A DNA stretch of 64,000 nt from Bradyrhizobium sp. CB1650 (GTDB taxonomy: Bacteria; Pseudomonadota; Alphaproteobacteria; Rhizobiales; Xanthobacteraceae), in NCBI RefSeq assembly GCF_029761915.1, contig NZ_CP121695.1, positions 6,787,501 to 6,851,500 of the forward strand, written 5' to 3'. The first letter of the stretch is position 1; each line of letters starts with the position of its first letter. Below are positions 1 through 64,000 of this stretch, piece after piece. A model generated the notes under the pieces. It made no database searches. It was not told where the DNA came from and saw nothing but the letters and a program-made list of their open reading frames with translations. A program made the translations under genes and the position numbers.

Positions 1-348
1 GAATGCGTAGTCGCCGGGGATCGTGATCCAGTCATGCTCGAGATAGCACCATCGTTCGCGCAGTGTGAAGGCGTGCACCGGTCCGGAATGACGGTGGCGC
101 GACAGCACACCCGACGACCGCACTCTAAGGATGTTGATGTAGTACCCTTGGCTCACGTTGAGGACGAGCGGCCGGAAGGCGACGGTCGGCGATTGCGGGA
201 CCCATTCGCGTTCGTCGCCGTCGAGTTCGAGCGCGGAGCCGACGAATACATCCGTTACCATGCCTATGGGTTGAGGTTTCTGGTAGGCGATCTTGCTTTG
301 GTCGATGGTCCGGCGCTCGCGGACCGGCGCATCTGGTGAGGATGTCAT
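1..348 (-). CDS. cupin dioxygenase, 2,4'-dihydroxyacetophenone dioxygenase-like (partial, runs off left edge)
   Basis: Only the N-terminal 116 codons are present; the C-terminus lies beyond the left edge. The protein begins MTSSPDAPVRERRT and carries a cupin strand pair with the metal-ligand pattern RHRHSGPVHAF followed by ERWCYLEHDW. This arrangement is that of ChrR-like cupins annotated as 2,4'-dihydroxyacetophenone dioxygenase, iron enzymes that cleave a C-C bond in aromatic ketones. The ATG is preceded by GGAGAACATC, a good ribosome site. It starts 47 bases after the GST stop on the same strand, so both are probably one transcript in a small catabolic cluster. The substrate is inferred from family resemblance only. 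Confidence 0.75.
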   Translation of the reverse strand, partial: MTSSPDAPVRERRTIDQSKIAYQKPQPIGMVTDVFVGSALELDGDEREWVPQSPTVAFRPLVLNVSQGYYINILRVRSSGVLSRHRHSGPVHAFTLRERWCYLEHDWITIPGDYAF

Positions 349-395
349 CACGATGTTCTCCTTCCAATTCGTGAGGCGACGTTTCGCCTCGCTCG

Positions 396-1100
396 TTATG
401 GCGCCGGCACGCCCGCGGCAGTCTGACCAAAGAGGATTTTCTTTCCTTCTTCGGTGACGGTCGGGCGATTCGAGTAGGGTTCGCCTCTCGCATAGGCGCG
501 CTGCGTCGCGGAGCGCTGGCGAACGCTGGCGAACCAGCGCCGCAGGTTCGGGAAGTCGTCAAGATTCTGCTGCTGGCGCTTCCAGGGAACGATCCAGGGG
601 TAGCAAGCCATGTCGGCAATGCTGTAATTATCGCCCGCGATGAACGTACGGTTTTCGAGATGGCGATCGAGCACACCGTAGAGACGGTTTGTCTCCTTGA
701 CGTAGCGCTCGATCGCGTAGGGGATTTTGTTCGGCGCATAGAGTCCGAAATGGTGATTCTGTCCGGCCATCGGCCCCAGCCCGCCCACCTGCCAGAACAG
801 CCATTCCATCACCGTCTTGCGGCCGCGGACGTCGTTCGGCATGAACCGGCCAGTCTTTTCGGCCAAATACAGCAGGATAGCACCCGACTCGAACACGCTG
901 ATCGGGTCGCCGTCATCGGACGGCACGAGATCGATGATGGCCGGCATGCGGTTGTTCGGCGAGATGGCGAGAAAGTCGGGCCTGAACTGATCGCCGGCGC
1001 TGATGTCGATCGGATGGATCGTGTAGTTCAGTCCTGCCTCCTCCAGGAACATTGCGATCTTGTGGCCGTTCGGCGTCGGCCAATAGTAAAGCTCGATCAT
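396..1100 (-). CDS. glutathione S-transferase, YfcG/Nu-class disulfide-bond oxidoreductase type
   Basis: The 234-residue protein starts MIELYYWPTPNGHKIAMFL and continues with QFRPDFLAISPNNRMPAI, closely matching the N-terminal thioredoxin fold of E. coli YfcG/YghU-type GSTs, in which a Thr/Asn pair (TPNG) contacts glutathione. The C-terminal all-helical domain includes the N-capping segment FIAGDNYSIADMACYPW. The start at 1100 is chosen because GGAGACCGAA precedes it; a longer in-frame version would read through the upstream gene's tail. These enzymes reduce disulfides or conjugate glutathione in the cytoplasm. It sits between a broken carboxymuconolactone decarboxylase and a cupin dioxygenase, suggesting a role in aromatic or halo-organic metabolism. 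Confidence 0.88.
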   Translation of the reverse strand: MIELYYWPTPNGHKIAMFLEEAGLNYTIHPIDISAGDQFRPDFLAISPNNRMPAIIDLVPSDDGDPISVFESGAILLYLAEKTGRFMPNDVRGRKTVMEWLFWQVGGLGPMAGQNHHFGLYAPNKIPYAIERYVKETNRLYGVLDRHLENRTFIAGDNYSIADMACYPWIVPWKRQQQNLDDFPNLRRWFASVRQRSATQRAYARGEPYSNRPTVTEEGKKILFGQTAAGVPAP

Positions 1101-1174
1101 TTCGGTCTCCTTGTCCGCCAAAGTGTCGCGCTGCGAATGCCGCCCCGATGGCAAGGGGCGGCCTTGATCACGCG

Positions 1175-1494
1175 TTAGGCGGCAGGCTTGAGCTTGCCCG
1201 GCGCATTCCACTCGGCACCCTTCATGAAAGCGTCAAGTCGCTTCAACGCGAGGTAGTTGGTGTAGTTCGAGATTAGCTTGGTCGCGGCGAGGACGAGCAC
1301 GTCCCAGGATCGCGCACTTGTCGTAGCCCACGGCCTTGACGGCGGACACCCCCCAAAGCGTGCTGCAGGCTTCCAGCGCGGCCGGGCTCTCGGCCAGGAC
1401 GAGGTGCAGGTTGGGAACGAAACCCCCGTTCAGGATCTCGGCGGAGGCCGCCCGGCGCGGTCGTGGCGTCGTAAAGCGTGAAGCCGCTGATCAT
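1175..1494 (-). pseudogene. carboxymuconolactone decarboxylase / AhpD-like protein, frameshifted remnant
   Basis: Translation starts well (GGAGAAGGGAA then ATG, MISGFTLYDATTAP). Family-like sequence then moves between frames: EILNGGFVPNLHLVLAESP, then ALEACSTLWGVSAVKAVG, then the C-terminal ISNYTNYLALKRLDAF ending at the stop at 1175. The order matches carboxymuconolactone decarboxylase family proteins (roughly 180-190 residues), but the middle, including the expected CxxC redox motif, is missing and at least two frameshifts are present. The start, frame and spacing (74 bases before the GST) indicate it was the first gene of the GST-cupin operon. It is almost certainly non-functional. Confidence 0.7.
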
Positions 1495-1581
1495 TTCCCT
1501 TCTCCTTCTGAGCTGCGATTGATGTCATTTCAAGCTCGCTCATTTCGGAAATCCGCGGCAGACGTTGCGGAGCAATATCAT

Positions 1582-1600
1582 TCATTCCAATCCGGAATGA
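1582..1600. promoter_or_regulatory. perfect palindrome TCATTCC-N5-GGAATGA upstream of the GST operon
   Basis: The sequence has two perfect 7-bp inverted arms separated by 5 bp, about 90 bp upstream of the first start codon of the leftward operon. A near copy with core ATTCC-N5-GGAAT occurs at 14562-14576 upstream of the dehalogenase operon. The shape is that of an operator for a dimeric repressor or activator; the regulator is not identifiable. Confidence 0.5.
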
Positions 1601-2360
1601 TGCGGGAAAAGTCGCCGGACAGCTTTCGCCCACCAAACGTTGATTCATAGTCCTCAGCATCGGAACGCCGCCCTGGAGGTGTTTCATTTCTCCATACGAG
1701 AAGAAACGGCCAACCGTATCACGTACTGACGCGGTCGCCCTATCTCCTGCCGCACTGGTTTTGATCGTAAGCCTGCAGGATGCGGACAAAATCGGCCATG
1801 CTGGAACGATCCCGGTTTTCGGCCATAACCGCAACCTGAGTATTGGACGTGGGGTGGCTCCTTTGCCAAACCCGCAGTATGAGATCGGCGATGTATTTCA
1901 TGGCGTACTCTCTGCAGCCAACTGTGGCGGTGGACACTGGATCGGCAGCGCGCCGCTCGATCGGAGAAAGGCCGGCGGGCGTTACGCCGCCGACCTTGTC
2001 CTGCAACTGCCGGCTCGCAGGCCCGGTTCCGTTGCTCTGCACTCCGCGTTTAGAGGTAGCACCAAGCACTCGGTTGACGCCATTGCGCGTGCGTATGAAG
2101 TCACCGCACTAAGGTAGGCTCGGACTAGTGAATCGGGGTAAGTCGACCAAACGTCGGTTTAATCACAGGTTCACTTGGCATCGATACCTCCCGCGAAGTT
2201 GCTCGGCCGCGCCGACGAGGTGATCGAATAATGTAGGCGACTTCTGTTGATGGCCCTAAACGGCTGGAAGCCGAAGGGCAGAGCGTGTCGGCTCTGTCTC
2301 CAAATTTCAGACGTCAATTTGTTCCGTTATCCCGAGCGCGTCGTCGACCTCGATGCCGAG
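1601..2360. other. region without a recognisable gene
   Basis: Short open frames occur on both strands, but none has a convincing start, codon pattern or recognisable family. This looks like decayed intergenic DNA between the GST operon and the porin remnant. Confidence 0.5.
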
Positions 2361-2606
2361 CTAGCGGTTTCCGGTGCGCCGATGGATCAAAGTTACCTGG
2401 TACGCCGTAACGAGTGGGTGCTGTAGATGCGCGGATCGTACAGCGAATCCAATACCCGCAAAGAAGTCGTTTGATCGAGAATTGAGTCCAATGCCGGCGC
2501 GAGCATCCACCTCGAGATCAGGCGTGATGGAATAAACAAGCCCGGTCACTGCATAGTGCTGCGGGATTGTCGAAGCGAGCCCGCTGCTCGTATAGAAGCA
2601 TCTCAT
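2361..2606 (-). pseudogene. C-terminal remnant of a phenol-degradation (MetA-pathway) type outer-membrane transporter
   Basis: The frame contains TGLVYSITPDLEVDARAGIG then LNSRSNDFFAGIGFAVR, the typical last two beta-hairpins of the Phenol_MetA_deg/transporter family of outer-membrane beta-barrels (alternating hydrophobic strands and the FFxGxGxAxR ending). The normal protein is about 250-300 residues; only about 55 recognisable residues survive, followed by unrelated read-through to a stop. No signal peptide or start belongs to it. Confidence 0.55.
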
Positions 2607-2751
2607 TCAGCGAACAATTCGTCCAGACGAAGGGCCGCCCGATCTCCATCGGCATTTCGCGAGCCTGGGGCGTCGGCAAGTCGTCCATGATCAAGCTCAC
2701 CCGTTCTGCCGTCGACGCTTCATCGCGATTTTTTTTGCAGGATGTGATGCG

Positions 2752-3897
2752 TCAATGAATCTGCATGGCTTCCGGTCGATTCATCATCCTCAGCATCGGA
2801 ACGCCGCCCGTCCGGACAAAGCGCCAGACGAGATACGCCGCGAGCGCGAGAAAGAGAATGTTGAGCCATGTCGTGTAGTTCCAGGCAATCGTCGCCTCGA
2901 CGACGAGCGCGTTGCGCTGCTGGGGCATCAGTCCGAGAGCGGTGAAGAGCAGGTCGACCAGGAGTGCGGCGGCCGCCATCGCGGCGTAGAAGGTGACGAA
3001 CAGGAAACCGGCCATCCGCGGCCCGTAATATTTTCGATAGATATTCAGAATTGGAAGCACTATCAGGTCGGCAAAGATGAAGGCGATTACGCCGCCGAAG
3101 CTGATGCCGCCGTTCCATAGCACGGCCGCAAGCGGAATATTTCCGACCGAACATACGAAGGCGATCACCGCTACCAGCGGGCCGACAATCGGTCCCCAGA
3201 TCCTGGCGATGACGGGATGGTTGACGAGAAAGAGCGATTGCCAAAAGTCAGGTGGCACCCAGCCGGCGAGTGCGCCGGCAATCAGGAGGCCGCCGACGAT
3301 GTCCATCCAGACCGACGCCCAGTCCATCACGAAATAATGGCTGATAGCAGTCAGTCCCTCTGGCGACGTCAATCGTGACAACAACGAGCCGCCTCCGCGC
3401 ACGGACATGTCCATTGTTGCATGCCCCTCCATACGGCCGGCAATTCCTTTATCGGCCTGCAGCTTTGCCTCGTCGAGCAGTTTGCGGCGGAGAAACCGCC
3501 GGAAGAGGAGCACCAGAAATGTTACCATGAGCGGCGCGCCGACGAATTCGGCAACCGTGAACTGCCAGCCCAGGAAGACCGCCATGATGATGCTGAGCTC
3601 GAGGACCAGGTTGGTCGACGCCATTTCAAACGCCATCGCAGCCGTAAAATCCGCGCCCTTGCGAAACAATGACCGCGCGAGCGCGACGGCAGCATAAGAA
3701 CACGACGACGATGCCGCGCCGAGGGCCAGCGCCTTGACGATCGACCGCGGACGATCGTCAGGCAGCAGGCGGCTCATCTGTTGACGCGATACGACGGCCT
3801 CCACCACAGCCGACAGCGTGAAGCCCAAAATCAGCGGCCAGAGGATCTCCCATCCCATGCCGAAGGCCATGCTGAGCGCGCGCAATATTAGGTCCAC
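2752..3897 (-). CDS. permease of the UPF0718 / ArsP_1 family
   Basis: About 381 residues with eight or more hydrophobic segments. The N-terminal half has AFGMGWEILWPLILGFTLSA, LGAASSSCSYAAVALARSLF and FEMASTNLVLELSIIM; the C-terminal half has the conserved SVGNIPLAAVLWNGG followed by FIFADLIVLPILNIYRKYYG. These are hallmarks of the ArsP_1 permease family, some of whose members export organoarsenicals; the substrate here is unknown. A GTG start at 3897 is preferred because AGGGAG lies 7 bases upstream. The alternative ATG at 3948 has no ribosome site. The central loop (about residues 150-190) is long and charged. The gene stands alone, separated from cytochrome b561 by a decayed repeat. Confidence 0.82.
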   Translation of the reverse strand: MDLILRALSMAFGMGWEILWPLILGFTLSAVVEAVVSRQQMSRLLPDDRPRSIVKALALGAASSSCSYAAVALARSLFRKGADFTAAMAFEMASTNLVLELSIIMAVFLGWQFTVAEFVGAPLMVTFLVLLFRRFLRRKLLDEAKLQADKGIAGRMEGHATMDMSVRGGGSLLSRLTSPEGLTAISHYFVMDWASVWMDIVGGLLIAGALAGWVPPDFWQSLFLVNHPVIARIWGPIVGPLVAVIAFVCSVGNIPLAAVLWNGGISFGGVIAFIFADLIVLPILNIYRKYYGPRMAGFLFVTFYAAMAAAALLVDLLFTALGLMPQQRNALVVEATIAWNYTTWLNILFLALAAYLVWRFVRTGGVPMLRMMNRPEAMQIH

Positions 3898-4022
3898 TTT
3901 GAGGCTCCCTGTTCCGTAGTGAAGGCCCGCCAACCCGACTTTCAGCATGGCTCAACATCGCTGTTCGATCATCTTGGTGATCTCTTCCGGCGCGCAAAAA
4001 GCGGCAGAGGAGAAAGAAGGGC

Positions 4023-4682
4023 TTCGCACCTTCCACCAATGCGCGGAACGTGGGAACAAACAGAGTTTGAGGCTGGCATGGCACCGAACGGGCTTTGTGC
4101 GACCGGCGACCTCCTTCCGATCTCAATTTCAATAATAGCCAGTACATGCACGAGGTGCTGATCCGAGATTGCTACATTTTGTGTATCCTTGCGTCAGTCG
4201 CATAGGAGACTGCTCCAATCCGGGAACTTTGAGCCGTCGACTGACGAGTACATCGCAAATTCCCTGCAGTTCGTCTCAGAGGTTCATCGGATCGGCAGGA
4301 ACGTAGCGCGTCCCGGAGTGAGGCCGCGAACATGACAACGCTGGCCGCGCCGATGCCCACAGCTTCGCAGGCCCGCCATACGCCGCCGCTGACGTTCGAA
4401 GCCATGCCAACACCGAGCAGCATCCGCGACGGAGAGGCTGACGCCGGTTCGGGGAATTGGCCTCGCTCACACCTTGTGCACGACGCGGTCACTCGAACCC
4501 ACTCGCACGATTAACGCGCGGGGTTTGTGTGAGTTGCTTAGAGTTCAATCCTTCTCCCGATTTCAACGAGCGCTATCCGAAGGTATTTTGAACCGATCGA
4601 CTGAATGGACCGCGTTTTCGGGACATAAAAGCAATAACGCAATGCGCCAATGGGAGACAACGGATCGGTTTGGGCGGCCTAA
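4023..4682. repeat. diverged direct repeat, copy 1: decayed kup 3' end plus downstream flank
   Basis: This segment aligns in order and orientation with 6033-6693. Shared blocks include GAGGCTGGCATGGCACCGAA, AGCCGTCGACTGACGAGTAC, AACGTAGCGCGTCCCGGAGT and a final part equivalent to the last codons of kup. In this copy the kup tail (about 4543-4682) reads as a broken frame. No functional gene was found here. Confidence 0.75.
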
Positions 4683-4797
4683 GCGTTGCCTTCGGTGCAT
4701 CGAATTGCCGTGCTATCCAATCACCGCAGGGTTGTGGAAGTGGGGCATGGGCTGCTCCTGAGGCGGGACTTGAGCTGGTCTCAGCATTCCTCCGTTC

Positions 4798-5409
4798 TTA
4801 CGATGTTGCTCCCGGCTCCTTCAGCCGGTCAGGTCGCAAATTCGCGGTCGGGTATGAATCCGATGCCAATCCGGCGCGCTGTCCAAGGACTGGAATCATT
4901 CTGACCAGAATGGTGTCCCGAAACACAAAATGGTGGAAAAGCGCTGCCGCCACGTGGAGAGAAATCAGCGCTAGAAGCGACCAAACAAAGTAAACATGAA
5001 CGCCGTACATCATCGCGCCGACCGGATCGCCGATGGAAAAGCTGGAGCCGAGACGATCGATGTTCGGCAGCCTAGGAACGGCACTGGATCCCACCTCTGA
5101 GGCGACGATCCAGCCGGTTAGTGGCGTCAGCAACATCGAGGCGTAGAGCGTCCAATGCATGCCCTCTGCGACGAGCCTAGAAATGCGGGAGCCGCCGCTC
5201 TCCTCCTCGGGCCATGGCAACAGCGTCCGCAGGAAGAGCCTGACAACCACAAGACCCAGCACGGTGAGGCCGGCGTAGGCGTGCGCGACGAATGCCTCCT
5301 GGCGCGGACCATTCCCATAGCCGAAATACAGCGCTAGAACTATCGCCAAGGCTGCGGCCCAATGGGCGATGACCGAGGCGATATTGGGCCGTTTCAAATG
5401 TCGGATCAT
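4798..5409 (-). CDS. cytochrome b561 family membrane protein
   Basis: The 203-residue protein starts MIRHLKRPNIASVIAHWAAA and has four transmembrane segments with the spaced histidines expected for two b-type haems: IAHWAAAL, FVAHAYAGL, GMHWTLYASML, YGVHVYFVWSLL and ISLHVAAALFHHF. This is the cytochrome b561/Ni-hydrogenase cytb fold, which passes electrons between quinone and a periplasmic acceptor. The ATG at 5409 is the first inside the family-like region; the open frame extends upstream to 5640 but that stretch is polar and unlike any b561. The long linker between helices 3 and 4 (SEVGSSAVPRLPNIDRLGSS) is normal for the family. It is a monocistronic gene between the two kup-flank repeats. 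Confidence 0.85.
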   Translation of the reverse strand: MIRHLKRPNIASVIAHWAAALAIVLALYFGYGNGPRQEAFVAHAYAGLTVLGLVVVRLFLRTLLPWPEEESGGSRISRLVAEGMHWTLYASMLLTPLTGWIVASEVGSSAVPRLPNIDRLGSSFSIGDPVGAMMYGVHVYFVWSLLALISLHVAAALFHHFVFRDTILVRMIPVLGQRAGLASDSYPTANLRPDRLKEPGATS

Positions 5410-6032
5410 CGATATCAAGTGTGTTGGGGGAGTGAATTGTGCAGCGATGATCGCGTGCGGTTTGACAAAAGCCACCTGCCGTCGATCGCACTGCCCCGCC
5501 CGACCGAGACCCGGCCGCGACTGGTTAGTCCCGTACGCAGGCGGTCTTGCGGTCGAGATCGAACGGTCCGGCGAATGTGCCGACCGGCCGTCGCCTCGTA
5601 CTAGGTTGCCTCTCTTCCTCCAAGCCTCTGGGCGAGCCATCGACAGTCAGCAATATAGTGCGGCTTATCGATCGGACGCTGCTTGAATTTGCTTGAATTT
5701 GCGCGAAATTTGCATGATTGAACTCATTAATGGTCGCGAGTTGACTAGGAGCCTCGCGACAGCGCAACGAGGGTTTCGGCCCGGCGACGTAATGCCAAGC
5801 GGGGCAGATTTGTACTATCCTGGGCTACTTAAGCCACGTTCCGACCAGACGTTGATAATTGAAGTGCTGGTATCTTTGGGTCCACCGACAGCTCGGTGTG
5901 AGCAAGAAGGCTCTCCTCAGGGTCGGCGCACACCGTCTGAAACAGCGTTCGGATCTCGCCGTCCTTGTTCCGGTTCGTGATCGTTGCGGTCAAGCCGGAA
6001 ACTTACGGCACGCCAAAAGCAAAACTGCCGCA
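5410..6032. other. region without a recognisable gene
   Basis: No open frame here shows a recognisable domain or a supported start. It presumably carries the promoter of the leftward cytochrome b561 gene. Nothing else could be identified. Confidence 0.45.
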
Positions 6033-6693
6033 CGTCACCTTCCATCAATGCGCGGGACATGGGAACAAACTGGGCTTGAGGCTGGCATGGCACCGAACGA
6101 GCTTTGTGCGACGTGCGACCTTCTTCCGATCTCAACTTCAATAATAACCGGTCCATGCACGACGTGCTGACCCGAGATTTCTACATTTCGTGTATCCTTC
6201 GCCAGTCGCCCTTCCATTTGATAGGAGACTACTCCAATCCGTGAACTTAGAGCCGTCGACTGACGAGTACACCGCAAATCCTGGCGGCTCGTCTCAGATG
6301 TTCATCGGATAGGCACGAACGTAGCGCGTCCCGGAGTGAGGCCTGCGCTGGCCACGCGGATGCCCACAGCTTCGCGGGCTCGCCATCCGCTGCCGCTGAC
6401 GTTCGAAACGACTGCCAGCGCCGAGTCAGCGTCCGCGACGGAACGATTGACGCCAGTTTGGGCATTAGCTTCGCTTACAAGCCTGTGCAGGAGCGCTGCC
6501 ACTCGAATCCGCTCGCGCGATCAGCGCGCGCGAATTTGTGTGAGCTCCTTAGAGTTCAATTCTTCGCCCAATTTCAACCAGCGCATCCGAAGGTATTCTG
6601 AACGCATCGACTGGATGAACGGAGTTTCGGAACATAAAAGCAAATAATGCAATGCGCCAGCGGGAAACAACGGATCGGCTGGGGCGGCTTATG
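6033..6693. repeat. diverged direct repeat, copy 2: intact kup 3' end plus downstream flank
   Basis: This is the partner of 4023-4682 in the same orientation, about 2 kb apart. It overlaps the last roughly 48 codons of kup, which are intact here, and continues about 500 bases beyond the kup stop. By eye most positions match the other copy, with scattered substitutions and small indels. Confidence 0.75.
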
Positions 6694-8468
6694 GGATCGT
6701 GGTGCTCAATATAGTAGGTCGGTTCGTCCCATGCTGGTAGCCCCTCCTTTCGTGCTCGGGAAATTATCGAAGGAAGGTTGGGAATTTCAACGAAGCCAAA
6801 ATGAGCGGTGACGTGCCACAATCCCTCGCCGATATGCTCGCAACGCAAGCGATCACGAGGCAGCACCCTAGGTACGCTTTCGAAGCTGACGGCAAGCGCC
6901 AAGACTGTCTCGTGGAGTGATCGTCCTTGTTTAACATAGTTGACGATGATTGGCGGCGTCTGCTCGCCATTCCGCGTCAGGAATATGCCCATTCCAGGTA
7001 CACGGACTACCTTGTTCTTGCGTAGCCATGCAAAAAATTCGGCTGGTCGCTGGCCATGTCTATTACTGCGCTTGCATAGCGTTTCAAGACCGTGGTGCCA
7101 TGTGGTCATGATCGTGAAAACAAGCATGCCAAAGGTCAAGGGAATCCAGCCGCCCTTCAGTATCTTTAGAAGATTCGCCGAGAGGAAAGCGAGATCGACC
7201 GCAAGCAGCAACCCTGCTGCAACGGCTGCCTGATAGATCGGCCACCCCCAACGACGTCGCATCACTACGTAAAGTAGAACCGTCGTCAGAACCATCGTGG
7301 TCGAGACAGCCGTCCCATAGGCTCCTGCGAGGCGACCCGAATTACCGAAGTCCACGGCCAAAGCAACGGTGAAGAACATCGTGGTCCAATTGACGAAGGG
7401 GACATAGATTTGGCCATATTCCTCGGCCGAGGTCTGGTCGATCCGAACCCCTGGAAACCAACCCAGCTGCATCGCTTGTCGAGTCATGGAAAACGATCCG
7501 GTAATGATAGCCTGACTTGCGATGATAGTCGCCACCATCGCCAGCCCTACCAAGGGGTAGACCGCCCACTCCGGGGCTAGCTCGAAAAATGGATTCTGTT
7601 CCAGATCAGGAGCGTCCATGAAATTTCCGACCTGCCCGGCATAGTTGATGACGAGAGCAGGGAGCACGATGCAATACCATGCGATGCGGATCGGACCCCG
7701 CCCCACATGGCCCATGTCCGCATACAAGGCCTCACCCCCTGTGAGCGCCAGAAAAATTCCGCCAAGAACGGAGAAACCCGATAATCCATATCTGCCCAAC
7801 AGGCGGAGCCCATGAATCGGATTGAGTGCGCCAAGCACCTGCGGATGGCGGAGAATGCTCACGATGCCGAGTATAGCCATCGTCGCGAACCAAATCAGCA
7901 TAATTGGCCCGAATGCTTTGCCGACTTTGGCCGTCCCTCTGTTTTGAGCCGCGAAGAGTACGACCAGGATCAGAACAGCTATCGGCATTGTGCACGGCTT
8001 GAAAGTGCTAGTCACGGCATTGAGGCCCTCCACGGCGCTCAATACAGAGATCGCGGGCGTGATGATGCCATCCGCATAAATGAGGGCCACACCAAACAAG
8101 CCGCAGATCACGAGCCAACGCTCTCGACAAGACCAATCAGCACCCGTCATTGCCATCAGCGCGAGTATCCCGCCCTCACCGTGATTATCGGCGCGCATAA
8201 CAAACAAGCCGTACTTGATCGAGATCGTGATGATCAATGACCAAATGACGAGGGACAAGGACCCAAGCGCCGCTTCGGGCGTGACTTCGTTGCCCATGAA
8301 ATGAACAATCGTCTGAAGGGTATACAGAGGACTGGTGCCAAGATCTCCATACACAATCCCGAGCGCGAGCAGGATTGTTGTGAGGTTCGGCGTTTGCGCT
8401 ACCGTTGCGCGCACCTCTCCCGCGACCTTAGCGTGCCTGTCGAGCGGAAGCATCCTTGAGTTGGACAT
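6549..8468 (-). CDS. kup: low-affinity potassium uptake protein Kup
   Basis: The 639-residue protein has the full KUP architecture. The N-terminal signature LGIVYGDLGTSPLYTLQ is followed by about twelve transmembrane helices, including MRADNHGEGGILALMAMTGA, YADGIITPAISVLSAVEGL and FLALTGGEALYADMGHVGR. A cytoplasmic C-terminal domain ends SRWRIALFAFMFRN. Kup couples K+ import to protons at the inner membrane and is important at low pH or when Trk/Kdp are absent. Length and motifs are complete. The start MSNSRMLPLDRHAKVAG is the usual position for rhizobial Kup proteins. The 3' end lies inside a duplicated segment whose second copy near 4.6 kb has decayed. Confidence 0.96.
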   Translation of the reverse strand: MSNSRMLPLDRHAKVAGEVRATVAQTPNLTTILLALGIVYGDLGTSPLYTLQTIVHFMGNEVTPEAALGSLSLVIWSLIITISIKYGLFVMRADNHGEGGILALMAMTGADWSCRERWLVICGLFGVALIYADGIITPAISVLSAVEGLNAVTSTFKPCTMPIAVLILVVLFAAQNRGTAKVGKAFGPIMLIWFATMAILGIVSILRHPQVLGALNPIHGLRLLGRYGLSGFSVLGGIFLALTGGEALYADMGHVGRGPIRIAWYCIVLPALVINYAGQVGNFMDAPDLEQNPFFELAPEWAVYPLVGLAMVATIIASQAIITGSFSMTRQAMQLGWFPGVRIDQTSAEEYGQIYVPFVNWTTMFFTVALAVDFGNSGRLAGAYGTAVSTTMVLTTVLLYVVMRRRWGWPIYQAAVAAGLLLAVDLAFLSANLLKILKGGWIPLTFGMLVFTIMTTWHHGLETLCKRSNRHGQRPAEFFAWLRKNKVVRVPGMGIFLTRNGEQTPPIIVNYVKQGRSLHETVLALAVSFESVPRVLPRDRLRCEHIGEGLWHVTAHFGFVEIPNLPSIISRARKEGLPAWDEPTYYIEHHDPISRPSRSVVSRWRIALFAFMFRNSVHPVDAFRIPSDALVEIGRRIEL

Positions 8469-8727
8469 TAGCTTTCAACGAGCCTTGCTGCTCGAGGCGG
8501 GCAATTCATGCCGACTCTGCTTTCGAAAGGAGACCCAACGCCCTTGCTAAATTCCTCGCGATTGCGCGCAAAGGCCGACACGCCAATGCCGACTGTTCAC
8601 TGGCAAAGGAGACCACTCTCCCAAATAACCGGCTATGGGGGGAGTTTCGCCTCAGTTCGACACTTCGCTAGTCGATGCTAATTCTGACGTGCAAATCTCC
8701 CTAGAGCGATCAGGCCGAGTCTTCCAT

Positions 8728-9249
8728 TCAAGCGCCGGCGTGGCGCGTGACCTCGAACAGGAACCAAGTGCGTCGCTCGGCTTCGTCGATCCAGTTCTCC
8801 AGCAGGCTGGCGGTCGCCACATCGCCGTACTCTTCGCAAACTCCATGTGTTTCGCGCATGCTTAGAGTAAGTCGTTTATTGTCATCACGAAGTTCGGCGA
8901 GCATGTCCATCGGGGTGACGAAATCTGCGTTGTTGTCCAAAATCCGTTGTAAGCGGCCGATGTGACCGATGGATCGCAACGTCGTTCCGCCGATCCTACG
9001 AACGCGCTCGGCGATATCATCGGTAGCGGCGAAGATCTGGTCGCTTTGCTCATCGAGGAGGAGATGATAGTCGCGAAAGTGCGGACCTGACATGTGCCAG
9101 TGAAAGTTCTTGGCTTTCAGATACAGCGCGAACAAGTCTGCGAGCAGAATGTTCAAGGCGCCTGAAATGTCGCGCGTCGCGTCCGGACTCAGATTTGTGG
9201 GTGTCTGGAGCGAAGCCGATTGCCGTGCCTTGGCGTCCGCGATGCTCAT
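8728..9249 (-). CDS. dps: Dps family ferritin-like DNA-protection protein
   Basis: The 173-residue protein carries the Dps ferroxidase signature: KNFHWHMSGPHFRDYHLLLD followed by EQSDQIFAATDDIAERVR. Together these supply the inter-subunit His, His, Asp and Glu iron ligands. The four-helix bundle continues to the C-terminal LLENWIDEAERRTWFLFE. The protein forms dodecamers that oxidise Fe2+ with peroxide and shield DNA. The N-terminal tail (MSIADAKARQSASLQTPTNL) is polar but not strongly basic, so DNA binding may be weak. It is monocistronic; two 14-bp direct repeats lie about 200 bp upstream (9444-9477). Peroxide-related regulation would be normal for the family but no known operator was recognised. 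Confidence 0.94.
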   Translation of the reverse strand: MSIADAKARQSASLQTPTNLSPDATRDISGALNILLADLFALYLKAKNFHWHMSGPHFRDYHLLLDEQSDQIFAATDDIAERVRRIGGTTLRSIGHIGRLQRILDNNADFVTPMDMLAELRDDNKRLTLSMRETHGVCEEYGDVATASLLENWIDEAERRTWFLFEVTRHAGA

Positions 9250-9639
9250 CCGCTTCTCCTATCTTGATTGTCGCCGTACGGCGGGCTGGTGCGCTGCAAG
9301 ACAAAAAATGGCACCTGATGAACGCCAGCGCACCGCGCTCATTTCGCCGTCGGTCGGTGAGGCGGAATGTGCCTTTCATGACGAAGGCCCTCTAAATGGG
9401 TTTCGCTGAACTGGACTATGCTCGAGACTTAAGGAGTTGGCGTGTTGTCTTCTGCAAGAATCAGTTGTCTTCTGTAAAGAGATCAAAGCTCGCACGGTGC
9501 CATTTCAGTGAATGGTGTCTGCCGATCGATGCCTTCCGTTCACGGTCCTGAGGTCGGTGGAAGCGAATTCGCTCGCGACCGCCGAAGTCGATTGCACTGC
9601 TGGGGCAAGGGCCCAATCTACTGCAGCGGGCTTCCTATC
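9250..9639. other. dps upstream region, no gene
   Basis: No convincing coding sequence occurs here. The only structure noticed is the pair of 14-bp direct repeats at 9444-9477. Confidence 0.45.
9444..9477. repeat. two 14-bp direct repeats, GTTGTCTTCTGYAA, 20-bp period
   Basis: GTTGTCTTCTGCAA at 9444-9457 and GTTGTCTTCTGTAA at 9464-9477 differ at one base and start exactly 20 bp apart, close to two helical turns. They lie 195-228 bp upstream of the dps start. The arrangement would suit tandem binding of one regulator, but its function is unknown. Confidence 0.4.
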
Positions 9640-10120
9640 GCATGGCCACACCATCAGGACGTTTCATTTCGGCAAGAGTGACTCGCACAAGGGTGCTGAC
9701 GCGCTTACCGCTGACCGCCAGCGCGCGGAGGGTGACACAAGAGCACTGCTGGAGTTGTTGGTCTGATCGACCTTGAGGCGAGAACCGTCGCATTATCGGC
9801 GACAACGGACTCCCGACGCCGACCAACGCCCGACCTTCAGTCCAGGCGTCCAGCCTTCCATCTCCGCAGCGGTCGCTTCCTCGCGCGAGGTTGGTTTCGA
9901 TAGCGGGAAGATCACGGGCCGCTCCTTGCATTCGGCCGGTGAGCGGACGACCGGCTCGAAGAAGGCGGCGCCCTGGGCCGGACAGACCGATCAGCACGGT
10001 GGGCTGGACGGTCATGCACGACGTCGAGCAGCCCGATCTTGTCGGGATGGCTCAGTTTCCAGCTTTCGACTATCAAGGCCCATGTCACTTCCACTGTTGT
10101 GGTCGTGTGGAGGCCGACCT
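9640..10120 (-). pseudogene. NAD-type malic enzyme, C-terminal remnant with frameshifts
   Basis: Reading leftward and hopping frames, family-like sequence appears in the correct order: LIVESWKLSHPDKIGLLDVV, VQPTVLIGLSG, LDAWTEGRALVGVGSPLSP, then LRALAVSGKRVSTLVRV. These match the NAD-binding half of malic enzymes (compare TWSKGRAIFASGSPFPPL in the intact maeA at 42664-44295). The stretch between them is out of frame and shows deletions. It is a decayed paralogue, not a fragment of the intact gene, since its residues differ. A second remnant of the same segment is at 28850-28985. Confidence 0.65.
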
Positions 10121-10245
10121 GGCGCACACGAATCGGCTCAGCATGCTGGGCGAATTGGTTGCCTCACTGGCCCACGAGCTAAAGCAGCCAATCGCGGCTG
10201 GGATGACGAATGCAAACGTCTGCATGTTTAACTTCCCAACGGAAG
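10105..10245 (+). pseudogene. histidine-kinase dimerisation-domain fragment
   Basis: The frame reads EADLAHTNRLSMLGELVASL followed by AHELKQPIAAGMTNANVCM, an H-box (AHELKQPI) of the same subtype found in the giant kinases at the right of the window (IAHEINQPLGAAVTYADAAL). Nothing upstream resembles a sensor domain and nothing downstream resembles an ATPase domain. It abuts the malic-enzyme remnant on the opposite strand. Confidence 0.6.
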
Positions 10246-10341
10246 GCCTCGGGTCAAAAGTATGCCCTCTGCTCCTATGGACGTGGACATCTTTCACCGA
10301 GATCAGCGCGGAAGAGCAGCAGCCGATAGCGTAGTTATTGT

Positions 10342-11334
10342 TCAGCCGCCTCTCCGATATTCCCTTGGGCTCTCTCCCGTCATCTTGCGGAAAGCAAGGC
10401 TAAAGGAGCTTGCTTGCGAGTACCCGACAGCAAGGCCAACATCAGTGATCGACATCTCACGATCCACGAGCAATTGCTTGGCGCGCTCGATGCGCTTCTT
10501 CACGTGGTATTGGTGAGGCGGCACTCCGAATGACTGCCTAAACGCTCGACAGAAGTGGTGTTGACTCAACTTGACCAATTCAGCGAGAGTCATCAGGCAT
10601 ATCTGGTCTGCGAGATGATCTTCAATGTAGGAGACAACGACACGCTTTTGCCAAGTTGCAAGGCCCCCCTTGCAAACCATCGTTGATCGGCACCCGCTCG
10701 CTTTGACGCGTGCTAACTCATGCAGAAGTACCTTGGAGAGGGCTTCGATGTAGAATAGCGGTTTGTCTGCACTGTTCTCGAGTGCCTGCGATAACTTTGC
10801 CGCCGTCCCCCACACCAACTGATCATCGAAATGAACATTGGCGCTCGGGGGGCTTTCCGTCTCCTCTAACTGATCTGCTGCCAAATAGAGGAATGTAGCC
10901 CTGGTCATCGAGCGGGCCTCATACACTTCACGAAAGCAACTGCCAGCCGGCACAAACGTAAGCCGGCTAGTCACACTTCGCAAACTCGAAGCTGGAAGCC
11001 CCGAGACTGTCGCCAGCCCCTCTCCGCGAAACCCCTCGTGATAGAGAACCAAAAGATGCCGCGGACCTGAAAACGAAATCGCGGCTTTGGTGCGAGCCGG
11101 CACAGAGATAGTTTCGGCAAAGCAGGTAGGGACGCCAGAGATCGATCGCTTAACAGCATCTATCGGGGAGATCGCCGCAACTTCGGCGCGACACCTCGAA
11201 TCGACATCCTTAAGAGTGTATTGCCCAATATTGGCCAGGCGGCCCTGGTCCGCTACGGTTAGATCTGGCTCCGACCATCCGACGACTTCGTTGGGTAGAC
11301 CTGTCTCGAACGTTTCCACCATGATCACTCCCAT
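10342..11334 (-). CDS. AraC/XylS-family transcriptional regulator
   Basis: A 330-residue protein. The C-terminal third has the two helix-turn-helix motifs of AraC: LMTLAELVKLSQHHFCRAFR with the linker SFGVPPHQYHVKKRIERAKQ, then MSITDVGLAVGYSQASSFSL and the signature FRKMTGESPREYRRG. The N-terminal 200 residues are a ligand or dimerisation region with no clear cupin motif. Alternative start: an internal ATG at 11322 (MVETFETG) has a better ribosome site (GGGAG). There is no divergent or adjacent intact target gene; neighbours on both sides are remnants, so its regulon cannot be assigned from position. Confidence 0.88.
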   Translation of the reverse strand: MGVIMVETFETGLPNEVVGWSEPDLTVADQGRLANIGQYTLKDVDSRCRAEVAAISPIDAVKRSISGVPTCFAETISVPARTKAAISFSGPRHLLVLYHEGFRGEGLATVSGLPASSLRSVTSRLTFVPAGSCFREVYEARSMTRATFLYLAADQLEETESPPSANVHFDDQLVWGTAAKLSQALENSADKPLFYIEALSKVLLHELARVKASGCRSTMVCKGGLATWQKRVVVSYIEDHLADQICLMTLAELVKLSQHHFCRAFRQSFGVPPHQYHVKKRIERAKQLLVDREMSITDVGLAVGYSQASSFSLAFRKMTGESPREYRRGG

Positions 11335-11574
11335 TCCGGACCTAAAGAGCTTAACGAACTCGCTCGATTGCCGGCGTTTCGGCGACGTACCGCTCGAACT
11401 CTCCTCGATTGTGGTTCTAACGCGGCTAGGGATCGACCAGGTGTTAATTTGAAAATCGCCCGAGTTAAATGATATCGGTCTCGCGTAAAGTAATTTCGTA
11501 AAGAGATATAAAGAGGGCCATTTCCACGCGCAGATGTGCGAAGCACTTCGAATCTGTCAATTGGCTTGCAATTT

Positions 11575-12140
11575 GGCCTCTGACGCAATTTTGGTGCAAC
11601 TCCGAATATTCTGAGCCGATTAGTCTGGCTTGAAGCAGACCGATTTTGCCGCGGCCGTACATTCGACGTTTTGGCGAGTTTGGGGCGCGCGATCTGACCC
11701 TCAGCCTGTCCGTTGGACCAGGGCGAAGTGATGGCCGCCCAAACCGCCGCTTCGTCCTTGGCGAGGCCGCTGGCGAACGAGCGGCGAGACTAGCGCGGGC
11801 GCGCTCGATTCACTGGTGAGTCCCGCTTCCGCCTTGCGTCGGGTCATCAAGTGGAATCCGGCGATCACGTGCCTCGACCACAGTTGGTACGCTAGGTTCG
11901 ATTGCCGCAACCGTGACGGTCACCGATTTCTTGGGTAAGTCCCGCCCGATTGTCATGAGGCGCGCGATCGTTCTGGCCGCCGGAATCTGCTGAAGATCTT
12001 GTGCGTCGGCCCTTTCGGCTCGCCGTCTTTGTATCGTCCATTCACGCCGACGACCCGAAGCGAGCCTCGGAAGCCCTGTGCCTTTAAGCGGCGCCAAAGT
12101 TCAGCGATGTTTAGGTAGCCCATCGCTCGTCGAGCCATGA
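11575..12140 (-). mobile_element. ISL3-family insertion sequence remnant (transposase 3' part and right end)
   Basis: Leftward frames give successive pieces of an ISL3 transposase C-terminal half: IAELWRRLKAQGFRGSLRVV, QQIPAARTIARLMTIGRDLP, TVAAIEPSVPTVVEARD, then MYGRGKIGLLQARLIGSE. Several frameshifts separate them and the N-terminal half is absent. Just beyond the coding end, GGCCTCTGACGCAATTTTGG at 11575-11594 resembles the terminal repeat GGCTCTGATTCACTTTTGAT found (inverted) at 48891-48910, so the right end of the element survives. It is dead. Confidence 0.7.
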
Positions 12141-12296
12141 CAGATGCTGATCGATCTAACTCTACCGCGTGCGGAAGACATGAATTACCGTCAGCCTGAT
12201 TCTGGGTAGCGTCTTCGTCGGAAAATTCGGCAGGGGGCGCCCCGGAAATGCTAACCTAGCGCTCGCCGCCGAATGAATGTGGCAATCCGCAGGCCA

Positions 12297-12698
12297 TCAC
12301 GCGCTTGCGGCCACGCTCAACTGATACAGCCTGCCAGTCGCATCCAGGTCCTCGACGCGCCATTCGCCGCCGACGCCTGCAATCATCCACCTGAGCATCG
12401 CCCAAAGATCGGAGTCGACCTCCGGGTCGCTCAACGGCTCCAGCGCGTCGGGCAGAGCGTAGATCTCGATCCCGTCGGGAAACGGCTCTCCGCTGCGGCC
12501 GATGAAGACGAGTGCGTAGACCATTCCCGAGGGCGCCCGCACGTAGCCGGGGCGCGATAAGGCGTTCGTCTCCAGAGAAAACTGCTTGACGAAGAATTCG
12601 CGGAATTCCGGGTAGTGTCCGATGCGGTCTTCCGCGAGCACGAACGCTCTGCTCTTGCCTTCGAGCGTCGGATTTTCGATGACTTGAATAGCTGTCAT
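12297..12698 (-). CDS. hypothetical protein of the haloalkane-dehalogenase operon
   Basis: A 133-residue soluble protein, MTAIQVIENPTLEGKSRAFV, with no signal peptide or membrane segment. It is acidic and contains ALPDALEPLSDPEVDSDLWA followed by MLRWMIAGVGGEWRVEDLD. I do not recognise the family. Its ATG overlaps the TGA of the dehalogenase (ATGA at 12695-12698), so translation is coupled and the two proteins are probably made together. A role alongside the hydrolase is inferred from this overlap only. Confidence 0.72.
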   Translation of the reverse strand: MTAIQVIENPTLEGKSRAFVLAEDRIGHYPEFREFFVKQFSLETNALSRPGYVRAPSGMVYALVFIGRSGEPFPDGIEIYALPDALEPLSDPEVDSDLWAMLRWMIAGVGGEWRVEDLDATGRLYQLSVAASA

Positions 12699-13618
12699 GA
12701 CTGCCTTTCCCCGATGCGGTCCAGGAAACGGTTGATCTTGTCCGCGATCTCCTCGCCTGAGTCCTCCTGCAGGAAGTGCCTACCGGTCACCAACTCGGGC
12801 CCCTCGGCATGCGGCAGGAGTGCTTTGAAGCGCGTCGCAAACGTCTTGTGGTCGAAGACCTCATCTTCGCGCCCCCAGATCAGCAGCGTCGGAAGTTTCG
12901 ACTTCCCCAGCTCGCGTTCGAGCCATTCGAAGCGGGCCAGGCCGCGTGCGCTATCGTCGAGCGGGATCCAGCGCGGCCAGGTCCACGTGAGCAGACGGGA
13001 TCCTGGATCGGGCAGGATGTTCTCATAGACGCTCTGGGCTTCCGCCCGGAACTGCCTGCGGTCGACGACGGAAAGGTACATTCCCCGACCTGCAAGCGCG
13101 TTGTGGCGCCCGAGGAGATAGGGCCCGACGAGCGGCGCATGCATCATGCGCCATGGAAAAATCCGCTTATGAAATTCGGCCGGAGGCATTGGCCATGCCC
13201 ACGTGCTCATGATGACCAGAGCGCGGACGCGGTCAGGATTGGACAGCGCAAACCCGAGGCCGGTAGGTCCGCCCCAATCATGACAGACCATGGTCGCGTT
13301 GTGCAGGTCGAGCTGCCGCAGCAGGCCTGTCAGATTGGCGATGTGACCATCCAGCGTGTGGGCTTGTTCGCGGACAGGCTTCTCGGACAGCCCGAAACCG
13401 ATCATGTCCGGAACGATCACGCGCCTGCCTGCCGCGGTCAGCGGCTTGATGAATTTCCGGTACAGGAATCCCCAGGCCGGGTTGCCGTGCAGCAGAACGA
13501 CGGGATCGCCGACGCCCTCGTCGACGTAGTGCATGCGCCAGCGATTGACGCGCTTGAATTTCGGCTCGTACGGCCATTGCTCATGCGTGAACCGCTGAGC
13601 TGTTTCCGACGCCTCCAT
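12695..13618 (-). CDS. haloalkane dehalogenase-like alpha/beta hydrolase
   Basis: A 307-residue alpha/beta hydrolase. The oxyanion motif HGNPAWGFLYRKF is at about 44-56. The nucleophile elbow reads MVCHDWGGPTGLG, which places an aspartate (D114), not serine, as nucleophile, as in haloalkane dehalogenases, which cut carbon-halogen bonds hydrolytically. The acid probably lies in LLIWGREDEVF and the base is the His of TGRHFLQEDSGEE. The cap region is rich in Trp (AWPMPPAEFHKRIFPW), as expected for halide binding. Within the family it resembles rhizobial DmlA/DrbA-type enzymes more than DhaA, judged by motif only. It is the middle gene of a three-gene operon: 11 bases after the beta-propeller gene and overlapping the next gene by ATGA. 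Confidence 0.85.
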   Translation of the reverse strand: MEASETAQRFTHEQWPYEPKFKRVNRWRMHYVDEGVGDPVVLLHGNPAWGFLYRKFIKPLTAAGRRVIVPDMIGFGLSEKPVREQAHTLDGHIANLTGLLRQLDLHNATMVCHDWGGPTGLGFALSNPDRVRALVIMSTWAWPMPPAEFHKRIFPWRMMHAPLVGPYLLGRHNALAGRGMYLSVVDRRQFRAEAQSVYENILPDPGSRLLTWTWPRWIPLDDSARGLARFEWLERELGKSKLPTLLIWGREDEVFDHKTFATRFKALLPHAEGPELVTGRHFLQEDSGEEIADKINRFLDRIGERQS

Positions 13619-13629
13619 CCTTTTCCTCC

Positions 13630-14460
13630 CTATCCAAAGAAGATGATGGCCTGGCCGTTGAGGCCCTGCAGCGTGACCACAGGGCCCAGAGATTTACCCG
13701 TCGTGAAATCGAACGCGACGACTTCGTCCTGGGCCACGCAATACAGTTTTCCGTCCGCCCCGAAGCGTAGGCCGCGCGGCTTTCGAAACCCAAGCCCGCG
13801 ATCCGGAGCAAGGATGCGAACAAGACGACCGTTGGATCGATCATATTCGCGGAGGGTCGTCACTGCGTTCGGATCTCCAAAGGGTTGTTCACTGCTGACG
13901 ACCACGTTTCCGTTTGGCGCGATCGCGAGATCGAGCGGACTGAGATCCGGATCTTGGACCTTCCAGGAAGGATTGAGCGTCCACTCCGGACCGAATGCCA
14001 GAATGGTGTTGTCGCCTTCGCCGCCCGGGCCGATGCCGGATGCGAGAAACAGCGTGCCGTCCTGTCCGAACGCAAAACCGCGTGGGAACGGGACCACCGC
14101 GCCGGGAAGCGCAGCTTCGCCAGATCCCTCGAGCGTCGGCGCAAACGCCATGACCGTCCGCGCAGCGCGCAATCCGACATAGTACCGGCCATCTAGCCCG
14201 AAATTGCCGCCGCCTGGGTTCAGCCCGGGGATCACTCCGGTCTCGCGTACTACACGCCCCTTCCTATCGAGCGCCAGAATGCGGTCCGAGCCACTGTTGA
14301 CGAAGAGCAAAGAAGCGTCGTCGCCGACCCCGCGCGGGTCGACGATGCGGTCGTCTTCGCTGAACGGACCGAGCAGTTTGCCGTCCGCATCGAACGCCAA
14401 GAGCTTGCCGTAGCCTGAGCCATTTGCGCCGCAGGCGCTAGTCACCAAAAGAGCCACCAC
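13630..14460 (-). CDS. secreted NHL/SMP-30-like beta-propeller lipoprotein; start region interrupted by a stop
   Basis: The protein has repeated beta-propeller blades such as KLLAFDADGKLLGPF, ILALDRKGRVVRETG, RGFAFGQDGTLFLAS and RGLRFGADGKLYCVAQDEVV, typical of NHL/SMP-30-like folds. The N-terminus reads VVALLVTSACGANGSG, a lipobox ending in Cys. The GTG at 14460 gives only a stunted signal sequence. Upstream in the same frame lies ATG AAA AAA CGC GCG TAA (14514-14497) followed by RRKHVGSLTSG, which together would form a normal lipoprotein signal peptide if the TAA were sense. So either translation begins at GTG 14460/14457 (AGGAATC nearby) or the gene is freshly inactivated. It is first in the dehalogenase operon. 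No catalytic residues were assigned. Confidence 0.7.
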   Translation of the reverse strand: MVALLVTSACGANGSGYGKLLAFDADGKLLGPFSEDDRIVDPRGVGDDASLLFVNSGSDRILALDRKGRVVRETGVIPGLNPGGGNFGLDGRYYVGLRAARTVMAFAPTLEGSGEAALPGAVVPFPRGFAFGQDGTLFLASGIGPGGEGDNTILAFGPEWTLNPSWKVQDPDLSPLDLAIAPNGNVVVSSEQPFGDPNAVTTLREYDRSNGRLVRILAPDRGLGFRKPRGLRFGADGKLYCVAQDEVVAFDFTTGKSLGPVVTLQGLNGQAIIFFG

Positions 14461-14561
14461 GATTCCTGAAGTTAGCGAACCTACGTGTTTACGCCTTTAC
14501 GCGCGTTTTTTCATATCGTCCGCGAGTCGGACCAACCAGCTTCTGCGCGGGGATAGCTCCT

Positions 14562-14576
14562 ATTCCGACATGGAAT
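14562..14576. promoter_or_regulatory. palindrome ATTCC-N5-GGAAT upstream of the dehalogenase operon
   Basis: Inverted 5-bp arms with the same 5-bp spacing as the perfect palindrome at 1582-1600; the right arm extends to GGAATGA in both. It lies 48 bp upstream of the ATG at 14514. It may bind the same regulator as the GST-cupin operon site. Confidence 0.45.
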
Positions 14577-14585
14577 GAAGCTTGC

Positions 14586-15008
14586 TCAGATATCGTATCG
14601 ATTGCGAAGGATAATCAGCTGCACGAATACATTGCGGTGCATGGTGAAATAGAAAGCGAGCACGAATGGATCGGGTAGGCCGCGCTTATCAAAGCTGCCG
14701 TCAACATTGGCCGTAACGATGCAGTTCCCGTAATGGTTGACCACTTTGGTTGCCTTGATCGTTAGTTTCTCACCGAAGAGATCGCGCTCAGCCCACTGCC
14801 TTATCGCCGGTTTCCCCCAGTAGTCTTGCAGCTGATCGTTCACAAGGGCATCTTCGGCGAAAGTCGCCATTAGTCCCTCGACATCGCAGCTATTGGTCGC
14901 TTCGATGAAAAGTGCCACAAGAGGGGGGAGGGAAACTGCACTGGGCTCGGAAATAGACGGCTCTGTCACGGCTTCTGCCTTGGGTAAGATAGACGCTTCG
15001 CTAAGCAT
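14586..15008 (-). CDS. NTF2/SnoaL-like protein (paralogue of 19459-19902)
   Basis: A 140-residue protein with the SnoaL-like/NTF2 cone fold: LPPLVALFIEATNSCDVEGL, MATFAEDALVNDQLQDYWGK and PAIRQWAERDLFGEKLTIKA, ending FVQLIILRNRYDI. Such proteins are small cytoplasmic enzymes or ligand binders, and no catalytic residue can be named. The first 30 residues (MLSEASILPKAEAVTEPSIS) are low-complexity and variable compared with the paralogue. The paralogue at 19459 is on the opposite strand and shares most of the core, so the two copies bracket a 4.5-kb block of degraded genes. Confidence 0.82.
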   Translation of the reverse strand: MLSEASILPKAEAVTEPSISEPSAVSLPPLVALFIEATNSCDVEGLMATFAEDALVNDQLQDYWGKPAIRQWAERDLFGEKLTIKATKVVNHYGNCIVTANVDGSFDKRGLPDPFVLAFYFTMHRNVFVQLIILRNRYDI

Positions 15009-15136
15009 GCCTGATCACTAGCGTCGTGGCGCGTTGATTTCTGTTAAAATATGAAAAACGAATATCCCGAAGCCATTCATGCAGCGGTCAGGCGAGCGAA
15101 GCCCTACGATATACGTAGCGATGGACCCATCGCGGC

Positions 15137-16305
15137 TTAACCTGGGGCCGGAAGGCCCTTGTTGGCCTCGATCATGCCGGCCGCGAGCCAGCGCAAGGCC
15201 ATACCGGAATCCCGCCAGCGTTTGACGTTGCGCGTGACGCGGCGAATGGTGCCCATCATGTTCTCGCCGATGTCGGTGTCGGTAGCCTCAACCGGACGAC
15301 AGTTTGGGTTTCGTCGAGGTCTTCGAGGATGCTGGCCGCTACGCCGGGCCATTGCTGATCGAGTCGGCGCGCGAGATTGCGGATCAATTTTTCAGCCTTT
15401 TCGGCGTCATCGAGCTCCCCGGCCCGGCGCAGCACCCGACGCATGGCCGTTCTTTCGGCAGGCGTTCCATGATGCTGCGCACCATGATGTTGCGCCTTGT
15501 GGATCTGGCGGCGCTGGATCGCAGCGGCCGAACCGAAGGTGCGGCGGATCGCCTTCGACAACGCTTTCGCGCCATCGGCGATGAACAGTCTCGGCACCGT
15601 AGGGTCGAGTCCGCGCGAGACCAGGCTGTTCAGCAGGGCCTGAACCGTTGCGGCATTCTCGGTCGCTCCTTCCACCAGAGCTAGGGGATGCTTGTTGCCT
15701 TCGCCGTCAACCCGGATCGCGGCGACCAGCACGAGATTGTCGCCGAGATGCAGCCCGTCGATTTGGACCACCAGAAGGTCGAGCGCGGACAGATAGGCAG
15801 CCATGAAGTCGGCCAGCCGCGCCGCTGACAGCGCTACGAACCTCGGCGAGTCCGCCGACTTCGCCCCCCGATCCCGGCGGTACCGGCACGTCACCTTTGG
15901 GCAGCCGGACAACGCGGCCGAACCGCCGCGTCGACACATTGATCAGCATCAGGTTCATCGCCCAACGACCGAGCCAATCCTCCTACGTCGCCGTTTCCCA
16001 GCTCGGGAGCTCGGGATCGTGACCTCGCCGCCGTCCACGCCCCGGACCCGCGGGCGCTCGACCTCGATCTTGCCGTCATGGAAGCCGATCCGTCCCCGCG
16101 TTCGGCCCCAGCGGTGCGCCCGCCGCGCCGCGTCGCGACCCTGGCGCGGCCCGCAGGCGGCCGTGACATCCGCCTCCATCATCGTGCCGAGCGCCTCGAC
16201 CTCTACCGCAAGGCAAAACCGATCGAAGCTCGCCCACACTTCTGCAAACGCTTCGTCCACAGCCCCGGTCGCCGGCGAACCAGCCGGTGTGATATCTCTC
16301 GGCAT
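15137..16305 (-). pseudogene. IS256-family (mutator-type) transposase, frameshifted
   Basis: Leftward frames give the whole transposase in pieces: MPRDITPAGSPATGAVDEAF at the N-terminus; IEVERPRVRGVDGGEVTIPS; VVQIDGLHLGDNLVLVAAIR with the first catalytic Asp; FIADGAKALSKAIRRTFG; and IGENMMGTIRRVTRNVKRWR near the C-terminus. At least two frameshifts split it. Near 15470-15490 a 15-bp unit is duplicated in tandem, producing AQHHGAQHHG in one frame. Start and end of the coding region are present but terminal inverted repeats were not resolved. Confidence 0.8.
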
Positions 16306-16581
16306 GGCGTCGCTCTCCTTTGTGGAATCAGCACCCCGAGCCTATCGGCTCGAGGTGGGCAACGCCGACCTCTTCAGAAATTCAACAGAACCCGGGACAT
16401 CCTCATTGGGTGGCCGCCAAGACATTAGGCCATCCGCGGCGGCCCAGGATCCGTTGGAAGCCATTTACGATTTACGGTCCCTTAGAACGTTTAACTGGTG
16501 TTTTGAAGAGGAATTGAGCGATGTTTACTCGGCGACTAGGTGTCGAGCAATTTTTTGCGCGGCATCGCACATGCTGTAACG

Positions 16582-17379
16582 ATGGGCGATCTTGAGGCCG
16601 CTGAGAGCAACAAGAGGATTGCGACAAGTGACGTGGTCGCGCGCCCTTTGAGCGAGGATATCATGGAGACCGCGAAAAGGGACCGTGTCTCGAAGTGTGA
16701 TACTCTTTTGCTTACCGTGGCGGGTGACGACTTTACTGAAGCACTCGAAGCCATCCAAAACGCCCACGAACTTCTCAGCCTTGGAGTGCGAACGAGCAAG
16801 GAGCTGAGATGGTTGCGGTCCGGTCAGAACGCACTTGATCGCCTTAGAGAGCAACTCGAGCAGATCAAGGCCGCGCTATACGTCCGAGAGCATTCGATGC
16901 GGTTGGCGCTAAGGCCTATCCGTGTCCGAGACGTCCTGCGGCAGGCTCGGTGCGAGCACCGACATGCGGTATTGACCAAGGGCATAAGCATGCGGATAGT
17001 TCCAAGTGATGCTTCTATTCTGAGTGACAACTTGCTCCTCGGTGCTGCGTTGCGCAATTTGATCGGCAACGCAATCAAGTACACGCAGCCTGGAGGTCGC
17101 GTTCTCGTCGGCTGCAGGCACTACCGCGCGTCGATCCGGATCGACGTGTATGATACTGGCGCTGGAATTCCGAGCAACGAACTCTCTCACATTTTTCAGG
17201 CTTTTACGCGCCTCGATCCCGAACGGTGTGAGGGCTTTGGCGTCGGCTTGTTCATAGTGCATCAAGCGCTCCGCATTTTAGGTCATCGCATCGACGTCGC
17301 TTCCAATCCCTCTCGTGGGTCTCGGTTTTCTATCTTCGTAAGCCGCTTGGGTGTAGATACCGACGTCACGCAAAGATAG
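16582..17379 (+). CDS. small cytoplasmic histidine-kinase-like ATPase lacking the phospho-acceptor histidine
   Basis: A 265-residue soluble protein, colinear with the intact kinase at 47414-48217. The ATP-binding domain is complete: N box ALRNLIGNAIKYT, G1 DVYDTGAGIPSNE, F box IFQAFTRLDPERC and G2 GFGVGLFIVHQALRILGHRI. At the H box, where its paralogues read AGHDLRQPLQVI, this one reads AGDDFTEALEAI, so the phosphorylatable His and the following Pro are lost. The start at 16582 is chosen because it gives the same length as the paralogue (267 residues); ribosome sites are weak here. It could be a decaying kinase or an ATPase acting on another dimerisation domain. It lies directly before the truncated kinase at 17624. 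Confidence 0.75.
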   Translation: MGDLEAAESNKRIATSDVVARPLSEDIMETAKRDRVSKCDTLLLTVAGDDFTEALEAIQNAHELLSLGVRTSKELRWLRSGQNALDRLREQLEQIKAALYVREHSMRLALRPIRVRDVLRQARCEHRHAVLTKGISMRIVPSDASILSDNLLLGAALRNLIGNAIKYTQPGGRVLVGCRHYRASIRIDVYDTGAGIPSNELSHIFQAFTRLDPERCEGFGVGLFIVHQALRILGHRIDVASNPSRGSRFSIFVSRLGVDTDVTQR

Positions 17380-17518
17380 TGGAAAGAGTGCATCGATTAT
17401 CGCTCGATCAACCCTGATGCAATCACTCTCGTCGATTACCTTGGCGTAGATCAACACGTTCACTCTTGCGGCTGAAGGTTGTTATGACCAAGGGCGAGCC
17501 AAGTTCTCGATGACGAAG

Positions 17519-17537
17519 ATTAACGCCATTTCACAAC
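17519..17537 (+). promoter_or_regulatory. GTTGT-element copy d, upstream of the truncated histidine kinase
   Basis: ATTAACGCCATTTCACAAC, whose complement is GTTGTGAAATGGCGTTAAT. It lies about 87 bp before the ATG at 17624, in the same position and orientation as copy f before the intact kinase at 47414. Confidence 0.6.
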
Positions 17538-17623
17538 GCTAAACTCCACTCGATAAGCGAATTGCGCGATGGTGCCTTACCTACAATCGGAGCCTCTATC
17601 TACTCCCGCGTGAGGAGCGCCAA

Positions 17624-17926
17624 ATGCGCAGGACGGAAACTAGCAGTATTCCTTTTGGCCACGCAACGCGAATGGAAGAGCGACCAATCCAGGCGGTGGA
17701 TGATGGCCAAAGCGCCTCTCAACAGCCCCTTGAATTCGGCACTGTCCTGCTTGCGATAGCTGGACACGATCTTCGCCAGCCGCTTCAGGTAATCCAGAAC
17801 GTCCACGATCTGTTTGGACGTGGTGAGCGAACGGACTCAGAGTTGAGCATATTGCGACGCGGCCAGATCGCGATCGATCGACTGAGGGATCAACTCGATC
17901 AATTACTCGGTGCCCTGCGGCCCTGA
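17624..17926 (+). pseudogene. histidine kinase truncated after the dimerisation domain
   Basis: A 100-residue frame, MRRTETSSIPFGHATRMEER, with a fully canonical H box AIAGHDLRQPLQVIQNVHDL and the helix QIAIDRLRDQLDQLLGALRP, then a stop. The ATP-binding domain present in the paralogue at 47414 is absent, and the following DNA belongs to an unrelated old-yellow-enzyme remnant. The leader matches the paralogue closely: GAGGAGCGCCAA before ATG CGC, and a GTTGT element further upstream. It keeps the phospho-acceptor that the neighbouring 16582 gene has lost, while lacking the ATPase that the neighbour keeps. It is most simply a deletion product, though the frame is open and could still be translated. 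Confidence 0.65.
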
Positions 17927-18105
17927 GCTGCAAGCGCCGGCGGTGCAGAAACACCGACGCCCGTCCGCACATCCCCCTGCGAGCGGACACGTCGGATCGC
18001 AGGCGGGACCGGTTTCCTCCCCCACTCGGTCCCGCCTGCAGATATGCCTGTCATTCGGCCGCGAATTGCCGAAATCGGTGTCCGGGAATTACCGAAACAC
18101 GCTCC

Positions 18106-18600
18106 CTGGGGGTCCCAAGCAACCTGACGGTCGAATACTACGCGCAGCGCGCATCGAAACGCGGCCTGATCATCTCCGAAGCGACGCCGGTGTCGGCCCG
18201 CGGCAACGATTATGCCGGCGCACCTGGCATCTACTCGGACAATGAGTTCGCGGGATGGCAGCGCATCACCGACGCGGTGCACGCTAAGGGCAGTCGCATC
18301 TTCAAGCAATTATGGCATATTGGCCGGCAGTCGCACGTCGACTTGCAGCCGAATAGGGTCGCACCGGCCGCGCCTTCCGCCAATGCGGCCGAGGGCGGAC
18401 TTTAATCCCAGCTTGCGGCTTGACCCCGGCTTCCGCAGAAGCCACTGTCACGTTCGGCGATGGCCGCCTTCATCTCGAATCCGGATTTGCGGGAGCGCCT
18501 TCGGCAGGGCTTGCCAGTCATCCGCGACGACCCGGTCTACATTCTAAGTTGGCGACGCGCACGGCTTCACGGACTACACGACCGCGAAGGCGGGCGGCTG
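18106..18600 (+). pseudogene. old yellow enzyme (NemA-like) remnant with a large internal deletion
   Basis: The first block reads LTVEYYAQRASKRGLIISEA, TPVSARGNDYAGAPGIYSDN and GSRIFKQLWHIGRQSHVDLQ, typical of residues 35-120 of flavin-dependent ene-reductases such as N-ethylmaleimide reductase. A stop at about 18403 follows. After roughly 60 bases the extreme C-terminus resumes in another frame with FISNPDLRERLRQGLPVIRD and GDAHGFTDYTTAKAG. The barrel core with FMN and catalytic residues is gone, so it cannot function. Confidence 0.75.
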
Positions 18601-18602
18601 CG

Positions 18603-19458
18603 ACCTGCACCTGGCTCACTGCGCGTGTCACCAGGCCAGCGACCTGTTGAGCCAAGACGTGGTTCGCGCGACGCGACAATGAGGTGGGCACTCAGCTGAT
18701 GGCGATTTGGTCGCTGGCGAGCTTCCCGCTCGCCAGCGATTGCACGATCACTCCAGACCCTGGATTTGGCTCTGGAGAAACATCCGTAGCGCTTTAGCAG
18801 AGGCTCACCGCGTCTTCCGGTAGCCCAGCCGCGCGCGACGCACACTCGACCCGCGATCTGGCATCCACCGAACGAGCAGGAAACATATGATCTACATGCC
18901 CAATGCGGAACCCGGGCGATCTTGAGCAATTGGGCAGCGGCGTCCGTCGCTTCAAATGAGCGATCAGCCACTGAGTTTATGGTTAGAGCTGCCAACGAAA
19001 GGACGTTCTTCGCCATTTGGACGGCTTACGAAGCAACCGAAAAGCCCTCCTCGCACCAGATGCAAGAAAGTATGCGAACGCCACCCCCATACAAGCGCCT
19101 AGCTTCTTCCGCTCCATGAGCGCGGAATAGCCACGGCATCGTCAGCCAGGATAGGCGCTAACCGCCTTTGATTTCGTTGCGAGCCATTGCACATCGGCTC
19201 ACAAAGTCAGTGATGGCTAAGCACGGATGACACTAACTTCACTCACTAGTTCGTCCGCCGCTTAGCGGCTGTATCGCCTCGGAAGTTCCCTCGCGCTTTC
19301 CGCACAACCGTGGCGGCCCGCTCATCGCTCGGATCCATCTCTACCGGTCTCGCCCACTTCACCGACACTCGACTTCTCGCACATGTAGCCGAGCGAACCA
19401 CGACAACTAACATAGCTGGTCAACGCATTTAACAGGCTTTTACAGAGAACAACACGCC
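18603..19458. other. region without a recognisable gene
   Basis: Several short open frames occur on both strands, none with a recognisable family or supported start. It may be residual DNA from the deletion events that removed the kinase and ene-reductase. Confidence 0.4.
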
Positions 19459-19902
19459 GTGACGCCCGCGACAGGGCATCCTTCCCGCGGCATTTGTCCA
19501 TCTTCCTTGGCGGAAACTGTGATCAAGTCCCACAATCCCCTTGAGACCCCGGTCTCCCTCCCGCCTTTGATCGCGTCTTTGGTCGAAGCGATCAACACCT
19601 TTGACGTCGAGCGCCTAATGACCACTTTCGCCGAAGATGCTCTCGTCAACGATCAGCTAAGAGACTATTGGGGATGGCCGGCAATTAAGGAGTGGGCAGA
19701 ACGCAATATCGTCGGCGAGCGGCTAACGATGAAGGTAACCAAAGTCGCCAATCACTACGGGAACTTCATCGTAACGGCTGATGTTGATGGCAATTATGAT
19801 CAGCGTGGCCTGCCTGATCCGCTCGTGCATGTTTTCTATTGCACCGCGCATGGAAATTTGATTGTCCAGCTGATCATCCTACGCAATCGAGGCCAGATTT
19901 AA
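19459..19902 (+). CDS. NTF2/SnoaL-like protein (paralogue of 14586-15008)
   Basis: A 147-residue frame whose core, LPPLIASLVEAINTFDVERL, MTTFAEDALVNDQLRDYWGW and PAIKEWAERNIVGERLTMKV, aligns residue by residue with the protein at 14586-15008, and which ends VQLIILRNRGQI. The fold is NTF2-like; function is unknown. A GTG at 19459 opens the frame, without a strong ribosome site, so the true start is uncertain and could lie in the variable first 35 residues. It stands immediately upstream of the intact IS3 element and points towards it. Confidence 0.75.
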   Translation: MTPATGHPSRGICPSSLAETVIKSHNPLETPVSLPPLIASLVEAINTFDVERLMTTFAEDALVNDQLRDYWGWPAIKEWAERNIVGERLTMKVTKVANHYGNFIVTADVDGNYDQRGLPDPLVHVFYCTAHGNLIVQLIILRNRGQI

Positions 19903-20007
19903 CCAATTGCTTGCGATCGCGAGACGCGATCTCCGCTAACCCGACCTGAGCTGCTGCCGGTTTGATGGACACCGAAATTAGGTGTTTCATTAAGCCGGAG
20001 GTGGGCG

Positions 20008-20298
20008 ATGAGGAGACGGAAGTTCAGTCGCGAGTTCAAGGTCGAGGCGGTCAAGCTGGTCAGGGAGCGCGGGGTATCCGTGGCGCAAGCTGGCCGTGAC
20101 CTGGACGTTCATGAGAACGTGCTGCGCAAGTGGGTTAAGGAGTTCGGCTCTGACCCGGTACAGGCCTTTCCCGGCCATGGCCAGATGAAGCCTGAGCAGC
20201 AGGAGATCGAGCGGTTGCGCCGTGAGGTCGCCAAATTGAAGGCCGAGCGGGATATCCTAAAAAAGGCCGCAGCCTTCTTCGCGAAGAAAGCGACATGA
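20008..20298 (+). CDS. IS3-family OrfA (helix-turn-helix, leucine zipper)
   Basis: A 96-residue protein, MRRRKFSREFKVEAVKLVRE, with the HTH_Tnp_1 region GVSVAQAGRDLDVHENVLRK and a leucine-zipper tail QEIERLRREVAKLKAERDIL. OrfA binds the IS ends and, fused to OrfB by frameshifting, forms the active transposase. Its stop overlaps the ATG of orfB (ATGA at 20295-20298). Confidence 0.95.
   Translation: MRRRKFSREFKVEAVKLVRERGVSVAQAGRDLDVHENVLRKWVKEFGSDPVQAFPGHGQMKPEQQEIERLRREVAKLKAERDILKKAAAFFAKKAT
20259..20265 (+). promoter_or_regulatory. programmed -1 frameshift site A_AAA_AAG
   Basis: The heptamer AAAAAAG sits in register with the orfA frame as A AAA AAG (codons CTA AAA AAG). OrfB lies in the -1 frame. 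This is the canonical slippery site used by IS3 elements to make the OrfAB fusion transposase. Confidence 0.8.
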
Positions 20299-21161
20299 AG
20301 TTCGTCTTCATCGCGAAGCACCGGGCGATCTGGCCGGTGGCATGGCTATGCGATGCGCTGGGGGTGTCGCGGTCGGGCTTCCATGCCTGGCTGAACCGCT
20401 CGACCAGCGCCAGATCCCGCAGCGACGAAGAGCTCGGCGGCAAGGTGAAGGCCAGCTTCATGGCGAGCGACCGCACCTATGGCGCGCGCCGGGTGTGGCG
20501 TGACGTGCTCGCCGACGGGGCGGACTGTGGTCTCCACCAGATCGAACGGCTGATGCGCCTGCAGGGCTTGCGGGCACGGCCGCGCCGGCGGCGCTTGCCA
20601 AAGGACAGCGGCGATCGGCAGCTCGAGACGGTGCCGGCAAACCTGCTGGATCGGCAGTTCGCTGCCGAGCGACCGAACCAGAAGTGGATCGCCGACTTCA
20701 CCTATCTTTGGACCGCCGAGGGCTGGCTCTATGTGGCGGCGGTGATCGACCTGTTCTCGCGCCGGGTGGTGGGTTGGTCGATGAGCGCCGCTATGACGGC
20801 GCAGTTGGTGACCGACGCGCTGCTGATGGCAGTCTGGCGCCGGGGCAAGCCGGATGCGCTGTTGCACCATTCCGACCAGGGCAGCCAATACACCAGCGAG
20901 CAATTCCAGCGCCTGATGGCCGACCACGGCATCGTTTGCAGCATGAGCCGTTCCGGCAACGTCTGGGACAATGCGGCGATGGAAAGCTTCTTCTCGTCGC
21001 TCAAGACCGAACGAACGGAAAGCAAGACCTACAGGACCAGGGACGAGGCACGAGCCGATGTGTTCGATTACATCGAAAGATTTTACAACACGACCCGCAG
21101 GCACTCGACCATCGGCTATCTCAGCCCGGTTGAGTTCGAGCGCAAGGTGGGATTAGCTTAA
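20295..21161 (+). CDS. IS3-family OrfB, DDE transposase catalytic subunit
   Basis: A 288-residue integrase-core protein. The HTH_21 region (YGARRVWRDVLADGADCGLH) is followed by the rve domain: first Asp in KWIADFTYLWTAEGWLYVAA, second Asp in LLHHSDQGSQYTSEQFQRLM and the Glu in NVWDNAAMESFFSSLKTERT. It ends HSTIGYLSPVEFERKVGLA just inside the right inverted repeat. In IS3 elements the functional enzyme is the frameshift fusion OrfAB. Confidence 0.95.
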   Translation: MKFVFIAKHRAIWPVAWLCDALGVSRSGFHAWLNRSTSARSRSDEELGGKVKASFMASDRTYGARRVWRDVLADGADCGLHQIERLMRLQGLRARPRRRRLPKDSGDRQLETVPANLLDRQFAAERPNQKWIADFTYLWTAEGWLYVAAVIDLFSRRVVGWSMSAAMTAQLVTDALLMAVWRRGKPDALLHHSDQGSQYTSEQFQRLMADHGIVCSMSRSGNVWDNAAMESFFSSLKTERTESKTYRTRDEARADVFDYIERFYNTTRRHSTIGYLSPVEFERKVGLA

Positions 21162-21316
21162 CCCGGTGTCCATCAAACCGGCAGCAGCTCAACCATTCAA
21201 ATGCGGCCGATGTACCAGGCCTCACAGCACCGGCGCAATTATCTATCTTAAGCCTGGTGACCGCGCTCCCTCGGCTGTCGGCACGCCGGCCGCACCGAGT
21301 CCGAACCAGTTGCGTT

Positions 21317-24181
21317 TCAAATAGCTCTCTTTACCCGATCTTCGGTGGCGAGCCATGCTCGGGCTTCGCGGAGATCCGGAGTATCGAATCCTTCCTTGAA
21401 CCTACGATAGACGAGGGACAACGGCACCAATGCAGTTGGCTCATTTTGGAGCGTTCCGATGCGGGCCAGGCTCATAGCCACCCGGAGCTCGAATGCGAGG
21501 GCACCTTGTTGTTTCGCCAAACTCAGGCTCTGGCGAAACAACAGCTCTGCCTCCGTCAGACCGTGATCCGGATGGCTTCGCAAAAGCAACTCTCCTTTGA
21601 TGCGCAGCAAGTCCGCGGTGCACCAGCGCTCGCCCTCCTTGGCAGACAAGGCAAGCGCCTCATCCACTGTAGAAATTCCCTCCAATGCGCGCCCTACCAG
21701 TCCCAATGCCTTTCCGCTTGCTCCGAGAAGCTCGGGTAGCCGTGTTCCCCATCCGCCATCGCGGAAGGCATTTATCGCTGTAATCAGAGCCTGTACGCCT
21801 TGGATTGCGTCACCACGCTCCACTAAGAGTTGCGCTTCCAGGCAACGTCCCCAGCTCTCCCAAAACGGTAAGTTATGTTGGATCGCCGTATCCAGGAGCA
21901 TCCGTACATAGGCTTCGGCAGCCTCGAGGTCACGCGCCATCAGTGCGACCGGACAGGCGCCCTCTGCAAGTGCGTAGCAAGTTGAAACACCATGGCCGAC
22001 CTCTACCGCGTTATTGATGTTTTGCCTTGTCAGCCGCAACGCTTGATCGGCGAAGCCCTGTAGCCACAGCACACGCGCCAGGACGGCGCGACCCAGCGTA
22101 AGCTGATCAAATTGAAAACGAATTCGATGTCGTTCATGATAGACAGGACGATAGCGGTCTACCATTGTCTGAAGGGCGCAACGTGCGCCCGCCTGGTCAC
22201 CCAGATAGTGCAGGGTGACGCCCGTCAAACGTTTACCAACCAGCAAGTCAGAGTCACTTTCGACCTTCGAAGCAAGTTTGACAAATTGATTCGCGATCTC
22301 ATGCGATCTTCGGCTTTCCGCGTTATTGAATCGACATGTCCAAATGCTCCAGAGCGCACGAAGCTGGTGATCGACGTCGCCCACCTCGCGCGCGAGATCG
22401 AGTGCGCTCTCGAGCACCGCAATCGTGTCTGGCAGGAAGCCAGTGGAGTTTGTCATGACAAAGCCAAGCGCCGCCACGAGCTCAAGCCGCGAACGCACGT
22501 CGAGCGCGTCGACTTCGGAACTATTCAAAGCGAGCTCTAGTCTCGATCGGCATTCAACCAGCAACGATAGTTGGCACCACACGGGGGTCGCAGCTACGGT
22601 GAGCGCAACGCCAATCGTTGGGTCTCCGCCGGGCGAGAAAGCCCAATCCAGCGCGGCCCGAATATTGTCGATCTCGCGGCGATAGAACGAAAGCGGGTGC
22701 AAGACCTGAGGCTCCCCCGAATCAGACTTGCTGCTAGTGAAACGATCCTTGAAGTAGAGCGCATGCCTCCGTGCGGCCTCCTGCTCGCCCTTGCTCTCCC
22801 AAAGCTTTTCGCGTGCATAAGCGCGGGTGGTCTCGAGTAGCCGCCATCTCGGCGTTCCGTCGAAGTCCTCGAGCGTAACAAGCGACTTTGCCACGAGATT
22901 GCCGATTAGGTCGGTGACTTGCTCGTCCGAACCGTCGGAGCCACCGACAACCGCAACCGCGGCCTTCAACGTAAAGCCGCCGGCGAAGATTGCCAGCCTG
23001 CAAAGGCAGCCTCTTTCGGCAACGCTCAGGAGACCAAAGCTCCAGTCCAGAGTAGCGCGAAGCGTTTGGTGCCTTGGTAGCGCCGTTCGGCGCCCCCGGA
23101 CCAAAACCGAGAAGATGTCGCTTAGCCGATCGGCAACATGAGCAAGCCCAAGAATCGCGGCTTGTGCCGCGGCAAATTCAATCGCCAGCGGTATGCCATC
23201 CAGCCGACGGCAAACTCTGCCAATCGTCCTGAGATCGACTGGGCTCAATGCCAAGCTGGAGCATTGCGCTCTCAGCCTTGCAACGAACAACTCGACCGCG
23301 CTGTGCGATGCGATCAAGGACGGCGCCTGCATCTCTACGGGCGGCACGGTGAGCGACGGTACCCGGTAAACAAACTCACCTTCGGTCCGAAGCAATTCTC
23401 GGCTCGTCGACAAGATTGTCGTGTGCGGGCAGTTCTGGACGATATTGTCCGCTACTTGTGCCACCGCATCAATGACATGCTCGCAGTTGTCGAGAACGAT
23501 CAGAAACGGCTGCTGATCAATCGCGCGAGCTATAGCAGCGGGAGAAACTTCGGCTCCATGAGGTAGGCCGAGCGCTGTCGAAACGGTCGATGGAACAAGA
23601 GCAGGATCAACCAAGGGCGCGAGGTCCACAAAGGCGCACTGGCCGTGAAAATCGCGCAAGAGACCACGCGCGGCATCGATTGCTAACCGGGTTTTTCCAA
23701 TTCCGCCAGGGCCGGTCACTGTGACCAAGCGATTCGCCGACAGGGAACCGCGTAGATCCTCTAGCGCGGCCCCCCGACCGAACAGTTCTGAACTGAAGCT
23801 TGGCAGGCTAGTCGAAGCTACGCCCGCGCTTTGGCCAACGGGCTGAGGCCGGCGTACGGCTCCCGAAGTTACAATCCAATTACCGATCAGACGATAACCC
23901 CGGCCGGACGCCGTTCGCAGTAGGTCACGATCCTTGCCTAGCGCCTTGCGGATCGCCGAAATGTGTACCTCGATCGTGTTCTCATTGACCATGCTGCCAG
24001 GCCAAACCCGGCTCATCAACTCATCTTTGGTGACATGCTTGGGGGCCGCCTGAACGAGAATTTGCAAGATTTCGAACGATCGCCCTCCGACGGGTACTAT
24101 CGAACCCCTGACGCGCAACTCACGCAGCAAAAGATCGACTTCCCATTCCCCAGATCGATAAAGGAGGACTTGTTCAGACAT
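21317..24181 (-). CDS. winged-helix / NB-ARC ATPase / TPR-like transcriptional regulator
   Basis: A 954-residue protein. Residues 1-105 form an OmpR/PhoB-type winged helix (VGGRSFEILQILVQAAPKHV, SRVWPGSMVNENTIEVHISA, IRKALGKDRDLLRTASGRGY). An STAND-type ATPase follows, with Walker A VTVTGPGGIGKTRLAIDAAR, a Walker B-like LIVLDNCEHVIDAVAQVADN and RLDGIPLAIEFAAAQAAILG. The C-terminal half is helical and TPR-like, ending in DLREARAWLATEDRVKRAI. Such proteins are cytoplasmic ATP-dependent signal integrators (AfsR/MalT-like) and need no receiver domain. It is divergent from the paralogue at 24566, with a shared 384-bp promoter region. Ligand and target are unknown. Confidence 0.88.
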   Translation of the reverse strand: MSEQVLLYRSGEWEVDLLLRELRVRGSIVPVGGRSFEILQILVQAAPKHVTKDELMSRVWPGSMVNENTIEVHISAIRKALGKDRDLLRTASGRGYRLIGNWIVTSGAVRRPQPVGQSAGVASTSLPSFSSELFGRGAALEDLRGSLSANRLVTVTGPGGIGKTRLAIDAARGLLRDFHGQCAFVDLAPLVDPALVPSTVSTALGLPHGAEVSPAAIARAIDQQPFLIVLDNCEHVIDAVAQVADNIVQNCPHTTILSTSRELLRTEGEFVYRVPSLTVPPVEMQAPSLIASHSAVELFVARLRAQCSSLALSPVDLRTIGRVCRRLDGIPLAIEFAAAQAAILGLAHVADRLSDIFSVLVRGRRTALPRHQTLRATLDWSFGLLSVAERGCLCRLAIFAGGFTLKAAVAVVGGSDGSDEQVTDLIGNLVAKSLVTLEDFDGTPRWRLLETTRAYAREKLWESKGEQEAARRHALYFKDRFTSSKSDSGEPQVLHPLSFYRREIDNIRAALDWAFSPGGDPTIGVALTVAATPVWCQLSLLVECRSRLELALNSSEVDALDVRSRLELVAALGFVMTNSTGFLPDTIAVLESALDLAREVGDVDHQLRALWSIWTCRFNNAESRRSHEIANQFVKLASKVESDSDLLVGKRLTGVTLHYLGDQAGARCALQTMVDRYRPVYHERHRIRFQFDQLTLGRAVLARVLWLQGFADQALRLTRQNINNAVEVGHGVSTCYALAEGACPVALMARDLEAAEAYVRMLLDTAIQHNLPFWESWGRCLEAQLLVERGDAIQGVQALITAINAFRDGGWGTRLPELLGASGKALGLVGRALEGISTVDEALALSAKEGERWCTADLLRIKGELLLRSHPDHGLTEAELLFRQSLSLAKQQGALAFELRVAMSLARIGTLQNEPTALVPLSLVYRRFKEGFDTPDLREARAWLATEDRVKRAI

Positions 24182-24565
24182 ACCAACCTAACGGTCCTGC
24201 GCGATCCTCGCCTTCTACAGAAGACGCCCTACGCAGGGGTGGCTTACCACCCTATTTGCCCGGCTCAAGGCACAAGCTTGGTGGGCAACTCGTGTAACAA
24301 TCGGTGATACTTAGGCATTTTCTCGCTGCGGAACAAGTGTATCGAAGCGCCGCCGCAAACCGACCGTGATTCTCAACCGAGCACTCTGCATGCTCCGATT
24401 CTGACTGATCTGGCCAAGGTTTCATGACGCAGGCACAGATTCAGGATTTTTCAGGTTTTCCCAAAGGAAACCGATGGCGTCCCGTCCCATAACAGATACG
24501 ACGCCCGTTGGCCGAAGTTCCGGACGTCAAGCGTACAACATCGGCAGCGAGGACTTTACTGCTCT
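24182..24565. promoter_or_regulatory. shared intergenic region of two divergent regulators
   Basis: 384 bp separate two divergently transcribed winged-helix/NB-ARC genes, so both promoters must lie here. No recognisable operator or conserved repeat was found, and no small gene is supported. Confidence 0.5.
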
Positions 24566-27484
24566 ATGAGCGAGGACTACTTGGGGCTGAATTCCAACAA
24601 AGCGACGCCCGAAACCATAGCCGATAGTCTCGACAACTTGCGGGGCCACAACGATCTTAAGTTCGGCCCCTTCAGTCTCTCCGTTGCAGAGAGGCAGCTA
24701 AGAAAGGGAGATCATTCTATCCCCCTCGGCAGTCGCGCACTGGATGTCCTTATCAAGCTTACGGAACGACCCGGCGAGGTCGTCACGAATAAAGAGCTGG
24801 TTGCGCGCGTATGGCCCGATGTCGTCGTTGAGGAGGCAAATCTCCGCGTGCAAATTGCCGCTCTTCGCAAAGCGCTGGGGGATGGCATCGACAATGCTCG
24901 GTACATATCCAACGTCCCAGGCCGGGGCTATTGCTTCGTCGCGACCATCGCGCAGGGCGTGACAAGAGAAGCTCTACCGCCGCACCTAGCCACCAACGTC
25001 ACGAACCAGATGCAAAAGCTGCCGCCTCTGCTCACCAGAATGGTTGGTCGGGATGAAACTGTTCGCGCGCTGCTCAGCCAAATGACGGCGCGACGCTTCG
25101 TAAGTATTGTCGGTCCCGGCGGCGTCGGAAAGACAACAGTAGCGGTTGCGGTCGGCCACGCGCTCCTCGACGCATTCCAAGGAGCCGTTGTTTTCGTTGA
25201 CCTGGGTGCCCTCACCGATCCCCGCCTGGTTGCGACCGCAGTCGCGTCATCGCTGGGTGTCACGACGAGCTCGCAAGACCCGATGCTCGGCTTGCTCGGC
25301 TTTCTTCGTGACAGAAGAACTCTTCTGATACTTGATAGCTGCGAGCATCTCATCGACGCCGCAGCACAGCTTGGCGAACGCGTCGTGAATGAAACGCCGC
25401 AAGCGCACATTCTTGCGACCAGCCGCGAAGCACTGCGAGCTGAAGGCGAGCACGTTCACTTATTGTATCCTCTCGATACTCCTCCGTATCGCCCCGGCCT
25501 GTCGGCGGACGAAGCACTTCAGTATCCGGCCGTGCAACTCTTCATGGACCGCGCGTTCGCCGCAGGCCACTACTCAGAATTGTCCGATACCGATGCGTTG
25601 GACGTAGCTAGCATTTGTCGTCGACTCGATGGCATAGCCCTCGCCATCGAGCTAGCGGCAAGTCGCGTCGGAAACCTCGGGATCAACGGCACCGCAGAAC
25701 TGCTAGACAACAGGTTCGGCGGGGTCTGGAACGGGCGACGCACGGCCCTCCCGAGACATCAGACTCTGAACTCGATGCTCGACTGGAGTTATAATCTACT
25801 TTCGGATCTGGAGCGTTTGGTCCTTTGTAGGCTTTCCATTTTTGTCGGAGAGTTCACGATCACAGCTGCACGCGATGTCGCGACCGAAGCAGAATTCGAG
25901 GATGCGCACGTCATGCAAGCAGTGACCGATCTGGTCGCGAAGTCGCTCATTTCGACGAAGTCTGGACAGAAATCTACCAATTACCGGCTGCTTGACACGA
26001 CGCGCGCGTACGCGCTGGCCAAGCTCGCTGATCGTGGAGAGGCCGACAGGATCGCCCGTCGGCATGCAGAGACGTTTTGCAGGTACCTCAACGACGACCG
26101 CAATCTTCAATCCGGAAACGTCGACGAAGTCTTGGTGAAGTATGCTTGGCAGATAGGCAACGTGCGGGCTGCTCTAGATTGGGCTCTTTCTGCGCGTGGA
26201 GATCGGGCCATCGGCGTCGAGCTTGCTGCGTGTGCAGCACCACTACTGATTGGAATGTCATTACTCGACGAATGCGCGAATTATTGTCAGTGTGCTCTCG
26301 CGATGATTGATGTGACATCAGGCGACGCGAGATTGGAAATGATCCTGCAACAGGCCTTGGCGCTTTCATCCATGTTCACCAAGGGCAATGGCAATGAAGT
26401 TCGCGCCGCGATCGACCGAGGGCTCCAACTGGCTGAGAACTTGAATGACCGGCCACACCAACTGACGCTCCTAGCTGGCCTAAATGTCTTTCTAACTAGA
26501 ATCGCCGACTTTAGCGGTTCAATTGAAGTTGCGCAGCGCGCACTACGCGTTGCGCAAGCGGACAAGAATGCTGCCGGAATTGTGATGAGTGAGTGGATGC
26601 TCGGGGTCTCACAGCACCTTGCAGGGAACCAGGCAGCAGCACAACGTCATTGCGAGGACGGTATGATTCACGCGGCCGAACTTGGCGCGCTGAATCCGAA
26701 TTGGTTTGGGTACGATCATCGGGTCCGCGCGTTGGTCGCCTTGGCACGTGCTTTATGGCTTCGAGGTCTCTCGGACCAAGCAAGCAGAGCCGCGCAACAA
26801 GCCATCGATGAAGCAGCATATCGAGATCAACCCACTTCGGTCTGCATTTCGTTCATCTATGGGGCTCCGGTCTTCCGGTGGATCGGTGATTTGGATCGAG
26901 CTGAACATTCGTTCGATCAACTTATAAAATGCGCCGAGAGATATTCATTGGCCCCTTACCGGGCCCTTGGCATCGCCTTGAAAGGCGAGGTAATGGTGGC
27001 GCGAGGCGAAGCAGATAAGGGTCTTCGACTGGTGCGAGAAGCGCTTGCGGCCTTGTACTCTGAGCAGCATAAGATCCTGCTGACAGTCTTCACAGCTGCC
27101 TTGGCCGAAGGCCTACGAAAAACCGGACAGCTGGAGGAAGCTCTTCTTACCCTCAACGGAGCCATAAGTCGAGCAACAAGCTGTGGCGCGACATTTGACT
27201 TAGCCGACCTTCTGCGCCTGAAGGCGGAAGTGCTCATGGAGATGCCACAAGGGGATCGCGAGGCAGCCTTGAATTCCCTGAAGGAGTCGATGGAGTTGGC
27301 GCGGGAGCAGTCCGCCCTAGCCTACGAGTTGCGTTCGGCCATAGTCTTAGCACGATTGCTTTCGAAGAGCGGCCAGCGAGACGAAGCAAGAGACATCCTA
27401 GGGCAAGTTTACGGCCGCTTCACTGAGGGTCATGAAACGTCGGATCTCAAATTGGCAAGTTCACTACTCAGGACATTGCAATAA
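24566..27484 (+). CDS. winged-helix / NB-ARC ATPase / TPR-like transcriptional regulator (paralogue)
   Basis: A 972-residue protein of the same layout as the divergent 21317-24181 gene: winged helix (LGSRALDVLIKLTERPGEVV, ARVWPDVVVEEANLRVQIAA, NVPGRGYCFVATI), Walker A VSIVGPGGVGKTTVAVAVGH, LLILDSCEHLIDAAAQLGER, RRLDGIALAIELAASRVGNL, then helical repeats. The two differ substantially and are not a recent duplication. Its winged helix and last 130 residues are much closer to the mini-protein at 54398-55393 than to its divergent partner. It is followed after 180 bases by the CRGC-protein gene on the same strand, whose regulation it might influence, though this is only positional. Confidence 0.88.
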   Translation: MSEDYLGLNSNKATPETIADSLDNLRGHNDLKFGPFSLSVAERQLRKGDHSIPLGSRALDVLIKLTERPGEVVTNKELVARVWPDVVVEEANLRVQIAALRKALGDGIDNARYISNVPGRGYCFVATIAQGVTREALPPHLATNVTNQMQKLPPLLTRMVGRDETVRALLSQMTARRFVSIVGPGGVGKTTVAVAVGHALLDAFQGAVVFVDLGALTDPRLVATAVASSLGVTTSSQDPMLGLLGFLRDRRTLLILDSCEHLIDAAAQLGERVVNETPQAHILATSREALRAEGEHVHLLYPLDTPPYRPGLSADEALQYPAVQLFMDRAFAAGHYSELSDTDALDVASICRRLDGIALAIELAASRVGNLGINGTAELLDNRFGGVWNGRRTALPRHQTLNSMLDWSYNLLSDLERLVLCRLSIFVGEFTITAARDVATEAEFEDAHVMQAVTDLVAKSLISTKSGQKSTNYRLLDTTRAYALAKLADRGEADRIARRHAETFCRYLNDDRNLQSGNVDEVLVKYAWQIGNVRAALDWALSARGDRAIGVELAACAAPLLIGMSLLDECANYCQCALAMIDVTSGDARLEMILQQALALSSMFTKGNGNEVRAAIDRGLQLAENLNDRPHQLTLLAGLNVFLTRIADFSGSIEVAQRALRVAQADKNAAGIVMSEWMLGVSQHLAGNQAAAQRHCEDGMIHAAELGALNPNWFGYDHRVRALVALARALWLRGLSDQASRAAQQAIDEAAYRDQPTSVCISFIYGAPVFRWIGDLDRAEHSFDQLIKCAERYSLAPYRALGIALKGEVMVARGEADKGLRLVREALAALYSEQHKILLTVFTAALAEGLRKTGQLEEALLTLNGAISRATSCGATFDLADLLRLKAEVLMEMPQGDREAALNSLKESMELAREQSALAYELRSAIVLARLLSKSGQRDEARDILGQVYGRFTEGHETSDLKLASSLLRTLQ

Positions 27485-27662
27485 CCCGTCGTAGCGATCG
27501 CTTTGAGACATCCCGCGGCGCCATTGCAAGGGTCGCGTCTCTAACGGCGCTTGGTCGCGCTATTATCCGGCAAGACTAGCTTCGTCACAACAATCGGGGA
27601 AAAGCATCCACATAGAGAATGACTATTCTTGCTAAAGAGCACGAATGAATTGGAGAGTAACA

Positions 27663-27941
27663 ATGAAACAACATAGACTGGCGAGAAGCATTGCATTGTC
27701 CACCGTCACTTTGCTCGTTGTTTCCTATCTACCGACAGCTGCGCTAGCGGACTCGCCGGCACCCAAGAAGCAACCTTCGTCATCCACCGAAGTTGTCCGT
27801 GTCCAACCTCGCGGTCAGACCTTTATGCCAAACTCCACCGAGGACGATGCTATTCAGAAACGCTTGACGATCTTTAACGACAAACAGGGACTTGAGGATG
27901 TTGCACTGGACAAGAGACTAAGGATTTGTCGAGGCTGCTAA
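27663..27941 (+). CDS. small secreted protein with C-terminal ICRGC motif
   Basis: A 92-residue protein starting MKQHRLARSIALSTVTLLVV with cleavage predicted after PTAALA. The mature part is short and charged (DSPAPKKQPSSSTEVVRVQP) and ends VALDKRLRICRGC. GGAGAGTAACA precedes the ATG at 27663, which is why this start is chosen over the in-frame ATG at 27645. The terminal block matches the second such protein at 44715 (LDRKLIICRGC). I recognise the style from Bradyrhizobium genomes but know no function. The two Cys, three residues apart at the very end, could bind metal or form a redox pair in the periplasm. A G/C-rich hairpin follows the stop. Confidence 0.75.
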   Translation: MKQHRLARSIALSTVTLLVVSYLPTAALADSPAPKKQPSSSTEVVRVQPRGQTFMPNSTEDDAIQKRLTIFNDKQGLEDVALDKRLRICRGC

Positions 27942-27953
27942 TTTGAAAGGCCT

Positions 27954-27974
27954 CCGTCGCGGCAACCGCGGCGG
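27954..27974 (+). terminator. possible stem-loop after the CRGC gene
   Basis: CCGTCGCGG-CAA-CCGCGGCGG forms a 9-bp stem with one G-T wobble and a 3-base loop, 13 bases after the stop codon. There is no T-run, so intrinsic termination is uncertain. Confidence 0.35.
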
Positions 27975-28239
27975 ATCGGTCACAAAGTGCACTATCTAAA
28001 CGGGTCTCCGCGCGGCGGCGATCATCTGCACCGACTTCGCCTGGGCGAAGTAGTGGATCCGGTGGAAGCCCCGCCGCAGCACGCTCGCGCCCGGCTGCGC
28101 GAGCTGCCCTTGCGAATTCCATCAACGGCGCAGTCCATCTCCCCCTGCGCGCCACGACCGTCCTCAGCCTCATGAGCCAAGCTGAGATCGATGTCGTTGT
28201 AGGTGTCGGCTGGTCTGCGCCGTGAAATGTAGTTTCAGA

Positions 28240-28700
28240 AAAACCCGCCCCACAAAATTGTGAATAGGATAGGTCCGGTTCCCGGAGCTTCGCCACGACG
28301 AAATACGACTCCCCGGAAAAAGCCGCGGAGCTTGGCCCGGGTAAAGTCCGCTTCTCCCGCATCCAGGTGTTCAAAACCCGAAGAGCCTTTTGGATCGGCT
28401 CGGCATGGGTCGTTGAGCGATTTCGGATCCCATCCCCAAACAATATTGTCGCGCTTTGCCCGCCTGAAACTCACATGGGAGAATGTCACCCTTTCGAACC
28501 GCGACGAGGAAAGACGCGCGTCATGTAGGGTCGCTCGAGGGGAAACTGACGTCCCTTCCAGTGACGCCCGTCATATTGGAGCCGCTGAAGTCAGCACCCT
28601 TCAAGTTAAGAAGGGAACCGGTCTGGTTGCAGAAGTTGAGGCCAGATAGATCACAGTTATTGAAGATTGCTCGCACTCCTCGCGCTGCATCTTCAACGAT
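28240..28700 (-). pseudogene. pentapeptide-repeat protein remnant
   Basis: Leftward frames contain AIFNNCDLSGLNFCNQTG, LLNLKGADFSGSNMTGVTG, FSHVSFRRAKRDNIVWGW, EADFTRAKLRGFFRGVVFRR and DLSYSQFCGAGFSETTFHGA, i.e. recurring A(D/N)F/L-type pentapeptides of a right-handed quadrilateral beta-helix. Frameshifts and stops separate them, so the gene is dead. No start is recognisable. Confidence 0.6.
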
Positions 28701-28739
28701 GCGAGCCTAGCGCGAAGCGCGACGAAGGTCTGTTCTTGC

Positions 28740-28985
28740 AAACGCTGCGCACGCCGCGCGTCGTCGGGAGCGTCCTTGTAGTTGATGCCAATGATCTGGA
28801 AGCGCTTGTCGGTGCCGAGGTCGGCCAGCATCGGCCCGGGGAAGGTTCCGGCGTGGCCGGACACACCGATCAGCACGGCAGGCTGGACGTTGTGCACGAC
28901 GTCGAGCAGCCCGATCTTATCGGGATGGCTCAGTTTCTGGCTCTCCGACTATCAGGTCCATGTCACTTCCAGTGTTGGCGGCGAG
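28740..28985 (-). pseudogene. chimeric remnant: malic-enzyme segment joined to a DsbE/CcmG-like segment
   Basis: Reading leftward, SHPDKIGLLDVVHNVQPAVL and IGVSGHAG match the NAD-binding part of malic enzyme. They are followed without a stop by LADLGTDKRFQIIGINYKDA and PDDARR, the typical middle of the thiol:disulfide interchange protein DsbE/CcmG. The two families are never naturally fused, so this is a deletion joint between two dead genes. The malic-enzyme part is a near copy of DNA at 9980-10105. Confidence 0.55.
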
Positions 28986-29072
28986 GCACAGTAAGTAGAA
29001 CCCATTATCGATATTCAAGGCGTAGTTGGATCGAAACGTCTGCTGTAGTGTCTTTTCTTGGATCTCGCGATT

Positions 29073-29573
29073 TCAACTGCGTGTTATCTCTGCCGCACGT
29101 ATCAGATCCTGCTTGAGCAGATAGAATGAAGCAACGAGGAACAGAACGTCCTTCATCAAGAAGCCGAGTGGCAGGGTCATGATCGGAAATCCGCCCGCCT
29201 CATGGGCCCAGCCATCGGGCAGGAAAGGAATAATGCTCGTGGTGCCGACGAAGGTTGCGATCGACCCAAGCGCGCCCAGGATGCCAAGCCTCGGGCTCCA
29301 GTAGCCAAGGAAAATGAGAGAACCGAAGATCGTTTCAGTCGTCCCGAGGAAGTAGCCTGCCCCCTGAACGCCAAAGGCCGGGAGCAGCCAGAAGACGATG
29401 GGGCTATGGCTTATTAGGGGGACCAGCATCTCAGCGGTATACTGGGTCCACTTTTGGATGCTGAAGGCGAAGAATGTAAAGACCATCGCAGCACGAAGCA
29501 AATGACGGTCAAGACCGCTCCGAAACGGGGCGGTCTTGGCAACATAACGAATAAGCTGGTTCAACTGATTCAT
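29073..29573 (-). CDS. DUF417 (YkgB/RclC-like) inner-membrane protein
   Basis: A 166-residue membrane protein with four hydrophobic segments: AAMVFTFFAFSIQKWTQY, VFWLLPAFGVQGAGYFLGTT, GILGALGSIATFVGTTSIIP and GFLMKDVLFLVASFYLLKQD. The final block with GFPIM and FLMKD is the DUF417 signature; the family includes E. coli RclC, needed for reactive-chlorine resistance. AGGAGAAAA sits before the ATG. It is 181 bases downstream of the binding-protein gene on the same strand and may be the third gene of the cyclase operon. A paralogue is at 46512-47015, and a flavin disulfide reductase with RclA-like architecture is at 37570-39012. Confidence 0.85.
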   Translation of the reverse strand: MNQLNQLIRYVAKTAPFRSGLDRHLLRAAMVFTFFAFSIQKWTQYTAEMLVPLISHSPIVFWLLPAFGVQGAGYFLGTTETIFGSLIFLGYWSPRLGILGALGSIATFVGTTSIIPFLPDGWAHEAGGFPIMTLPLGFLMKDVLFLVASFYLLKQDLIRAAEITRS

Positions 29574-29754
29574 AGTGTCGTTTTCTCCTCATTTCTGTTT
29601 CGTCCACGACTGGATCGCCCTTGCAGACCTTTACCTCCGGAAAGCAGCGGAACGGCGGTCTGTTCGTCACCTGCCGCTTGGGGTCATAGGGCGACTCGGG
29701 TAGACATGCATTCAGCGACGCGGCTCGTTCCGTCGCTCACTTAAGGACAGATCA

Positions 29755-31047
29755 TCACCAGTCATGGAATGTTGGTTCAATGCATCCCCCGCAGACCCAG
29801 GGAAAAGTCCAATCGGATGTACGCTTGGCGCTGTCGGGAAGGTACCTGCTCCAGACCTCGGCTCGGATTGGATTGATTGACTGCCAAATGACATCAAACG
29901 TCCCGGAAGAATTTATTTTGCCTATCATGACCGGCTTGGAAAGATGATGATTGGTGTTCATCACAACCTCGAAGCCGCTCGGCGCCTTGATTCTTTGACC
30001 GTACATGGCTTGCCGGACCGCATCTACGTCTGTGGTGCCCGCCTGGACGACGGCCTGCGTCCACATCCTGAAGCCAATGAAGGTGGCTTCCATCGGGTCA
30101 TTTGTGGTTTTGTCCCGTTGCTGGGTGAAGTCCGCCCACATTTTGATGAATGCTTGATTTTCTGCTGAATTGACCGACTGGAAGTAACTCCAAGCGGCCA
30201 GGTGCCCGACGGGTGGGATGTCGGCACCGAGCAATTCTCGCTCTCCGATGGAGAAAGCCATGACCGGGATTGCCTTGGCATCCACCCGTTGGGCTGCGAG
30301 CTCCTCATAAAAGTACGAATTTGCATCTCCGTTGATGGTTGATATCACCGCCGTCTTTTTTCCCTCCGAACCGAAGGCCCTGATCCGCTCGACGATCCCT
30401 CGCCATTCGGAATAGCCGAACGGCGTATAGATCGTCATGATGTCGTCTGACGATACCCCCTCCTCGGTAAGATGCGCGCTCAGGATTCGATTGATCGTGC
30501 GAGGATAGACATAGTCGGTACCGAGCAGGACCCATCTACGAGCCTCGCCTCCCTCCTTGCTCATCAGAAATCGAACGGCCGGGATTGCCTGCTGGTTGGG
30601 CGCAGCTCCCGTGTAGAAAATGTTGCGCGAGCTTTCTTCACCCTCGTACTGCACAGGGTAGAAGAGCAGGCCGTTCAATTGCTCGAAAATCGGAAGCACG
30701 GACTTCCGGGAGGCAGAGGTCCAGCAGCCGAACACGACCGCGACCTTTTCCTTCGTGAGGAGTTCTCGCGCTTTTTCGGCAAACACGTCCCAATCGGACG
30801 CCGGATCAACGACGATTGGTTCCAGTTTCCGTCCGAGCAGCCCGCCTTTCTTGTTTTGGTCTTCAATCAGCATGAGAACCGTGTCCTTGAGCACCGACTC
30901 GCTAATCGCCATGGTGCCGGATAGGGAGTGCAGAATGCCGATTTTGATGGTGTCTTCGTCTGCGCGAGCCGCCGGAACGGCGCTGAGCATGACCTGCAAA
31001 ATGAGCAACCCCGGCGCGATGGCGCGTGCGATCGAAGCCGACTTCAT
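29755..31047 (-). CDS. orphan urea/amide-type periplasmic binding protein (UrtA/FmdD family)
   Basis: A 430-residue protein with a signal peptide (MKSASIARAIAPGLLILQVM, cleavage near AARA). The type I periplasmic binding fold follows: IKIGILHSLSGTMAISESVL, DWDVFAEKARELLTKEKVAV, VFGCWTSASRKSVLPIFEQL, FYPVQYEGEESSRNIFYTGA and GTDYVYPRTINRILSAHL. These are signature segments of urea and short-chain-amide binding proteins. No permease or ATPase gene accompanies it. Its ATG overlaps the TGA of the receptor cyclase (ATGA at 31044-31047), so the proteins are made together. A sensory rather than transport role is my inference; AmiC is a precedent for a binding protein of this fold used in regulation. 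Confidence 0.88.
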   Translation of the reverse strand: MKSASIARAIAPGLLILQVMLSAVPAARADEDTIKIGILHSLSGTMAISESVLKDTVLMLIEDQNKKGGLLGRKLEPIVVDPASDWDVFAEKARELLTKEKVAVVFGCWTSASRKSVLPIFEQLNGLLFYPVQYEGEESSRNIFYTGAAPNQQAIPAVRFLMSKEGGEARRWVLLGTDYVYPRTINRILSAHLTEEGVSSDDIMTIYTPFGYSEWRGIVERIRAFGSEGKKTAVISTINGDANSYFYEELAAQRVDAKAIPVMAFSIGERELLGADIPPVGHLAAWSYFQSVNSAENQAFIKMWADFTQQRDKTTNDPMEATFIGFRMWTQAVVQAGTTDVDAVRQAMYGQRIKAPSGFEVVMNTNHHLSKPVMIGKINSSGTFDVIWQSINPIRAEVWSRYLPDSAKRTSDWTFPWVCGGCIEPTFHDW

Positions 31048-32996
31048 GTTGATGCCCCTACGAGCTCGAAAATCCGCGTTTCCTTTGTCATCCCTTTGGC
31101 AACGACTGCATCGAAGGATTTGAACTGAAAGCAGTGACGTGCTCGCAAATAGACGTTTTCGCTCACAAGGATAGCGGTCCCAAACTGCTTGTTCAGGCCT
31201 TCGAGACGCGCCGCCAGATTCACCGTATTGCCGAGAGCCGTGTAATTCATGCGCTCCATCGAGCCGAGGTTGCCGACCACGGCCTCTCCGACATGGATGC
31301 CAAATCGCGTGAAAAATGGCTTCAGGCCCTCGGATTCGAACCGGGCATTGAGCTTTTCGCACGCCAATTTGGCCGAAAGAACTGCGCGGCAAGCCCGCTC
31401 GATATGGTCGGGTTGTGGATTGGGTGCATTCCAGAACACCATCACAGCGTCGCCAATAAACTTGTCGACTGTTCCGCCCTCGGCGAGGAAAGCCTCCGCA
31501 ATCACGGAGAGGTACCGCGACGTTTGGTGCATGAGCATGTCGGGGTCGGCGGACTCGGCGATGGTCGTAAAGTCTCTAACGTCGGTGAAAACGACGGTAA
31601 CCTCTTCTCTCACTCCACCAAGCTCGGTAGAGATGGAATTGTCCATGACACCTCGGACGATCTCCTTGGGGACGAAGCGCGCGAACGACCCTATGGTGCG
31701 TTGCGCAAGATTCACCGTACTACCGAGTTCGCAAATTTCCTTGATTCGCGATGTGACAGGTGCGGGGTCGGATGCAGACAGCTTCTGGAGTCTGGTTGCC
31801 TGCGCTGTAATGTCCTTTAGGGAGCGAGACATTCCGTTGCCAAATATCCAGACGAGCGGAACGAACGCAGCGCCAGCAAAACTTGCAACGATTAATCCAG
31901 TGAACTGCAGCCGCCGAACATTTTGAACAAAGTCTCCTTGAGCCGCCAGCAACAATATGTTGGCACTGTGCTGCTCACCCAGAGTGAATTTCGCTAACCT
32001 GAACAGGTAGCCGTTGCCTTGGTCGTCACGGATTTCTCCGTCGTAGTGCTCGCGGCCATGTGCCCCGCGCAACACTGCCGCCGCGACCCCCGAGTTGATC
32101 TCCTTGGTGTTGGGCAATTGCGGTTTGGATGGATGTGTCCTCGCGCTGGCAACGAATTGTGCAAAATCGGGGTGGGCGATGAGCGAACCGGTCGAGTCGA
32201 AAATCATCACGATACCGTGCTCTCCAGGCCGTTGCTGCTGTACGAAATCGCTGAAAGTGTCGAGCTTGAGATCGGCGGCAACTACGCCGGGCACCTTGCC
32301 GCGCAGGGGCGTGCTGATCGTCATCACCGGCGCGCCGATACCAAACGAAAGATAAGGCAAGGAGACAAGCGACCGGTCGGCCTTCAGCGTCTTGTGATAC
32401 CAGGACCGATTGCGAGGATCGTATCCGTATTTCCACAGATCCAGTTGTCCGATTTCGTTGCCCTGCCGATCTTCAAAAATTCGTCGCATGGGCAGTTCGC
32501 CATCGGCGTTGGGGCGAACCAAATTGATGGCAATATCAGCGCCAGGTGTCGCACGTAGCCTCTCGCGCTGCTCTTCGTTGAGGTCGCTGGTGCGCCGCAC
32601 CTCCAACAATGCGCCGTTTTCGAAGCCGGCATAGATGCTGTCCATTTGCGGCAGTTCCTGCAGTGCCGCCTTGAAAAGCGCGATCGCAGGGCCGGTCTCG
32701 GCCCCTTCATTCGAATTGGCCACGCCGGAACTGGTTGCCAGCATGCGCACCAGCGATGCTATGCCGGTTATCTCCGCTTGAAGACGGCCCGACGCCTTCG
32801 CGCTGGTCGCGTTCATATAGGCAGACGCAGCTTCCTGCGTTGCCGAACGAAGAGCCCGAGCCTGAATAGTGATCAGGAGTGCGGCGAGAGCGACGATAAA
32901 CGCCATCACGGCGAAGGTGATCGAGGTTCGAAATGTAAACGTCAATCGATCACTTGGCTGCACTAGCTCTTTGAGTTGAACCTCCTTGGTCGCCAT
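31044..32996 (-). CDS. receptor adenylate/guanylate cyclase with periplasmic Cache sensor
   Basis: A 650-residue membrane protein. TM1 is FAVMAFIVALAALLITIQ. An extracytoplasmic dCache-like domain spans about residues 50-345 and includes DLWKYGYDPRNRSWYHKTLK and PVMTISTPLRGKVPGVVAAD. TM2 is FTGLIVASFAGAAFVPLVWI, and a HAMP-like linker follows. The class III cyclase domain has VTVVFTDVRDFTTIAESADP and GGTVDKFIGDAVMVFWNAPN, supplying both metal-binding Asp residues, and then RFGIHVGEAVVGNLGSMERM and YTALGNTVNLAARLEGLNK. The protein would turn a periplasmic signal into cAMP or cGMP. It is coupled by ATGA to the binding protein downstream. An upstream 145-bp block is shared with the second CRGC gene. 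Confidence 0.92.
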   Translation of the reverse strand: MATKEVQLKELVQPSDRLTFTFRTSITFAVMAFIVALAALLITIQARALRSATQEAASAYMNATSAKASGRLQAEITGIASLVRMLATSSGVANSNEGAETGPAIALFKAALQELPQMDSIYAGFENGALLEVRRTSDLNEEQRERLRATPGADIAINLVRPNADGELPMRRIFEDRQGNEIGQLDLWKYGYDPRNRSWYHKTLKADRSLVSLPYLSFGIGAPVMTISTPLRGKVPGVVAADLKLDTFSDFVQQQRPGEHGIVMIFDSTGSLIAHPDFAQFVASARTHPSKPQLPNTKEINSGVAAAVLRGAHGREHYDGEIRDDQGNGYLFRLAKFTLGEQHSANILLLAAQGDFVQNVRRLQFTGLIVASFAGAAFVPLVWIFGNGMSRSLKDITAQATRLQKLSASDPAPVTSRIKEICELGSTVNLAQRTIGSFARFVPKEIVRGVMDNSISTELGGVREEVTVVFTDVRDFTTIAESADPDMLMHQTSRYLSVIAEAFLAEGGTVDKFIGDAVMVFWNAPNPQPDHIERACRAVLSAKLACEKLNARFESEGLKPFFTRFGIHVGEAVVGNLGSMERMNYTALGNTVNLAARLEGLNKQFGTAILVSENVYLRARHCFQFKSFDAVVAKGMTKETRIFELVGAST

Positions 32997-33172
32997 AGCT
33001 GCTCTATCTCTGTTAACTCGTTCGCCCGGCCAGTTTGGTTAGGGCCGGCCGTGCTGTTGGCGAAAACCAGGAGATGACTCGTCAGATGAGTCTCGCCGGC
33101 GGCCGACGCCTCTAGCCGGATACCCTGGCGACGGTTACGGCTATCACTATAAAGCGGTTGCCCAGTTACCTA
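32997..33172. other. leader between the cyclase start and the conserved upstream block
   Basis: Contains inverted repeats such as GGCCGGCC-rich sequence around 33040-33055 but no gene. It probably forms the untranslated leader of the cyclase operon. Confidence 0.35.
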
Positions 33173-33318
33173 GGGTAGAGAGCCACTCCGACGCGCCAGA
33201 ATACGACCTGTTAATGCGAAAACGCGAAACTGTCTGTTTCGGAAATGACATGATTTGGGGTGTTTTGCGTCAATTACCCTGATTACTCATCCGAACTGTT
33301 TCGCCTTGCGAGGACGCC
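33173..33318 (-). promoter_or_regulatory. conserved upstream block, copy 1 (cyclase operon)
   Basis: About 145 bp align in order with 45293-45437. Best-kept pieces are GAGAGCCACT, AACGCGAA, TCTGTTTCGGAARTGAC, TTGCGTCAAT and TTCGCCTTG. The block lies about 180-320 bp upstream of the cyclase start, and the other copy lies at a similar distance upstream of the CRGC gene at 45080, both in the same orientation relative to the gene. On the coding strand TTGACGCAA could be part of a promoter -35 region or an operator. Confidence 0.55.
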
Positions 33319-33715
33319 GCGATCAGCCCGCTTGCATCAACGGAGTTGTAAATTTGAAGGCTAACATATTGGCTTCACGGACCGCTCGCCGACGATTGCC
33401 ATTTGGAGCGCCGATTCACCAAAGGAATGGCATGTGACGCACTGACAGCGATCGCGTTCTCGCACACATCACTCATCTCTTGATCCCGCAATTTTGAAAA
33501 TGGCGAGCTCAACCGTTCTAAAGCATGTGTCGCCATTCGACCGAGACCGACAAATAGCTTTTTGTTCCGAACTCTACCGAAGATGACGTTGGGCAGGGCA
33601 TGGACTACCGGTTTCAATGAAACGCAGAGAGGTCTCGGTAGCGTCTCCGACGGGACGTTGCGCTTATGTCCGTGGATCTTAGAACCGACACCTCTCCATT
33701 CGCGCGAATTTGGCA
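33319..33715. other. region without a recognisable gene
   Basis: About 400 bp between the conserved cyclase-upstream block and the ThrE-like gene. No supported coding sequence or repeat was found. Confidence 0.4.
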
Positions 33716-34966
33716 TCATCCGTTCTTGACCGCTCGCCGATCAGCGAGATAATCGATCGCCATCTTCGGTACGATAAGCCCTAGGCTCATGGCCAATACA
33801 ACCTCGAGTGCGGTCATCCCATCGGCAATTGTAGCACCGACTAACCCAGGCGTTGCCTGCGCTGTGTCGGCAATCTGCATGAGGCCGCTCATCATTCTGA
33901 AGGCGTAGACGCCGGGTATCATCGACACCACGGAGGCAAAGCCGATGGCTGCGAACGGCCAGTGCCTGCGTCGCGAAACCGGAGCCAGAAGTAACCCGAC
34001 GACAAGACAGGCCACGAGAGCTCCTGTTACGACACCGAAGCCGAGCTTGGTGATCGCAAACCACCGGACGCCGTGGGCCAGCATACCGACCACGACCGGC
34101 CATCCCAGCATGTTCATGGGGGTTGAGAAAAATACGCCGTAGCAAGCTACCGCGACGCCGGCCGCCAATACATCCCGCCATAGAGGCACCACCGTGCCGA
34201 GCGGATCAACCGGCAACGACACCTGGAGCACCGTGAGGCCCAACAGCAGACCGGCCGAGATCGCGACCAAGACGAGCCCGGCATAAATCAGGCGCGCCGC
34301 ACCGAGATGGATGCGGCCACGGATCATGTCAATTGTACCGTTGAGAAAGTGCGGACCCGGCACAAGCACCATGCAGGGGCAGACCACGACCAGCCGCAGC
34401 GCCGTGCTGAATTGACAGCGCACCGCTAAGCCGCCGATGAGACCCGCAAGCAGTGCGGCGCAGAACGGCTGAATGAAGATGTTCGTGCTCACTCTGGCGA
34501 TGGCGCGGCGGAGCACGGCGCCAGCGCCCGCACTCGCGAAGATCAACCACGCGGCAAGCTGGTGCTGAATTCCGAAGATGATTGCCAGTGCGGCCGCGCC
34601 GACGGCTGCGGCCAGAGCAAAAAGCCACGTCGACGCCGGCCGTGCTTTGGCGATGGTGGCGATCCTTTGGCGGGCTTCGTCTGGAGAAAGTCGGCCGGCC
34701 TCTATTTCGGCGACCATTTGGATCGCCGATGCGACCCTGTCCATATTGACATTAGTTGGATCCGCCGCAACGTTCGAGATCGATGTTGACCCTCCATCGG
34801 CCCGCCGCAACTGCAGCTCGCCCCAACGCGGCAACAGATCGACTGCGAGGCCGAACTTGTCGCCGAGCCGCTGGCCAGCGACGACCACCTGATCCGTTGC
34901 CTGGCCATTGACATAAAGGACCCTTGCGATCGCCAGGATGAGGCCGGAATGCGCTTCATTTGTCAT
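33716..34966 (-). CDS. ThrE-family threonine/serine exporter (DUF1212)
   Basis: A 416-residue protein with the two-part ThrE layout. The soluble N-terminal domain (about 1-115) contains [20 protein letters not shown] and [20 protein letters not shown]. The membrane domain has about ten helices, including [40 protein letters not shown] and [20 protein letters not shown]. ThrE-type proteins export Thr/Ser across the inner membrane using the proton gradient. Here the N- and C-terminal modules are in one polypeptide, as in Corynebacterium, rather than split as YjjP/YjjB. It is the gene after fumC on the same strand (86 bases), but no functional tie is evident. Confidence 0.85.
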
Positions 34967-35051
34967 GGCCCATTCTCCGGGATTGAAAATACGGGCCTTT
35001 CAAGCACCGTGCTTCACGTTCCGACAGGTCGTTGCACGCCAATTTCTCTTT

Positions 35052-36476
35052 TTAGCCAACGGCCGATGCCGTCTCCGCAGTGGCGACGTAGGGTTTCACC
35101 ATCTTGGCAGGATCAACGATGCGGTCGAATTCGTCTTCGCTAACGAAACCAAGCTTGAGAGCAGCAGCCTTCAACGTCAGATCGTTATCGATGGCGTAAT
35201 GCGCGATCTTCGAGGCGCGATCGTAGCCGATCACCGGCGCAAGCGCCGTCACCAGCATCAGCGAACGTTCAACATATTCATTGATCTTCTTGAGGTTTGG
35301 CTTGGTCCCCTCCACCAGGAACTTGCGGAAATTGACGCAACCATCGCTCTGGATCGCGATGGAATGCGTGATATTGAAGATCATCAGCGGCTTGTATACG
35401 TTCATTTCGAGATAGCCGCCGGCACCACCAAAGCCTACTGCGACGTCGTTGGCCATCGCCTGCACTGCGATCATGGTGAGAGCTTCGCACTGGGTCGGAT
35501 TGACCTTGCCCGGCATGATCGATGAGCCAGGCTCGTTTTCCGGTATCAACAGTTCGGCGAAGCCCGCGCGCGGCCCGCAAGACATCAAGCGGATGTCGTT
35601 CGCAATCTTGTAAAGCGACACCGCAAGCGTTCTCATGGTACCTGACAGCTGCACCAGTGCGTCATGTGCGCCTTGTACGGAGAATTTGTTCGCTGCGGTG
35701 ATGAATGGCAAGCCCGTTAGCTTCGCGATTTCAGATGCGGCTGCTGCGGCGAAGTCAGGGGCCGAATTGATACCGGTGCCGACCGCAGTGCCGCCGAGCG
35801 CTAGTCGGTAGACGCCCGGCAGGGCCGCATCGATCCGTTCCAGGTCATCCGATAGCATACCAGCATAGCCCGACCATTCCTGGCCCAAGGTCAGCGGCGT
35901 CGCGTCCTGCATGTGGGTGCGACCGATCTTGACGATATTGTCCCATTCTTTTGATTTGGCGGCGATGGCATCACGCAACGCCGTCACGGCGGGAATCAAG
36001 CGCTGCTTGACGTTGACGGCGGCCGCGATATTCATGGCCGATGGAAAAGAGTCATTCGAAGATTGTGCCATGTTGACGTGATCATTAGGATGGACTGGAT
36101 TCTTGCTGCCAATCGGCGTGCCGGCGAGCTGGCAGCAACGATTTGAAATGACCTCGTTGATGTTCATATTGAATTGGGTGCCGCTGCCCGTCATCCAGAC
36201 GTGCAACGGGAACATATCGTGATGCTGACCTCCAAGGATTTCGTCGCATGTCTGGACGATCAGCTTGTGACGCGCTCCGTCGAGCCGATTGCTCAAGTTG
36301 TTTGCATTGGCGGCCGCTTTTTTCAGGATTGCGTAGCCGGTAATCATCTCGCGGGGGATCAGATCGATCCCAATACTGAAATGTTCGAGCGAACGCTGAG
36401 TTTGTGCCCCCCAAAGCTTGTCTGCTGGGACATCCACCACACCGAGGCTATCGCTTTCCTTTCTAAAATCGGCCAT
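35052..36476 (-). CDS. fumC: class II fumarate hydratase
   Basis: A 474-residue enzyme converting fumarate to malate in the TCA cycle. It starts [20 protein letters not shown] and shows the family regions [60 protein letters not shown] (with the catalytic His) and the signature [20 protein letters not shown]. It is an oxygen-stable, iron-sulfur-free type. The start at 36476 is preferred over the upstream in-frame ATG because GGAGAAGGC precedes it. As a producer of malate it feeds the malic enzyme encoded 6 kb away. Many genomes carry fumC elsewhere, so this may be an extra stress-adapted copy. Confidence 0.95.
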
Positions 36477-36646
36477 CCGCCTTCTCCTTGCTTGGCTACT
36501 CACGCATGCGCAAGCGATTCGGCTCGCGTTGCTCTATGGGGCCGGCGACCTTGCGGGCCGCGCCCAATCCACCGAGTCCCTCGTGCCAGTCAACGCCCGC
36601 ACTCGACGACAGCTTCGGCTCCTTCTGCACCGAAGCAATGTATTCA

Positions 36647-37003
36647 TCAGGTCATACTCCCGGGCATGAAGCACCGGATCGACACGCCTCCAAAACTATA
36701 GAGTGGCCAGACCATGGTTCGCCCTGCCCTGTTTGGCTCGGTGATGATGGCCTCGTCCGGCACATCGACCCAGACCATGTTTTCGGAGTTGGGCGCATTC
36801 GGCACACGCACGTGATAGTGACCGTCCTTGGATTCCCAATCGGCGTCTTGGATGGCATAACCGTCGGCATACGAACAACAGAGGCCCTTGCCACTGGCCA
36901 GATGCTCGAACCAGCCGTGTAGCGGCGACTCTTTGTAGCGTCCGTCCACATCGCGACCCAGCGCCGGCAGTACCACCAGGGCCATCGCCGCGATGAGGCC
37001 CAT
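36647..37003 (-). CDS. secreted hypothetical protein with Cys pair and VDVPDEAI motif
   Basis: About 118 residues with a hydrophobic leader (MGLIAAMALVVLPALG) and a mature part GRDVDGRYKESPLHGWFEHL, ASGKGLCCSYADGYAIQDAD, WESKDGHYHVRVPNAP and VDVPDEAIITEPNRAGRTMV, ending IRCFMPGSMT. This is a small secreted family common in Bradyrhizobium with unknown function; the adjacent Cys pair plus a late Cys suggest disulfides. The start at 37003 has GGAG at good spacing. An alternative ATG at 37111 also has a ribosome site and would add 36 residues. It is monocistronic. Confidence 0.72.
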   Translation of the reverse strand: MGLIAAMALVVLPALGRDVDGRYKESPLHGWFEHLASGKGLCCSYADGYAIQDADWESKDGHYHVRVPNAPNSENMVWVDVPDEAIITEPNRAGRTMVWPLYSFGGVSIRCFMPGSMT

Positions 37004-37569
37004 CCGACTACTCCAGCGCACGATCAGGGATGAGATGTCACTTCGCGCCGCTGCTAGCAAGTTTCGCGAAATGTTGGCCACAAGGTCTGCCGATTGCTGA
37101 TAGAGGTTCATCTATTCCTGCACAGTTCTTTCACGTTCAACGCGAACACAGATAGAGCCAATGCCTTGTCGGATCGACGGGCTTTCTCAGCTCATCGCTC
37201 GTCGTCCTTGGCAAGATCCTCAAGTCGATTTGCTATGGTTAGCTCCGCCATATTCTGCGCCATGTGCCGCAAAGTCTGCGCCGCATTTTGGTATTCTTTG
37301 CCCAGCATATCGCCTCTATCCTAGCTTCGCTCAACGTGAGTGTTGGTGTTGCAATTGCTGCGGGTTCACAAGAGCAGGAAGTCCAATAACGTAGTTTACG
37401 CTACGCACTCTCCCATGCGCATCGCTGCTTGTGCACGGATCCGAGGACCGTCGTCCGGATTATGCATTATCGATCTCTCCTTCGCAGGTCGCGCGCATCG
37501 TTATTGCCGCAGGGATACTCGATGAAACAATAGCCTATCCGACCAACGAACCAGGCCTTGGCTCCATCA
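37004..37569. other. region without a recognisable gene
   Basis: About 560 bp (460 if the longer upstream start is used). Short frames only, none recognisable. It holds the promoter of the secreted protein gene. Confidence 0.4.
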
Positions 37570-39012
37570 CTACGGAGCACCCGCATGACGCTGCAAGGAT
37601 GGCTCTTCGCTGAGGGACGCGCTCCGCGGCGGCACATTTGCAAACAACGGGCCGAATCCTTCGGCGATTGTGAGGTGAGCGATGACAGCATCACGTAATT
37701 TTTGGTATGGCAAGCCCGCGAGTATAGCAGCCTGGATGGCAGCCATGACCTCGCCAGCCTCGGAACCAATCATTGAAAATCCGAGGATACGATCGTCGTT
37801 CGCGCTAATGACCGCCTTCATGAAGCCGTCGGTTTCGTCGGTTGCCTCCGTGCGCAGGACATTGCTCATGGGCAGCCTTGCAAGGCGCACGGGGATACCT
37901 TGCCGCTTGGCTTCTTGCTCGGAAAGGCCGACGCGGGCTACCGGCGGATCAGTGAATACGACATAAGGAATGAGCCGATCGTCGGTTCTGCGGTTGCCGC
38001 CAGCCATGTTGTCCCTGACAATCCTGAAGTCATCGACCGAGACGTGCGTGAACTGGGGGCTGCCGCAGCATTCGCCGATGGCCCAGACACCGGGAGCAGT
38101 CGTTTGCAACCGCTCGTTGACTCGAATGAAGCCGTGCGCATCGAGTTCGACTCCGGCTCCCTCGAGGCCGATGCCAGCGGTGTTCGCGACCCGGCCAACT
38201 GCGACAAGCAAGTCGCTGCCTTCGATTTTCTGTTCTCCTTCGGCCGTCCGCACGGTCACCGCTACCGCATCGCCAGAAAGTCCATATACGCTGACAGGCT
38301 GGACGTTCAGCAGCACCTCGATCGCTTCGGTGCTAAGAATGCGTTGAACCTCCTCGGCGACATCGTCGTCTTCCCGCCCCAAGAGCTGGCGACCTGGCTC
38401 GATGATCGTCACCCGGCTGCCGAACCGACGAAAAGCCTGTGCCATCTCGATACCGACATAACCGCCCCCCAGCACGATCAGGTGCGAGGGCAAGTAGTCG
38501 AGCTCAAGCGCTTCGATGTGGGTGAGCGCACGAGCTGCCTCGAGACCCGGGATGTCCGGAACGGCTGCGTGCGAACCGACATTGATGACAACCTCATTGC
38601 CGCTGAGCAGGCGGCTACCTCCGTCGTTCAACGCGACTTGCACAGTTTTCGGGCCCACGAAACGGCCACTGCCCATGATGAGGTCGACGCCGCTCTCCTT
38701 GTAGGCCTTCAAATGGAATGCGATCTCGCGGTCGATCATGTCCTGCTTGCGGCTGCGGACCTTGCGCATATCGGTTTTCACGGCATCAGTCAGCGTACCG
38801 AACTGCGCTGCGTGCCGGACGAGGTGGGCGATCCGTGCACTCCAAAGCTCGTTCTTCGACGGGAGACAGGCGACCGCTGGGCAGGAGCCGCCGACCCAAC
38901 GGCGCTCGACGACGGCAACTCGCTTGCCGGAACGGCCAAGGTGCCACGCGAGCAGCTTTCCGCCCTGTCCGCTGCCGAGAATGACGATATCGAAGTGTTC
39001 CGTTTCTGGCAT
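37570..39012 (-). CDS. class I pyridine nucleotide-disulfide oxidoreductase (RclA/mercuric-reductase-like)
   Basis: A 480-residue flavoenzyme. The FAD fold FDIVILGSGQGGKLLAWHLG is followed by the redox-active pair in VGGSCPAVACLPSKNELWSA (C44 and C49), the NAD(P) fold LIVLGGGYVGIEMAQAFRRF, the second FAD contact GVWAIGECCGSPQFTHVSVD and a dimerisation domain with HLTIAEGFGPLF, where the usual HPTxxE His-Pro is HLTIAE. It is not a typical lipoamide dehydrogenase because no 2-oxoacid dehydrogenase genes are near; RclA-type metal or disulfide reduction is more likely. The ATG at 39012 is preferred to an upstream in-frame start. A GTTGT element lies 141 bp upstream. Confidence 0.85.
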   Translation of the reverse strand: MPETEHFDIVILGSGQGGKLLAWHLGRSGKRVAVVERRWVGGSCPAVACLPSKNELWSARIAHLVRHAAQFGTLTDAVKTDMRKVRSRKQDMIDREIAFHLKAYKESGVDLIMGSGRFVGPKTVQVALNDGGSRLLSGNEVVINVGSHAAVPDIPGLEAARALTHIEALELDYLPSHLIVLGGGYVGIEMAQAFRRFGSRVTIIEPGRQLLGREDDDVAEEVQRILSTEAIEVLLNVQPVSVYGLSGDAVAVTVRTAEGEQKIEGSDLLVAVGRVANTAGIGLEGAGVELDAHGFIRVNERLQTTAPGVWAIGECCGSPQFTHVSVDDFRIVRDNMAGGNRRTDDRLIPYVVFTDPPVARVGLSEQEAKRQGIPVRLARLPMSNVLRTEATDETDGFMKAVISANDDRILGFSMIGSEAGEVMAAIQAAILAGLPYQKLRDAVIAHLTIAEGFGPLFANVPPRSASLSEEPSLQRHAGAP

Positions 39013-39152
39013 GGACGTTTCTCTCGGTGATGTCTCGGAAGTGATGGGATCCGATGGCGCGATATCGCTACTTATGGATTCACCAGTGCGCGATCGTCCG
39101 CCCCTGCGCATCCTAGATAATCGCGCATTGTTCGCAGCCGAGCGAGTTTAAT

Positions 39153-39171
39153 GTTGTAAGATGGTGTTGAT
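39153..39171 (-). promoter_or_regulatory. GTTGT-element copy a, upstream of the disulfide reductase
   Basis: GTTGTAAGATGGTGTTGAT on the plus strand, preceded by GAGCGAGTTTAAT. It is oriented towards the leftward reductase, 141 bp from its start. It is paired back to back with copy e at 39348, 176 bp away. Confidence 0.6.
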
Positions 39172-39347
39172 TGTCGGTCTCCTCGCGAGGTCAAGCGCGC
39201 CCGCCACACTGATGTTTCCGCACTTCGCAAAGTCGAATCGATCTGGACGGGCCCTTTCGCCGAAACAGCCAAATGCTGAATCACTTTGAAAGTCGACATA
39301 TTCGGCCTTGCTCGACGCGTCACCCAGAAGAGGCAATTTCAGCGACG

Positions 39348-39366
39348 ATCAATATCGTTTCACAAC
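39348..39366 (+). promoter_or_regulatory. GTTGT-element copy e, no gene left downstream
   Basis: ATCAATATCGTTTCACAAC (complement GTTGTGAAACGATATTGAT). It has the orientation of copies d and f, which precede small histidine kinases, but here only non-coding DNA follows before the 3' end of poxB on the other strand. The kinase gene was probably lost. Confidence 0.55.
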
Positions 39367-39579
39367 ACTACACCCGCTTTCGTTACGAGATTGCGCCCTC
39401 TCCGGCGACAGCGGACCAGTCATCGTATGATCCAGACCACTGACACGATTCACGGCCATCACTGCTCTGCACTTATTGCAAGCAAACCGAGGAGTCCACG
39501 CATGTCCAGTCCTCCCGTCTTCGCCTCGGCGGCCGTTCTGTCGACACGCTATCTTCCTTGCACAAGTGCGTCTCGATCG

Positions 39580-41307
39580 TCACCTTCTGATGAAGTTCGA
39601 TAAGGTCAGGTCGACCAGCTGATCGCCACGTCCGTTCATCACGGCCCGCAGCGCCCAGAGGCCAAATCCCTTCACCTGCTCCGCTTGAATCTTCGGAGGC
39701 AAGGCGAGTTCCTCCGCGTTCGTCACGACGTCAAGCAGCGCCGGTCCATCATGCGCAAGAATATCCTTGACCGCAGCTTCCAGATCGCCCGGATTCTCCA
39801 CGCGTACGCCATGTATTCCGGCAGCTGCGGCCACGGCCGCGAAATTCGGATTTCGCAAGTTTGTACCGGTCTCGAGAAACCCGGCCGCCTTCATCTCCAA
39901 CGCAACGAAGCCGAGTGTCGAATTGTTGAATACAACGACTTTCAACGGCAAATTCTGCTGCGAAAGCGTAAGGAACTCTCCCATGAGCATCGCAAAACCG
40001 CCGTCGCCCGAAAGGCTGATAACTTGGCGCTTGGGAAACGCGACTTGCGCGCCGATGGCCTGCGGCAGCGCGTTCGCCATCGAGCCGTGCGCCAACGAGC
40101 CAATCATGCGGCGTCTGCCGTTCATGCGGAGGTAGCGCGCCGCCCAAATCGTCGGAGTTCCAACATCGAAAGTGAAAACCGCATCTTCCGATGCGTGCTC
40201 ACTGATCAGGCGCGTCAGATATTGCGGATGGATCGTCCGCCCCGCTACGCCGACAGCCAGATCGTCCAGGCCTGCGCGAGCCTTCTTATAGTTTGCGAGA
40301 GCGTCGGCGAGATGAGCGTCGTCCCGCTTTGCCTTCAGGTTCGGCAAGAGTGCGGCAAGCGTCGCTTTGACGTCACCGACAAGGCCAAGATCAAGGCGGG
40401 TTCTCCTGCCGAGGTTTTCCGGACGTAGGTCGACCTGCGCGATCTTGGCATCTGTCGGATAGAACTGACGGTAGGGGAAATCGGTGCCGAGCATCAATAG
40501 CGTGTCGCAGGCCAGCATCGCCTCGTAGCCCGATGAGAAGCCGATCAGGCCGGTCATTCCGACATCGTAAGGATTTTCCCATTCGATGTGCTCTTTGCCG
40601 CCAAGCGCGTGGACGATCGGCGCGCGCAGACGCTCAGCCAAAGCGATCACCTCGTCATGCGCATCTGCGCATCCTCGTCCGCAGAGCAACGTTATTCTGT
40701 CGCCTTCCTCCAGCATCCTCCGCAGCTTGTCCAACTCGGCGGGACTTGGCGCTACGATTGGCTGCTGCAGCGCCAGTCCATTGGAAGCGGATATGGCGGC
40801 CTTGTAATTTGCCAACGCGACATCACCCGGAATCACGACGACGGAGACGCCACGTCTCCCGATTGCAGCTCGCACGGCGGATTCGAGTACACCCGGCAGC
40901 TGATCCGGCTGGGAGACGAGTTCGCAGTAGTGGCTGCACTCGCGAAACAGCTGATCTGGATGTGTTTCCTGAAAGTAGCCGCGGCCGATCTCATTCGATG
41001 GAATTTGCGCAGCGATTGCAAGAACTGGCACACGAGAGCGGTGGCAATCGAAAAGGCCGTTGATCAGATGGAGGTTCCCGGGGCCGCAACTGCCGGCACA
41101 CACGGCAAGCTCGCCTGTGAGGTGAGCCTCGGCTCCTGCCGCAAAGGCCGCGGCTTCCTCATGACGCGTGTGGATCCACGCGATATCTCCACGACGTCGC
41201 ACAGATTCCGAAAAGCCATTCAGAGTATCGCCGACGATTCCGTAGACCCGGCGTACGCCGATCGAGCTCAGAATCTCCGTGATGGTATCGGCCGCACTAT
41301 GTGCCAT
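39580..41307 (-). CDS. poxB: thiamine-diphosphate pyruvate:quinone oxidoreductase (pyruvate oxidase)
   Basis: A 575-residue ThDP enzyme. The catalytic Glu lies in [20 protein letters not shown] (about residue 50), followed by [20 protein letters not shown]. The FAD-binding middle domain contains [19 protein letters not shown], and the ThDP/Mg site is [20 protein letters not shown] then [20 protein letters not shown]. This pattern fits PoxB (pyruvate + quinone to acetate + CO2) rather than acetolactate synthase. The C-terminal tail ([11 protein letters not shown]) resembles the amphipathic membrane-binding segment of PoxB. Its ATG lies inside the 3' end of ndh (overlap 11 bases), so it is translationally coupled as the last gene of maeA-ndh-poxB. 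Confidence 0.9.
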
Positions 41308-42649
41308 GTGCTATCTCCTGCTTCGGTTGTTCGCGATTCGCGACGAAGGCCTCGTTCATCGCAAGCGGACCAATTGCATGTCCTGGCGCGCCATCCGAAA
41401 TCAGCCGCGCGCTTCGCTGGCGCGTCATGAAGCTGCAGAGCCAATCAAATGCGACCACGACTTTGCTCCGAACGCCGATGAGAAAGAGAATGTGGACGAG
41501 GCTCCAGAACATCCACGCGACAAAGCCGGACAACCGCAACTTGCCCATGACTACCACTGCCGATTTCCTGCCGATGACCGCTAGATCACCCTTGTGCTTG
41601 TACGAAAAGGCGGGCGGATCCGGCTCGTTGTGGACGCGCGCTGCAATGAGCTGGCCAACATAGCGGCCCATTTGCTTGGCTGCGGGAGCCAACCCTGGAA
41701 CGGGCTTTCCTCCAGATTGGGCCGCACTCGTGTCTCCGATGACAAAGATGTTTCCGTACGGCGGCGCGGAGAGATCGGACCTTACGATCACCCTATTTGA
41801 TTTATCGTGCTCCACGTCGAGCCACTGCGCCGCTTTTGACGCCTGAACGCCGGCCGCCCACACCACCGTCGCGGCGTCAATTCGTTCCGGCCCTAGACAG
41901 ACTCCGCGCTCGGTACATTATGTCACGCTCGAGCCGGTTCTGACCTCCACGCCCATCTCGATCAATGAGCGCTTGCAGCGCTCCGATAGACATTCAGGGA
42001 AGACTGGTAGACGCCTCGGGCCGGCCTCGACCAGGACGATCCTCATTTTTCCTGGATCGATCCTTCTGAACTCCCCCTTCAGCGTTCGATGCGACAATTC
42101 AGCAACGGCTCCTGCCATTTCCACGCCGGTCGCTCCGCCGCCAATGATAACCGTCGTGAGGCAGCGTCGCCGGACCTCGTCGTCTTCGCTTCGCTCCGCC
42201 AATTCGCACGCGAATAGAAGCCGCTCGCGAAGAGCTCGTGCATCGTCGATTGTTTTGAGACCAGGAACAAATCGCGCCCAATCCGGATGACCGAAATAGG
42301 CGTGTGTGGCGCCGGTAGCGACGACGAGATAGTCATAGGATAGCGTCGCCACGCCATCGCTCACGGTTTGGCTGGCCGGGTCGATGGAGTTGATCTCCAT
42401 CATCACGACGCGGACGTTTTTCTGGCCGGCGAAGACCGACCTCACCGGCCAGGCGACATCTCCGGGCGAAAGCGCGGCGGTAGCCACCTGGTACAGCAAT
42501 GGTTGGAAGAGATGAAAGTTTCTGCGATCGATAAGCGTGATCTCGACCGGCGCCAACTTGAGTGTCCTGGCCGTGGAAAGGCCGCCAAAGCCTGCACCGA
42601 TGATGACCACGCGTGGCGACGCCGCGGATAAATGTCCGATTCTGCCCAT
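41297..42649 (-). pseudogene. ndh: type II NADH dehydrogenase interrupted by one in-frame stop codon
   Basis: A 451-codon frame that is perfect except for a TAA at 41918-41920 (codon 244). Before it are the FAD fold RVVIIGAGFGGLSTARTLKL, FQPLLYQVATAALSPGDVAW, the NADH fold TVIIGGGATGVEMAGAVAEL and EMGVEVRTGSSVT. After it, in the same frame, are CTERGVCLGPERI, TVVWAAGVQASKAAQWLD, IFVIGDTSAAQSGGKPVPGL and the membrane-anchoring C-terminus. NDH-2 oxidises NADH and reduces quinone without pumping protons. A point mutation, a sequencing error or read-through are all possible. It starts 14 bases after maeA and overlaps poxB. Confidence 0.88.
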
Positions 42650-42663
42650 CTCGTCGACCTGCG

Positions 42664-44295
42664 CTAATCGATGCGACGGTAGGCAGGAATGTAGGCTTTG
42701 TCGCGGATTAGACAGCTGACATCTTGCGGGCGCGCTATTCGGGCGAATCCGTGATCAAAGACGTATTCCGCGATCCTTGCAGCTACGTGCAGCGAAGCAG
42801 TCAATATCTTGCTCTGCGGCGGATATATCAGGCCCACATCGAGACTATCCTGGCCGACTTGCTCGGCAACAGCGTTGGCGGCAATGATGAACATCTCATC
42901 CGTCACCCGCTTGGCTTCGGTCGCGTAGACCGCCATTCCCATGGCAGGAAAGATATAGACGTTGTTGCCCTGGCCTGGCACGAAGTGCTTGCCGCCGACG
43001 GTCAATGGTGGAAACGGACTGCCGCTCGCGAAGATCGCGCGACCCTTCGACCAGGTGTACGCTTCCTCCGCCGTGCATTCCGACCGAGACGTCGGGTTAG
43101 AGTACGGGAAGATGATCGGCCGCTCGTTGATCTCCGAAATGGCCTCGACGACTTTTTGGTTGAACAGTTTTGGGACTGTGCTTACGCCAATGATGCCGGT
43201 CGGTCTCAGAGCCTTGATCGCATCAGCAAAGTCGCCTACCGACGCGTGCTCGATCGCGAAAGGCTCTTGAAAGTCCATGAGCTTTCTCGATGACGTCAGC
43301 AAGCCATTAACGTCGAACAAGTTGTTCCGGCTTCTCGCCTCCCGCAGGCTAAGCCCTTCCTTAGCCATCGCCTGTGAGATCAACTCGGCTATGCCCGTCG
43401 CCGCAGAACCAGCACCGAGAAAGAGGAACCTCTGATCGGTGAGCTTTTGGCCGCTGATCCGCAACGCCGCGTAAATGCCGGCCAGGGCCACCGACGCCGT
43501 GCCCTGGATGTCGTCATTGTAAGTGCAGATTCTGTCCCGGTACTTTGCCAGGATTGGGACAGCGTTGATGTTGGCAAAGTCTTCCCACTGGATGCAGCTT
43601 TTCGGGAAGAGCTCTTGTACGGCTTCGACGAATTCGTCGATGAAAGCGTAATACGGTTCACCGCGCACGCGCGATTGGCGCAGACCAAGATAGAGCGGAT
43701 CCTCGAGAAGAGCTGCATTATTCGTTCCAACGTCGATCGTGATCGGAAGACAAAGGTCCGGCGGGACGCCTGCGCAAGCGGTATAGAGGGCGAGCTTTCC
43801 GATAGGAATACCCATGCCGCCGACGCCGAGATCGCCAAGACCGAGAATCCGTTCGCCATCGGTGACGACGATGAACCGCACGTCCTTCTCCGGCCAATTG
43901 GAAAGCAATTGCTTGACGCGGCCCCTGGACGAAATCGGCAGGTAAATTCCACGAGCGGCATGGAAGATGTGGTCGAACTTCTGGGAAGCCTCACCAACGG
44001 TCGGTGTGTAGACAAGCGGCATGAACCCGGCCGGGTCGGACATCAAGACCGCGTAGTAAAGAGTCTCATTTCGCGCTTGCAAGTCAGATAAGAATAGATA
44101 TTTCTGCAGATCATTGTCCAACATTGCAAGCTGAGTGTGTATACGGGCTATCTGGTGGTCGAGCGACGTGGGTACCGGCGGCAGCAAGCCTTCAACACAG
44201 AACTTTCGTCGCTCTTCATCAGAGAAGGCCGTTCCTTTGTTGGTTTGCGGGTTGCGCAACAATGCATAACCCTTGCTACCAATATTCAAGGTCAT
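42664..44295 (-). CDS. maeA: NAD-type malic enzyme (MaeA family)
   Basis: A 543-residue enzyme that oxidatively decarboxylates malate to pyruvate with formation of NAD(P)H. Key regions are MPLVYTPTVGEASQKFDHIF with the catalytic Tyr, VVTDGERILGLGDLGVGGMG, IDVGTNNAALLEDPLYLGLR, QWEDFANINAVPILAKYRDR, NDDIQGTASVALAGIYAALR and the dinucleotide fold FLFLGAGSAATGIAELISQA. The long N-terminal extension and overall length match the E. coli MaeA type, not the phosphotransacetylase-fused MaeB. It is the first gene of maeA-ndh-poxB, with a GTTGT element 259 bp upstream. Remnants of a second, diverged malic enzyme occur at 9640-10120 and 28850-28985. Confidence 0.94.
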   Translation of the reverse strand: MTLNIGSKGYALLRNPQTNKGTAFSDEERRKFCVEGLLPPVPTSLDHQIARIHTQLAMLDNDLQKYLFLSDLQARNETLYYAVLMSDPAGFMPLVYTPTVGEASQKFDHIFHAARGIYLPISSRGRVKQLLSNWPEKDVRFIVVTDGERILGLGDLGVGGMGIPIGKLALYTACAGVPPDLCLPITIDVGTNNAALLEDPLYLGLRQSRVRGEPYYAFIDEFVEAVQELFPKSCIQWEDFANINAVPILAKYRDRICTYNDDIQGTASVALAGIYAALRISGQKLTDQRFLFLGAGSAATGIAELISQAMAKEGLSLREARSRNNLFDVNGLLTSSRKLMDFQEPFAIEHASVGDFADAIKALRPTGIIGVSTVPKLFNQKVVEAISEINERPIIFPYSNPTSRSECTAEEAYTWSKGRAIFASGSPFPPLTVGGKHFVPGQGNNVYIFPAMGMAVYATEAKRVTDEMFIIAANAVAEQVGQDSLDVGLIYPPQSKILTASLHVAARIAEYVFDHGFARIARPQDVSCLIRDKAYIPAYRRID

Positions 44296-44553
44296 GAACA
44301 GCTCCTAGTCATTCGATGAGAGGTGACGTCGCTTCCTTTGAGACGCGCCGTCGTGGGAAGCCATCGGGTAATGCTCAGCCCAGGACGCGTTTGCCGCCAG
44401 GCCCCAGGTGACAACCGCTGCTCAGACCCCTCGCTTGGTTGCCCAGTTTGCAGATCTGCCATTCGGTCTCACACATGCGTGCTCTCTTAAACGGCGGGGA
44501 TTTAGATTGCGTGGAGCATCATTGCGCTGTCCTCCCAGCCGAGCGAGTCTAAT

Positions 44554-44572
44554 GTTGTAAGATGACGTCAAA
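44554..44572 (-). promoter_or_regulatory. GTTGT-element copy b, upstream of maeA-ndh-poxB
   Basis: GTTGTAAGATGACGTCAAA, preceded by GAGCGAGTCTAAT exactly as in copy a (one base different). The right half is the least conserved of the six. It is oriented towards the leftward malic enzyme operon. Confidence 0.55.
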
Positions 44573-44714
44573 CGTTGGCGCTTAAAGACCTCGCGCGCTG
44601 CGCGAACCGGTTGACGGCCTGACCGCGACGAATGTTGGTGATTATTCGGCATCCTTTAGGCACGTCCACCGGACGCAGTGAGATGGCCACGTGCACGTCA
44701 ATAGTCTTTGCCGT

Positions 44715-45080
44715 TCAGCAGCCGCGACAGATGATCAATTTTCGATCCAGTTCGGCGTCGAGGCGTCGTTCTTGACGCTCCCACGTTGAGAGGACCTCGG
44801 GCGGAGGCACATCGGCCCTTCGAGGTTGGCGATGGCCGATCGGCGCCTGCCACGGCAATCGTGATGTTAACTCTAACGCGCGGTTTTGGGCCGGGACTGG
44901 TGTCGCAACGTAGTTCTTGTCATTCTTTACGCTGGCATCGACTTGGAGATCGGGGAAGACATCGACGTTGTTTTGCTTCCCAGCAGCAAAGACCGGCGCA
45001 GGCGCGCCGAAGAGAGCGACACCTGCCGCCACGAGTACACCGTTGATGGCCGACTGTTTCACGATCGAGATTGACGACAT
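44715..45080 (-). CDS. small secreted protein with C-terminal ICRGC motif (second copy)
   Basis: A 121-residue protein, MSSISIVKQSAINGVLVAAG, with a signal peptide cleaved near APVFA. The mature part is AGKQNNVDVFPDLQVDASVK, then a proline-rich stretch and RQERRLDAELDRKLIICRGC at the C-terminus. Only the last dozen residues resemble the protein at 27663-27941 (LDKRLRICRGC), which argues that this terminal block is what selection maintains. The function is unknown; a metal- or heme-binding or redox role for the CxxC-like end is a guess. The upstream DNA (45293-45437) is shared with the receptor cyclase operon, suggesting common control. Confidence 0.72.
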   Translation of the reverse strand: MSSISIVKQSAINGVLVAAGVALFGAPAPVFAAGKQNNVDVFPDLQVDASVKNDKNYVATPVPAQNRALELTSRLPWQAPIGHRQPRRADVPPPEVLSTWERQERRLDAELDRKLIICRGC

Positions 45081-45292
45081 GACGACGCGCTTTGTGTTGA
45101 GACTCTCGACGACTGGATCCAGCCAAACCTATTAATGCCGCTACAGATCGCGGATATGCTCATCCATCTCACCATTCCTGATCGGCCCACCCGTGGCCTT
45201 AGCTCGCGGTTGTGGCTAGATGTCGCGGCTGGCCGGGCACGCGCAGCGGCCACCGTTTGGCAGTACGCGTAAGGGGTTGCGGACTTCCTACG

Positions 45293-45437
45293 GTTGAGAG
45301 CCACTTCGAAGCGCCTTAGGGCAACATGTAAACGCGAAAACGCGAATCTTGTCTGTTTCGGAAGTGACGCTATTTAGGTTGTCTTGCGTCAATCATCGCT
45401 ATTGCTCATCGCAGCGGTTCGCCTTGAGAAGACGCCC
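45293..45437 (-). promoter_or_regulatory. conserved upstream block, copy 2 (CRGC protein gene)
   Basis: Partner of 33173-33318, with GAGAGCCACTTCG, AACGCGAAAACGCGAA, TCTGTTTCGGAAGTGAC and CTTGCGTCAATC. It lies 213-357 bp upstream of the CRGC start in the same relative orientation as the copy in front of the cyclase. Confidence 0.55.
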
Positions 45438-45960
45438 TCAGGGCCGCCTTTGACGCGGCAGGCGGAGAAAATCGTAGTGTGCGACTGGCCGCCAACGTCG
45501 GTTCTTCTAGATTGGACCGGTTGCGCGTCGATCCCTGTCAAGTGTCCAAAACAGCGGCCGAAATGCGTACCGTTTTGGACGGCCATGCCGGACACCGCCA
45601 ACATGCCCACCAGAGTCAGCTCGGGTCCATACGGATCAGCTTGGCGACCGGCAGCGATGAAAACACTGAGCGCGGCAAGCAAGAAGAGAAATTGCAGGAC
45701 AAGCAGCGGCAACAAGGATGGAGCCGCAATCCAATCAAGACCGGCAACAAACAATCGGGTCAGGATCAGGATCATTATGAACACCGGCGCCAGTTCAGCA
45801 TGGGATAAGGGCGATGGCTCATGGACCGCTAGCCGGGCGGCGAGAACGACCAGATTGCCGGTGATGTGCAATCGACCCCCAACCCAAGGAAGCCTGTAAC
45901 ATCGAGGCTACCGGCAACCAGTCTCAAGATGAACGGAAGCGAGTTCAGCCAAAGAACGTC
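45389..45960 (-). pseudogene. DUF1275 (YoaK-like) membrane protein remnant
   Basis: Leftward frames give SLPFILRLVAGSLDVTGFLG, then in another frame HITGNLVVLAARLAVHEPSP, APVFIMILILTRLFVAGLDW, LPLLVLQFLFLLAALSVFIA and ELTLVGMLAVSGMAVQN. That is the first two thirds of a YoaK/DUF1275 protein with the hallmark D(V/A)xGFLGL...HITGN. After AVQN the sequence is unrelated. One frameshift near 45870 and loss of the C-terminus make it non-functional. Confidence 0.65.
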
Positions 45961-46039
45961 TCTTGACGGAGCCGGAGTAATTCGGCCGCGACTTGAAGAT
46001 GGCAGTGTCGACAGCCCAGATTGGCAAGAACTCGTCATA

Positions 46040-46370
46040 CACCCACCCGTTTTCCGGCGGTCGAACCGGGAGTATGACTGGAAGTCGGTGCAAGTGAGAT
46101 CCGGGCCACGGCGTAGCACGTGGCCCATTTGAGTAACACGCTGACAGCAATCCTAGCGACCGTATCGAGCAGACGCGCAGCAGCGATCGTTGCAAGGCGT
46201 GCGTCTGATCGAGCGCGCCACCACCCGGGCAACGCCAACCCAATTGCGAAGGATGGAAGGATAGTGTGGCACGTGATTGTGAACACGAACTGGATTCGCG
46301 AAAGGATAAACGCCGCCACTTCCGAAGGACCTCTAGGTCCGTGATCGTCCGATGTCGGGGGAACGCTTGA
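46040..46370 (-). pseudogene. cytochrome bd oxidase subunit I (CydA) N-terminal fragment
   Basis: The frame contains ILSRIQFVFTITCHTILPSF and AIGLA, the first transmembrane helix of CydA with its haem-ligand His in the xFHxxFPxFxIGLA context (here CHTILPSFAIGLA). The rest of the roughly 500-residue subunit is missing or unrecognisable and no cydB was found. It is a dead fragment. Confidence 0.6.
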
Positions 46371-46511
46371 CTGTGCCCACGGCCGTCGGCCGGATTGCAC
46401 ACCCACTCGATTTGAAAAAGGTAGAGTTCCTCAGGGATTGTGGGCGCCCCCACGAAACGGGGCGCCCGATTAGGAGCAAGTTGACGGCAAGTTGCGCGAG
46501 GGGCACTCGCT

Positions 46512-47015
46512 TCACTGCTCCGCGACGCGAACGAGATCCTGCTTTAAGAGATAGAGCGACACGGCGAGCAGCACGACGTCCTTCATCAAGAACGGCACAT
46601 TGCCGGTCATAGCCGGAAATCCGGCTACGGGATCCCAGCCGTCCGGCATGAAGGGAATGATCGTGACCGTCCCGATGAAGGTCGCGGTCGAACCAAGGGC
46701 GCCGAGGATGCCAAGCCGCTTGTCCCAGAAGCCTGCAAGCAGAAGTGCTCCAAAGGTCCATTCGGACACGCCGAGCAACCAGCTCGCACCCTGATGGCTG
46801 AACACGAGATACAACCACGAAATCAGCGGACCATTGCTGATGAACGGAACAAGCCGCTCCGCCTCGTACGCCCACCACTTCTGGTAACCGAAGAGGAAAA
46901 ATATGATTACCATCGAGGTGCGGATGATGTGATAATCGAGATCTGACGTGAGCAGGATCGATCTACCTAATTTTCCGACAAACGGATTGCGTGTAGTGTC
47001 CATAAGCGCGTTCAT
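46512..47015 (-). CDS. DUF417 (YkgB/RclC-like) inner-membrane protein (second copy)
   Basis: A 167-residue membrane protein paralogous to 29073-29573: TSMVIIFFLFGYQKWWAYEA, GASWLLGVSEWTFGALLLAG, LGILGALGSTATFIGTVTII and PFLMKDVVLLAVSLYLLKQD. The ATG at 47015 follows GAGGAGTACGCA, so the longer in-frame start at 47255 is rejected. A GTTGT element lies 110 bp upstream, paired with a divergent copy before the histidine kinase at 47414. The first DUF417 copy lacks such an element. Confidence 0.87.
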   Translation of the reverse strand: MNALMDTTRNPFVGKLGRSILLTSDLDYHIIRTSMVIIFFLFGYQKWWAYEAERLVPFISNGPLISWLYLVFSHQGASWLLGVSEWTFGALLLAGFWDKRLGILGALGSTATFIGTVTIIPFMPDGWDPVAGFPAMTGNVPFLMKDVVLLAVSLYLLKQDLVRVAEQ

Positions 47016-47124
47016 TGCGTACTCCTCTACGCGGCAACCGACCAGTACCGAAAGTCGATTGGGTGTGTGCTTGTGAGATACGTCGGAGAGCTTCACCCAA
47101 TCCTCGTCGCTGTACGAGTTCAAC

Positions 47125-47143
47125 GTTGTAAGAAAGTGTTGAT
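47125..47143 (-). promoter_or_regulatory. GTTGT-element copy c, upstream of the second DUF417 gene
   Basis: GTTGTAAGAAAGTGTTGAT, preceded by ACGAGTTCAAC. It is oriented to the leftward DUF417 gene and lies back to back with copy f, 167 bp away. Confidence 0.6.
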
Positions 47144-47310
47144 CGGCGGGAAGCCACGGCAGCGCGTAGTTCGAAATCGACTGTCTCGAACTGTTCGGTG
47201 ACCGACCTCGCGAGCCTTTGCCGTGCGGTGTCTGCTCTCGTGGTCTGCCGACCAATGCGGCGGTGCTTTCCCTCTATGCGTTGCGCTGCAAGAGGAATTC
47301 AGTAACGACG

Positions 47311-47329
47311 ATTAACATTATCTCACAAC
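47311..47329 (+). promoter_or_regulatory. GTTGT-element copy f, upstream of the intact small histidine kinase
   Basis: ATTAACATTATCTCACAAC (complement GTTGTGAGATAATGTTAAT), preceded by AACGACG as in copies d and e. It lies 85 bp before the ATG at 47414. Confidence 0.6.
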
Positions 47330-47413
47330 GCTCAGCTCGCTTCCCTTGGGCGATTGCTCGATGCTTGTCTCCAATCGCGAGCCAACAGTGCAATTTTACT
47401 TGAGGAGCGCACC

Positions 47414-48217
47414 ATGCGCGAAACAGTCGGACTGACCAAGATAAGGGACTCCCGCGAGATTTTTGATGCAGCGCGGATCACAAAGAGACCTATTACCTGG
47501 AGCATGACGGCGAAGGCGGATCCACAAACGCCCTTGGAGTTCGAGTCCGTGCTACTGGCGATAGCAGGACACGATCTCCGTCAGCCACTTCAAGTGATCC
47601 AAGGCGCTCACGATTTCCTCGGTCTCGGCCTTCGAACGGCGTCCGAATTGCGTCTGCTGCGGGCCGGCCAGAGTGCTATCGATCGGCTGAAGGACCAGCT
47701 TGATCAGTTACTCGCCGCTGTCCGCTTTCGCGAGCATGTGGAGGGAGTTAAGTTGACGCCGGTCCCGGTTGCCCCCCTGTTTCGACAAGCTCGTCACGAG
47801 CATGAGATTGCGGCCCTAAGCAAAGGCGTCAGTATTCGGACCGTCCAGACCACCGCCACGATCCATAGCAACGCGCTGCTTCTCAGTTCTGTCCTGCGCA
47901 ACTTGGTTGGAAACGCTATAAAATACACAGAACCTGGTGGACGCATTCTCCTGGGTTGCCGTCACGTCGGCGATAGCATTCGTATCGATGTCCATGATAC
48001 TGGAATCGGCATCACGGCAGACCAAATGCCTCGCATTTTTGAGGCATTCACTCGACTCGATCCGACGCGACGCGACGGTCTGGGGGTCGGCCTGTTCATC
48101 GTGCGCCAAGCCGTCGGCCTATTAGGGTATCGTGTCGATATCAACTCAGCACCATCACGAGGAACGCGATTTTCACTCTTCGCACCAAAAGTCGAGAAAG
48201 CAGCGCAACCCTATTAA
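47414..48217 (+). CDS. small cytoplasmic sensor histidine kinase
   Basis: A 267-residue protein with no membrane segment or recognisable sensor domain. The H box is LLAIAGHDLRQPLQVIQGAH (His53). The ATP-binding domain has VLRNLVGNAIKYTEPGGRIL, DVHDTGIGITADQM, IFEAFTRLDPTRR and LGVGLFIVRQAVGLLGYRV. The start at 47414 has GAGGAGCGCACC before ATG CGC, nearly identical to the leader of the truncated paralogue at 17624. No response-regulator gene is adjacent. It is divergent from a DUF417 gene, and each start has its own GTTGT element. The input is probably cytosolic, perhaps redox, but the sequence does not reveal it. Confidence 0.88.
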   Translation: MRETVGLTKIRDSREIFDAARITKRPITWSMTAKADPQTPLEFESVLLAIAGHDLRQPLQVIQGAHDFLGLGLRTASELRLLRAGQSAIDRLKDQLDQLLAAVRFREHVEGVKLTPVPVAPLFRQARHEHEIAALSKGVSIRTVQTTATIHSNALLLSSVLRNLVGNAIKYTEPGGRILLGCRHVGDSIRIDVHDTGIGITADQMPRIFEAFTRLDPTRRDGLGVGLFIVRQAVGLLGYRVDINSAPSRGTRFSLFAPKVEKAAQPY

Positions 48218-48242
48218 GCTTAGCAGTGTCCGGAGCGCAGTT

Positions 48243-48485
48243 ATGAAGTTTGTATTCGTGAATGACAGAGCGCCCCGTGCGCCGTCTACATGCGCGCATT
48301 GTTCCACCTCAATAGGAATAAGCTATCTCCGAGATCTGTCCTCTAAGAGACTGTACTGTGATCGAAAGTGCTATCTTAGCGCGGCCGTAACGTTTGCAGG
48401 GGCAGGCATTGATGCCTTGTCATTGCTCGGTCTCCAGTGGGCTGATGATTTTCAGCGTGCCCTTTTCGGTAGCTCGGACAATTAG
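48243..48485 (+). CDS. small cysteine-rich protein, putative zinc binding
   Basis: An 80-residue protein, MKFVFVNDRAPRAPSTCAHC, with CAHC near residue 17 and a second pair in RLYCDRKCYLSAAVTF. The CxxC...CxxxC spacing could form a small zinc site. The C-terminal half (GAGIDALSLLGLQWADDFQR) is mildly hydrophobic. It starts 25 bases after the kinase and is probably co-transcribed. Similar small proteins are common in Bradyrhizobium; no function is known to me. Confidence 0.65.
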   Translation: MKFVFVNDRAPRAPSTCAHCSTSIGISYLRDLSSKRLYCDRKCYLSAAVTFAGAGIDALSLLGLQWADDFQRALFGSSDN

Positions 48486-48597
48486 GAAGAGCTCATCCTC
48501 CCAAGCGGCTCAATCGGGCGGCGCTCCAGTGCCCGGACTGAACCTCCTCCGAATGAGTGGACACTTGTAGTAGGCTCGTTGAGCCTGAAGGTGTCGA

Positions 48598-48745
48598 ATG
48601 GAACGTCAACGTCGGTCGTTTACCGAGGAGTACAAGCGCCAGGCCGTCGAGTTGGTGGTGTCGGGACCTCGCTCGGTCACGTCGGCGGCCAAGGAACTCG
48701 GTGTGCGCGACTCGGTGCTGCGGCGCTGGGTCGACACTTCCGGAC
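48598..48745 (+). mobile_element. IS3-family orfA 5' fragment
   Basis: MERQRRSFTEEYKRQAVELV followed by VTSAAKELGVRDSVLRRWVD is the HTH part of an IS3-type OrfA. The frame is cut at about 48745 by an ISL3 end on the opposite strand. Confidence 0.7.
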
Positions 48746-48910
48746 GCCCGGACCGTGATAGTGGCCTTGTCACCCTCGTAGCACGCACTCTCTACAACAA
48801 ACCCACTCGGCACCAGACTGGAGCGATGGAGTGCTTGCTGCATGGCGCTGATTCTCCTCTAATCAAAACGCCAGACATCCTTCGAACTGCATCAAAAGTG
48901 AATCAGAGCC
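48745..48910 (-). mobile_element. ISL3-family left-end fragment (terminal repeat and transposase N-terminus)
   Basis: On the minus strand, GGCTCTGATTCACTTTTGAT at 48910-48891 is a terminal repeat resembling the one at 11575. It is followed by an ATG at 48843 and MQQALHRSSLVPSGFVVESA, CYEGDKATITVRA, the start of an ISL3 transposase. The rest of the element is gone. Confidence 0.6.
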
Positions 48911-48974
48911 CCGATTGGATGCGGATCACCCCGAATATGGGGTGCTTATTCCACGCCGAAACACAAACCCGGAC

Positions 48975-49760
48975 ATGAGCTTCCGCTTCATTGAGGACCA
49001 CCGCGACGCCTATCTGGTACGGCTGATGTGCGCCGTGCTCGAGGTCTCGCCGGCTGGCTATTACGCTTGGCGTGATCGCCCCGTGAGTGAAACTCCAATG
49101 CCACGCTCCTGGTGTGATCCGGCAAATCCATCAAGACAACAGCGGCCGCTACGGCAGTCCCCGCGTTCATGCCGCCTTGCGCAGGCAGGGCCGTGGCGCC
49201 AGCCATGGCCCGATCGAGCGGATGATGCGCCGGCACGGTATCCGCGCGATCATAGCGCCGCCGCGCCGTGTGCGCACCACCGACAGCCGTCACGATCTGC
49301 CAATCGCCCCGAACCTGATCGCGCGAGACTTCACAGCTCCAGCCCCGAACCGGGTCTGGCTCGCCGATATCACCTGCACCCCGACAGCGGCGGGGTGGCT
49401 GTATCTGGCCGCCGTCATGGATCCCTTCAGCCGAAAGATCGTCGGCTGGGCCATGCGGGATCATATGCAGGTCGAACTCGCATCCGCGGCGCTGATGATG
49501 GCCATCCAGCAGCAACGGCCGCAGGCCGGATTGATCCATCACTCCGATCGCGGTGTGCAGTATGCCTCACACGCCTGTCGCAACGCTCTCTCGGCCGCCG
49601 GCATTACCGCATCGATGAGCCGCAAGGCCGATCGCTACGACAATGCCCAGATGGAGAGCCCTTCCATACCTTGAAGACCGAGCAAGTTCATCATCGCCCA
49701 GCGCGATATCTTCGCCTTCATCGAGGGCTTCTACAACTGCGCATCAGAACACCCATCTGG
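48975..49760 (+). pseudogene. IS3-family orfB, frameshifted and truncated
   Basis: The N-terminal part MSFRFIEDHRDAYLVRLMCA, VLEVSPAGYYAWRDRP shifts frame near 49090. It continues as GVIRQIHQDNSGRYGSPRVH, PNRVWLADITCTPTAAGWLY, LIHHSDRGVQYASHACRNAL and SRKADRYDNAQMESP, so all three DDE residues are still visible. A further frame change follows (FHTLKTEQVHH, FAFIEGFYN) and the end is lost at the junction with the serine-recombinase element. Confidence 0.78.
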
Positions 49761-51838
49761 CTATGTTGTTGAAGAGAAGAGACTTTGCTGATTGGGATGC
49801 GATCCCGCGGGGTATTTTGGGTTCTGTCGCGCTCGTTCGGCGAGAGATTGAGCAGCAGTTGTTATCAGCCCGGTGCGGGCGAAGATCCAAGGACCATCCG
49901 GCAGAGGATGGATGGATTCGATCTCGCCGGCTTCAGCGGCCAGCCGGAGCGTCTTGGGCGCGATCTTCAGGAGCTTTGCGGCATTGCCAAGGTTAAGCCA
50001 TGGCTCGATCCCGTCCTCGGCGGGCTTGAACACCGGGATGTGGTAGTTCGAGCGCATTGATGTGACGCGCTCGCGGGTCCATCGATTGCCGTTACCGGTC
50101 TTGAGGCCGTTGCGATTGAGGAGGCCGGCAATCAGATCGTCGCTGGCGATCAGCACCAGTTGACGCACGGCCTGGACGATATCGGCAGAGGTGCTGTTGC
50201 GCTGTCCACGCCGGCGCTTCGGCAAGCGCAACTCGCTGTGGGCGCCCCCCACCCAATGGACGATGAGAACGATCTCCGAGGCCGCGTCGTCGATATCGGC
50301 CACGACCTCATGGATGAGGGTGCGCACAATGCGCTTCTTAAGGCGAGCATCCGTCGTCGGCGCATCCCAGACCGTTTTGAGGTTGGAGGCCAGAACGCCG
50401 AGCAAGGCTGGATCAGCAAGGGGTGCGGGCGTCGCCGCATCATGCATGGCGATCTTGGCCTCAACCTCCGTCGCGTGAGCGAGCGCCCTGTTCCAGCGGG
50501 CTTCCACGGCTCACTGGCCACCAGCCGGTTCGCGGGATCAGCCGCATCGTATTGCCGGAAAGCCCTGTCGGCGGCATAGCGCGCCGCTTCGAGGTCGCGA
50601 CTGAGAGCATCGCGGACCTGATCGCGCCGTTCCCTGGCTCCCTTGGCGGCAGCGGTTGCGGCGGCGACAGCGCCCGGACCCACGATGCCAAGCAGTGCTT
50701 CCTCGATGGCGTCATCGACGCGCAGTCCGCCGAAGGCGATGCAGTGAGGCCCGCCATTGTCCATCCAGGCGCGGCTGCAGCTGTAGCGCGGGATATGGTT
50801 TTCCATGCCGGAGTACCGGAGTGTGAGCTTGCGACCGCAGAGCTTGCAGCGGATCAGACCGGCCAGCAACGCGTCACCATGCTTGGGCGCGCCGTGATGC
50901 CGGCTGGTGGGAACATTGCTGCTGACCATGGTGCAGATCGCCTCGAACTTCTCCCAGCTCACATACCCTTCGTGAGTGTTGGGCTTCAGCGTCAGCCATT
51001 CGTTCCGCGCCTTGCGGCGGATCTTCACGCTCACGCCCGCGGTGCTGTATCCCGCCGCCACAGCTGTCTTACCATAGGCATAGGCGCCGCCGTAGACCGG
51101 GTTCTCAATGATCCGGTGGATGGCAGAGTAGTTTGGTCGCCGCCAGGCCGTGTCGCCGTTGGTCTGCTTCACCGGGAGATCGAGATTGTACTCGTGAAGC
51201 CAGCAGAGCGCCTGTCGCGCGCTGCCCAGTTCCTCGACCTTGTCGAACACCAACTTGATCGCTTCCTGGACACGCCGATCCGGGTCTTTCTCATAACGGT
51301 CGCCGGCCTTCACGAAGCCGACGGGCGCTGTCACAACCAACTCGCCCCGGCGCGCCTTCTCGTAGCGGGCCGAGAGCGAGCGCTGGCGCAACAGATCCAG
51401 CTCGTACTCGTTGAGGCTGCCCTTGAGCCCGAGCAGCAGGCGGTCGTTGCCGTGCCTTGGCGCATAGATGGTCTCTTGATCGACCAGAACGGTATCGACC
51501 ACGCGGCACATCTCGATGAGTTGCTGCCAATCCCGGCTGTTGCGGGCGAAGCGCGAGACCTCGCGGGCGCAAACCGCACCAACCTTGCCGAGGCAAACCT
51601 CTGCCACCATTCGCTCGAATCCGGCGCGTTGTATGCCGCCGGCGGCTGAACGACCGAGATCATCATCGATCACTTCAATCTCTGACCACCCGAGTGCCGT
51701 CAGCCGGTCTCGCATGGCGTATTGCAGCGCGCTGCTCTCGCGATTGTGCAACACCTGATGGGCCGAAGATTGTCGCACGTAAAGAATCGCCTTGCGCTCC
51801 AGATGATGAGGCCTGACCTTGTCAGAGATCATGATCAA
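49761..51838 (-). pseudogene. large serine recombinase with one frameshift
   Basis: The N-terminal catalytic domain starts [20 protein letters not shown] and has the active-site Ser in [20 protein letters not shown], then [21 protein letters not shown] recombinase domain ([39 protein letters not shown]) and a zinc ribbon ([20 protein letters not shown]) follow. Near 50495 the reading shifts by one base: one frame ends in Arg/Ser-rich nonsense, while the neighbouring frame continues with [20 protein letters not shown] and GLKTGNGNRWTRERVTSMRS to a stop at 49761. Such recombinases integrate or excise whole elements. A single-base fix would restore about 690 residues, so the inactivation is recent or a sequencing error. 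Confidence 0.82.
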
Positions 51839-52061
51839 CCTCCTTCGCGGGCGGCGTCGCTGTCATCGCAGCATGGTCGAGGATCAACTGCGTCATCAGG
51901 CTCGTGAGGGCCGCCCGGACTTCCGCCGGCAGCTCCGGCCATGCCGGCGCGCCGATCGCGCCGTTCGACAGGCCGCTCCCGAACAGATCCATCTGCTGCT
52001 GCGGCCGCGGTTGTCGATTGTGTCGGTATCCGATCCCTGGCACTGCCGTCTGCCGTGACAT
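51822..52061 (-). CDS. small accessory protein of the serine-recombinase element
   Basis: A 79-residue protein, [20 protein letters not shown], with an acidic helical C-terminal half ([20 protein letters not shown]). Its stop overlaps the recombinase start by 17 bases, so the two are coupled. Short proteins of this type precede recombinases in rhizobial elements; function is unknown. Confidence 0.6.
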
Positions 52062-52500
52062 GAGTCTCTCCCCGATTCTGGTCGTGAGAGGCTCTGGATG
52101 CGTCAGAAAGCAGGGCAGCTGATGGCGTTCGATCCTTCAACGCCAGATCGAGAAGCGCAGAGAGCGCCGCAAGTGCGTCAATGCTGACAAACGGCTGAGC
52201 TGTCAAAGGCTCTGCGTCAGGGAATGCTGCCCGATCGAACATCCACGCTGGAACCTCCAACCATCGATCCGCTTGCGATCCATCAAGAGAGCAGCGGAAA
52301 GCGACATCATCAGCCTTCTCGACCCTTCCATGAACGCAAACTCGGCGACCAAACCAGGGATGATGTCGATAAAGAACCTCGCGAAGAACGGTCCTGTGGG
52401 CGTTCTTGAGCCTTGTTGTATAACCGAACAAGGCTCCATTCCGCCGTGGGTATATCGCCCCGATCGAGATGCAGCTAAAGGGCCGCTTAAACCCGTCCAC
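51835..52500 (-). CDS. DUF5372-like protein of the serine-recombinase element
   Basis: The recognisable part is [60 protein letters not shown] and [19 protein letters not shown], which resembles the DUF5372 proteins that precede recombinases in rhizobia. The open frame then runs on antiparallel in codon phase to the small protein at 51822-52061 as Arg/Ala-rich sequence, so the true C-terminus may be earlier. The N-terminal 35 residues before VLREVL may not be part of the protein. Confidence 0.5.
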
Positions 52501-52759
52501 TTTTTCGCGGGAAGATCAGACCTTACGCCAGCGACTGGAGGGGCACTTGGGACGTGTGGGTAACCGCAATCCCTACTATCGATCTAAGACTGCCTCATTC
52601 CGCGCAGCAATGCTCATATTGTTCCAACGCGCCTGCCGCGGCGGCGGTGGCATCACTCGTTCCGTAAATCTACCAGGACAGACGATTAACTACTTCACGC
52701 TCGCGCGGCCGCCGAACGTTTGGTTGCAGTCGGCATGGCGCCGCGGTGCGCCAGCGCAC

Positions 52760-53290
52760 TCATGGCGACCGTTTCTTCCCAACCGTTCGAATATACAAAT
52801 ACGAGGCCACCCATTTTCCGCCAACCCCAATCACGACTCCAACCACGGTATCAATCAGACGCAGGATTGGTTGCTGCCAGGCATCTGCAGGACTAATCGC
52901 AGCAACCACCATGACGACTACGGTGGTTATTCCCGTGGTGACAATATCATCTTGCCGCCCCAAGAGCATCATCGCCAATGTGCCAATCCCTATCAGCGCA
53001 GCTAGACCTGGTATGGTGAATGGGAAGACCCATAGATAGGGCAAGCAAAGAGCGAAGCTCACGCCCGTAGCTACCAGCCGGCTTGCTCCTGCTGACACAC
53101 TGCTGTCCTGGGATTCCCGAAACACAAAGAGGGTGGCCACCGCCGACCACATGCCTCCCAATAGATCAGACTCCTTGCCGACCATTGAGGCTAATGCGTA
53201 GGTCATAATCCAATAGGAAATCGCGCATACGATTCCGATATTCAGCGAATAGGCGAGCTTCCATGACGAGAGCCTCGACCGAACAATCAT
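52760..53290 (-). CDS. FUSC-like inner-membrane protein
   Basis: A 176-residue membrane protein with about five helices: AYSLNIGIVCAISYWIMTYA, SAVATLFVFRESQDSSVSAG, LVATGVSFALCLPYLWVFPF, GLAALIGIGTLAMMLLGRQD and LIDTVVGVVIGVGGKWVASY. The arrangement (a helix, WSAVATLFV, then a final DTVxGxxxG helix) is that of the FUSC/aromatic-acid-exporter membrane domain. It lacks the second half and cytoplasmic domain of AaeB, as is usual for the short forms. Function unknown. It is monocistronic. Confidence 0.78.
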   Translation of the reverse strand: MIVRSRLSSWKLAYSLNIGIVCAISYWIMTYALASMVGKESDLLGGMWSAVATLFVFRESQDSSVSAGASRLVATGVSFALCLPYLWVFPFTIPGLAALIGIGTLAMMLLGRQDDIVTTGITTVVVMVVAAISPADAWQQPILRLIDTVVGVVIGVGGKWVASYLYIRTVGKKRSP

Positions 53291-53458
53291 ACTGTCACCT
53301 CTTTCGGGCGCTGGAAGCCAAGTTATCCCAAAGCAACGACTTGTTTTCGTCCCGTCTACAGAAATTGCCGAGGATCAGCACCACAGATCTCCCAAGTCAC
53401 GGCAAACGCAATGTCCGGCACGCAACAACAAATCCGAGTTGGGGGTCCAAGCATCGGA

Positions 53459-54265
53459 TTAGAGAGCCTTGTGTTCGCGGGTAGCCGCTTCCAGCTCGGC
53501 CTTTATGGCAAAGAAACGCTCGTCAAGCGCAAGTGGATTCTCGCGATTGAGGCCGATCAACTTGGCCCTAGCGTCGCCGCCTCTCACGACCTCAAGGGAA
53601 TCGGCCTGTATTCCCTCCACGATCGCAGCCGCAACATCGATCGCGGACTCGCGTCCGAAACCGAGATCCTCACCCGCCCTAGAAGTTGCCATCATCGGAG
53701 TGTCAGTGGCGACCGGATAGACCGTCAGTACGTGCATGCCCTCGCCCTTAAGCTCACGGCGCAGCGCCTCTCCGAAGCGGGCGAGTCCGGCTTTCGTGGC
53801 TGCATAGGTCCCGTAGAAAGGTACACCGGTCAGCGCAGCCGCAGACGTCACGTTGACAATCAGCCCATGACCACACTTGCGCAAGTGTGGCAGTGCCTCT
53901 CGCGTCAACAGAATTGGCGCCAACAGATTGACTTCGACCATGGCCCGGATCTCGCTCTCCGCGATAGTCTCAAGCCGTCCGGCCCGCACCGCGCCAGCAT
54001 TGTTCACGAGGATATCCACGCCGTCGAATTTTGCTTCCGCACAAGCCAAAACCCTTTGTCGATCCGGCCCTCTGGTAATATCCGCTGCAACAGCCACGAT
54101 GTTGGCGCCGAGCATCTTGAGCTCTGCAACGGCCCGGTCCAGCTCCACTTTTCGCCGACCCACAATTGCCACCCGCGCCCCGCGTGCTAGCATTGCCCGC
54201 GCCAGCGCCAAGCCGATTCCGCTGGAGCCGCCCGTGACCACAACGCGCTTTCCCTTCAAATCCAT
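53459..54265 (-). CDS. short-chain dehydrogenase/reductase
   Basis: A 268-residue Rossmann enzyme with the classical SDR motifs: cofactor loop VVVTGGSSGIGLALARAMLA, then VAIVGRRKVELDRAVAEL (an Arg-Arg pair after beta2 suggests NADP), the structural VDILVNNAGAVRAGR, and the catalytic Ser and Tyr-x-x-x-Lys in NVTSAAALTGVPFYGTYAAT and KAGLARFGEALRRE. The substrate is unknown. It lies 132 bases downstream of the mini-regulator on the same strand. Confidence 0.9.
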   Translation of the reverse strand: MDLKGKRVVVTGGSSGIGLALARAMLARGARVAIVGRRKVELDRAVAELKMLGANIVAVAADITRGPDRQRVLACAEAKFDGVDILVNNAGAVRAGRLETIAESEIRAMVEVNLLAPILLTREALPHLRKCGHGLIVNVTSAAALTGVPFYGTYAATKAGLARFGEALRRELKGEGMHVLTVYPVATDTPMMATSRAGEDLGFGRESAIDVAAAIVEGIQADSLEVVRGGDARAKLIGLNRENPLALDERFFAIKAELEAATREHKAL

Positions 54266-54397
54266 TGCTTAATCCTTCCGCTCAAGGCGTTCTGCTGTTG
54301 CTTCGGCAATTGCAACAGGGCATGGGATCTACACTCGTTCCAGCAAGCACAGGCTCTTGATTGAACCGTTATGCCTTTATGGCTGACGGTCTTTCAG

Positions 54398-55393
54398 TTA
54401 GGCCAAAGACGCCAGAAACGCTCTCGCATCTCGAAGATCAGGCGTCTCAAACTCTTCCGTAAAGCGGTCAAAAATGGGTGCCAGGATGCTCCTTGCCTCT
54501 TCCGGCTGGCCTCCCTCGGAAAGCAACCGCGCAAGTGTTGTGGCCGCGCGCAGCTCGTAAGCAAGAGCAGATTGGTCTCGCGCAAACCTTAGTGACTGCC
54601 TAAGGCAATCCAGAGCCGCCGCAACGTCCTTTTGTGGCGCGGCCGCGAGCACCTCAGCTTTTAGGCGCAGCAGTTCGGCTACGTGAAAGGTCGCACCTAA
54701 GCTTGTCGCTTGGCCTATCGCTCCGTCAACGGTCAATAGCGCTTCGTCGAACTTGCCCGCTTTTAATAGCCCTTGCGTCAGAGCGCCCGCAAATACAGTC
54801 AAGAGAATATTGTGGTGTTCGGAATGCAGGGCTCCAAGCGCGCTTCGTACCAATTCGATACCAACGTCTGCTTGCCCACTTGCTGCTGCGATCCCATTTT
54901 TGAAACCGGCACCTGGGGCTTGACTGGCCCGCGGGGAAGCTTGCTTCAGAGAGGGACCCATCACAGCCGCCACGAAGCAATAGCCACGGCCCGCGACATT
55001 AGACACGTACCGAGCGCCGTCTACACCATCGCAGAGCACTTTACGAAGACTAGCGATATGCCCCCGAAGATTTGCTTCTTCCACAGTAACGTCTGGCCAA
55101 GCCCGCGCGATGAGATCCTTATGACTGATAACTTCGCCGGCGCGCTCCACCAAGACGGTCAGAAGATCGAACGCACGACCGCCAATGGGAAGTGTTTCCT
55201 CGCCCTTCTTTAATAACCGCTCAGCTACGGACAGTTTGAATGGGCCAAAGACAAACTCGTTGTTGACGCGGAAACCGTTGATCTCCGGAATGAGCTCAGA
55301 TGCGCGCTCTTCCATCGGCGAAGGCCTAGCCTCAAAGCTCTGGAATCCAACGGGCATACGTGTGCGACCTTTTGTGTCGAGGTCTATGAGCAT
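54398..55393 (-). CDS. mini winged-helix regulator: DNA-binding domain fused directly to the TPR end, ATPase core missing
   Basis: A 331-residue protein. The winged helix FGPFKLSVAERLLKKGEETL, ARAWPDVTVEEANLRGHIAS and NVAGRGYCFVAAV matches the N-terminus of the 24566-27484 regulator. After a 30-residue linker rich in Ala, Gly and Ser (SPRASQAPGAGFKNGIAAAS) it resumes with GIELVRSALGALHSEHHNIL, LTVFAGALTQGLLKAGKFDE and ELLRLKAEVLAAAPQKDVAA, colinear with the last 130 residues of that protein. About 630 residues, including Walker A and the NB-ARC core, are absent yet the frame is intact. It may be a fixed deletion product or a deliberate ATPase-free regulator. The exact start is uncertain (ATG at 55393 or 55316). 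Confidence 0.78.
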   Translation of the reverse strand: MLIDLDTKGRTRMPVGFQSFEARPSPMEERASELIPEINGFRVNNEFVFGPFKLSVAERLLKKGEETLPIGGRAFDLLTVLVERAGEVISHKDLIARAWPDVTVEEANLRGHIASLRKVLCDGVDGARYVSNVAGRGYCFVAAVMGPSLKQASPRASQAPGAGFKNGIAAASGQADVGIELVRSALGALHSEHHNILLTVFAGALTQGLLKAGKFDEALLTVDGAIGQATSLGATFHVAELLRLKAEVLAAAPQKDVAAALDCLRQSLRFARDQSALAYELRAATTLARLLSEGGQPEEARSILAPIFDRFTEEFETPDLRDARAFLASLA

Positions 55394-55653
55394 GGCATGC
55401 GTCCATCTTGGCTTAGCTTCGAACAGATCTGCAGCTTTCGATGGCGTCCGCTACAACATTCGGATCACAGAGAACATAGGGACTTCACCGCTGACCATCG
55501 CGCGGGCCGTTTGTCCAAGGGTTCTGACCATCGTATCTCGTACTCCACATCGGGGAGCTTGGAGCATAGCGATGTGTCGTTTGGTCGTCTTTATGGTTCC
55601 TGCGATCGTTTTCGCCAAAATGCCGTGTTTCGGTCGCGGGCCGCATGCGTCGA

Positions 55654-58600
55654 CTACGCTGTCAACGTGAATTGAAATACGGCCCCACGCGGTTCATCGG
55701 CGCTCGCCCACAAGCGTCCACCATGCGCTTCAATGATCGAACGGCAGATCGACAAGCCCATCCCCAAGCCGCCGGGTTTGGTGGTGTAAAAGGACTCAAA
55801 CATCCGTTCCACGCTCTCGGGCATCAACCCCGGACCCGAATCTCGCACCGAAACGACAACCCCAACGTCGGATCTTGCGGTGCCTATCAGCAACTCGCGC
55901 GGTCCCTCGCTCATTCCGCTCATCGCTTCGATCGCGTTGATGAGCAAATTAAGAAGCACTTGCTGCAGTTGAACGCGATCTCCCTGAATCAGTGGCAGGC
56001 TCTCCGCAAGCTGAGTGTGAGCCGAAATGCCGTTCTTCTCCATTTCCCGGCTGGTCAACGCGATAACCTCCAGGATAACTTCGTTGATCTTCAAGCTGGC
56101 CTTCTGCGGGGGCGCCTTTTTGGCAAGGGCGCGGATCCGGCTCACAACCTCCGCTGCCCGCACGCCGCTCTCCAGGATGAGGCCGAGCGCCTCCCGGGCC
56201 TCCTCGAGGTTTGGCGGATTGGCGCCGAGCCACCGCAAAGCGGCATCGGCGTAGGTGACTGCCGCCCCGAGCGGCTGATTGATCTCGTGTGCAATAGACG
56301 CCGACAATTGCCCCATCGTTGCGACCCGGTTAGCATGTGCGAGCTCCATTCGCACTTCTTGCAGATCATCATAGAGACGGACGTTCTCCAATGAGATTGC
56401 CGCCTGGGATGCTAACAGTTTGAGGATGACGATCCGGTCCGGCGTGAAGACGTGCGGGGCCAAGTTGTTCTCGAGGTAAAGCACCCCAACCAGTTTGGTT
56501 TCTTTGAGCAGCGGCAGGCAGAGAATTGAACGTGCCTGATGCCGACGGATGTACTCATCAGCCAAGAACTGCTTCTCGCTTGACGCATCGTGCAACAGCA
56601 CGCTTTCCTTTGTTCGGCTAGCATAGTGAAGGACCGATTCAGGAAGATCGACAGCAGTCACGCTTGTTTGCCGCGGACCGACTGCCACTGTATCGCTACC
56701 GGCCGTTGCTTCCGCCACCGTTCGATACTCATCATCTCGCGCAAGGATTAAGAGACCTCGTTCAGCGCCCGCGTGCTCAACTGCCGTACGCATGAGCGTA
56801 TCGATCAGCTTCTCCAGCACGATCTCGCCTGATATGGCTTGTGAGAGCTTTATTACGGTTGCAAGATCCAGATGCCCGGCGGGTGTAAGGATCGTGCTCG
56901 TCGGATCGAGCAGCAGCTTCTTATCTCTGAGGTGCGGATACAGCTTGTCGAGTTGCCGCACCTTGCCGTCGGCTCCCCATTGCAAATAGCAATCGCGGGC
57001 GTCCCGCAAATACGTGTCTGCAATCTTGTCGAAGCCACTCGCCAAATAGAAACGCGCGGCGAGCTCATTGGCCACTGCCTCGTTGTGGACAAATCCGTTT
57101 GCGTGTGCCGAGCGGATCGCCTGTTCGTATAGGCGCATGGCATCGAGGTCTCGGCCCTCAATTCGCGCAATCTCCGCGCTCACCAGTGCGGCACGGTTTT
57201 CAAAATTCTCGGGGCAATTCGTCGCCCATATTGCGAGCTGCCTTTGGTGGGCGGTGAGAGCCTCGGAGTGCTGCCGCCGCTGGTCGGGGGATGCGGAATC
57301 AAAACATGCGGCGTGGGCGAGTGCGCCATAGAAATGAAGCTCTGCGGTTTCAAACTGTGATGGCGATGTCCATAGGAGTTGCTGCGCCCTCAGCGCAGCT
57401 TCGAGAGCAGAAGCATTATCCCTGGCAATGAAGCGAGCTTGTGCCTTTCTGACGTAATACCAGAACTCTGCCAGCATCAAAGCCGGCGCACCTGCCAAAC
57501 GGCGCTCGAATTGACACTCATCGAAACTGTCGTCGCTAAAGCAACCAAAGGTGGAGGTTAGTCCACGGAGGTTCCGGATAAATCCAACCTGTCCAAGGAT
57601 GATGTCAATGATCAGGCCGAAGCGGGTCTTTTGGACAAACGCAAGAGCGTTCTCGGCTTCTCGATGCGCCTCAGCGAGAGGATCTCCCACTGTTAAAAAG
57701 TTCGAGATCAATTCGTCGAGACAATACGCTGTAAAAGTGAGATCGCCTATTCGATTGGCGATATCGAAGGCGCGGTGTATTAGGTCGCGGCCGCTCCGAG
57801 CATGTTTCGCCCACGGCATAACGATATTTGCGAAGCACATATAGGTTCGGGCTTGATAGCGCGTCAAACCACGTTCTTCGACTAGTGCAACACCGAGCCG
57901 CCCGAATCGAAATCCATCCGTGTAGTTGCCGAAACACGGGCCTGAAATGATAGCAAACCATACGTAACCGAAGCACGAACTGTCACTGTTGCCATGCTCG
58001 AGGCTTAAATTGACCATTCGGCAAGCGACCAGTGAAAGCAAGTTCAGGTTGGAGCACTTAGCCGGTGTCACCACCTCGGCAAGAACGTCCATGGCATCAA
58101 TAACGTCCGGATTAGTCATCAAAGGTAAGTCAATCAATTCCTCAATCTGCCGCCCTCCAAGCTGTGCCCAAATTCGATCGTATTCGCGCTTCGCCTCGTC
58201 GCTCGTGGGTGACGACGACCAGTCGGTACCGCTGCGTCGGAGATACTCGAGGCATACCTCCACCGCGCGATCGCTGCGATCTATGGTCTGATAGAGCGTG
58301 AGGCGCAAACGTGTCACCGTAGCTATTTCGTGCGCGCTCTGGGCTCGCTCCGAAAGCATCGATAGCCGATTTTCGGCCGCTACCGCATCAGCGGTCAGTA
58401 GTTCGCACTCGGCGAGAAGAGATTCGATGGAGAAGATGAGCTCATGGCTATTGATCCAACTCTCCTGCGTCAGCAGCCCCCGCGCGACTGCGAGGTGTGA
58501 GAGCGCTGAGACATAGGCTGTCGACAACTTGGCTCGCCTGCCTGCTATAAGATTCAGCTCTGCGACGCGTACGCGCTCCTCCGCGGATGTGATGAGGTGA

Positions 58601-60774
58601 GAGCCGCGGTTGAGCTGATTAACAATTTCGAAAATCGCCTCGTGCAGCTCCTCGGGAGGAGTGCGCGATACGATGAGACGCCCTATTCGCAAATGGGCCG
58701 CGGCGCGCGCTTCTTCCGGGATTAGTGAATAGGCGGCTTCCTGGACACGGTCATGGATAAACCGGTAGGCGCCGCCTAGGCGATCAACCAATTCCTCACG
58801 TACGGCCGGCCATAACGCCTGGTGAACCTCCTCCTCCACCGAGGTCGCAAGGACGATCGAAAGCGTCGTGATTCCGGCGGCGTTACCAAGACACGCTAGT
58901 TGTTGCAGCGCCTTCTGCGTTTCGGCAGGCAAGCGATTCAGCTTCGCGGTCATGAGTTCGACAACGTTATCAGTGTACTTTCTCCCGTGAATGCGGTCGA
59001 TATCCCAGGACCACCTTGCACTATCATGATCGAAGGTGAGCATTTCCTCCGCAGTGAGCGTAGAAATGAATTGAACCACGAAGAACGGATTGCCACCTGT
59101 CTTCTCATGAACCAGCTGCGCGAGCGGCGTGGATCGTTCCAACTCACAATGAAGTGCGTCCGCCACTAGTTGCCCCACATGCTCTCGGCCAAGGGGTGCG
59201 AGCGTGATCTCTGCTACCTTTCCGCCGGCGCCCCTGATGGCGTCGAGCCTGCGCATCAGCGGATGGGTAGAAGTGACCTCGTTGTCGCGATAGGCACCTA
59301 TCAGCATGAGGTTCGGCAGATCAGAGTGGGTCAGGAGATCCTCGAATAAATCCAGCGTGGCTGCGTCCAGCCATTGCAAATCGTCGAGGAACAGTGCGAG
59401 GGGATGCTCTGGTCGCGCAAATACGCCGATAAGCCGACGGAACACCAATTGGAAGCGGCGCAGCGCATCTTGTGGTGGAAGTTCAGGGACGAGAGGTTGC
59501 TCTCCTATTATAAATTCCAGCTCCGGGACCAGATCGATCATGAGCCGCCCGTGCGGTTTCAGCGCCTCTACAAAGACAGCGCGCCAGCGCGCCAGCTCGG
59601 CCTCACTCTTGCCCAGGAGCGGACGGATTAGGCCTTGAAGAGCTTGAGCTAACGTCGCGTACGGGACATCGCGCTTGTATTGATCGAACTTGCCGGAGGC
59701 GAACATCCCGCGTGGTGGCACCAGCGCTTTGTGCAACTCGTTGACGACCGCGGATTTGCCGATACCAGAATATCCCGAGACCAGCACGAGTTCCGGCGCG
59801 CCGCTCTGAGCGACGCGCTCGAACGCCGCGAGCAAGGCTTTGACCTCGAGTTCTCTCCCATACAGCTTCTCCGGGATCAGTAGTCGGTCTGGTATGTCGT
59901 CTTGCCCAAGCGGGAAGTCGTCGATGCGCCCCTGACGCTCCCAGTCGCGGACACAGCGCCGCAGATCGCTCTCAAGGCCAGCAACTGTCTGGTATCGATC
60001 CTCGGCGGCTTTGGCGAGCAACTTCATAATAATATTGGAGAGCGAGATTGGGACATCCGTCAGCCGCTTACTCGGCGCCACCGGCTGCCGCGCGATATGG
60101 CAGTGAACCCATTCCATGGGATCGGAAGCCGTGAATGGCAGCGCGCCCGTGAGCATCTGGTAAAAACTGACGCCAAGCGCGTAAAGATCGCTGCGCGAAT
60201 CGACCGACCGGTTCATCCGACCGGTTTGCTCTGGCGCCATATAGGCGAGTGTGCCCGCGATGAACTCGGGCGGCGCGGGCGCTTGTCGCTCACGTGGAAG
60301 GCGGGACGCAATGCCGAAACCCGTCAGCTTGACCGATCCGGTGTCGTGGTTCACCAGGAGATTCGCGGGCTTGATGTCCTTGTGGACGAGGCCGCGCTCG
60401 TGGAGCTTGCCCAGCGCTACAGCGGTGCTCATCGCAAGGCGCAGAAAGCGTCCCACCTCCATCGGAGTGGCCGCGCGCAGGTCAAGCGGTTCGCCGCCGG
60501 AATCCTCGAGCAGCAATGTAGACCGATCGCCTTCGCGGATGAGCTCCAGCGGTCGGGCTGCCCATGTCCCGTCCAGGTCGTTCTTCAATTCATATTCGTG
60601 AATGAGGCGATCGAGGATGGCAGGACTCGGATGCTCCGCTGAGGGGGAGACCGCCAGCACAGTGCTGCAGCTTCCGTCGGCTCTCGGTTGCCATCGTCGG
60701 CAGAAGACGCGGTCTCCGTCTTCCCACAAGACCTGGAAGCTGCGGTCCCCATCGCTGTCATGACGAGTATGCAT
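55654..60774 (-). CDS. giant fusion: Ser/Thr pseudokinase + AAA ATPase + GAF + sensor histidine kinase
   Basis: A 1706-residue soluble protein. Residues about 10-290 are a Ser/Thr-kinase-like domain with GLVHKDIKPANLLVNHDTGS (HxD) but GFG instead of DFG (about 152) and no evident glycine loop or beta3 Lys, so catalysis is doubtful. An AAA_16-type ATPase follows with Walker A LVSGYSGIGKSAVVNELHKA (about 334-341) and LALFLDDLQWLDAATLDLFE. A long helical middle leads to a GAF domain (ILARDDEYRTVAEATAGSDT, RSILCLPLLKETKLVGVLYL). The histidine kinase has SIAHEINQPLGAAVTYADAA (His about 1496), LNLLINAIEAMSG, RDSGPGLMPES and LGMGLSICRSIIEAHGGRLW. It integrates several inputs; the partner response regulator is unknown. 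A tandem paralogue lies upstream. Confidence 0.92.
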   Translation of the reverse strand: MHTRHDSDGDRSFQVLWEDGDRVFCRRWQPRADGSCSTVLAVSPSAEHPSPAILDRLIHEYELKNDLDGTWAARPLELIREGDRSTLLLEDSGGEPLDLRAATPMEVGRFLRLAMSTAVALGKLHERGLVHKDIKPANLLVNHDTGSVKLTGFGIASRLPRERQAPAPPEFIAGTLAYMAPEQTGRMNRSVDSRSDLYALGVSFYQMLTGALPFTASDPMEWVHCHIARQPVAPSKRLTDVPISLSNIIMKLLAKAAEDRYQTVAGLESDLRRCVRDWERQGRIDDFPLGQDDIPDRLLIPEKLYGRELEVKALLAAFERVAQSGAPELVLVSGYSGIGKSAVVNELHKALVPPRGMFASGKFDQYKRDVPYATLAQALQGLIRPLLGKSEAELARWRAVFVEALKPHGRLMIDLVPELEFIIGEQPLVPELPPQDALRRFQLVFRRLIGVFARPEHPLALFLDDLQWLDAATLDLFEDLLTHSDLPNLMLIGAYRDNEVTSTHPLMRRLDAIRGAGGKVAEITLAPLGREHVGQLVADALHCELERSTPLAQLVHEKTGGNPFFVVQFISTLTAEEMLTFDHDSARWSWDIDRIHGRKYTDNVVELMTAKLNRLPAETQKALQQLACLGNAAGITTLSIVLATSVEEEVHQALWPAVREELVDRLGGAYRFIHDRVQEAAYSLIPEEARAAAHLRIGRLIVSRTPPEELHEAIFEIVNQLNRGSHLITSAEERVRVAELNLIAGRRAKLSTAYVSALSHLAVARGLLTQESWINSHELIFSIESLLAECELLTADAVAAENRLSMLSERAQSAHEIATVTRLRLTLYQTIDRSDRAVEVCLEYLRRSGTDWSSSPTSDEAKREYDRIWAQLGGRQIEELIDLPLMTNPDVIDAMDVLAEVVTPAKCSNLNLLSLVACRMVNLSLEHGNSDSSCFGYVWFAIISGPCFGNYTDGFRFGRLGVALVEERGLTRYQARTYMCFANIVMPWAKHARSGRDLIHRAFDIANRIGDLTFTAYCLDELISNFLTVGDPLAEAHREAENALAFVQKTRFGLIIDIILGQVGFIRNLRGLTSTFGCFSDDSFDECQFERRLAGAPALMLAEFWYYVRKAQARFIARDNASALEAALRAQQLLWTSPSQFETAELHFYGALAHAACFDSASPDQRRQHSEALTAHQRQLAIWATNCPENFENRAALVSAEIARIEGRDLDAMRLYEQAIRSAHANGFVHNEAVANELAARFYLASGFDKIADTYLRDARDCYLQWGADGKVRQLDKLYPHLRDKKLLLDPTSTILTPAGHLDLATVIKLSQAISGEIVLEKLIDTLMRTAVEHAGAERGLLILARDDEYRTVAEATAGSDTVAVGPRQTSVTAVDLPESVLHYASRTKESVLLHDASSEKQFLADEYIRRHQARSILCLPLLKETKLVGVLYLENNLAPHVFTPDRIVILKLLASQAAISLENVRLYDDLQEVRMELAHANRVATMGQLSASIAHEINQPLGAAVTYADAALRWLGANPPNLEEAREALGLILESGVRAAEVVSRIRALAKKAPPQKASLKINEVILEVIALTSREMEKNGISAHTQLAESLPLIQGDRVQLQQVLLNLLINAIEAMSGMSEGPRELLIGTARSDVGVVVSVRDSGPGLMPESVERMFESFYTTKPGGLGMGLSICRSIIEAHGGRLWASADEPRGAVFQFTLTA

Positions 60775-60863
60775 TCAACTGTCGACTCCACCACTCCACC
60801 AACTGCGGCTCCGCGGGATTCGAGGAGATTGCTGTCCCGCGCGCCCAGCTGTCCGGTCCGAGC

Positions 60864-63800
60864 TTAATCCCAGCTAGCTCGCCTCGTACAGTGCGCCAAC
60901 GTGAAATGAAAAGCGGCTCCTTTGGGTTCGTTGGCACTCGCCCACAGGCGTCCGCCATGTGCTTCAATGATTGAACGGCAAATCGACAAGCCCATCCCCA
61001 AGCCGCCGGGTTTGGTGGTGTAAAAGGACTCAAAGATCCGTTCCACGCTCTCGGGCATCAACCCTGGACCCGAATCTCGCACCGAAACGACAACCCCAAT
61101 GTCGGCTTTTGCGGTGCTGATCAGCAACTCCCGCGGTCCCTCGTTCACTCCGCTCATCGCTTCGATCGCGTTGATGAGCAAATTGAGAAGCACTTGCTGC
61201 AGTTGGACGCGATCCCCCTGAATCGCCGGCAGGCTCTCCGCAAGGTGAGTTTGAGCCGAAATGCCGTTCTTCTCCATTTCCCGGCTGGTCAACGCAATAA
61301 CGTCCAGGATCACTCCGTTGATCTCCAAGCGACCCTTCTGTGGAGGTGCTTTTTTGGCGAGGGCGCGGATCCGGTCCATAACCTCACCTGCGCGAACCCC
61401 GCTTTCCTGGACAAGACCAAACGCCCGTCGGGCTTCCTCGAGGTTTGGCGGATTGGCGCCGAGCCACCGTAAACCGGCATCGGCGTAAGTGATTGCCGCC
61501 CCGATCGGTTGACTGATTTCGTGTGCAATCGACGCCGATAATTGTCCCATCGTTGCGACCCGGTTCGCGTGCGCAAGCTCCATTTGCATTTCCCGCGCCG
61601 CAGCTTCCGCTCGCTTGAGCTCAGTCAGATCGAGCACAAAGGTGACCCCCTCGTCTCGTGCTTGGTCAAAGGCCGCCGCGCCAATCAGGACGGGTACGCG
61701 GCTGCCGTCCTTGCGCAAATACTCCTTTTCATAGGCTTGAGCCGCCCCCGTTGTGTCTAACTCCTCTAGCGCGCCGGCCGTACTATCAAGCCACTGCGGC
61801 GGCGTAAGATCGGTCCAGCGCACACGCCCGGCGGCGAGATCCTCTCGGTCGTACCCCACGATCTGGAGAAACGCGTCATTAGCTTCCACGATGTCCCCTC
61901 CCCGCTTGGAAATGAAAATCCCTATGATGTTGGCATCGACTAGACGTCGAATCTTGGCTTCTCGTTCGGCAAGACCGCGGTACAGCCGGGCGTTTTCCAG
62001 CGCGATCGCCGCTTGCGAGGCAAGCAGCTTCACCACGGCAATCCGCGCCGCCGCGAAGACGCGGGTGGTCAAGTTGTTCTCTAAGTAGAGCGCGCCGCCG
62101 AGCTTGGCCTGGGCTATCAATGGAATGCACAGAATGGACCGCGCCTGGCGCTCACGGACGTAGGGGTCGGCGGCGAACGGGGGCTCAGTAGTGGCGTCGT
62201 CGAGAATGACGCTTTCCCGGGTACGCAAGACGTGGTGCAGAACCGTCGCTGGCAGCTCCGTTGCGATCACGGTCTGGTCCCGCAAATGGACGACCAGCGC
62301 GCCCCCGCTCGTTGTGGCTTCTGCCCGCACGCGCGGCTTAGCTTCGGTTGATAAGATCAAAACACCACGCTCGGCGCCCGCCTGTGCGATCGCGGTGCGC
62401 ATGATAATCTCAAGTAGCTTCTCCAGCACAATCTCGCCCGACACGGCCTGCGACACCTTGATTACTGTGCCGAGATCGAGTTGTTCGACCGGCGCGGCTA
62501 TTGTGCTCGTCGGAATAGCAGCACGTTCTTCTTCCTGAAGGTGCGGGTACGTCTCTTCGAGTTGCCGCACTTTACCGTGGGCTCCCCACCGCAAGTAATA
62601 ATAGCGGGCCTTACGCAAGTAGAGATGCGCGATCTCCTCGAACTCGCGGGCCGCGTAAAACCGTGCTGCAAGTTCATAAGCGAGCGCCTGATTGTGAACG
62701 AAGCCGTTGGAGCAGGCCGAGCGGATGGCATCTTCGTACAACCGCATCGCATCAGCATCACGAGTCTCAATGCGAGCAATTTCGGCGCCAATCAGCGCGG
62801 CGCGGTTCTCGAAATTTTCGGGGCAATTCTCGGCCCACATCTCGAGCTGCTTGTGGTGATCGGACACAGCCTCGAAGTAATTCTGCTTCTCACTTGAAGA
62901 TGCCAAAGGCAGGTAAGCCGCGAGAGAAAGCGCGCTATAAAAGTGAAACTCTGCCGTTTCGAATTGTGATGGTGATATCCAAAGTAGCCGCTTGGCTCTC
63001 GATGCGGCGTCGACGGCCGAAGCATAGTCTCCAGCAAAGAAGCGGGCTTGCAGCTTTCGGATCAAATACCAACAGTCAACTTCCGCCAATGCTGGGGTAT
63101 TTGCCAAATATTGCTCGAATCGTAGCTCGTCAAATTCGTCGTTGTTGAAGGATCCGAATTTCGGATTCTGTCCACGAAGCATCCGGATAAGTCCGAGTTG
63201 CGCGGTTATCTTGCCTACGACGAAGCCAAATCCAATCTTCCGCGCAAACCTAAGACCATTTTCGGCTTCTGCTTGTACTTCAGCGAGTGGGTCGCCGGCC
63301 GCGAGAAGATTTGTGATTAGGTGGTTGCGACTGAAAGCGGCAAACGTAAGGTCACCCATTTCGTTCGCAGCATCGAAAGCGCGGCGTACCAAATCGCGAC
63401 CAGCCCGAACGTGCTTCGTCCATGGGAGCACAAGGTCTCCGAAGGACATATAGGTTCGAGCTTGGAAGCGTTTAAATCCGTGCTGGTCAACCAGGTTATA
63501 GCCGAGCCGGCCAAACCGCGCGGCCGCGTTATAGCTGCCAAAGCGCGGTCCGGCTATAATGGCAAACCTTACATAGGCGAAGCACGAACTTTCGCTATTG
63601 CCAAATTCGAGACTCAGATTCACCATCCGACAAATGACGAGCGACGACAAATGCTCATCACTGAAGTGCGCTGGCGAGACAAGTTCGGCCAGCACCTCCA
63701 TAATATCAAGAACGTCCGATTTGGTCATTAAGGGCAAGTCGATGAGTTCTTCGATTTGCCGGCATCCAAGCTGAGACCAGATCCGCTTATATTCACCTAT

Positions 63801-64000
63801 TACTTCGTCTTTAGTTGGATGCGGTGACCAACTAATGCCGCCGCTTCGCAGGTATTCAAGACATACCTTCACACCGCGGTCGCTCTGGTCCAAAGTAGTG
63901 TAGAGAGTTAGGCGCAGGCGGGTGACGAGAGCGAAATCGTGACTCCCTATGGCGCGCCGAGCCAGCGTCGCAAGTCGATCTTCCGCCGACGCCATGTTTG
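60864..64000 (-). CDS. second giant fusion, C-terminal 1045 codons (GAF + PAS + histidine kinase), runs off right edge
   Basis: Partial gene; its N-terminus (presumably pseudokinase and ATPase) lies beyond the window. The visible part aligns with the middle of its neighbour (LRLTLYTTLDQSDRGVKVCL), followed by GAF (GVLILSTEAKPRVRAEATTS, RSILCIPLIAQAKLGGALYL). It then has an extra PAS domain absent from the neighbour: IRRLVDANIIGIFISKRGGD, IVEANDAFLQIVGYDREDLA and YLRKDGSRVPVLIGAAAFDQ. The kinase has SIAHEISQPIGAAITYADAG and LGMGLSICRSIIEAHGGRLW. The H-box/ATPase part is nearly identical at DNA level to the neighbour while the rest is clearly diverged. It ends 89 bases before the neighbour's start, so both probably share a transcript. 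Confidence 0.9.
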   Translation of the reverse strand, partial: NMASAEDRLATLARRAIGSHDFALVTRLRLTLYTTLDQSDRGVKVCLEYLRSGGISWSPHPTKDEVIGEYKRIWSQLGCRQIEELIDLPLMTKSDVLDIMEVLAELVSPAHFSDEHLSSLVICRMVNLSLEFGNSESSCFAYVRFAIIAGPRFGSYNAAARFGRLGYNLVDQHGFKRFQARTYMSFGDLVLPWTKHVRAGRDLVRRAFDAANEMGDLTFAAFSRNHLITNLLAAGDPLAEVQAEAENGLRFARKIGFGFVVGKITAQLGLIRMLRGQNPKFGSFNNDEFDELRFEQYLANTPALAEVDCWYLIRKLQARFFAGDYASAVDAASRAKRLLWISPSQFETAEFHFYSALSLAAYLPLASSSEKQNYFEAVSDHHKQLEMWAENCPENFENRAALIGAEIARIETRDADAMRLYEDAIRSACSNGFVHNQALAYELAARFYAAREFEEIAHLYLRKARYYYLRWGAHGKVRQLEETYPHLQEEERAAIPTSTIAAPVEQLDLGTVIKVSQAVSGEIVLEKLLEIIMRTAIAQAGAERGVLILSTEAKPRVRAEATTSGGALVVHLRDQTVIATELPATVLHHVLRTRESVILDDATTEPPFAADPYVRERQARSILCIPLIAQAKLGGALYLENNLTTRVFAAARIAVVKLLASQAAIALENARLYRGLAEREAKIRRLVDANIIGIFISKRGGDIVEANDAFLQIVGYDREDLAAGRVRWTDLTPPQWLDSTAGALEELDTTGAAQAYEKEYLRKDGSRVPVLIGAAAFDQARDEGVTFVLDLTELKRAEAAAREMQMELAHANRVATMGQLSASIAHEISQPIGAAITYADAGLRWLGANPPNLEEARRAFGLVQESGVRAGEVMDRIRALAKKAPPQKGRLEINGVILDVIALTSREMEKNGISAQTHLAESLPAIQGDRVQLQQVLLNLLINAIEAMSGVNEGPRELLISTAKADIGVVVSVRDSGPGLMPESVERIFESFYTTKPGGLGMGLSICRSIIEAHGGRLWASANEPKGAAFHFTLAHCTRRASWD

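Follow-up and report, generated by a model that had tools for sequence, protein, structure and literature searches.

The OmpR and PhoB boxes, bound by the OmpR-type family of DNA-binding domains, are head-to-tail repeats of about 10-11 bp. In E. coli, the reactive chlorine regulon rclABC is governed by RclR, an AraC-type regulator. According to the part of the account available (PMC10936776), the AfsR/large SARP regulators of Streptomyces join an OmpR-type winged helix to a NOD/STAND ATPase and TPR, and in their operators direct repeats spaced by one or two turns of the helix overlap the -35 region, near the -10. A comparable regulator and a comparable operator layout occur in the window analysed here, a stretch of 64,000 nucleotides from Bradyrhizobium sp. 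CB1650 (Table 1). Its six repeated elements are real control sites before redox-protection genes and a kinase gene, and they are probably bound by a ~950-aa regulator (REG) composed of an OmpR-type winged helix, a STAND ATPase and TPR. We propose from sequence comparisons, with a probability of about 0.7, that the elements are operator-promoters through which a family of AfsR-like regulators controls redox/electrophile protection genes, maeA-ndh-poxB and orphan kinases.

Table 1. Elements, genes and regulators of the window, with positions counted from its first nucleotide; strands of elements follow the direction of transcription.
Feature	Position	Strand	Basis or remark
Second SnoaL-like protein	14586..15008	-	tblastn 61%
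Mechanical ORF overlapped by seventh element	15803-16579		No Pfam match
Seventh element, diverged, before degenerate kinase	16467..16525	+	R2 23.3 bits, E 3.6e-4
Paralogous kinase, D replaces phosphoacceptor H	16540..17379	+	Pfam HATPase_c only; alignment
Element before truncated kinase remnant	17514..17573	+	R1 50.9 bits
Truncated kinase remnant	17624..17926	+	
Tentative related double repeat before SnoaL-like gene	19430..19453	+	Pattern, 1 mismatch
SnoaL-like protein, often neighbour of the regulator in relatives	19459..19902	+	tblastn 65%
REGb, more distant second regulator, same kind of DNA-binding domain	21317..24181	-	Recognition-helix region differs
REGa, intact winged-helix (OmpR-type)/STAND ATPase/TPR regulator, proposed binder	24566..27484	+	Pfam Trans_reg_C, NB-ARC, TPR
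RclA/MerA-like flavoprotein disulfide reductase	37570..39111	-	Pfam; conserved start about 39012
Element before RclA-like reductase	39117..39177	-	R1 55.3 bits
Orphan element copy	39343..39400	+	R1 46.9 bits
poxB, ubiquinone-dependent pyruvate dehydrogenase	39580..41307	-	NF006591 982 bits, above cutoff 792
NDH2-type NADH dehydrogenase, split over two frames	41297..42649	-	
Malic enzyme (maeA-like)	42664..44295	-	
Element before maeA-ndh-poxB	44518..44577	-	R1 50.8 bits; 223 bp from maeA start
DUF417/RclC-like membrane protein	46512..47015	-	Pfam DUF417
Element before DUF417/RclC-like gene	47089..47148	-	R1 48.8 bits
Element before intact small histidine kinase	47306..47365	+	R1 54.3 bits; repeats about 47308-47337, putative -10 about 47349-47354, putative +1 about 47361
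Small sensorless histidine kinase, HDLRQPLQ	47354..48217	+	Pfam HisKA, HATPase_c; alignment; likely start 47414
Third REG homologue, fragments	54404..55351	-	tblastn, 50-55% identity

The six 19-mers listed in a first-pass annotation are all in place, with zero to two mismatches to its consensus. At this tolerance the pattern has six sites in the window, against a mean of 0.03 and a maximum of 1 in 100 dinucleotide shuffles, and seven in the whole genome. When three mismatches are allowed, the genome yields 33 matches versus 18 for the reversed control, so that the 19-mer by itself is specific only at up to two. A 62-bp model built only from the window's six sites (R1) recovers exactly these six at E<=10 and nothing more in the 9.43-Mb genome, with 150 of 1,253 first-look candidates scored; the one additional 19-mer match (L006) is not found by R1 and was discarded. 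A second model (R2), for which 46 sites from several genomes were used, adds a seventh, diverged copy. No conservation is shared by the flanks of the six copies outside the element. The strand signs originally given equal the direction of the downstream genes, although the motif itself, in the form given, is read from the opposite strand. The description of all copies as intergenic needs qualification: the copy at 47125 falls within a mechanical ORF that starts with TTG (46512-47255), yet we judge it intergenic because the conserved DUF417 start is at about 47015, and the seventh copy overlaps a mechanical ORF. The copy at 39348 was fairly called orphaned, having no same-strand module-gene homologue within 700 bp downstream.

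Conservation extends over about 58 bp, 5'-ACGATTAACAnnATCTTACAACGTTRAACTCGC-N8-GAnnATTGCGCGAnGCT-3', rather than the 35 bp or so first described, and includes a second block, ATTGCGCGAnGCT, downstream. In place of GTT halves 13 bp apart, the register found is a direct repeat with periods of 10 and 20 bp. For the 20-bp relation, to which the permutation figures refer rather than to the 10-bp relation by itself, 0 of 100 column permutations scored as high at w=9 and 6 of 100 at w=7, and an inverted repeat was equalled in 17 and 15 of 100 permutations. Tandem direct repeats one helical turn apart, the mark of OmpR/PhoB-type operators, are thus present. An RNA element was rejected because 0 pairs are predicted and the window has 0 matches to Rfam at the gathering score. 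A sigma-54 reading of the TTGC in the downstream block was rejected on the absence, judged by eye, of GG at the right distance.

A scan of the genome and its relatives, recommended in the first-pass annotation, showed a site that is rare in the genome, conserved across species and placed before the same gene families. R2 matches at E<1e-6 occur in 13 out of 265 genomes of the genus, the same 13 that have R1 matches at E<1e-3; R1 counts leave out weak matches of about 16 bits (G062, G064 and others). In B. erythrophlei GAS478 (G055), R2 finds 16 sites at E<=0.01. The element is also present in another genus, before the same gene families. With R1, 41 further sites were retrieved from the fetched loci of other genomes. 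Of 55 sites, 38 have a module gene that starts no more than 700 bp away on the side to which the element points, compared with 9 that have one on the mirror side, the latter being divergent gene pairs; this orientation and the lack of conserved flanks led us to reject a MITE- or REP-like mobile repeat. The copies before RclA, maeA and DUF417 are retained at orthologous promoters in several genomes. The order REG-SnoaL-element is found at 13 of the 55 sites, followed by the kinase in seven, one of which belongs to another genus and was found by R2 without training on it. The outcomes named beforehand as speaking against the element (background frequency, position inside genes, loss at orthologous promoters) were mostly not observed, except that R2 has no match at E<=1 in two kinase-CMD-DUF417-GST clusters from genomes that carry the element (L167 in G058, L168 in G080). 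The kinase is present at >=54% identity in 18 of 265 genomes, seven of them without an R2 match at E<=0.01; the fetched loci of these seven contain only weak R2 matches (14-17 bits) in four cases and none in three. One locus (L111, 599293) had no tblastn match to the module queries.

The DNA-binding domain of REG matches ToxR, CadC, OmpR and PhoB structures in the PDB. The REGa model has the order winged helix-NOD-TPR, with the STAND part starting about 30 residues past the winged helix, and its best Foldseek match is the STAND-TPR protein 6mfv. Neither a receiver domain nor a BTA domain was detected in REG by Pfam. REG homologues above 1000 bits are found in 10 of 265 genomes, all within the 13 with strong elements. 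Of the 41 foreign sites, 13 have a REG homologue, or a fragment of one, no more than 1 kb away and 20 no more than 4 kb away. In the CB1650 genome, no window element is within 1 kb of a REG. Three genomes (G222, G082 and G106) have strong elements and no intact close REG (best 47-48%), G222 keeping a truncated one in the same cluster at 58% identity. Winged-helix/STAND/TPR regulators in general are widespread, reaching E<=1e-150 to the query in 186 of 265 genomes. Element-REG linkage may also persist through common descent. REGa appears to be the best binder candidate in this genome. The earlier idea of a common regulator acting on a direct-repeat site is well supported by rarity, conservation, gene families and the repeat itself, but not in its 13-bp halves nor in its choice of a response regulator, since the co-occurring REG has no receiver domain by Pfam.

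In the proposed mechanism, the AfsR-like regulator would bind three head-to-tail repeats of ~10 bp, ACGATTAACA, nnATCTTACA and ACGTTRAACT. The conserved GAnnATTGCGCGA stretch could comprise a putative -10 box, which is weak, a discriminator and the +1 A. Because the repeats lie directly upstream of this stretch, the regulator would cover the -35 region and, in the manner of PhoB and AfsR, recruit RNA polymerase. The circuit would turn on the RclA-like reductase and the DUF417/RclC-like protein and, in relatives, CMD/AhpD-like, GST, OYE and peroxiredoxin proteins, along with a malate-pyruvate-quinone respiratory branch (maeA-ndh-poxB) and the orphan sensorless kinase. We infer binding, activation, the -10 and +1 positions and the kinase's role, and the signal may be thiol, chlorine or electrophile stress. 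The best PDB chains for the RclA-like reductase are 6kgy/6kod, and it scores 357.5 bits with the NF040477 RclA model, below the cutoff of 740, while the DUF417/RclC-like protein scores 62 bits with NF040476 RclC, below 275. As these cutoffs are not reached, an HOCl regulon proper was rejected, and the redox/electrophile label is a presumptive one.

The site could instead be that of a response regulator of the FixJ/NarL type that receives its phosphate from the sensorless kinase, which would autoregulate its own gene. LuxR-type response regulators adjoin those members of the kinase family that stand outside the element group (L108 in the CB1650 genome, L109 and L175), lie within 5 kb of a kinase in L167 and L168, occur as two genes just right of the window (L112) and, in L105, follow an element and a PAS kinase. 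Such regulators are, however, common in the genus, and among the element loci searched by tblastn a LuxR-type regulator was found in L105 only, with none among the matches beside the window kinase. Moreover, the element is a direct repeat, whereas LuxR-type domains usually bind dyads, and the phosphoacceptor histidine is replaced in three of the nine aligned element-group kinases and kept in six. We consider this explanation, the main rival, unlikely. The view that the copies are leftovers of kinase-locus duplication, with promoters that travelled with the kinase copies and no shared regulon, draws on the several elements that stand before kinase remnants sharing one leader peptide start and on the transposase genes frequent in the window; it is very improbable in light of the copies kept at the orthologous RclA, maeA and DUF417 promoters and of the six copies' lack of common flanks.

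An operator for a regulator of LysR or AraC type, whose gene lies near some of the loci, has marginally less to recommend it. LysR adjoins CMD in L107 and is also found in L096 and L089, and AraC occurs in L096, but both are present at few of the element loci searched by tblastn and the REG association is broader. An AraC-like partial match exists in the window (10357-10671, 41%), and none lies beside the window's elements among the matches of that query. The least probable reading is the promoter of an alternative (ECF) sigma factor, suggested by analogy with ECF41, whose target families, as far as the available part of the source describes them, are similar: CMD, oxidoreductase and epimerase genes (PMC3426412). 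Against it, the conserved span carries most of its information in the upstream repeat, and no ECF gene was detected among 29 distinct window ORFs scanned by Pfam, although one may be encoded elsewhere.

Operator-promoters of AfsR-like regulators, the reading we prefer, have parallels among paralogous REGs, which are adjoined by their own 10-bp double repeats. The sequence CCTAACAACTTCTAACACG (<=1 mismatch) has 36 sites in 35 of 107 genomes and none in the reversed control; 31 are placed 47-53 bp 3' of a REG. Of the remaining five, three lie farther 3' of a REG homologue, one at about 150 bp and two at about 1.3 kb, and two have no REG homologue in the stretch fetched. Of 49 non-redundant REGs, 24 have the core TNACANNNTCTNACA (>=9/10), defined after part of the loci had been viewed, in their flanks, where shuffling gives 1.6; for control ORFs the count is 2 of 111. 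The scanned flanks of the other 25 REGs contain none. The pattern of the double repeat at 19430 has four matches in the genome versus one for the reversed control, and similar boxes precede SnoaL genes in other loci. A strict recognition-helix-to-box code was rejected, as helix class tracks box type only loosely, as a tendency. We tentatively entertain a wider possibility, somewhat short of even odds: an alphaproteobacterial family of one-component STAND regulators whose operator code can be read. Every clade would have a 10-bp-repeat box of its own beside it (TTAACA/CTTACA, CTAACA/CTAACA, CTCACA/CTCACA), and one clade would run a redox-protection regulon including orphan kinases, some without the phosphoacceptor histidine, that partner the ATPase regulator instead of a phosphorelay.

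In the literature searched, we found no description of an operator for large winged-helix/STAND/TPR regulators, and the element and REG together look like an undescribed gene-control circuit. If so, these regulators would gain a target sequence, a list of targets and a candidate class of signal together, and would become testable. The case would also illustrate the spread of one operator to redox genes that are not linked, and it prompts the question of the part played in such a circuit by kinases that have no sensor domain and, in some copies, no phospho-histidine.

Among known systems, OmpR and PhoB resemble REG in their DNA-binding domain and differ from it in having a receiver domain, and the sequence of their boxes is not that of the element. 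As in the RclR-rclABC regulon, an RclA-like reductase and a DUF417/RclC-like gene stand under one element, but both proteins fall below the NCBI cutoffs and there are more targets here. The ECF41 promoter motif has a different layout from the element. It likewise precedes CMD and oxidoreductase genes, but serves a sigma factor with, in the available part of the source, a single detected target transcript (PMC3426412). For USDA 110, a start-site map has been published (PMC4842269, available in part), which forms no part of the evidence for the element. The repeat period is 10/20 bp in the element and 11/22 bp for AfsR/large SARP operators in the portion of that source available (PMC10936776), and REG further differs in its redox gene targets and alphaproteobacterial host. 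Because no BTA domain follows its winged helix by Pfam, REG may be said to work like a SARP rather than to be one.

The element is a real, rare and conserved promoter element of defined repeat form. All six copies proposed in the first-pass annotation were found at its positions; its signs hold as directions of transcription, and the motif as written lies on the opposite strand. At up to 2 mismatches, the 19-mer gave six matches in the window (shuffle mean, 0.03) and seven in the 9.43-Mb genome. At up to 3 mismatches, the genome held 33 matches, not far above the 18 of the reversed control, so the 19-mer is insufficient by itself. The genome scan proposed alongside, run with R1, a covariance model built on sequence alone from the six sites (62 columns), returned the same six and no others at E≤10 (150 of 1253 first-look candidates scored). 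A second model, built from 46 sites of several genomes (R2), finds a seventh window site in front of a degenerate kinase. No ORF of at least 120 aa overlaps 40 of 55 sites (47 from R1 and eight from R2); mechanical ORFs overlap the other 15, and some of these extend the downstream gene at its start or run antisense.

Coordinates of features in the window and in loci fetched from this and other genomes
Feature	Sequence	Position	Remark
Element copies (19-mer)	window	17519, 39153, 39348, 44554, 47125, 47311	six sites of R1
Seventh element	window	16467-16525	R2
Degenerate kinase	window	16540-17379	D for phospho-histidine
Kinase	L096	12636-13454	E for phospho-histidine
Kinase	L106	4247-5080	Y for phospho-histidine
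REGa	window	24566-27484 (+)	intact REG regulator
Possible SnoaL-type box	window	19430-19453	reversed control: one match in genome
NDH2-type ndh	window	41297-42649 (-)	between maeA and poxB; two frames, 41918-42649 and 41297-41866
Mutator-type transposase, rve/HTH_21 transposase genes, serine recombinase	window	15256-15939, 20008-21161, 48598-49674, 50150-51838	around element genes
LysR, peroxiredoxin, OYE, CMD-like, DUF417, cupin, GST genes	L113 (10 kb left of window) and window	window 1-1303	same module families
dCache-guanylate cyclase gene	window	31044-32996	adjoins periplasmic binding protein gene, 29755-31392
Two element copies	L086	2156-2213, 11748-11805	equal R1 score, about 9.6 kb apart; precede CoA-transferase-like sequences (a rearranged copy in the case of the second)
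Two FixJ-like response regulators	L112 (just right of window)	2513-8350	flank 41%-identical REG homologue

R1 matched 27 of 265 genomes of the genus at E≤0.1 (20 candidates scored per genome). Loci were fetched around the stronger matches, leaving out those of 16 bits; together with the window they hold 47 R1 matches at E≤0.01, 41 of them outside the source genome. R2 matched 18 of the 265 at E≤0.01, with a best E below 1e-6 in 13, which also have R1 matches below 1e-3. Outside the genus, R2 matched two of a family sample of 391 genomes at E≤0.001. One (G433) carries a complete module of two winged-helix/STAND/TPR regulators (family REG), SnoaL, element and kinase, and in the other (G390) a REG of 46% identity lies 3.2 kb from the element. 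In an order sample of 397 genomes, the source genome alone matched.

Counted in the direction of transcription from the first T of TTACAAC (0), conservation among the 47 R1 matches spans about -15 to +42. The element reads ACGATTAACAnnATCTTACAACGTTRAACTCGC, followed by eight loose bases and GAnnATTGCGCGAnGCT. RNAalifold predicted no pairs in it, and an Rfam search of the window gave no matches. A profile of the 30 of 47 sites with mutual identity below 80% shows a direct repeat at 20 bp, nine columns wide; 0 of 100 column permutations scored as well, and 6 of 100 did so at seven columns. A 10-bp relation places the middle copy; the permutation test of the direct repeat was made at 20 bp. Inverted symmetry was at chance level (17 of 100 and 15 of 100 permutations). 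A direct-repeat site, as first proposed, is well supported, in a 10/20-bp register instead of 13 bp. OmpR-type domains bind direct repeats of such form. With GAnnAT at 26-31 taken as the -10 box, transcription would start (+1) at the conserved A38, and the repeats would cover -53 to -24.

In some members of Bradyrhizobium, and in one neighbouring genus or more, the element marks a set of redox-protection genes. Taking the best-scoring same-strand homologue starting within 700 bp of each of the 55 sites, we counted the kinase at 16 (among them remnants and a PAS kinase of 25% identity), DUF417 at five (one at 34%), MaeA at five (one a short 37% match that we distrust), the RclA-like reductase at four, CMD at three, OYE at two, and the degenerate kinase, peroxiredoxin and GST at one each. 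One of the two OYE homologues is a fragment, 539 bp beyond the 17514 site, a site that has the kinase remnant as well. No query homologue was found in this range at 17 of the 55. Module genes lie in the element's direction at 38 of the 55 and in the mirror direction at nine, these being divergent pairs (eight DUF417/kinase, plus the 39343 site beside RclA). In the window, the genes of this set are the RclA-like reductase, maeA-ndh-poxB, DUF417 and the kinase. The closest PDB relatives of the reductase are 6kgy/6kod (E. coli RclA); the NCBI RclA and RclC models hit the reductase and DUF417, with scores below their cutoffs. The OYE, CMD, kinase and regulator fragments hint that a larger module has been decaying. 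L113 gave no R2 match at E≤1.

The element's reader is most likely REG, an AfsR-like STAND regulator. REG proteins have 950-990 aa, with an OmpR-type winged helix matching structures of ToxR, CadC, OmpR and PhoB, a STAND/NB-ARC ATPase and TPRs. When modelled with AlphaFold from 8 sequences (mean pLDDT 80, pTM 0.58), REGa folds into a winged helix, an ATPase and a long solenoid of helices, and the best Foldseek match of the model is the STAND-TPR protein 6mfv. REG above 1000 bits occurs in 10 of the 265 genomes (three candidates scored per genome), and every one of these 10 belongs to the 13 strong-element genomes. At 13 of the 55 sites, REG, SnoaL and element come in this order on one strand, with the kinase next in seven; CMD, DUF417, GST and a cupin come after at several. 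Outside the source genome, a REG homologue or fragment of at least 60 aa lies within 1 kb of 13 of the 41 R1 sites and within 4 kb of 20; given four to ten REG homologues in a genome, chance would by our estimate place fewer than one site within 1 kb. Four genomes with weak element matches (G039, G118, G152, G094) have a REG of about 50% identity within 1 kb of the match. L196, a contig assigned to Edaphobacter sp. RYN_7, is probably misplaced: its kinase (59%) and its REG (48%) resemble those of Bradyrhizobium.

Against REG, no window site has one within 1 kb, and three genomes with strong elements (G222, G082, G106) lack an intact close REG, although G222 keeps a truncated one. A response regulator is a possible reader, since relatives of the kinase family are paired with FixJ-like response regulators in L108, L109 and L175. 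Of nine aligned element-group kinases, six have the phospho-histidine; the other three have D, E or Y in its place and retain the ATPase domain. A kinase of at least 54% identity occurs in 18 of the 265 genomes, seven of them without an R2 match at E≤0.01; in the loci fetched for these seven, R2 gave weak matches of 14-17 bits in L158, L160, L161 and L164 and none in L159, L162 or L163. Nor was there an R2 match at E≤1 in kinase-CMD-DUF417-GST clusters of two element-bearing genomes (L167 of G058, L168 of G080). The kinase family is therefore not always under the element.

REGs of 44-48% identity at element-less loci have CCTAACAACTTCTAACA-like double repeats directly behind them, again with a 10-bp period. 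CCTAACAACTTCTAACACG at up to 1 mismatch occurs at 36 sites in 35 of 107 genomes, and the reversed pattern at none. Of these sites, 31 lie 47-53 bp 3' of a REG from the 265-genome search. Three more follow a REG homologue on its 3' side, at about 150 bp (one) and about 1.3 kb (two); the last two have none within the stretch fetched. In a third group of REGs, CTCACAACTTCTCACA lies 5' of the gene and on the other strand; at L296 and L297, GSLRF-clade REGs can bear a second, element-like triple repeat, also 5' and on the opposite strand. The core TNACANNNTCTNACA (at least 9 of 10), picked after part of the tested loci had been inspected, flanks 24 of 49 non-redundant REGs and 39 of 68 in all, against 1.6 and 2.5 in shuffles and 2 of 111 other ORFs of the same loci. 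A related box accompanies the SnoaL genes behind REG at most of the 13 loci examined; TTTACA-n4-TTTACA matches at 10 or more of 12 positions in 11 of them (a raw count, uncorrected for chance). Recognition-helix class and box type are loosely associated.

Our literature search found no description of this regulator family, operator or target set in the papers searched; the kind of regulator and the kind of site are already known elsewhere. PMC10936776 places the repeats of AfsR-type regulators 11 or 22 bp apart and 8 bp from the -10; that operator and the element are both direct repeats, with spacings of 11/22 bp in the former and 10/20 bp in the latter.
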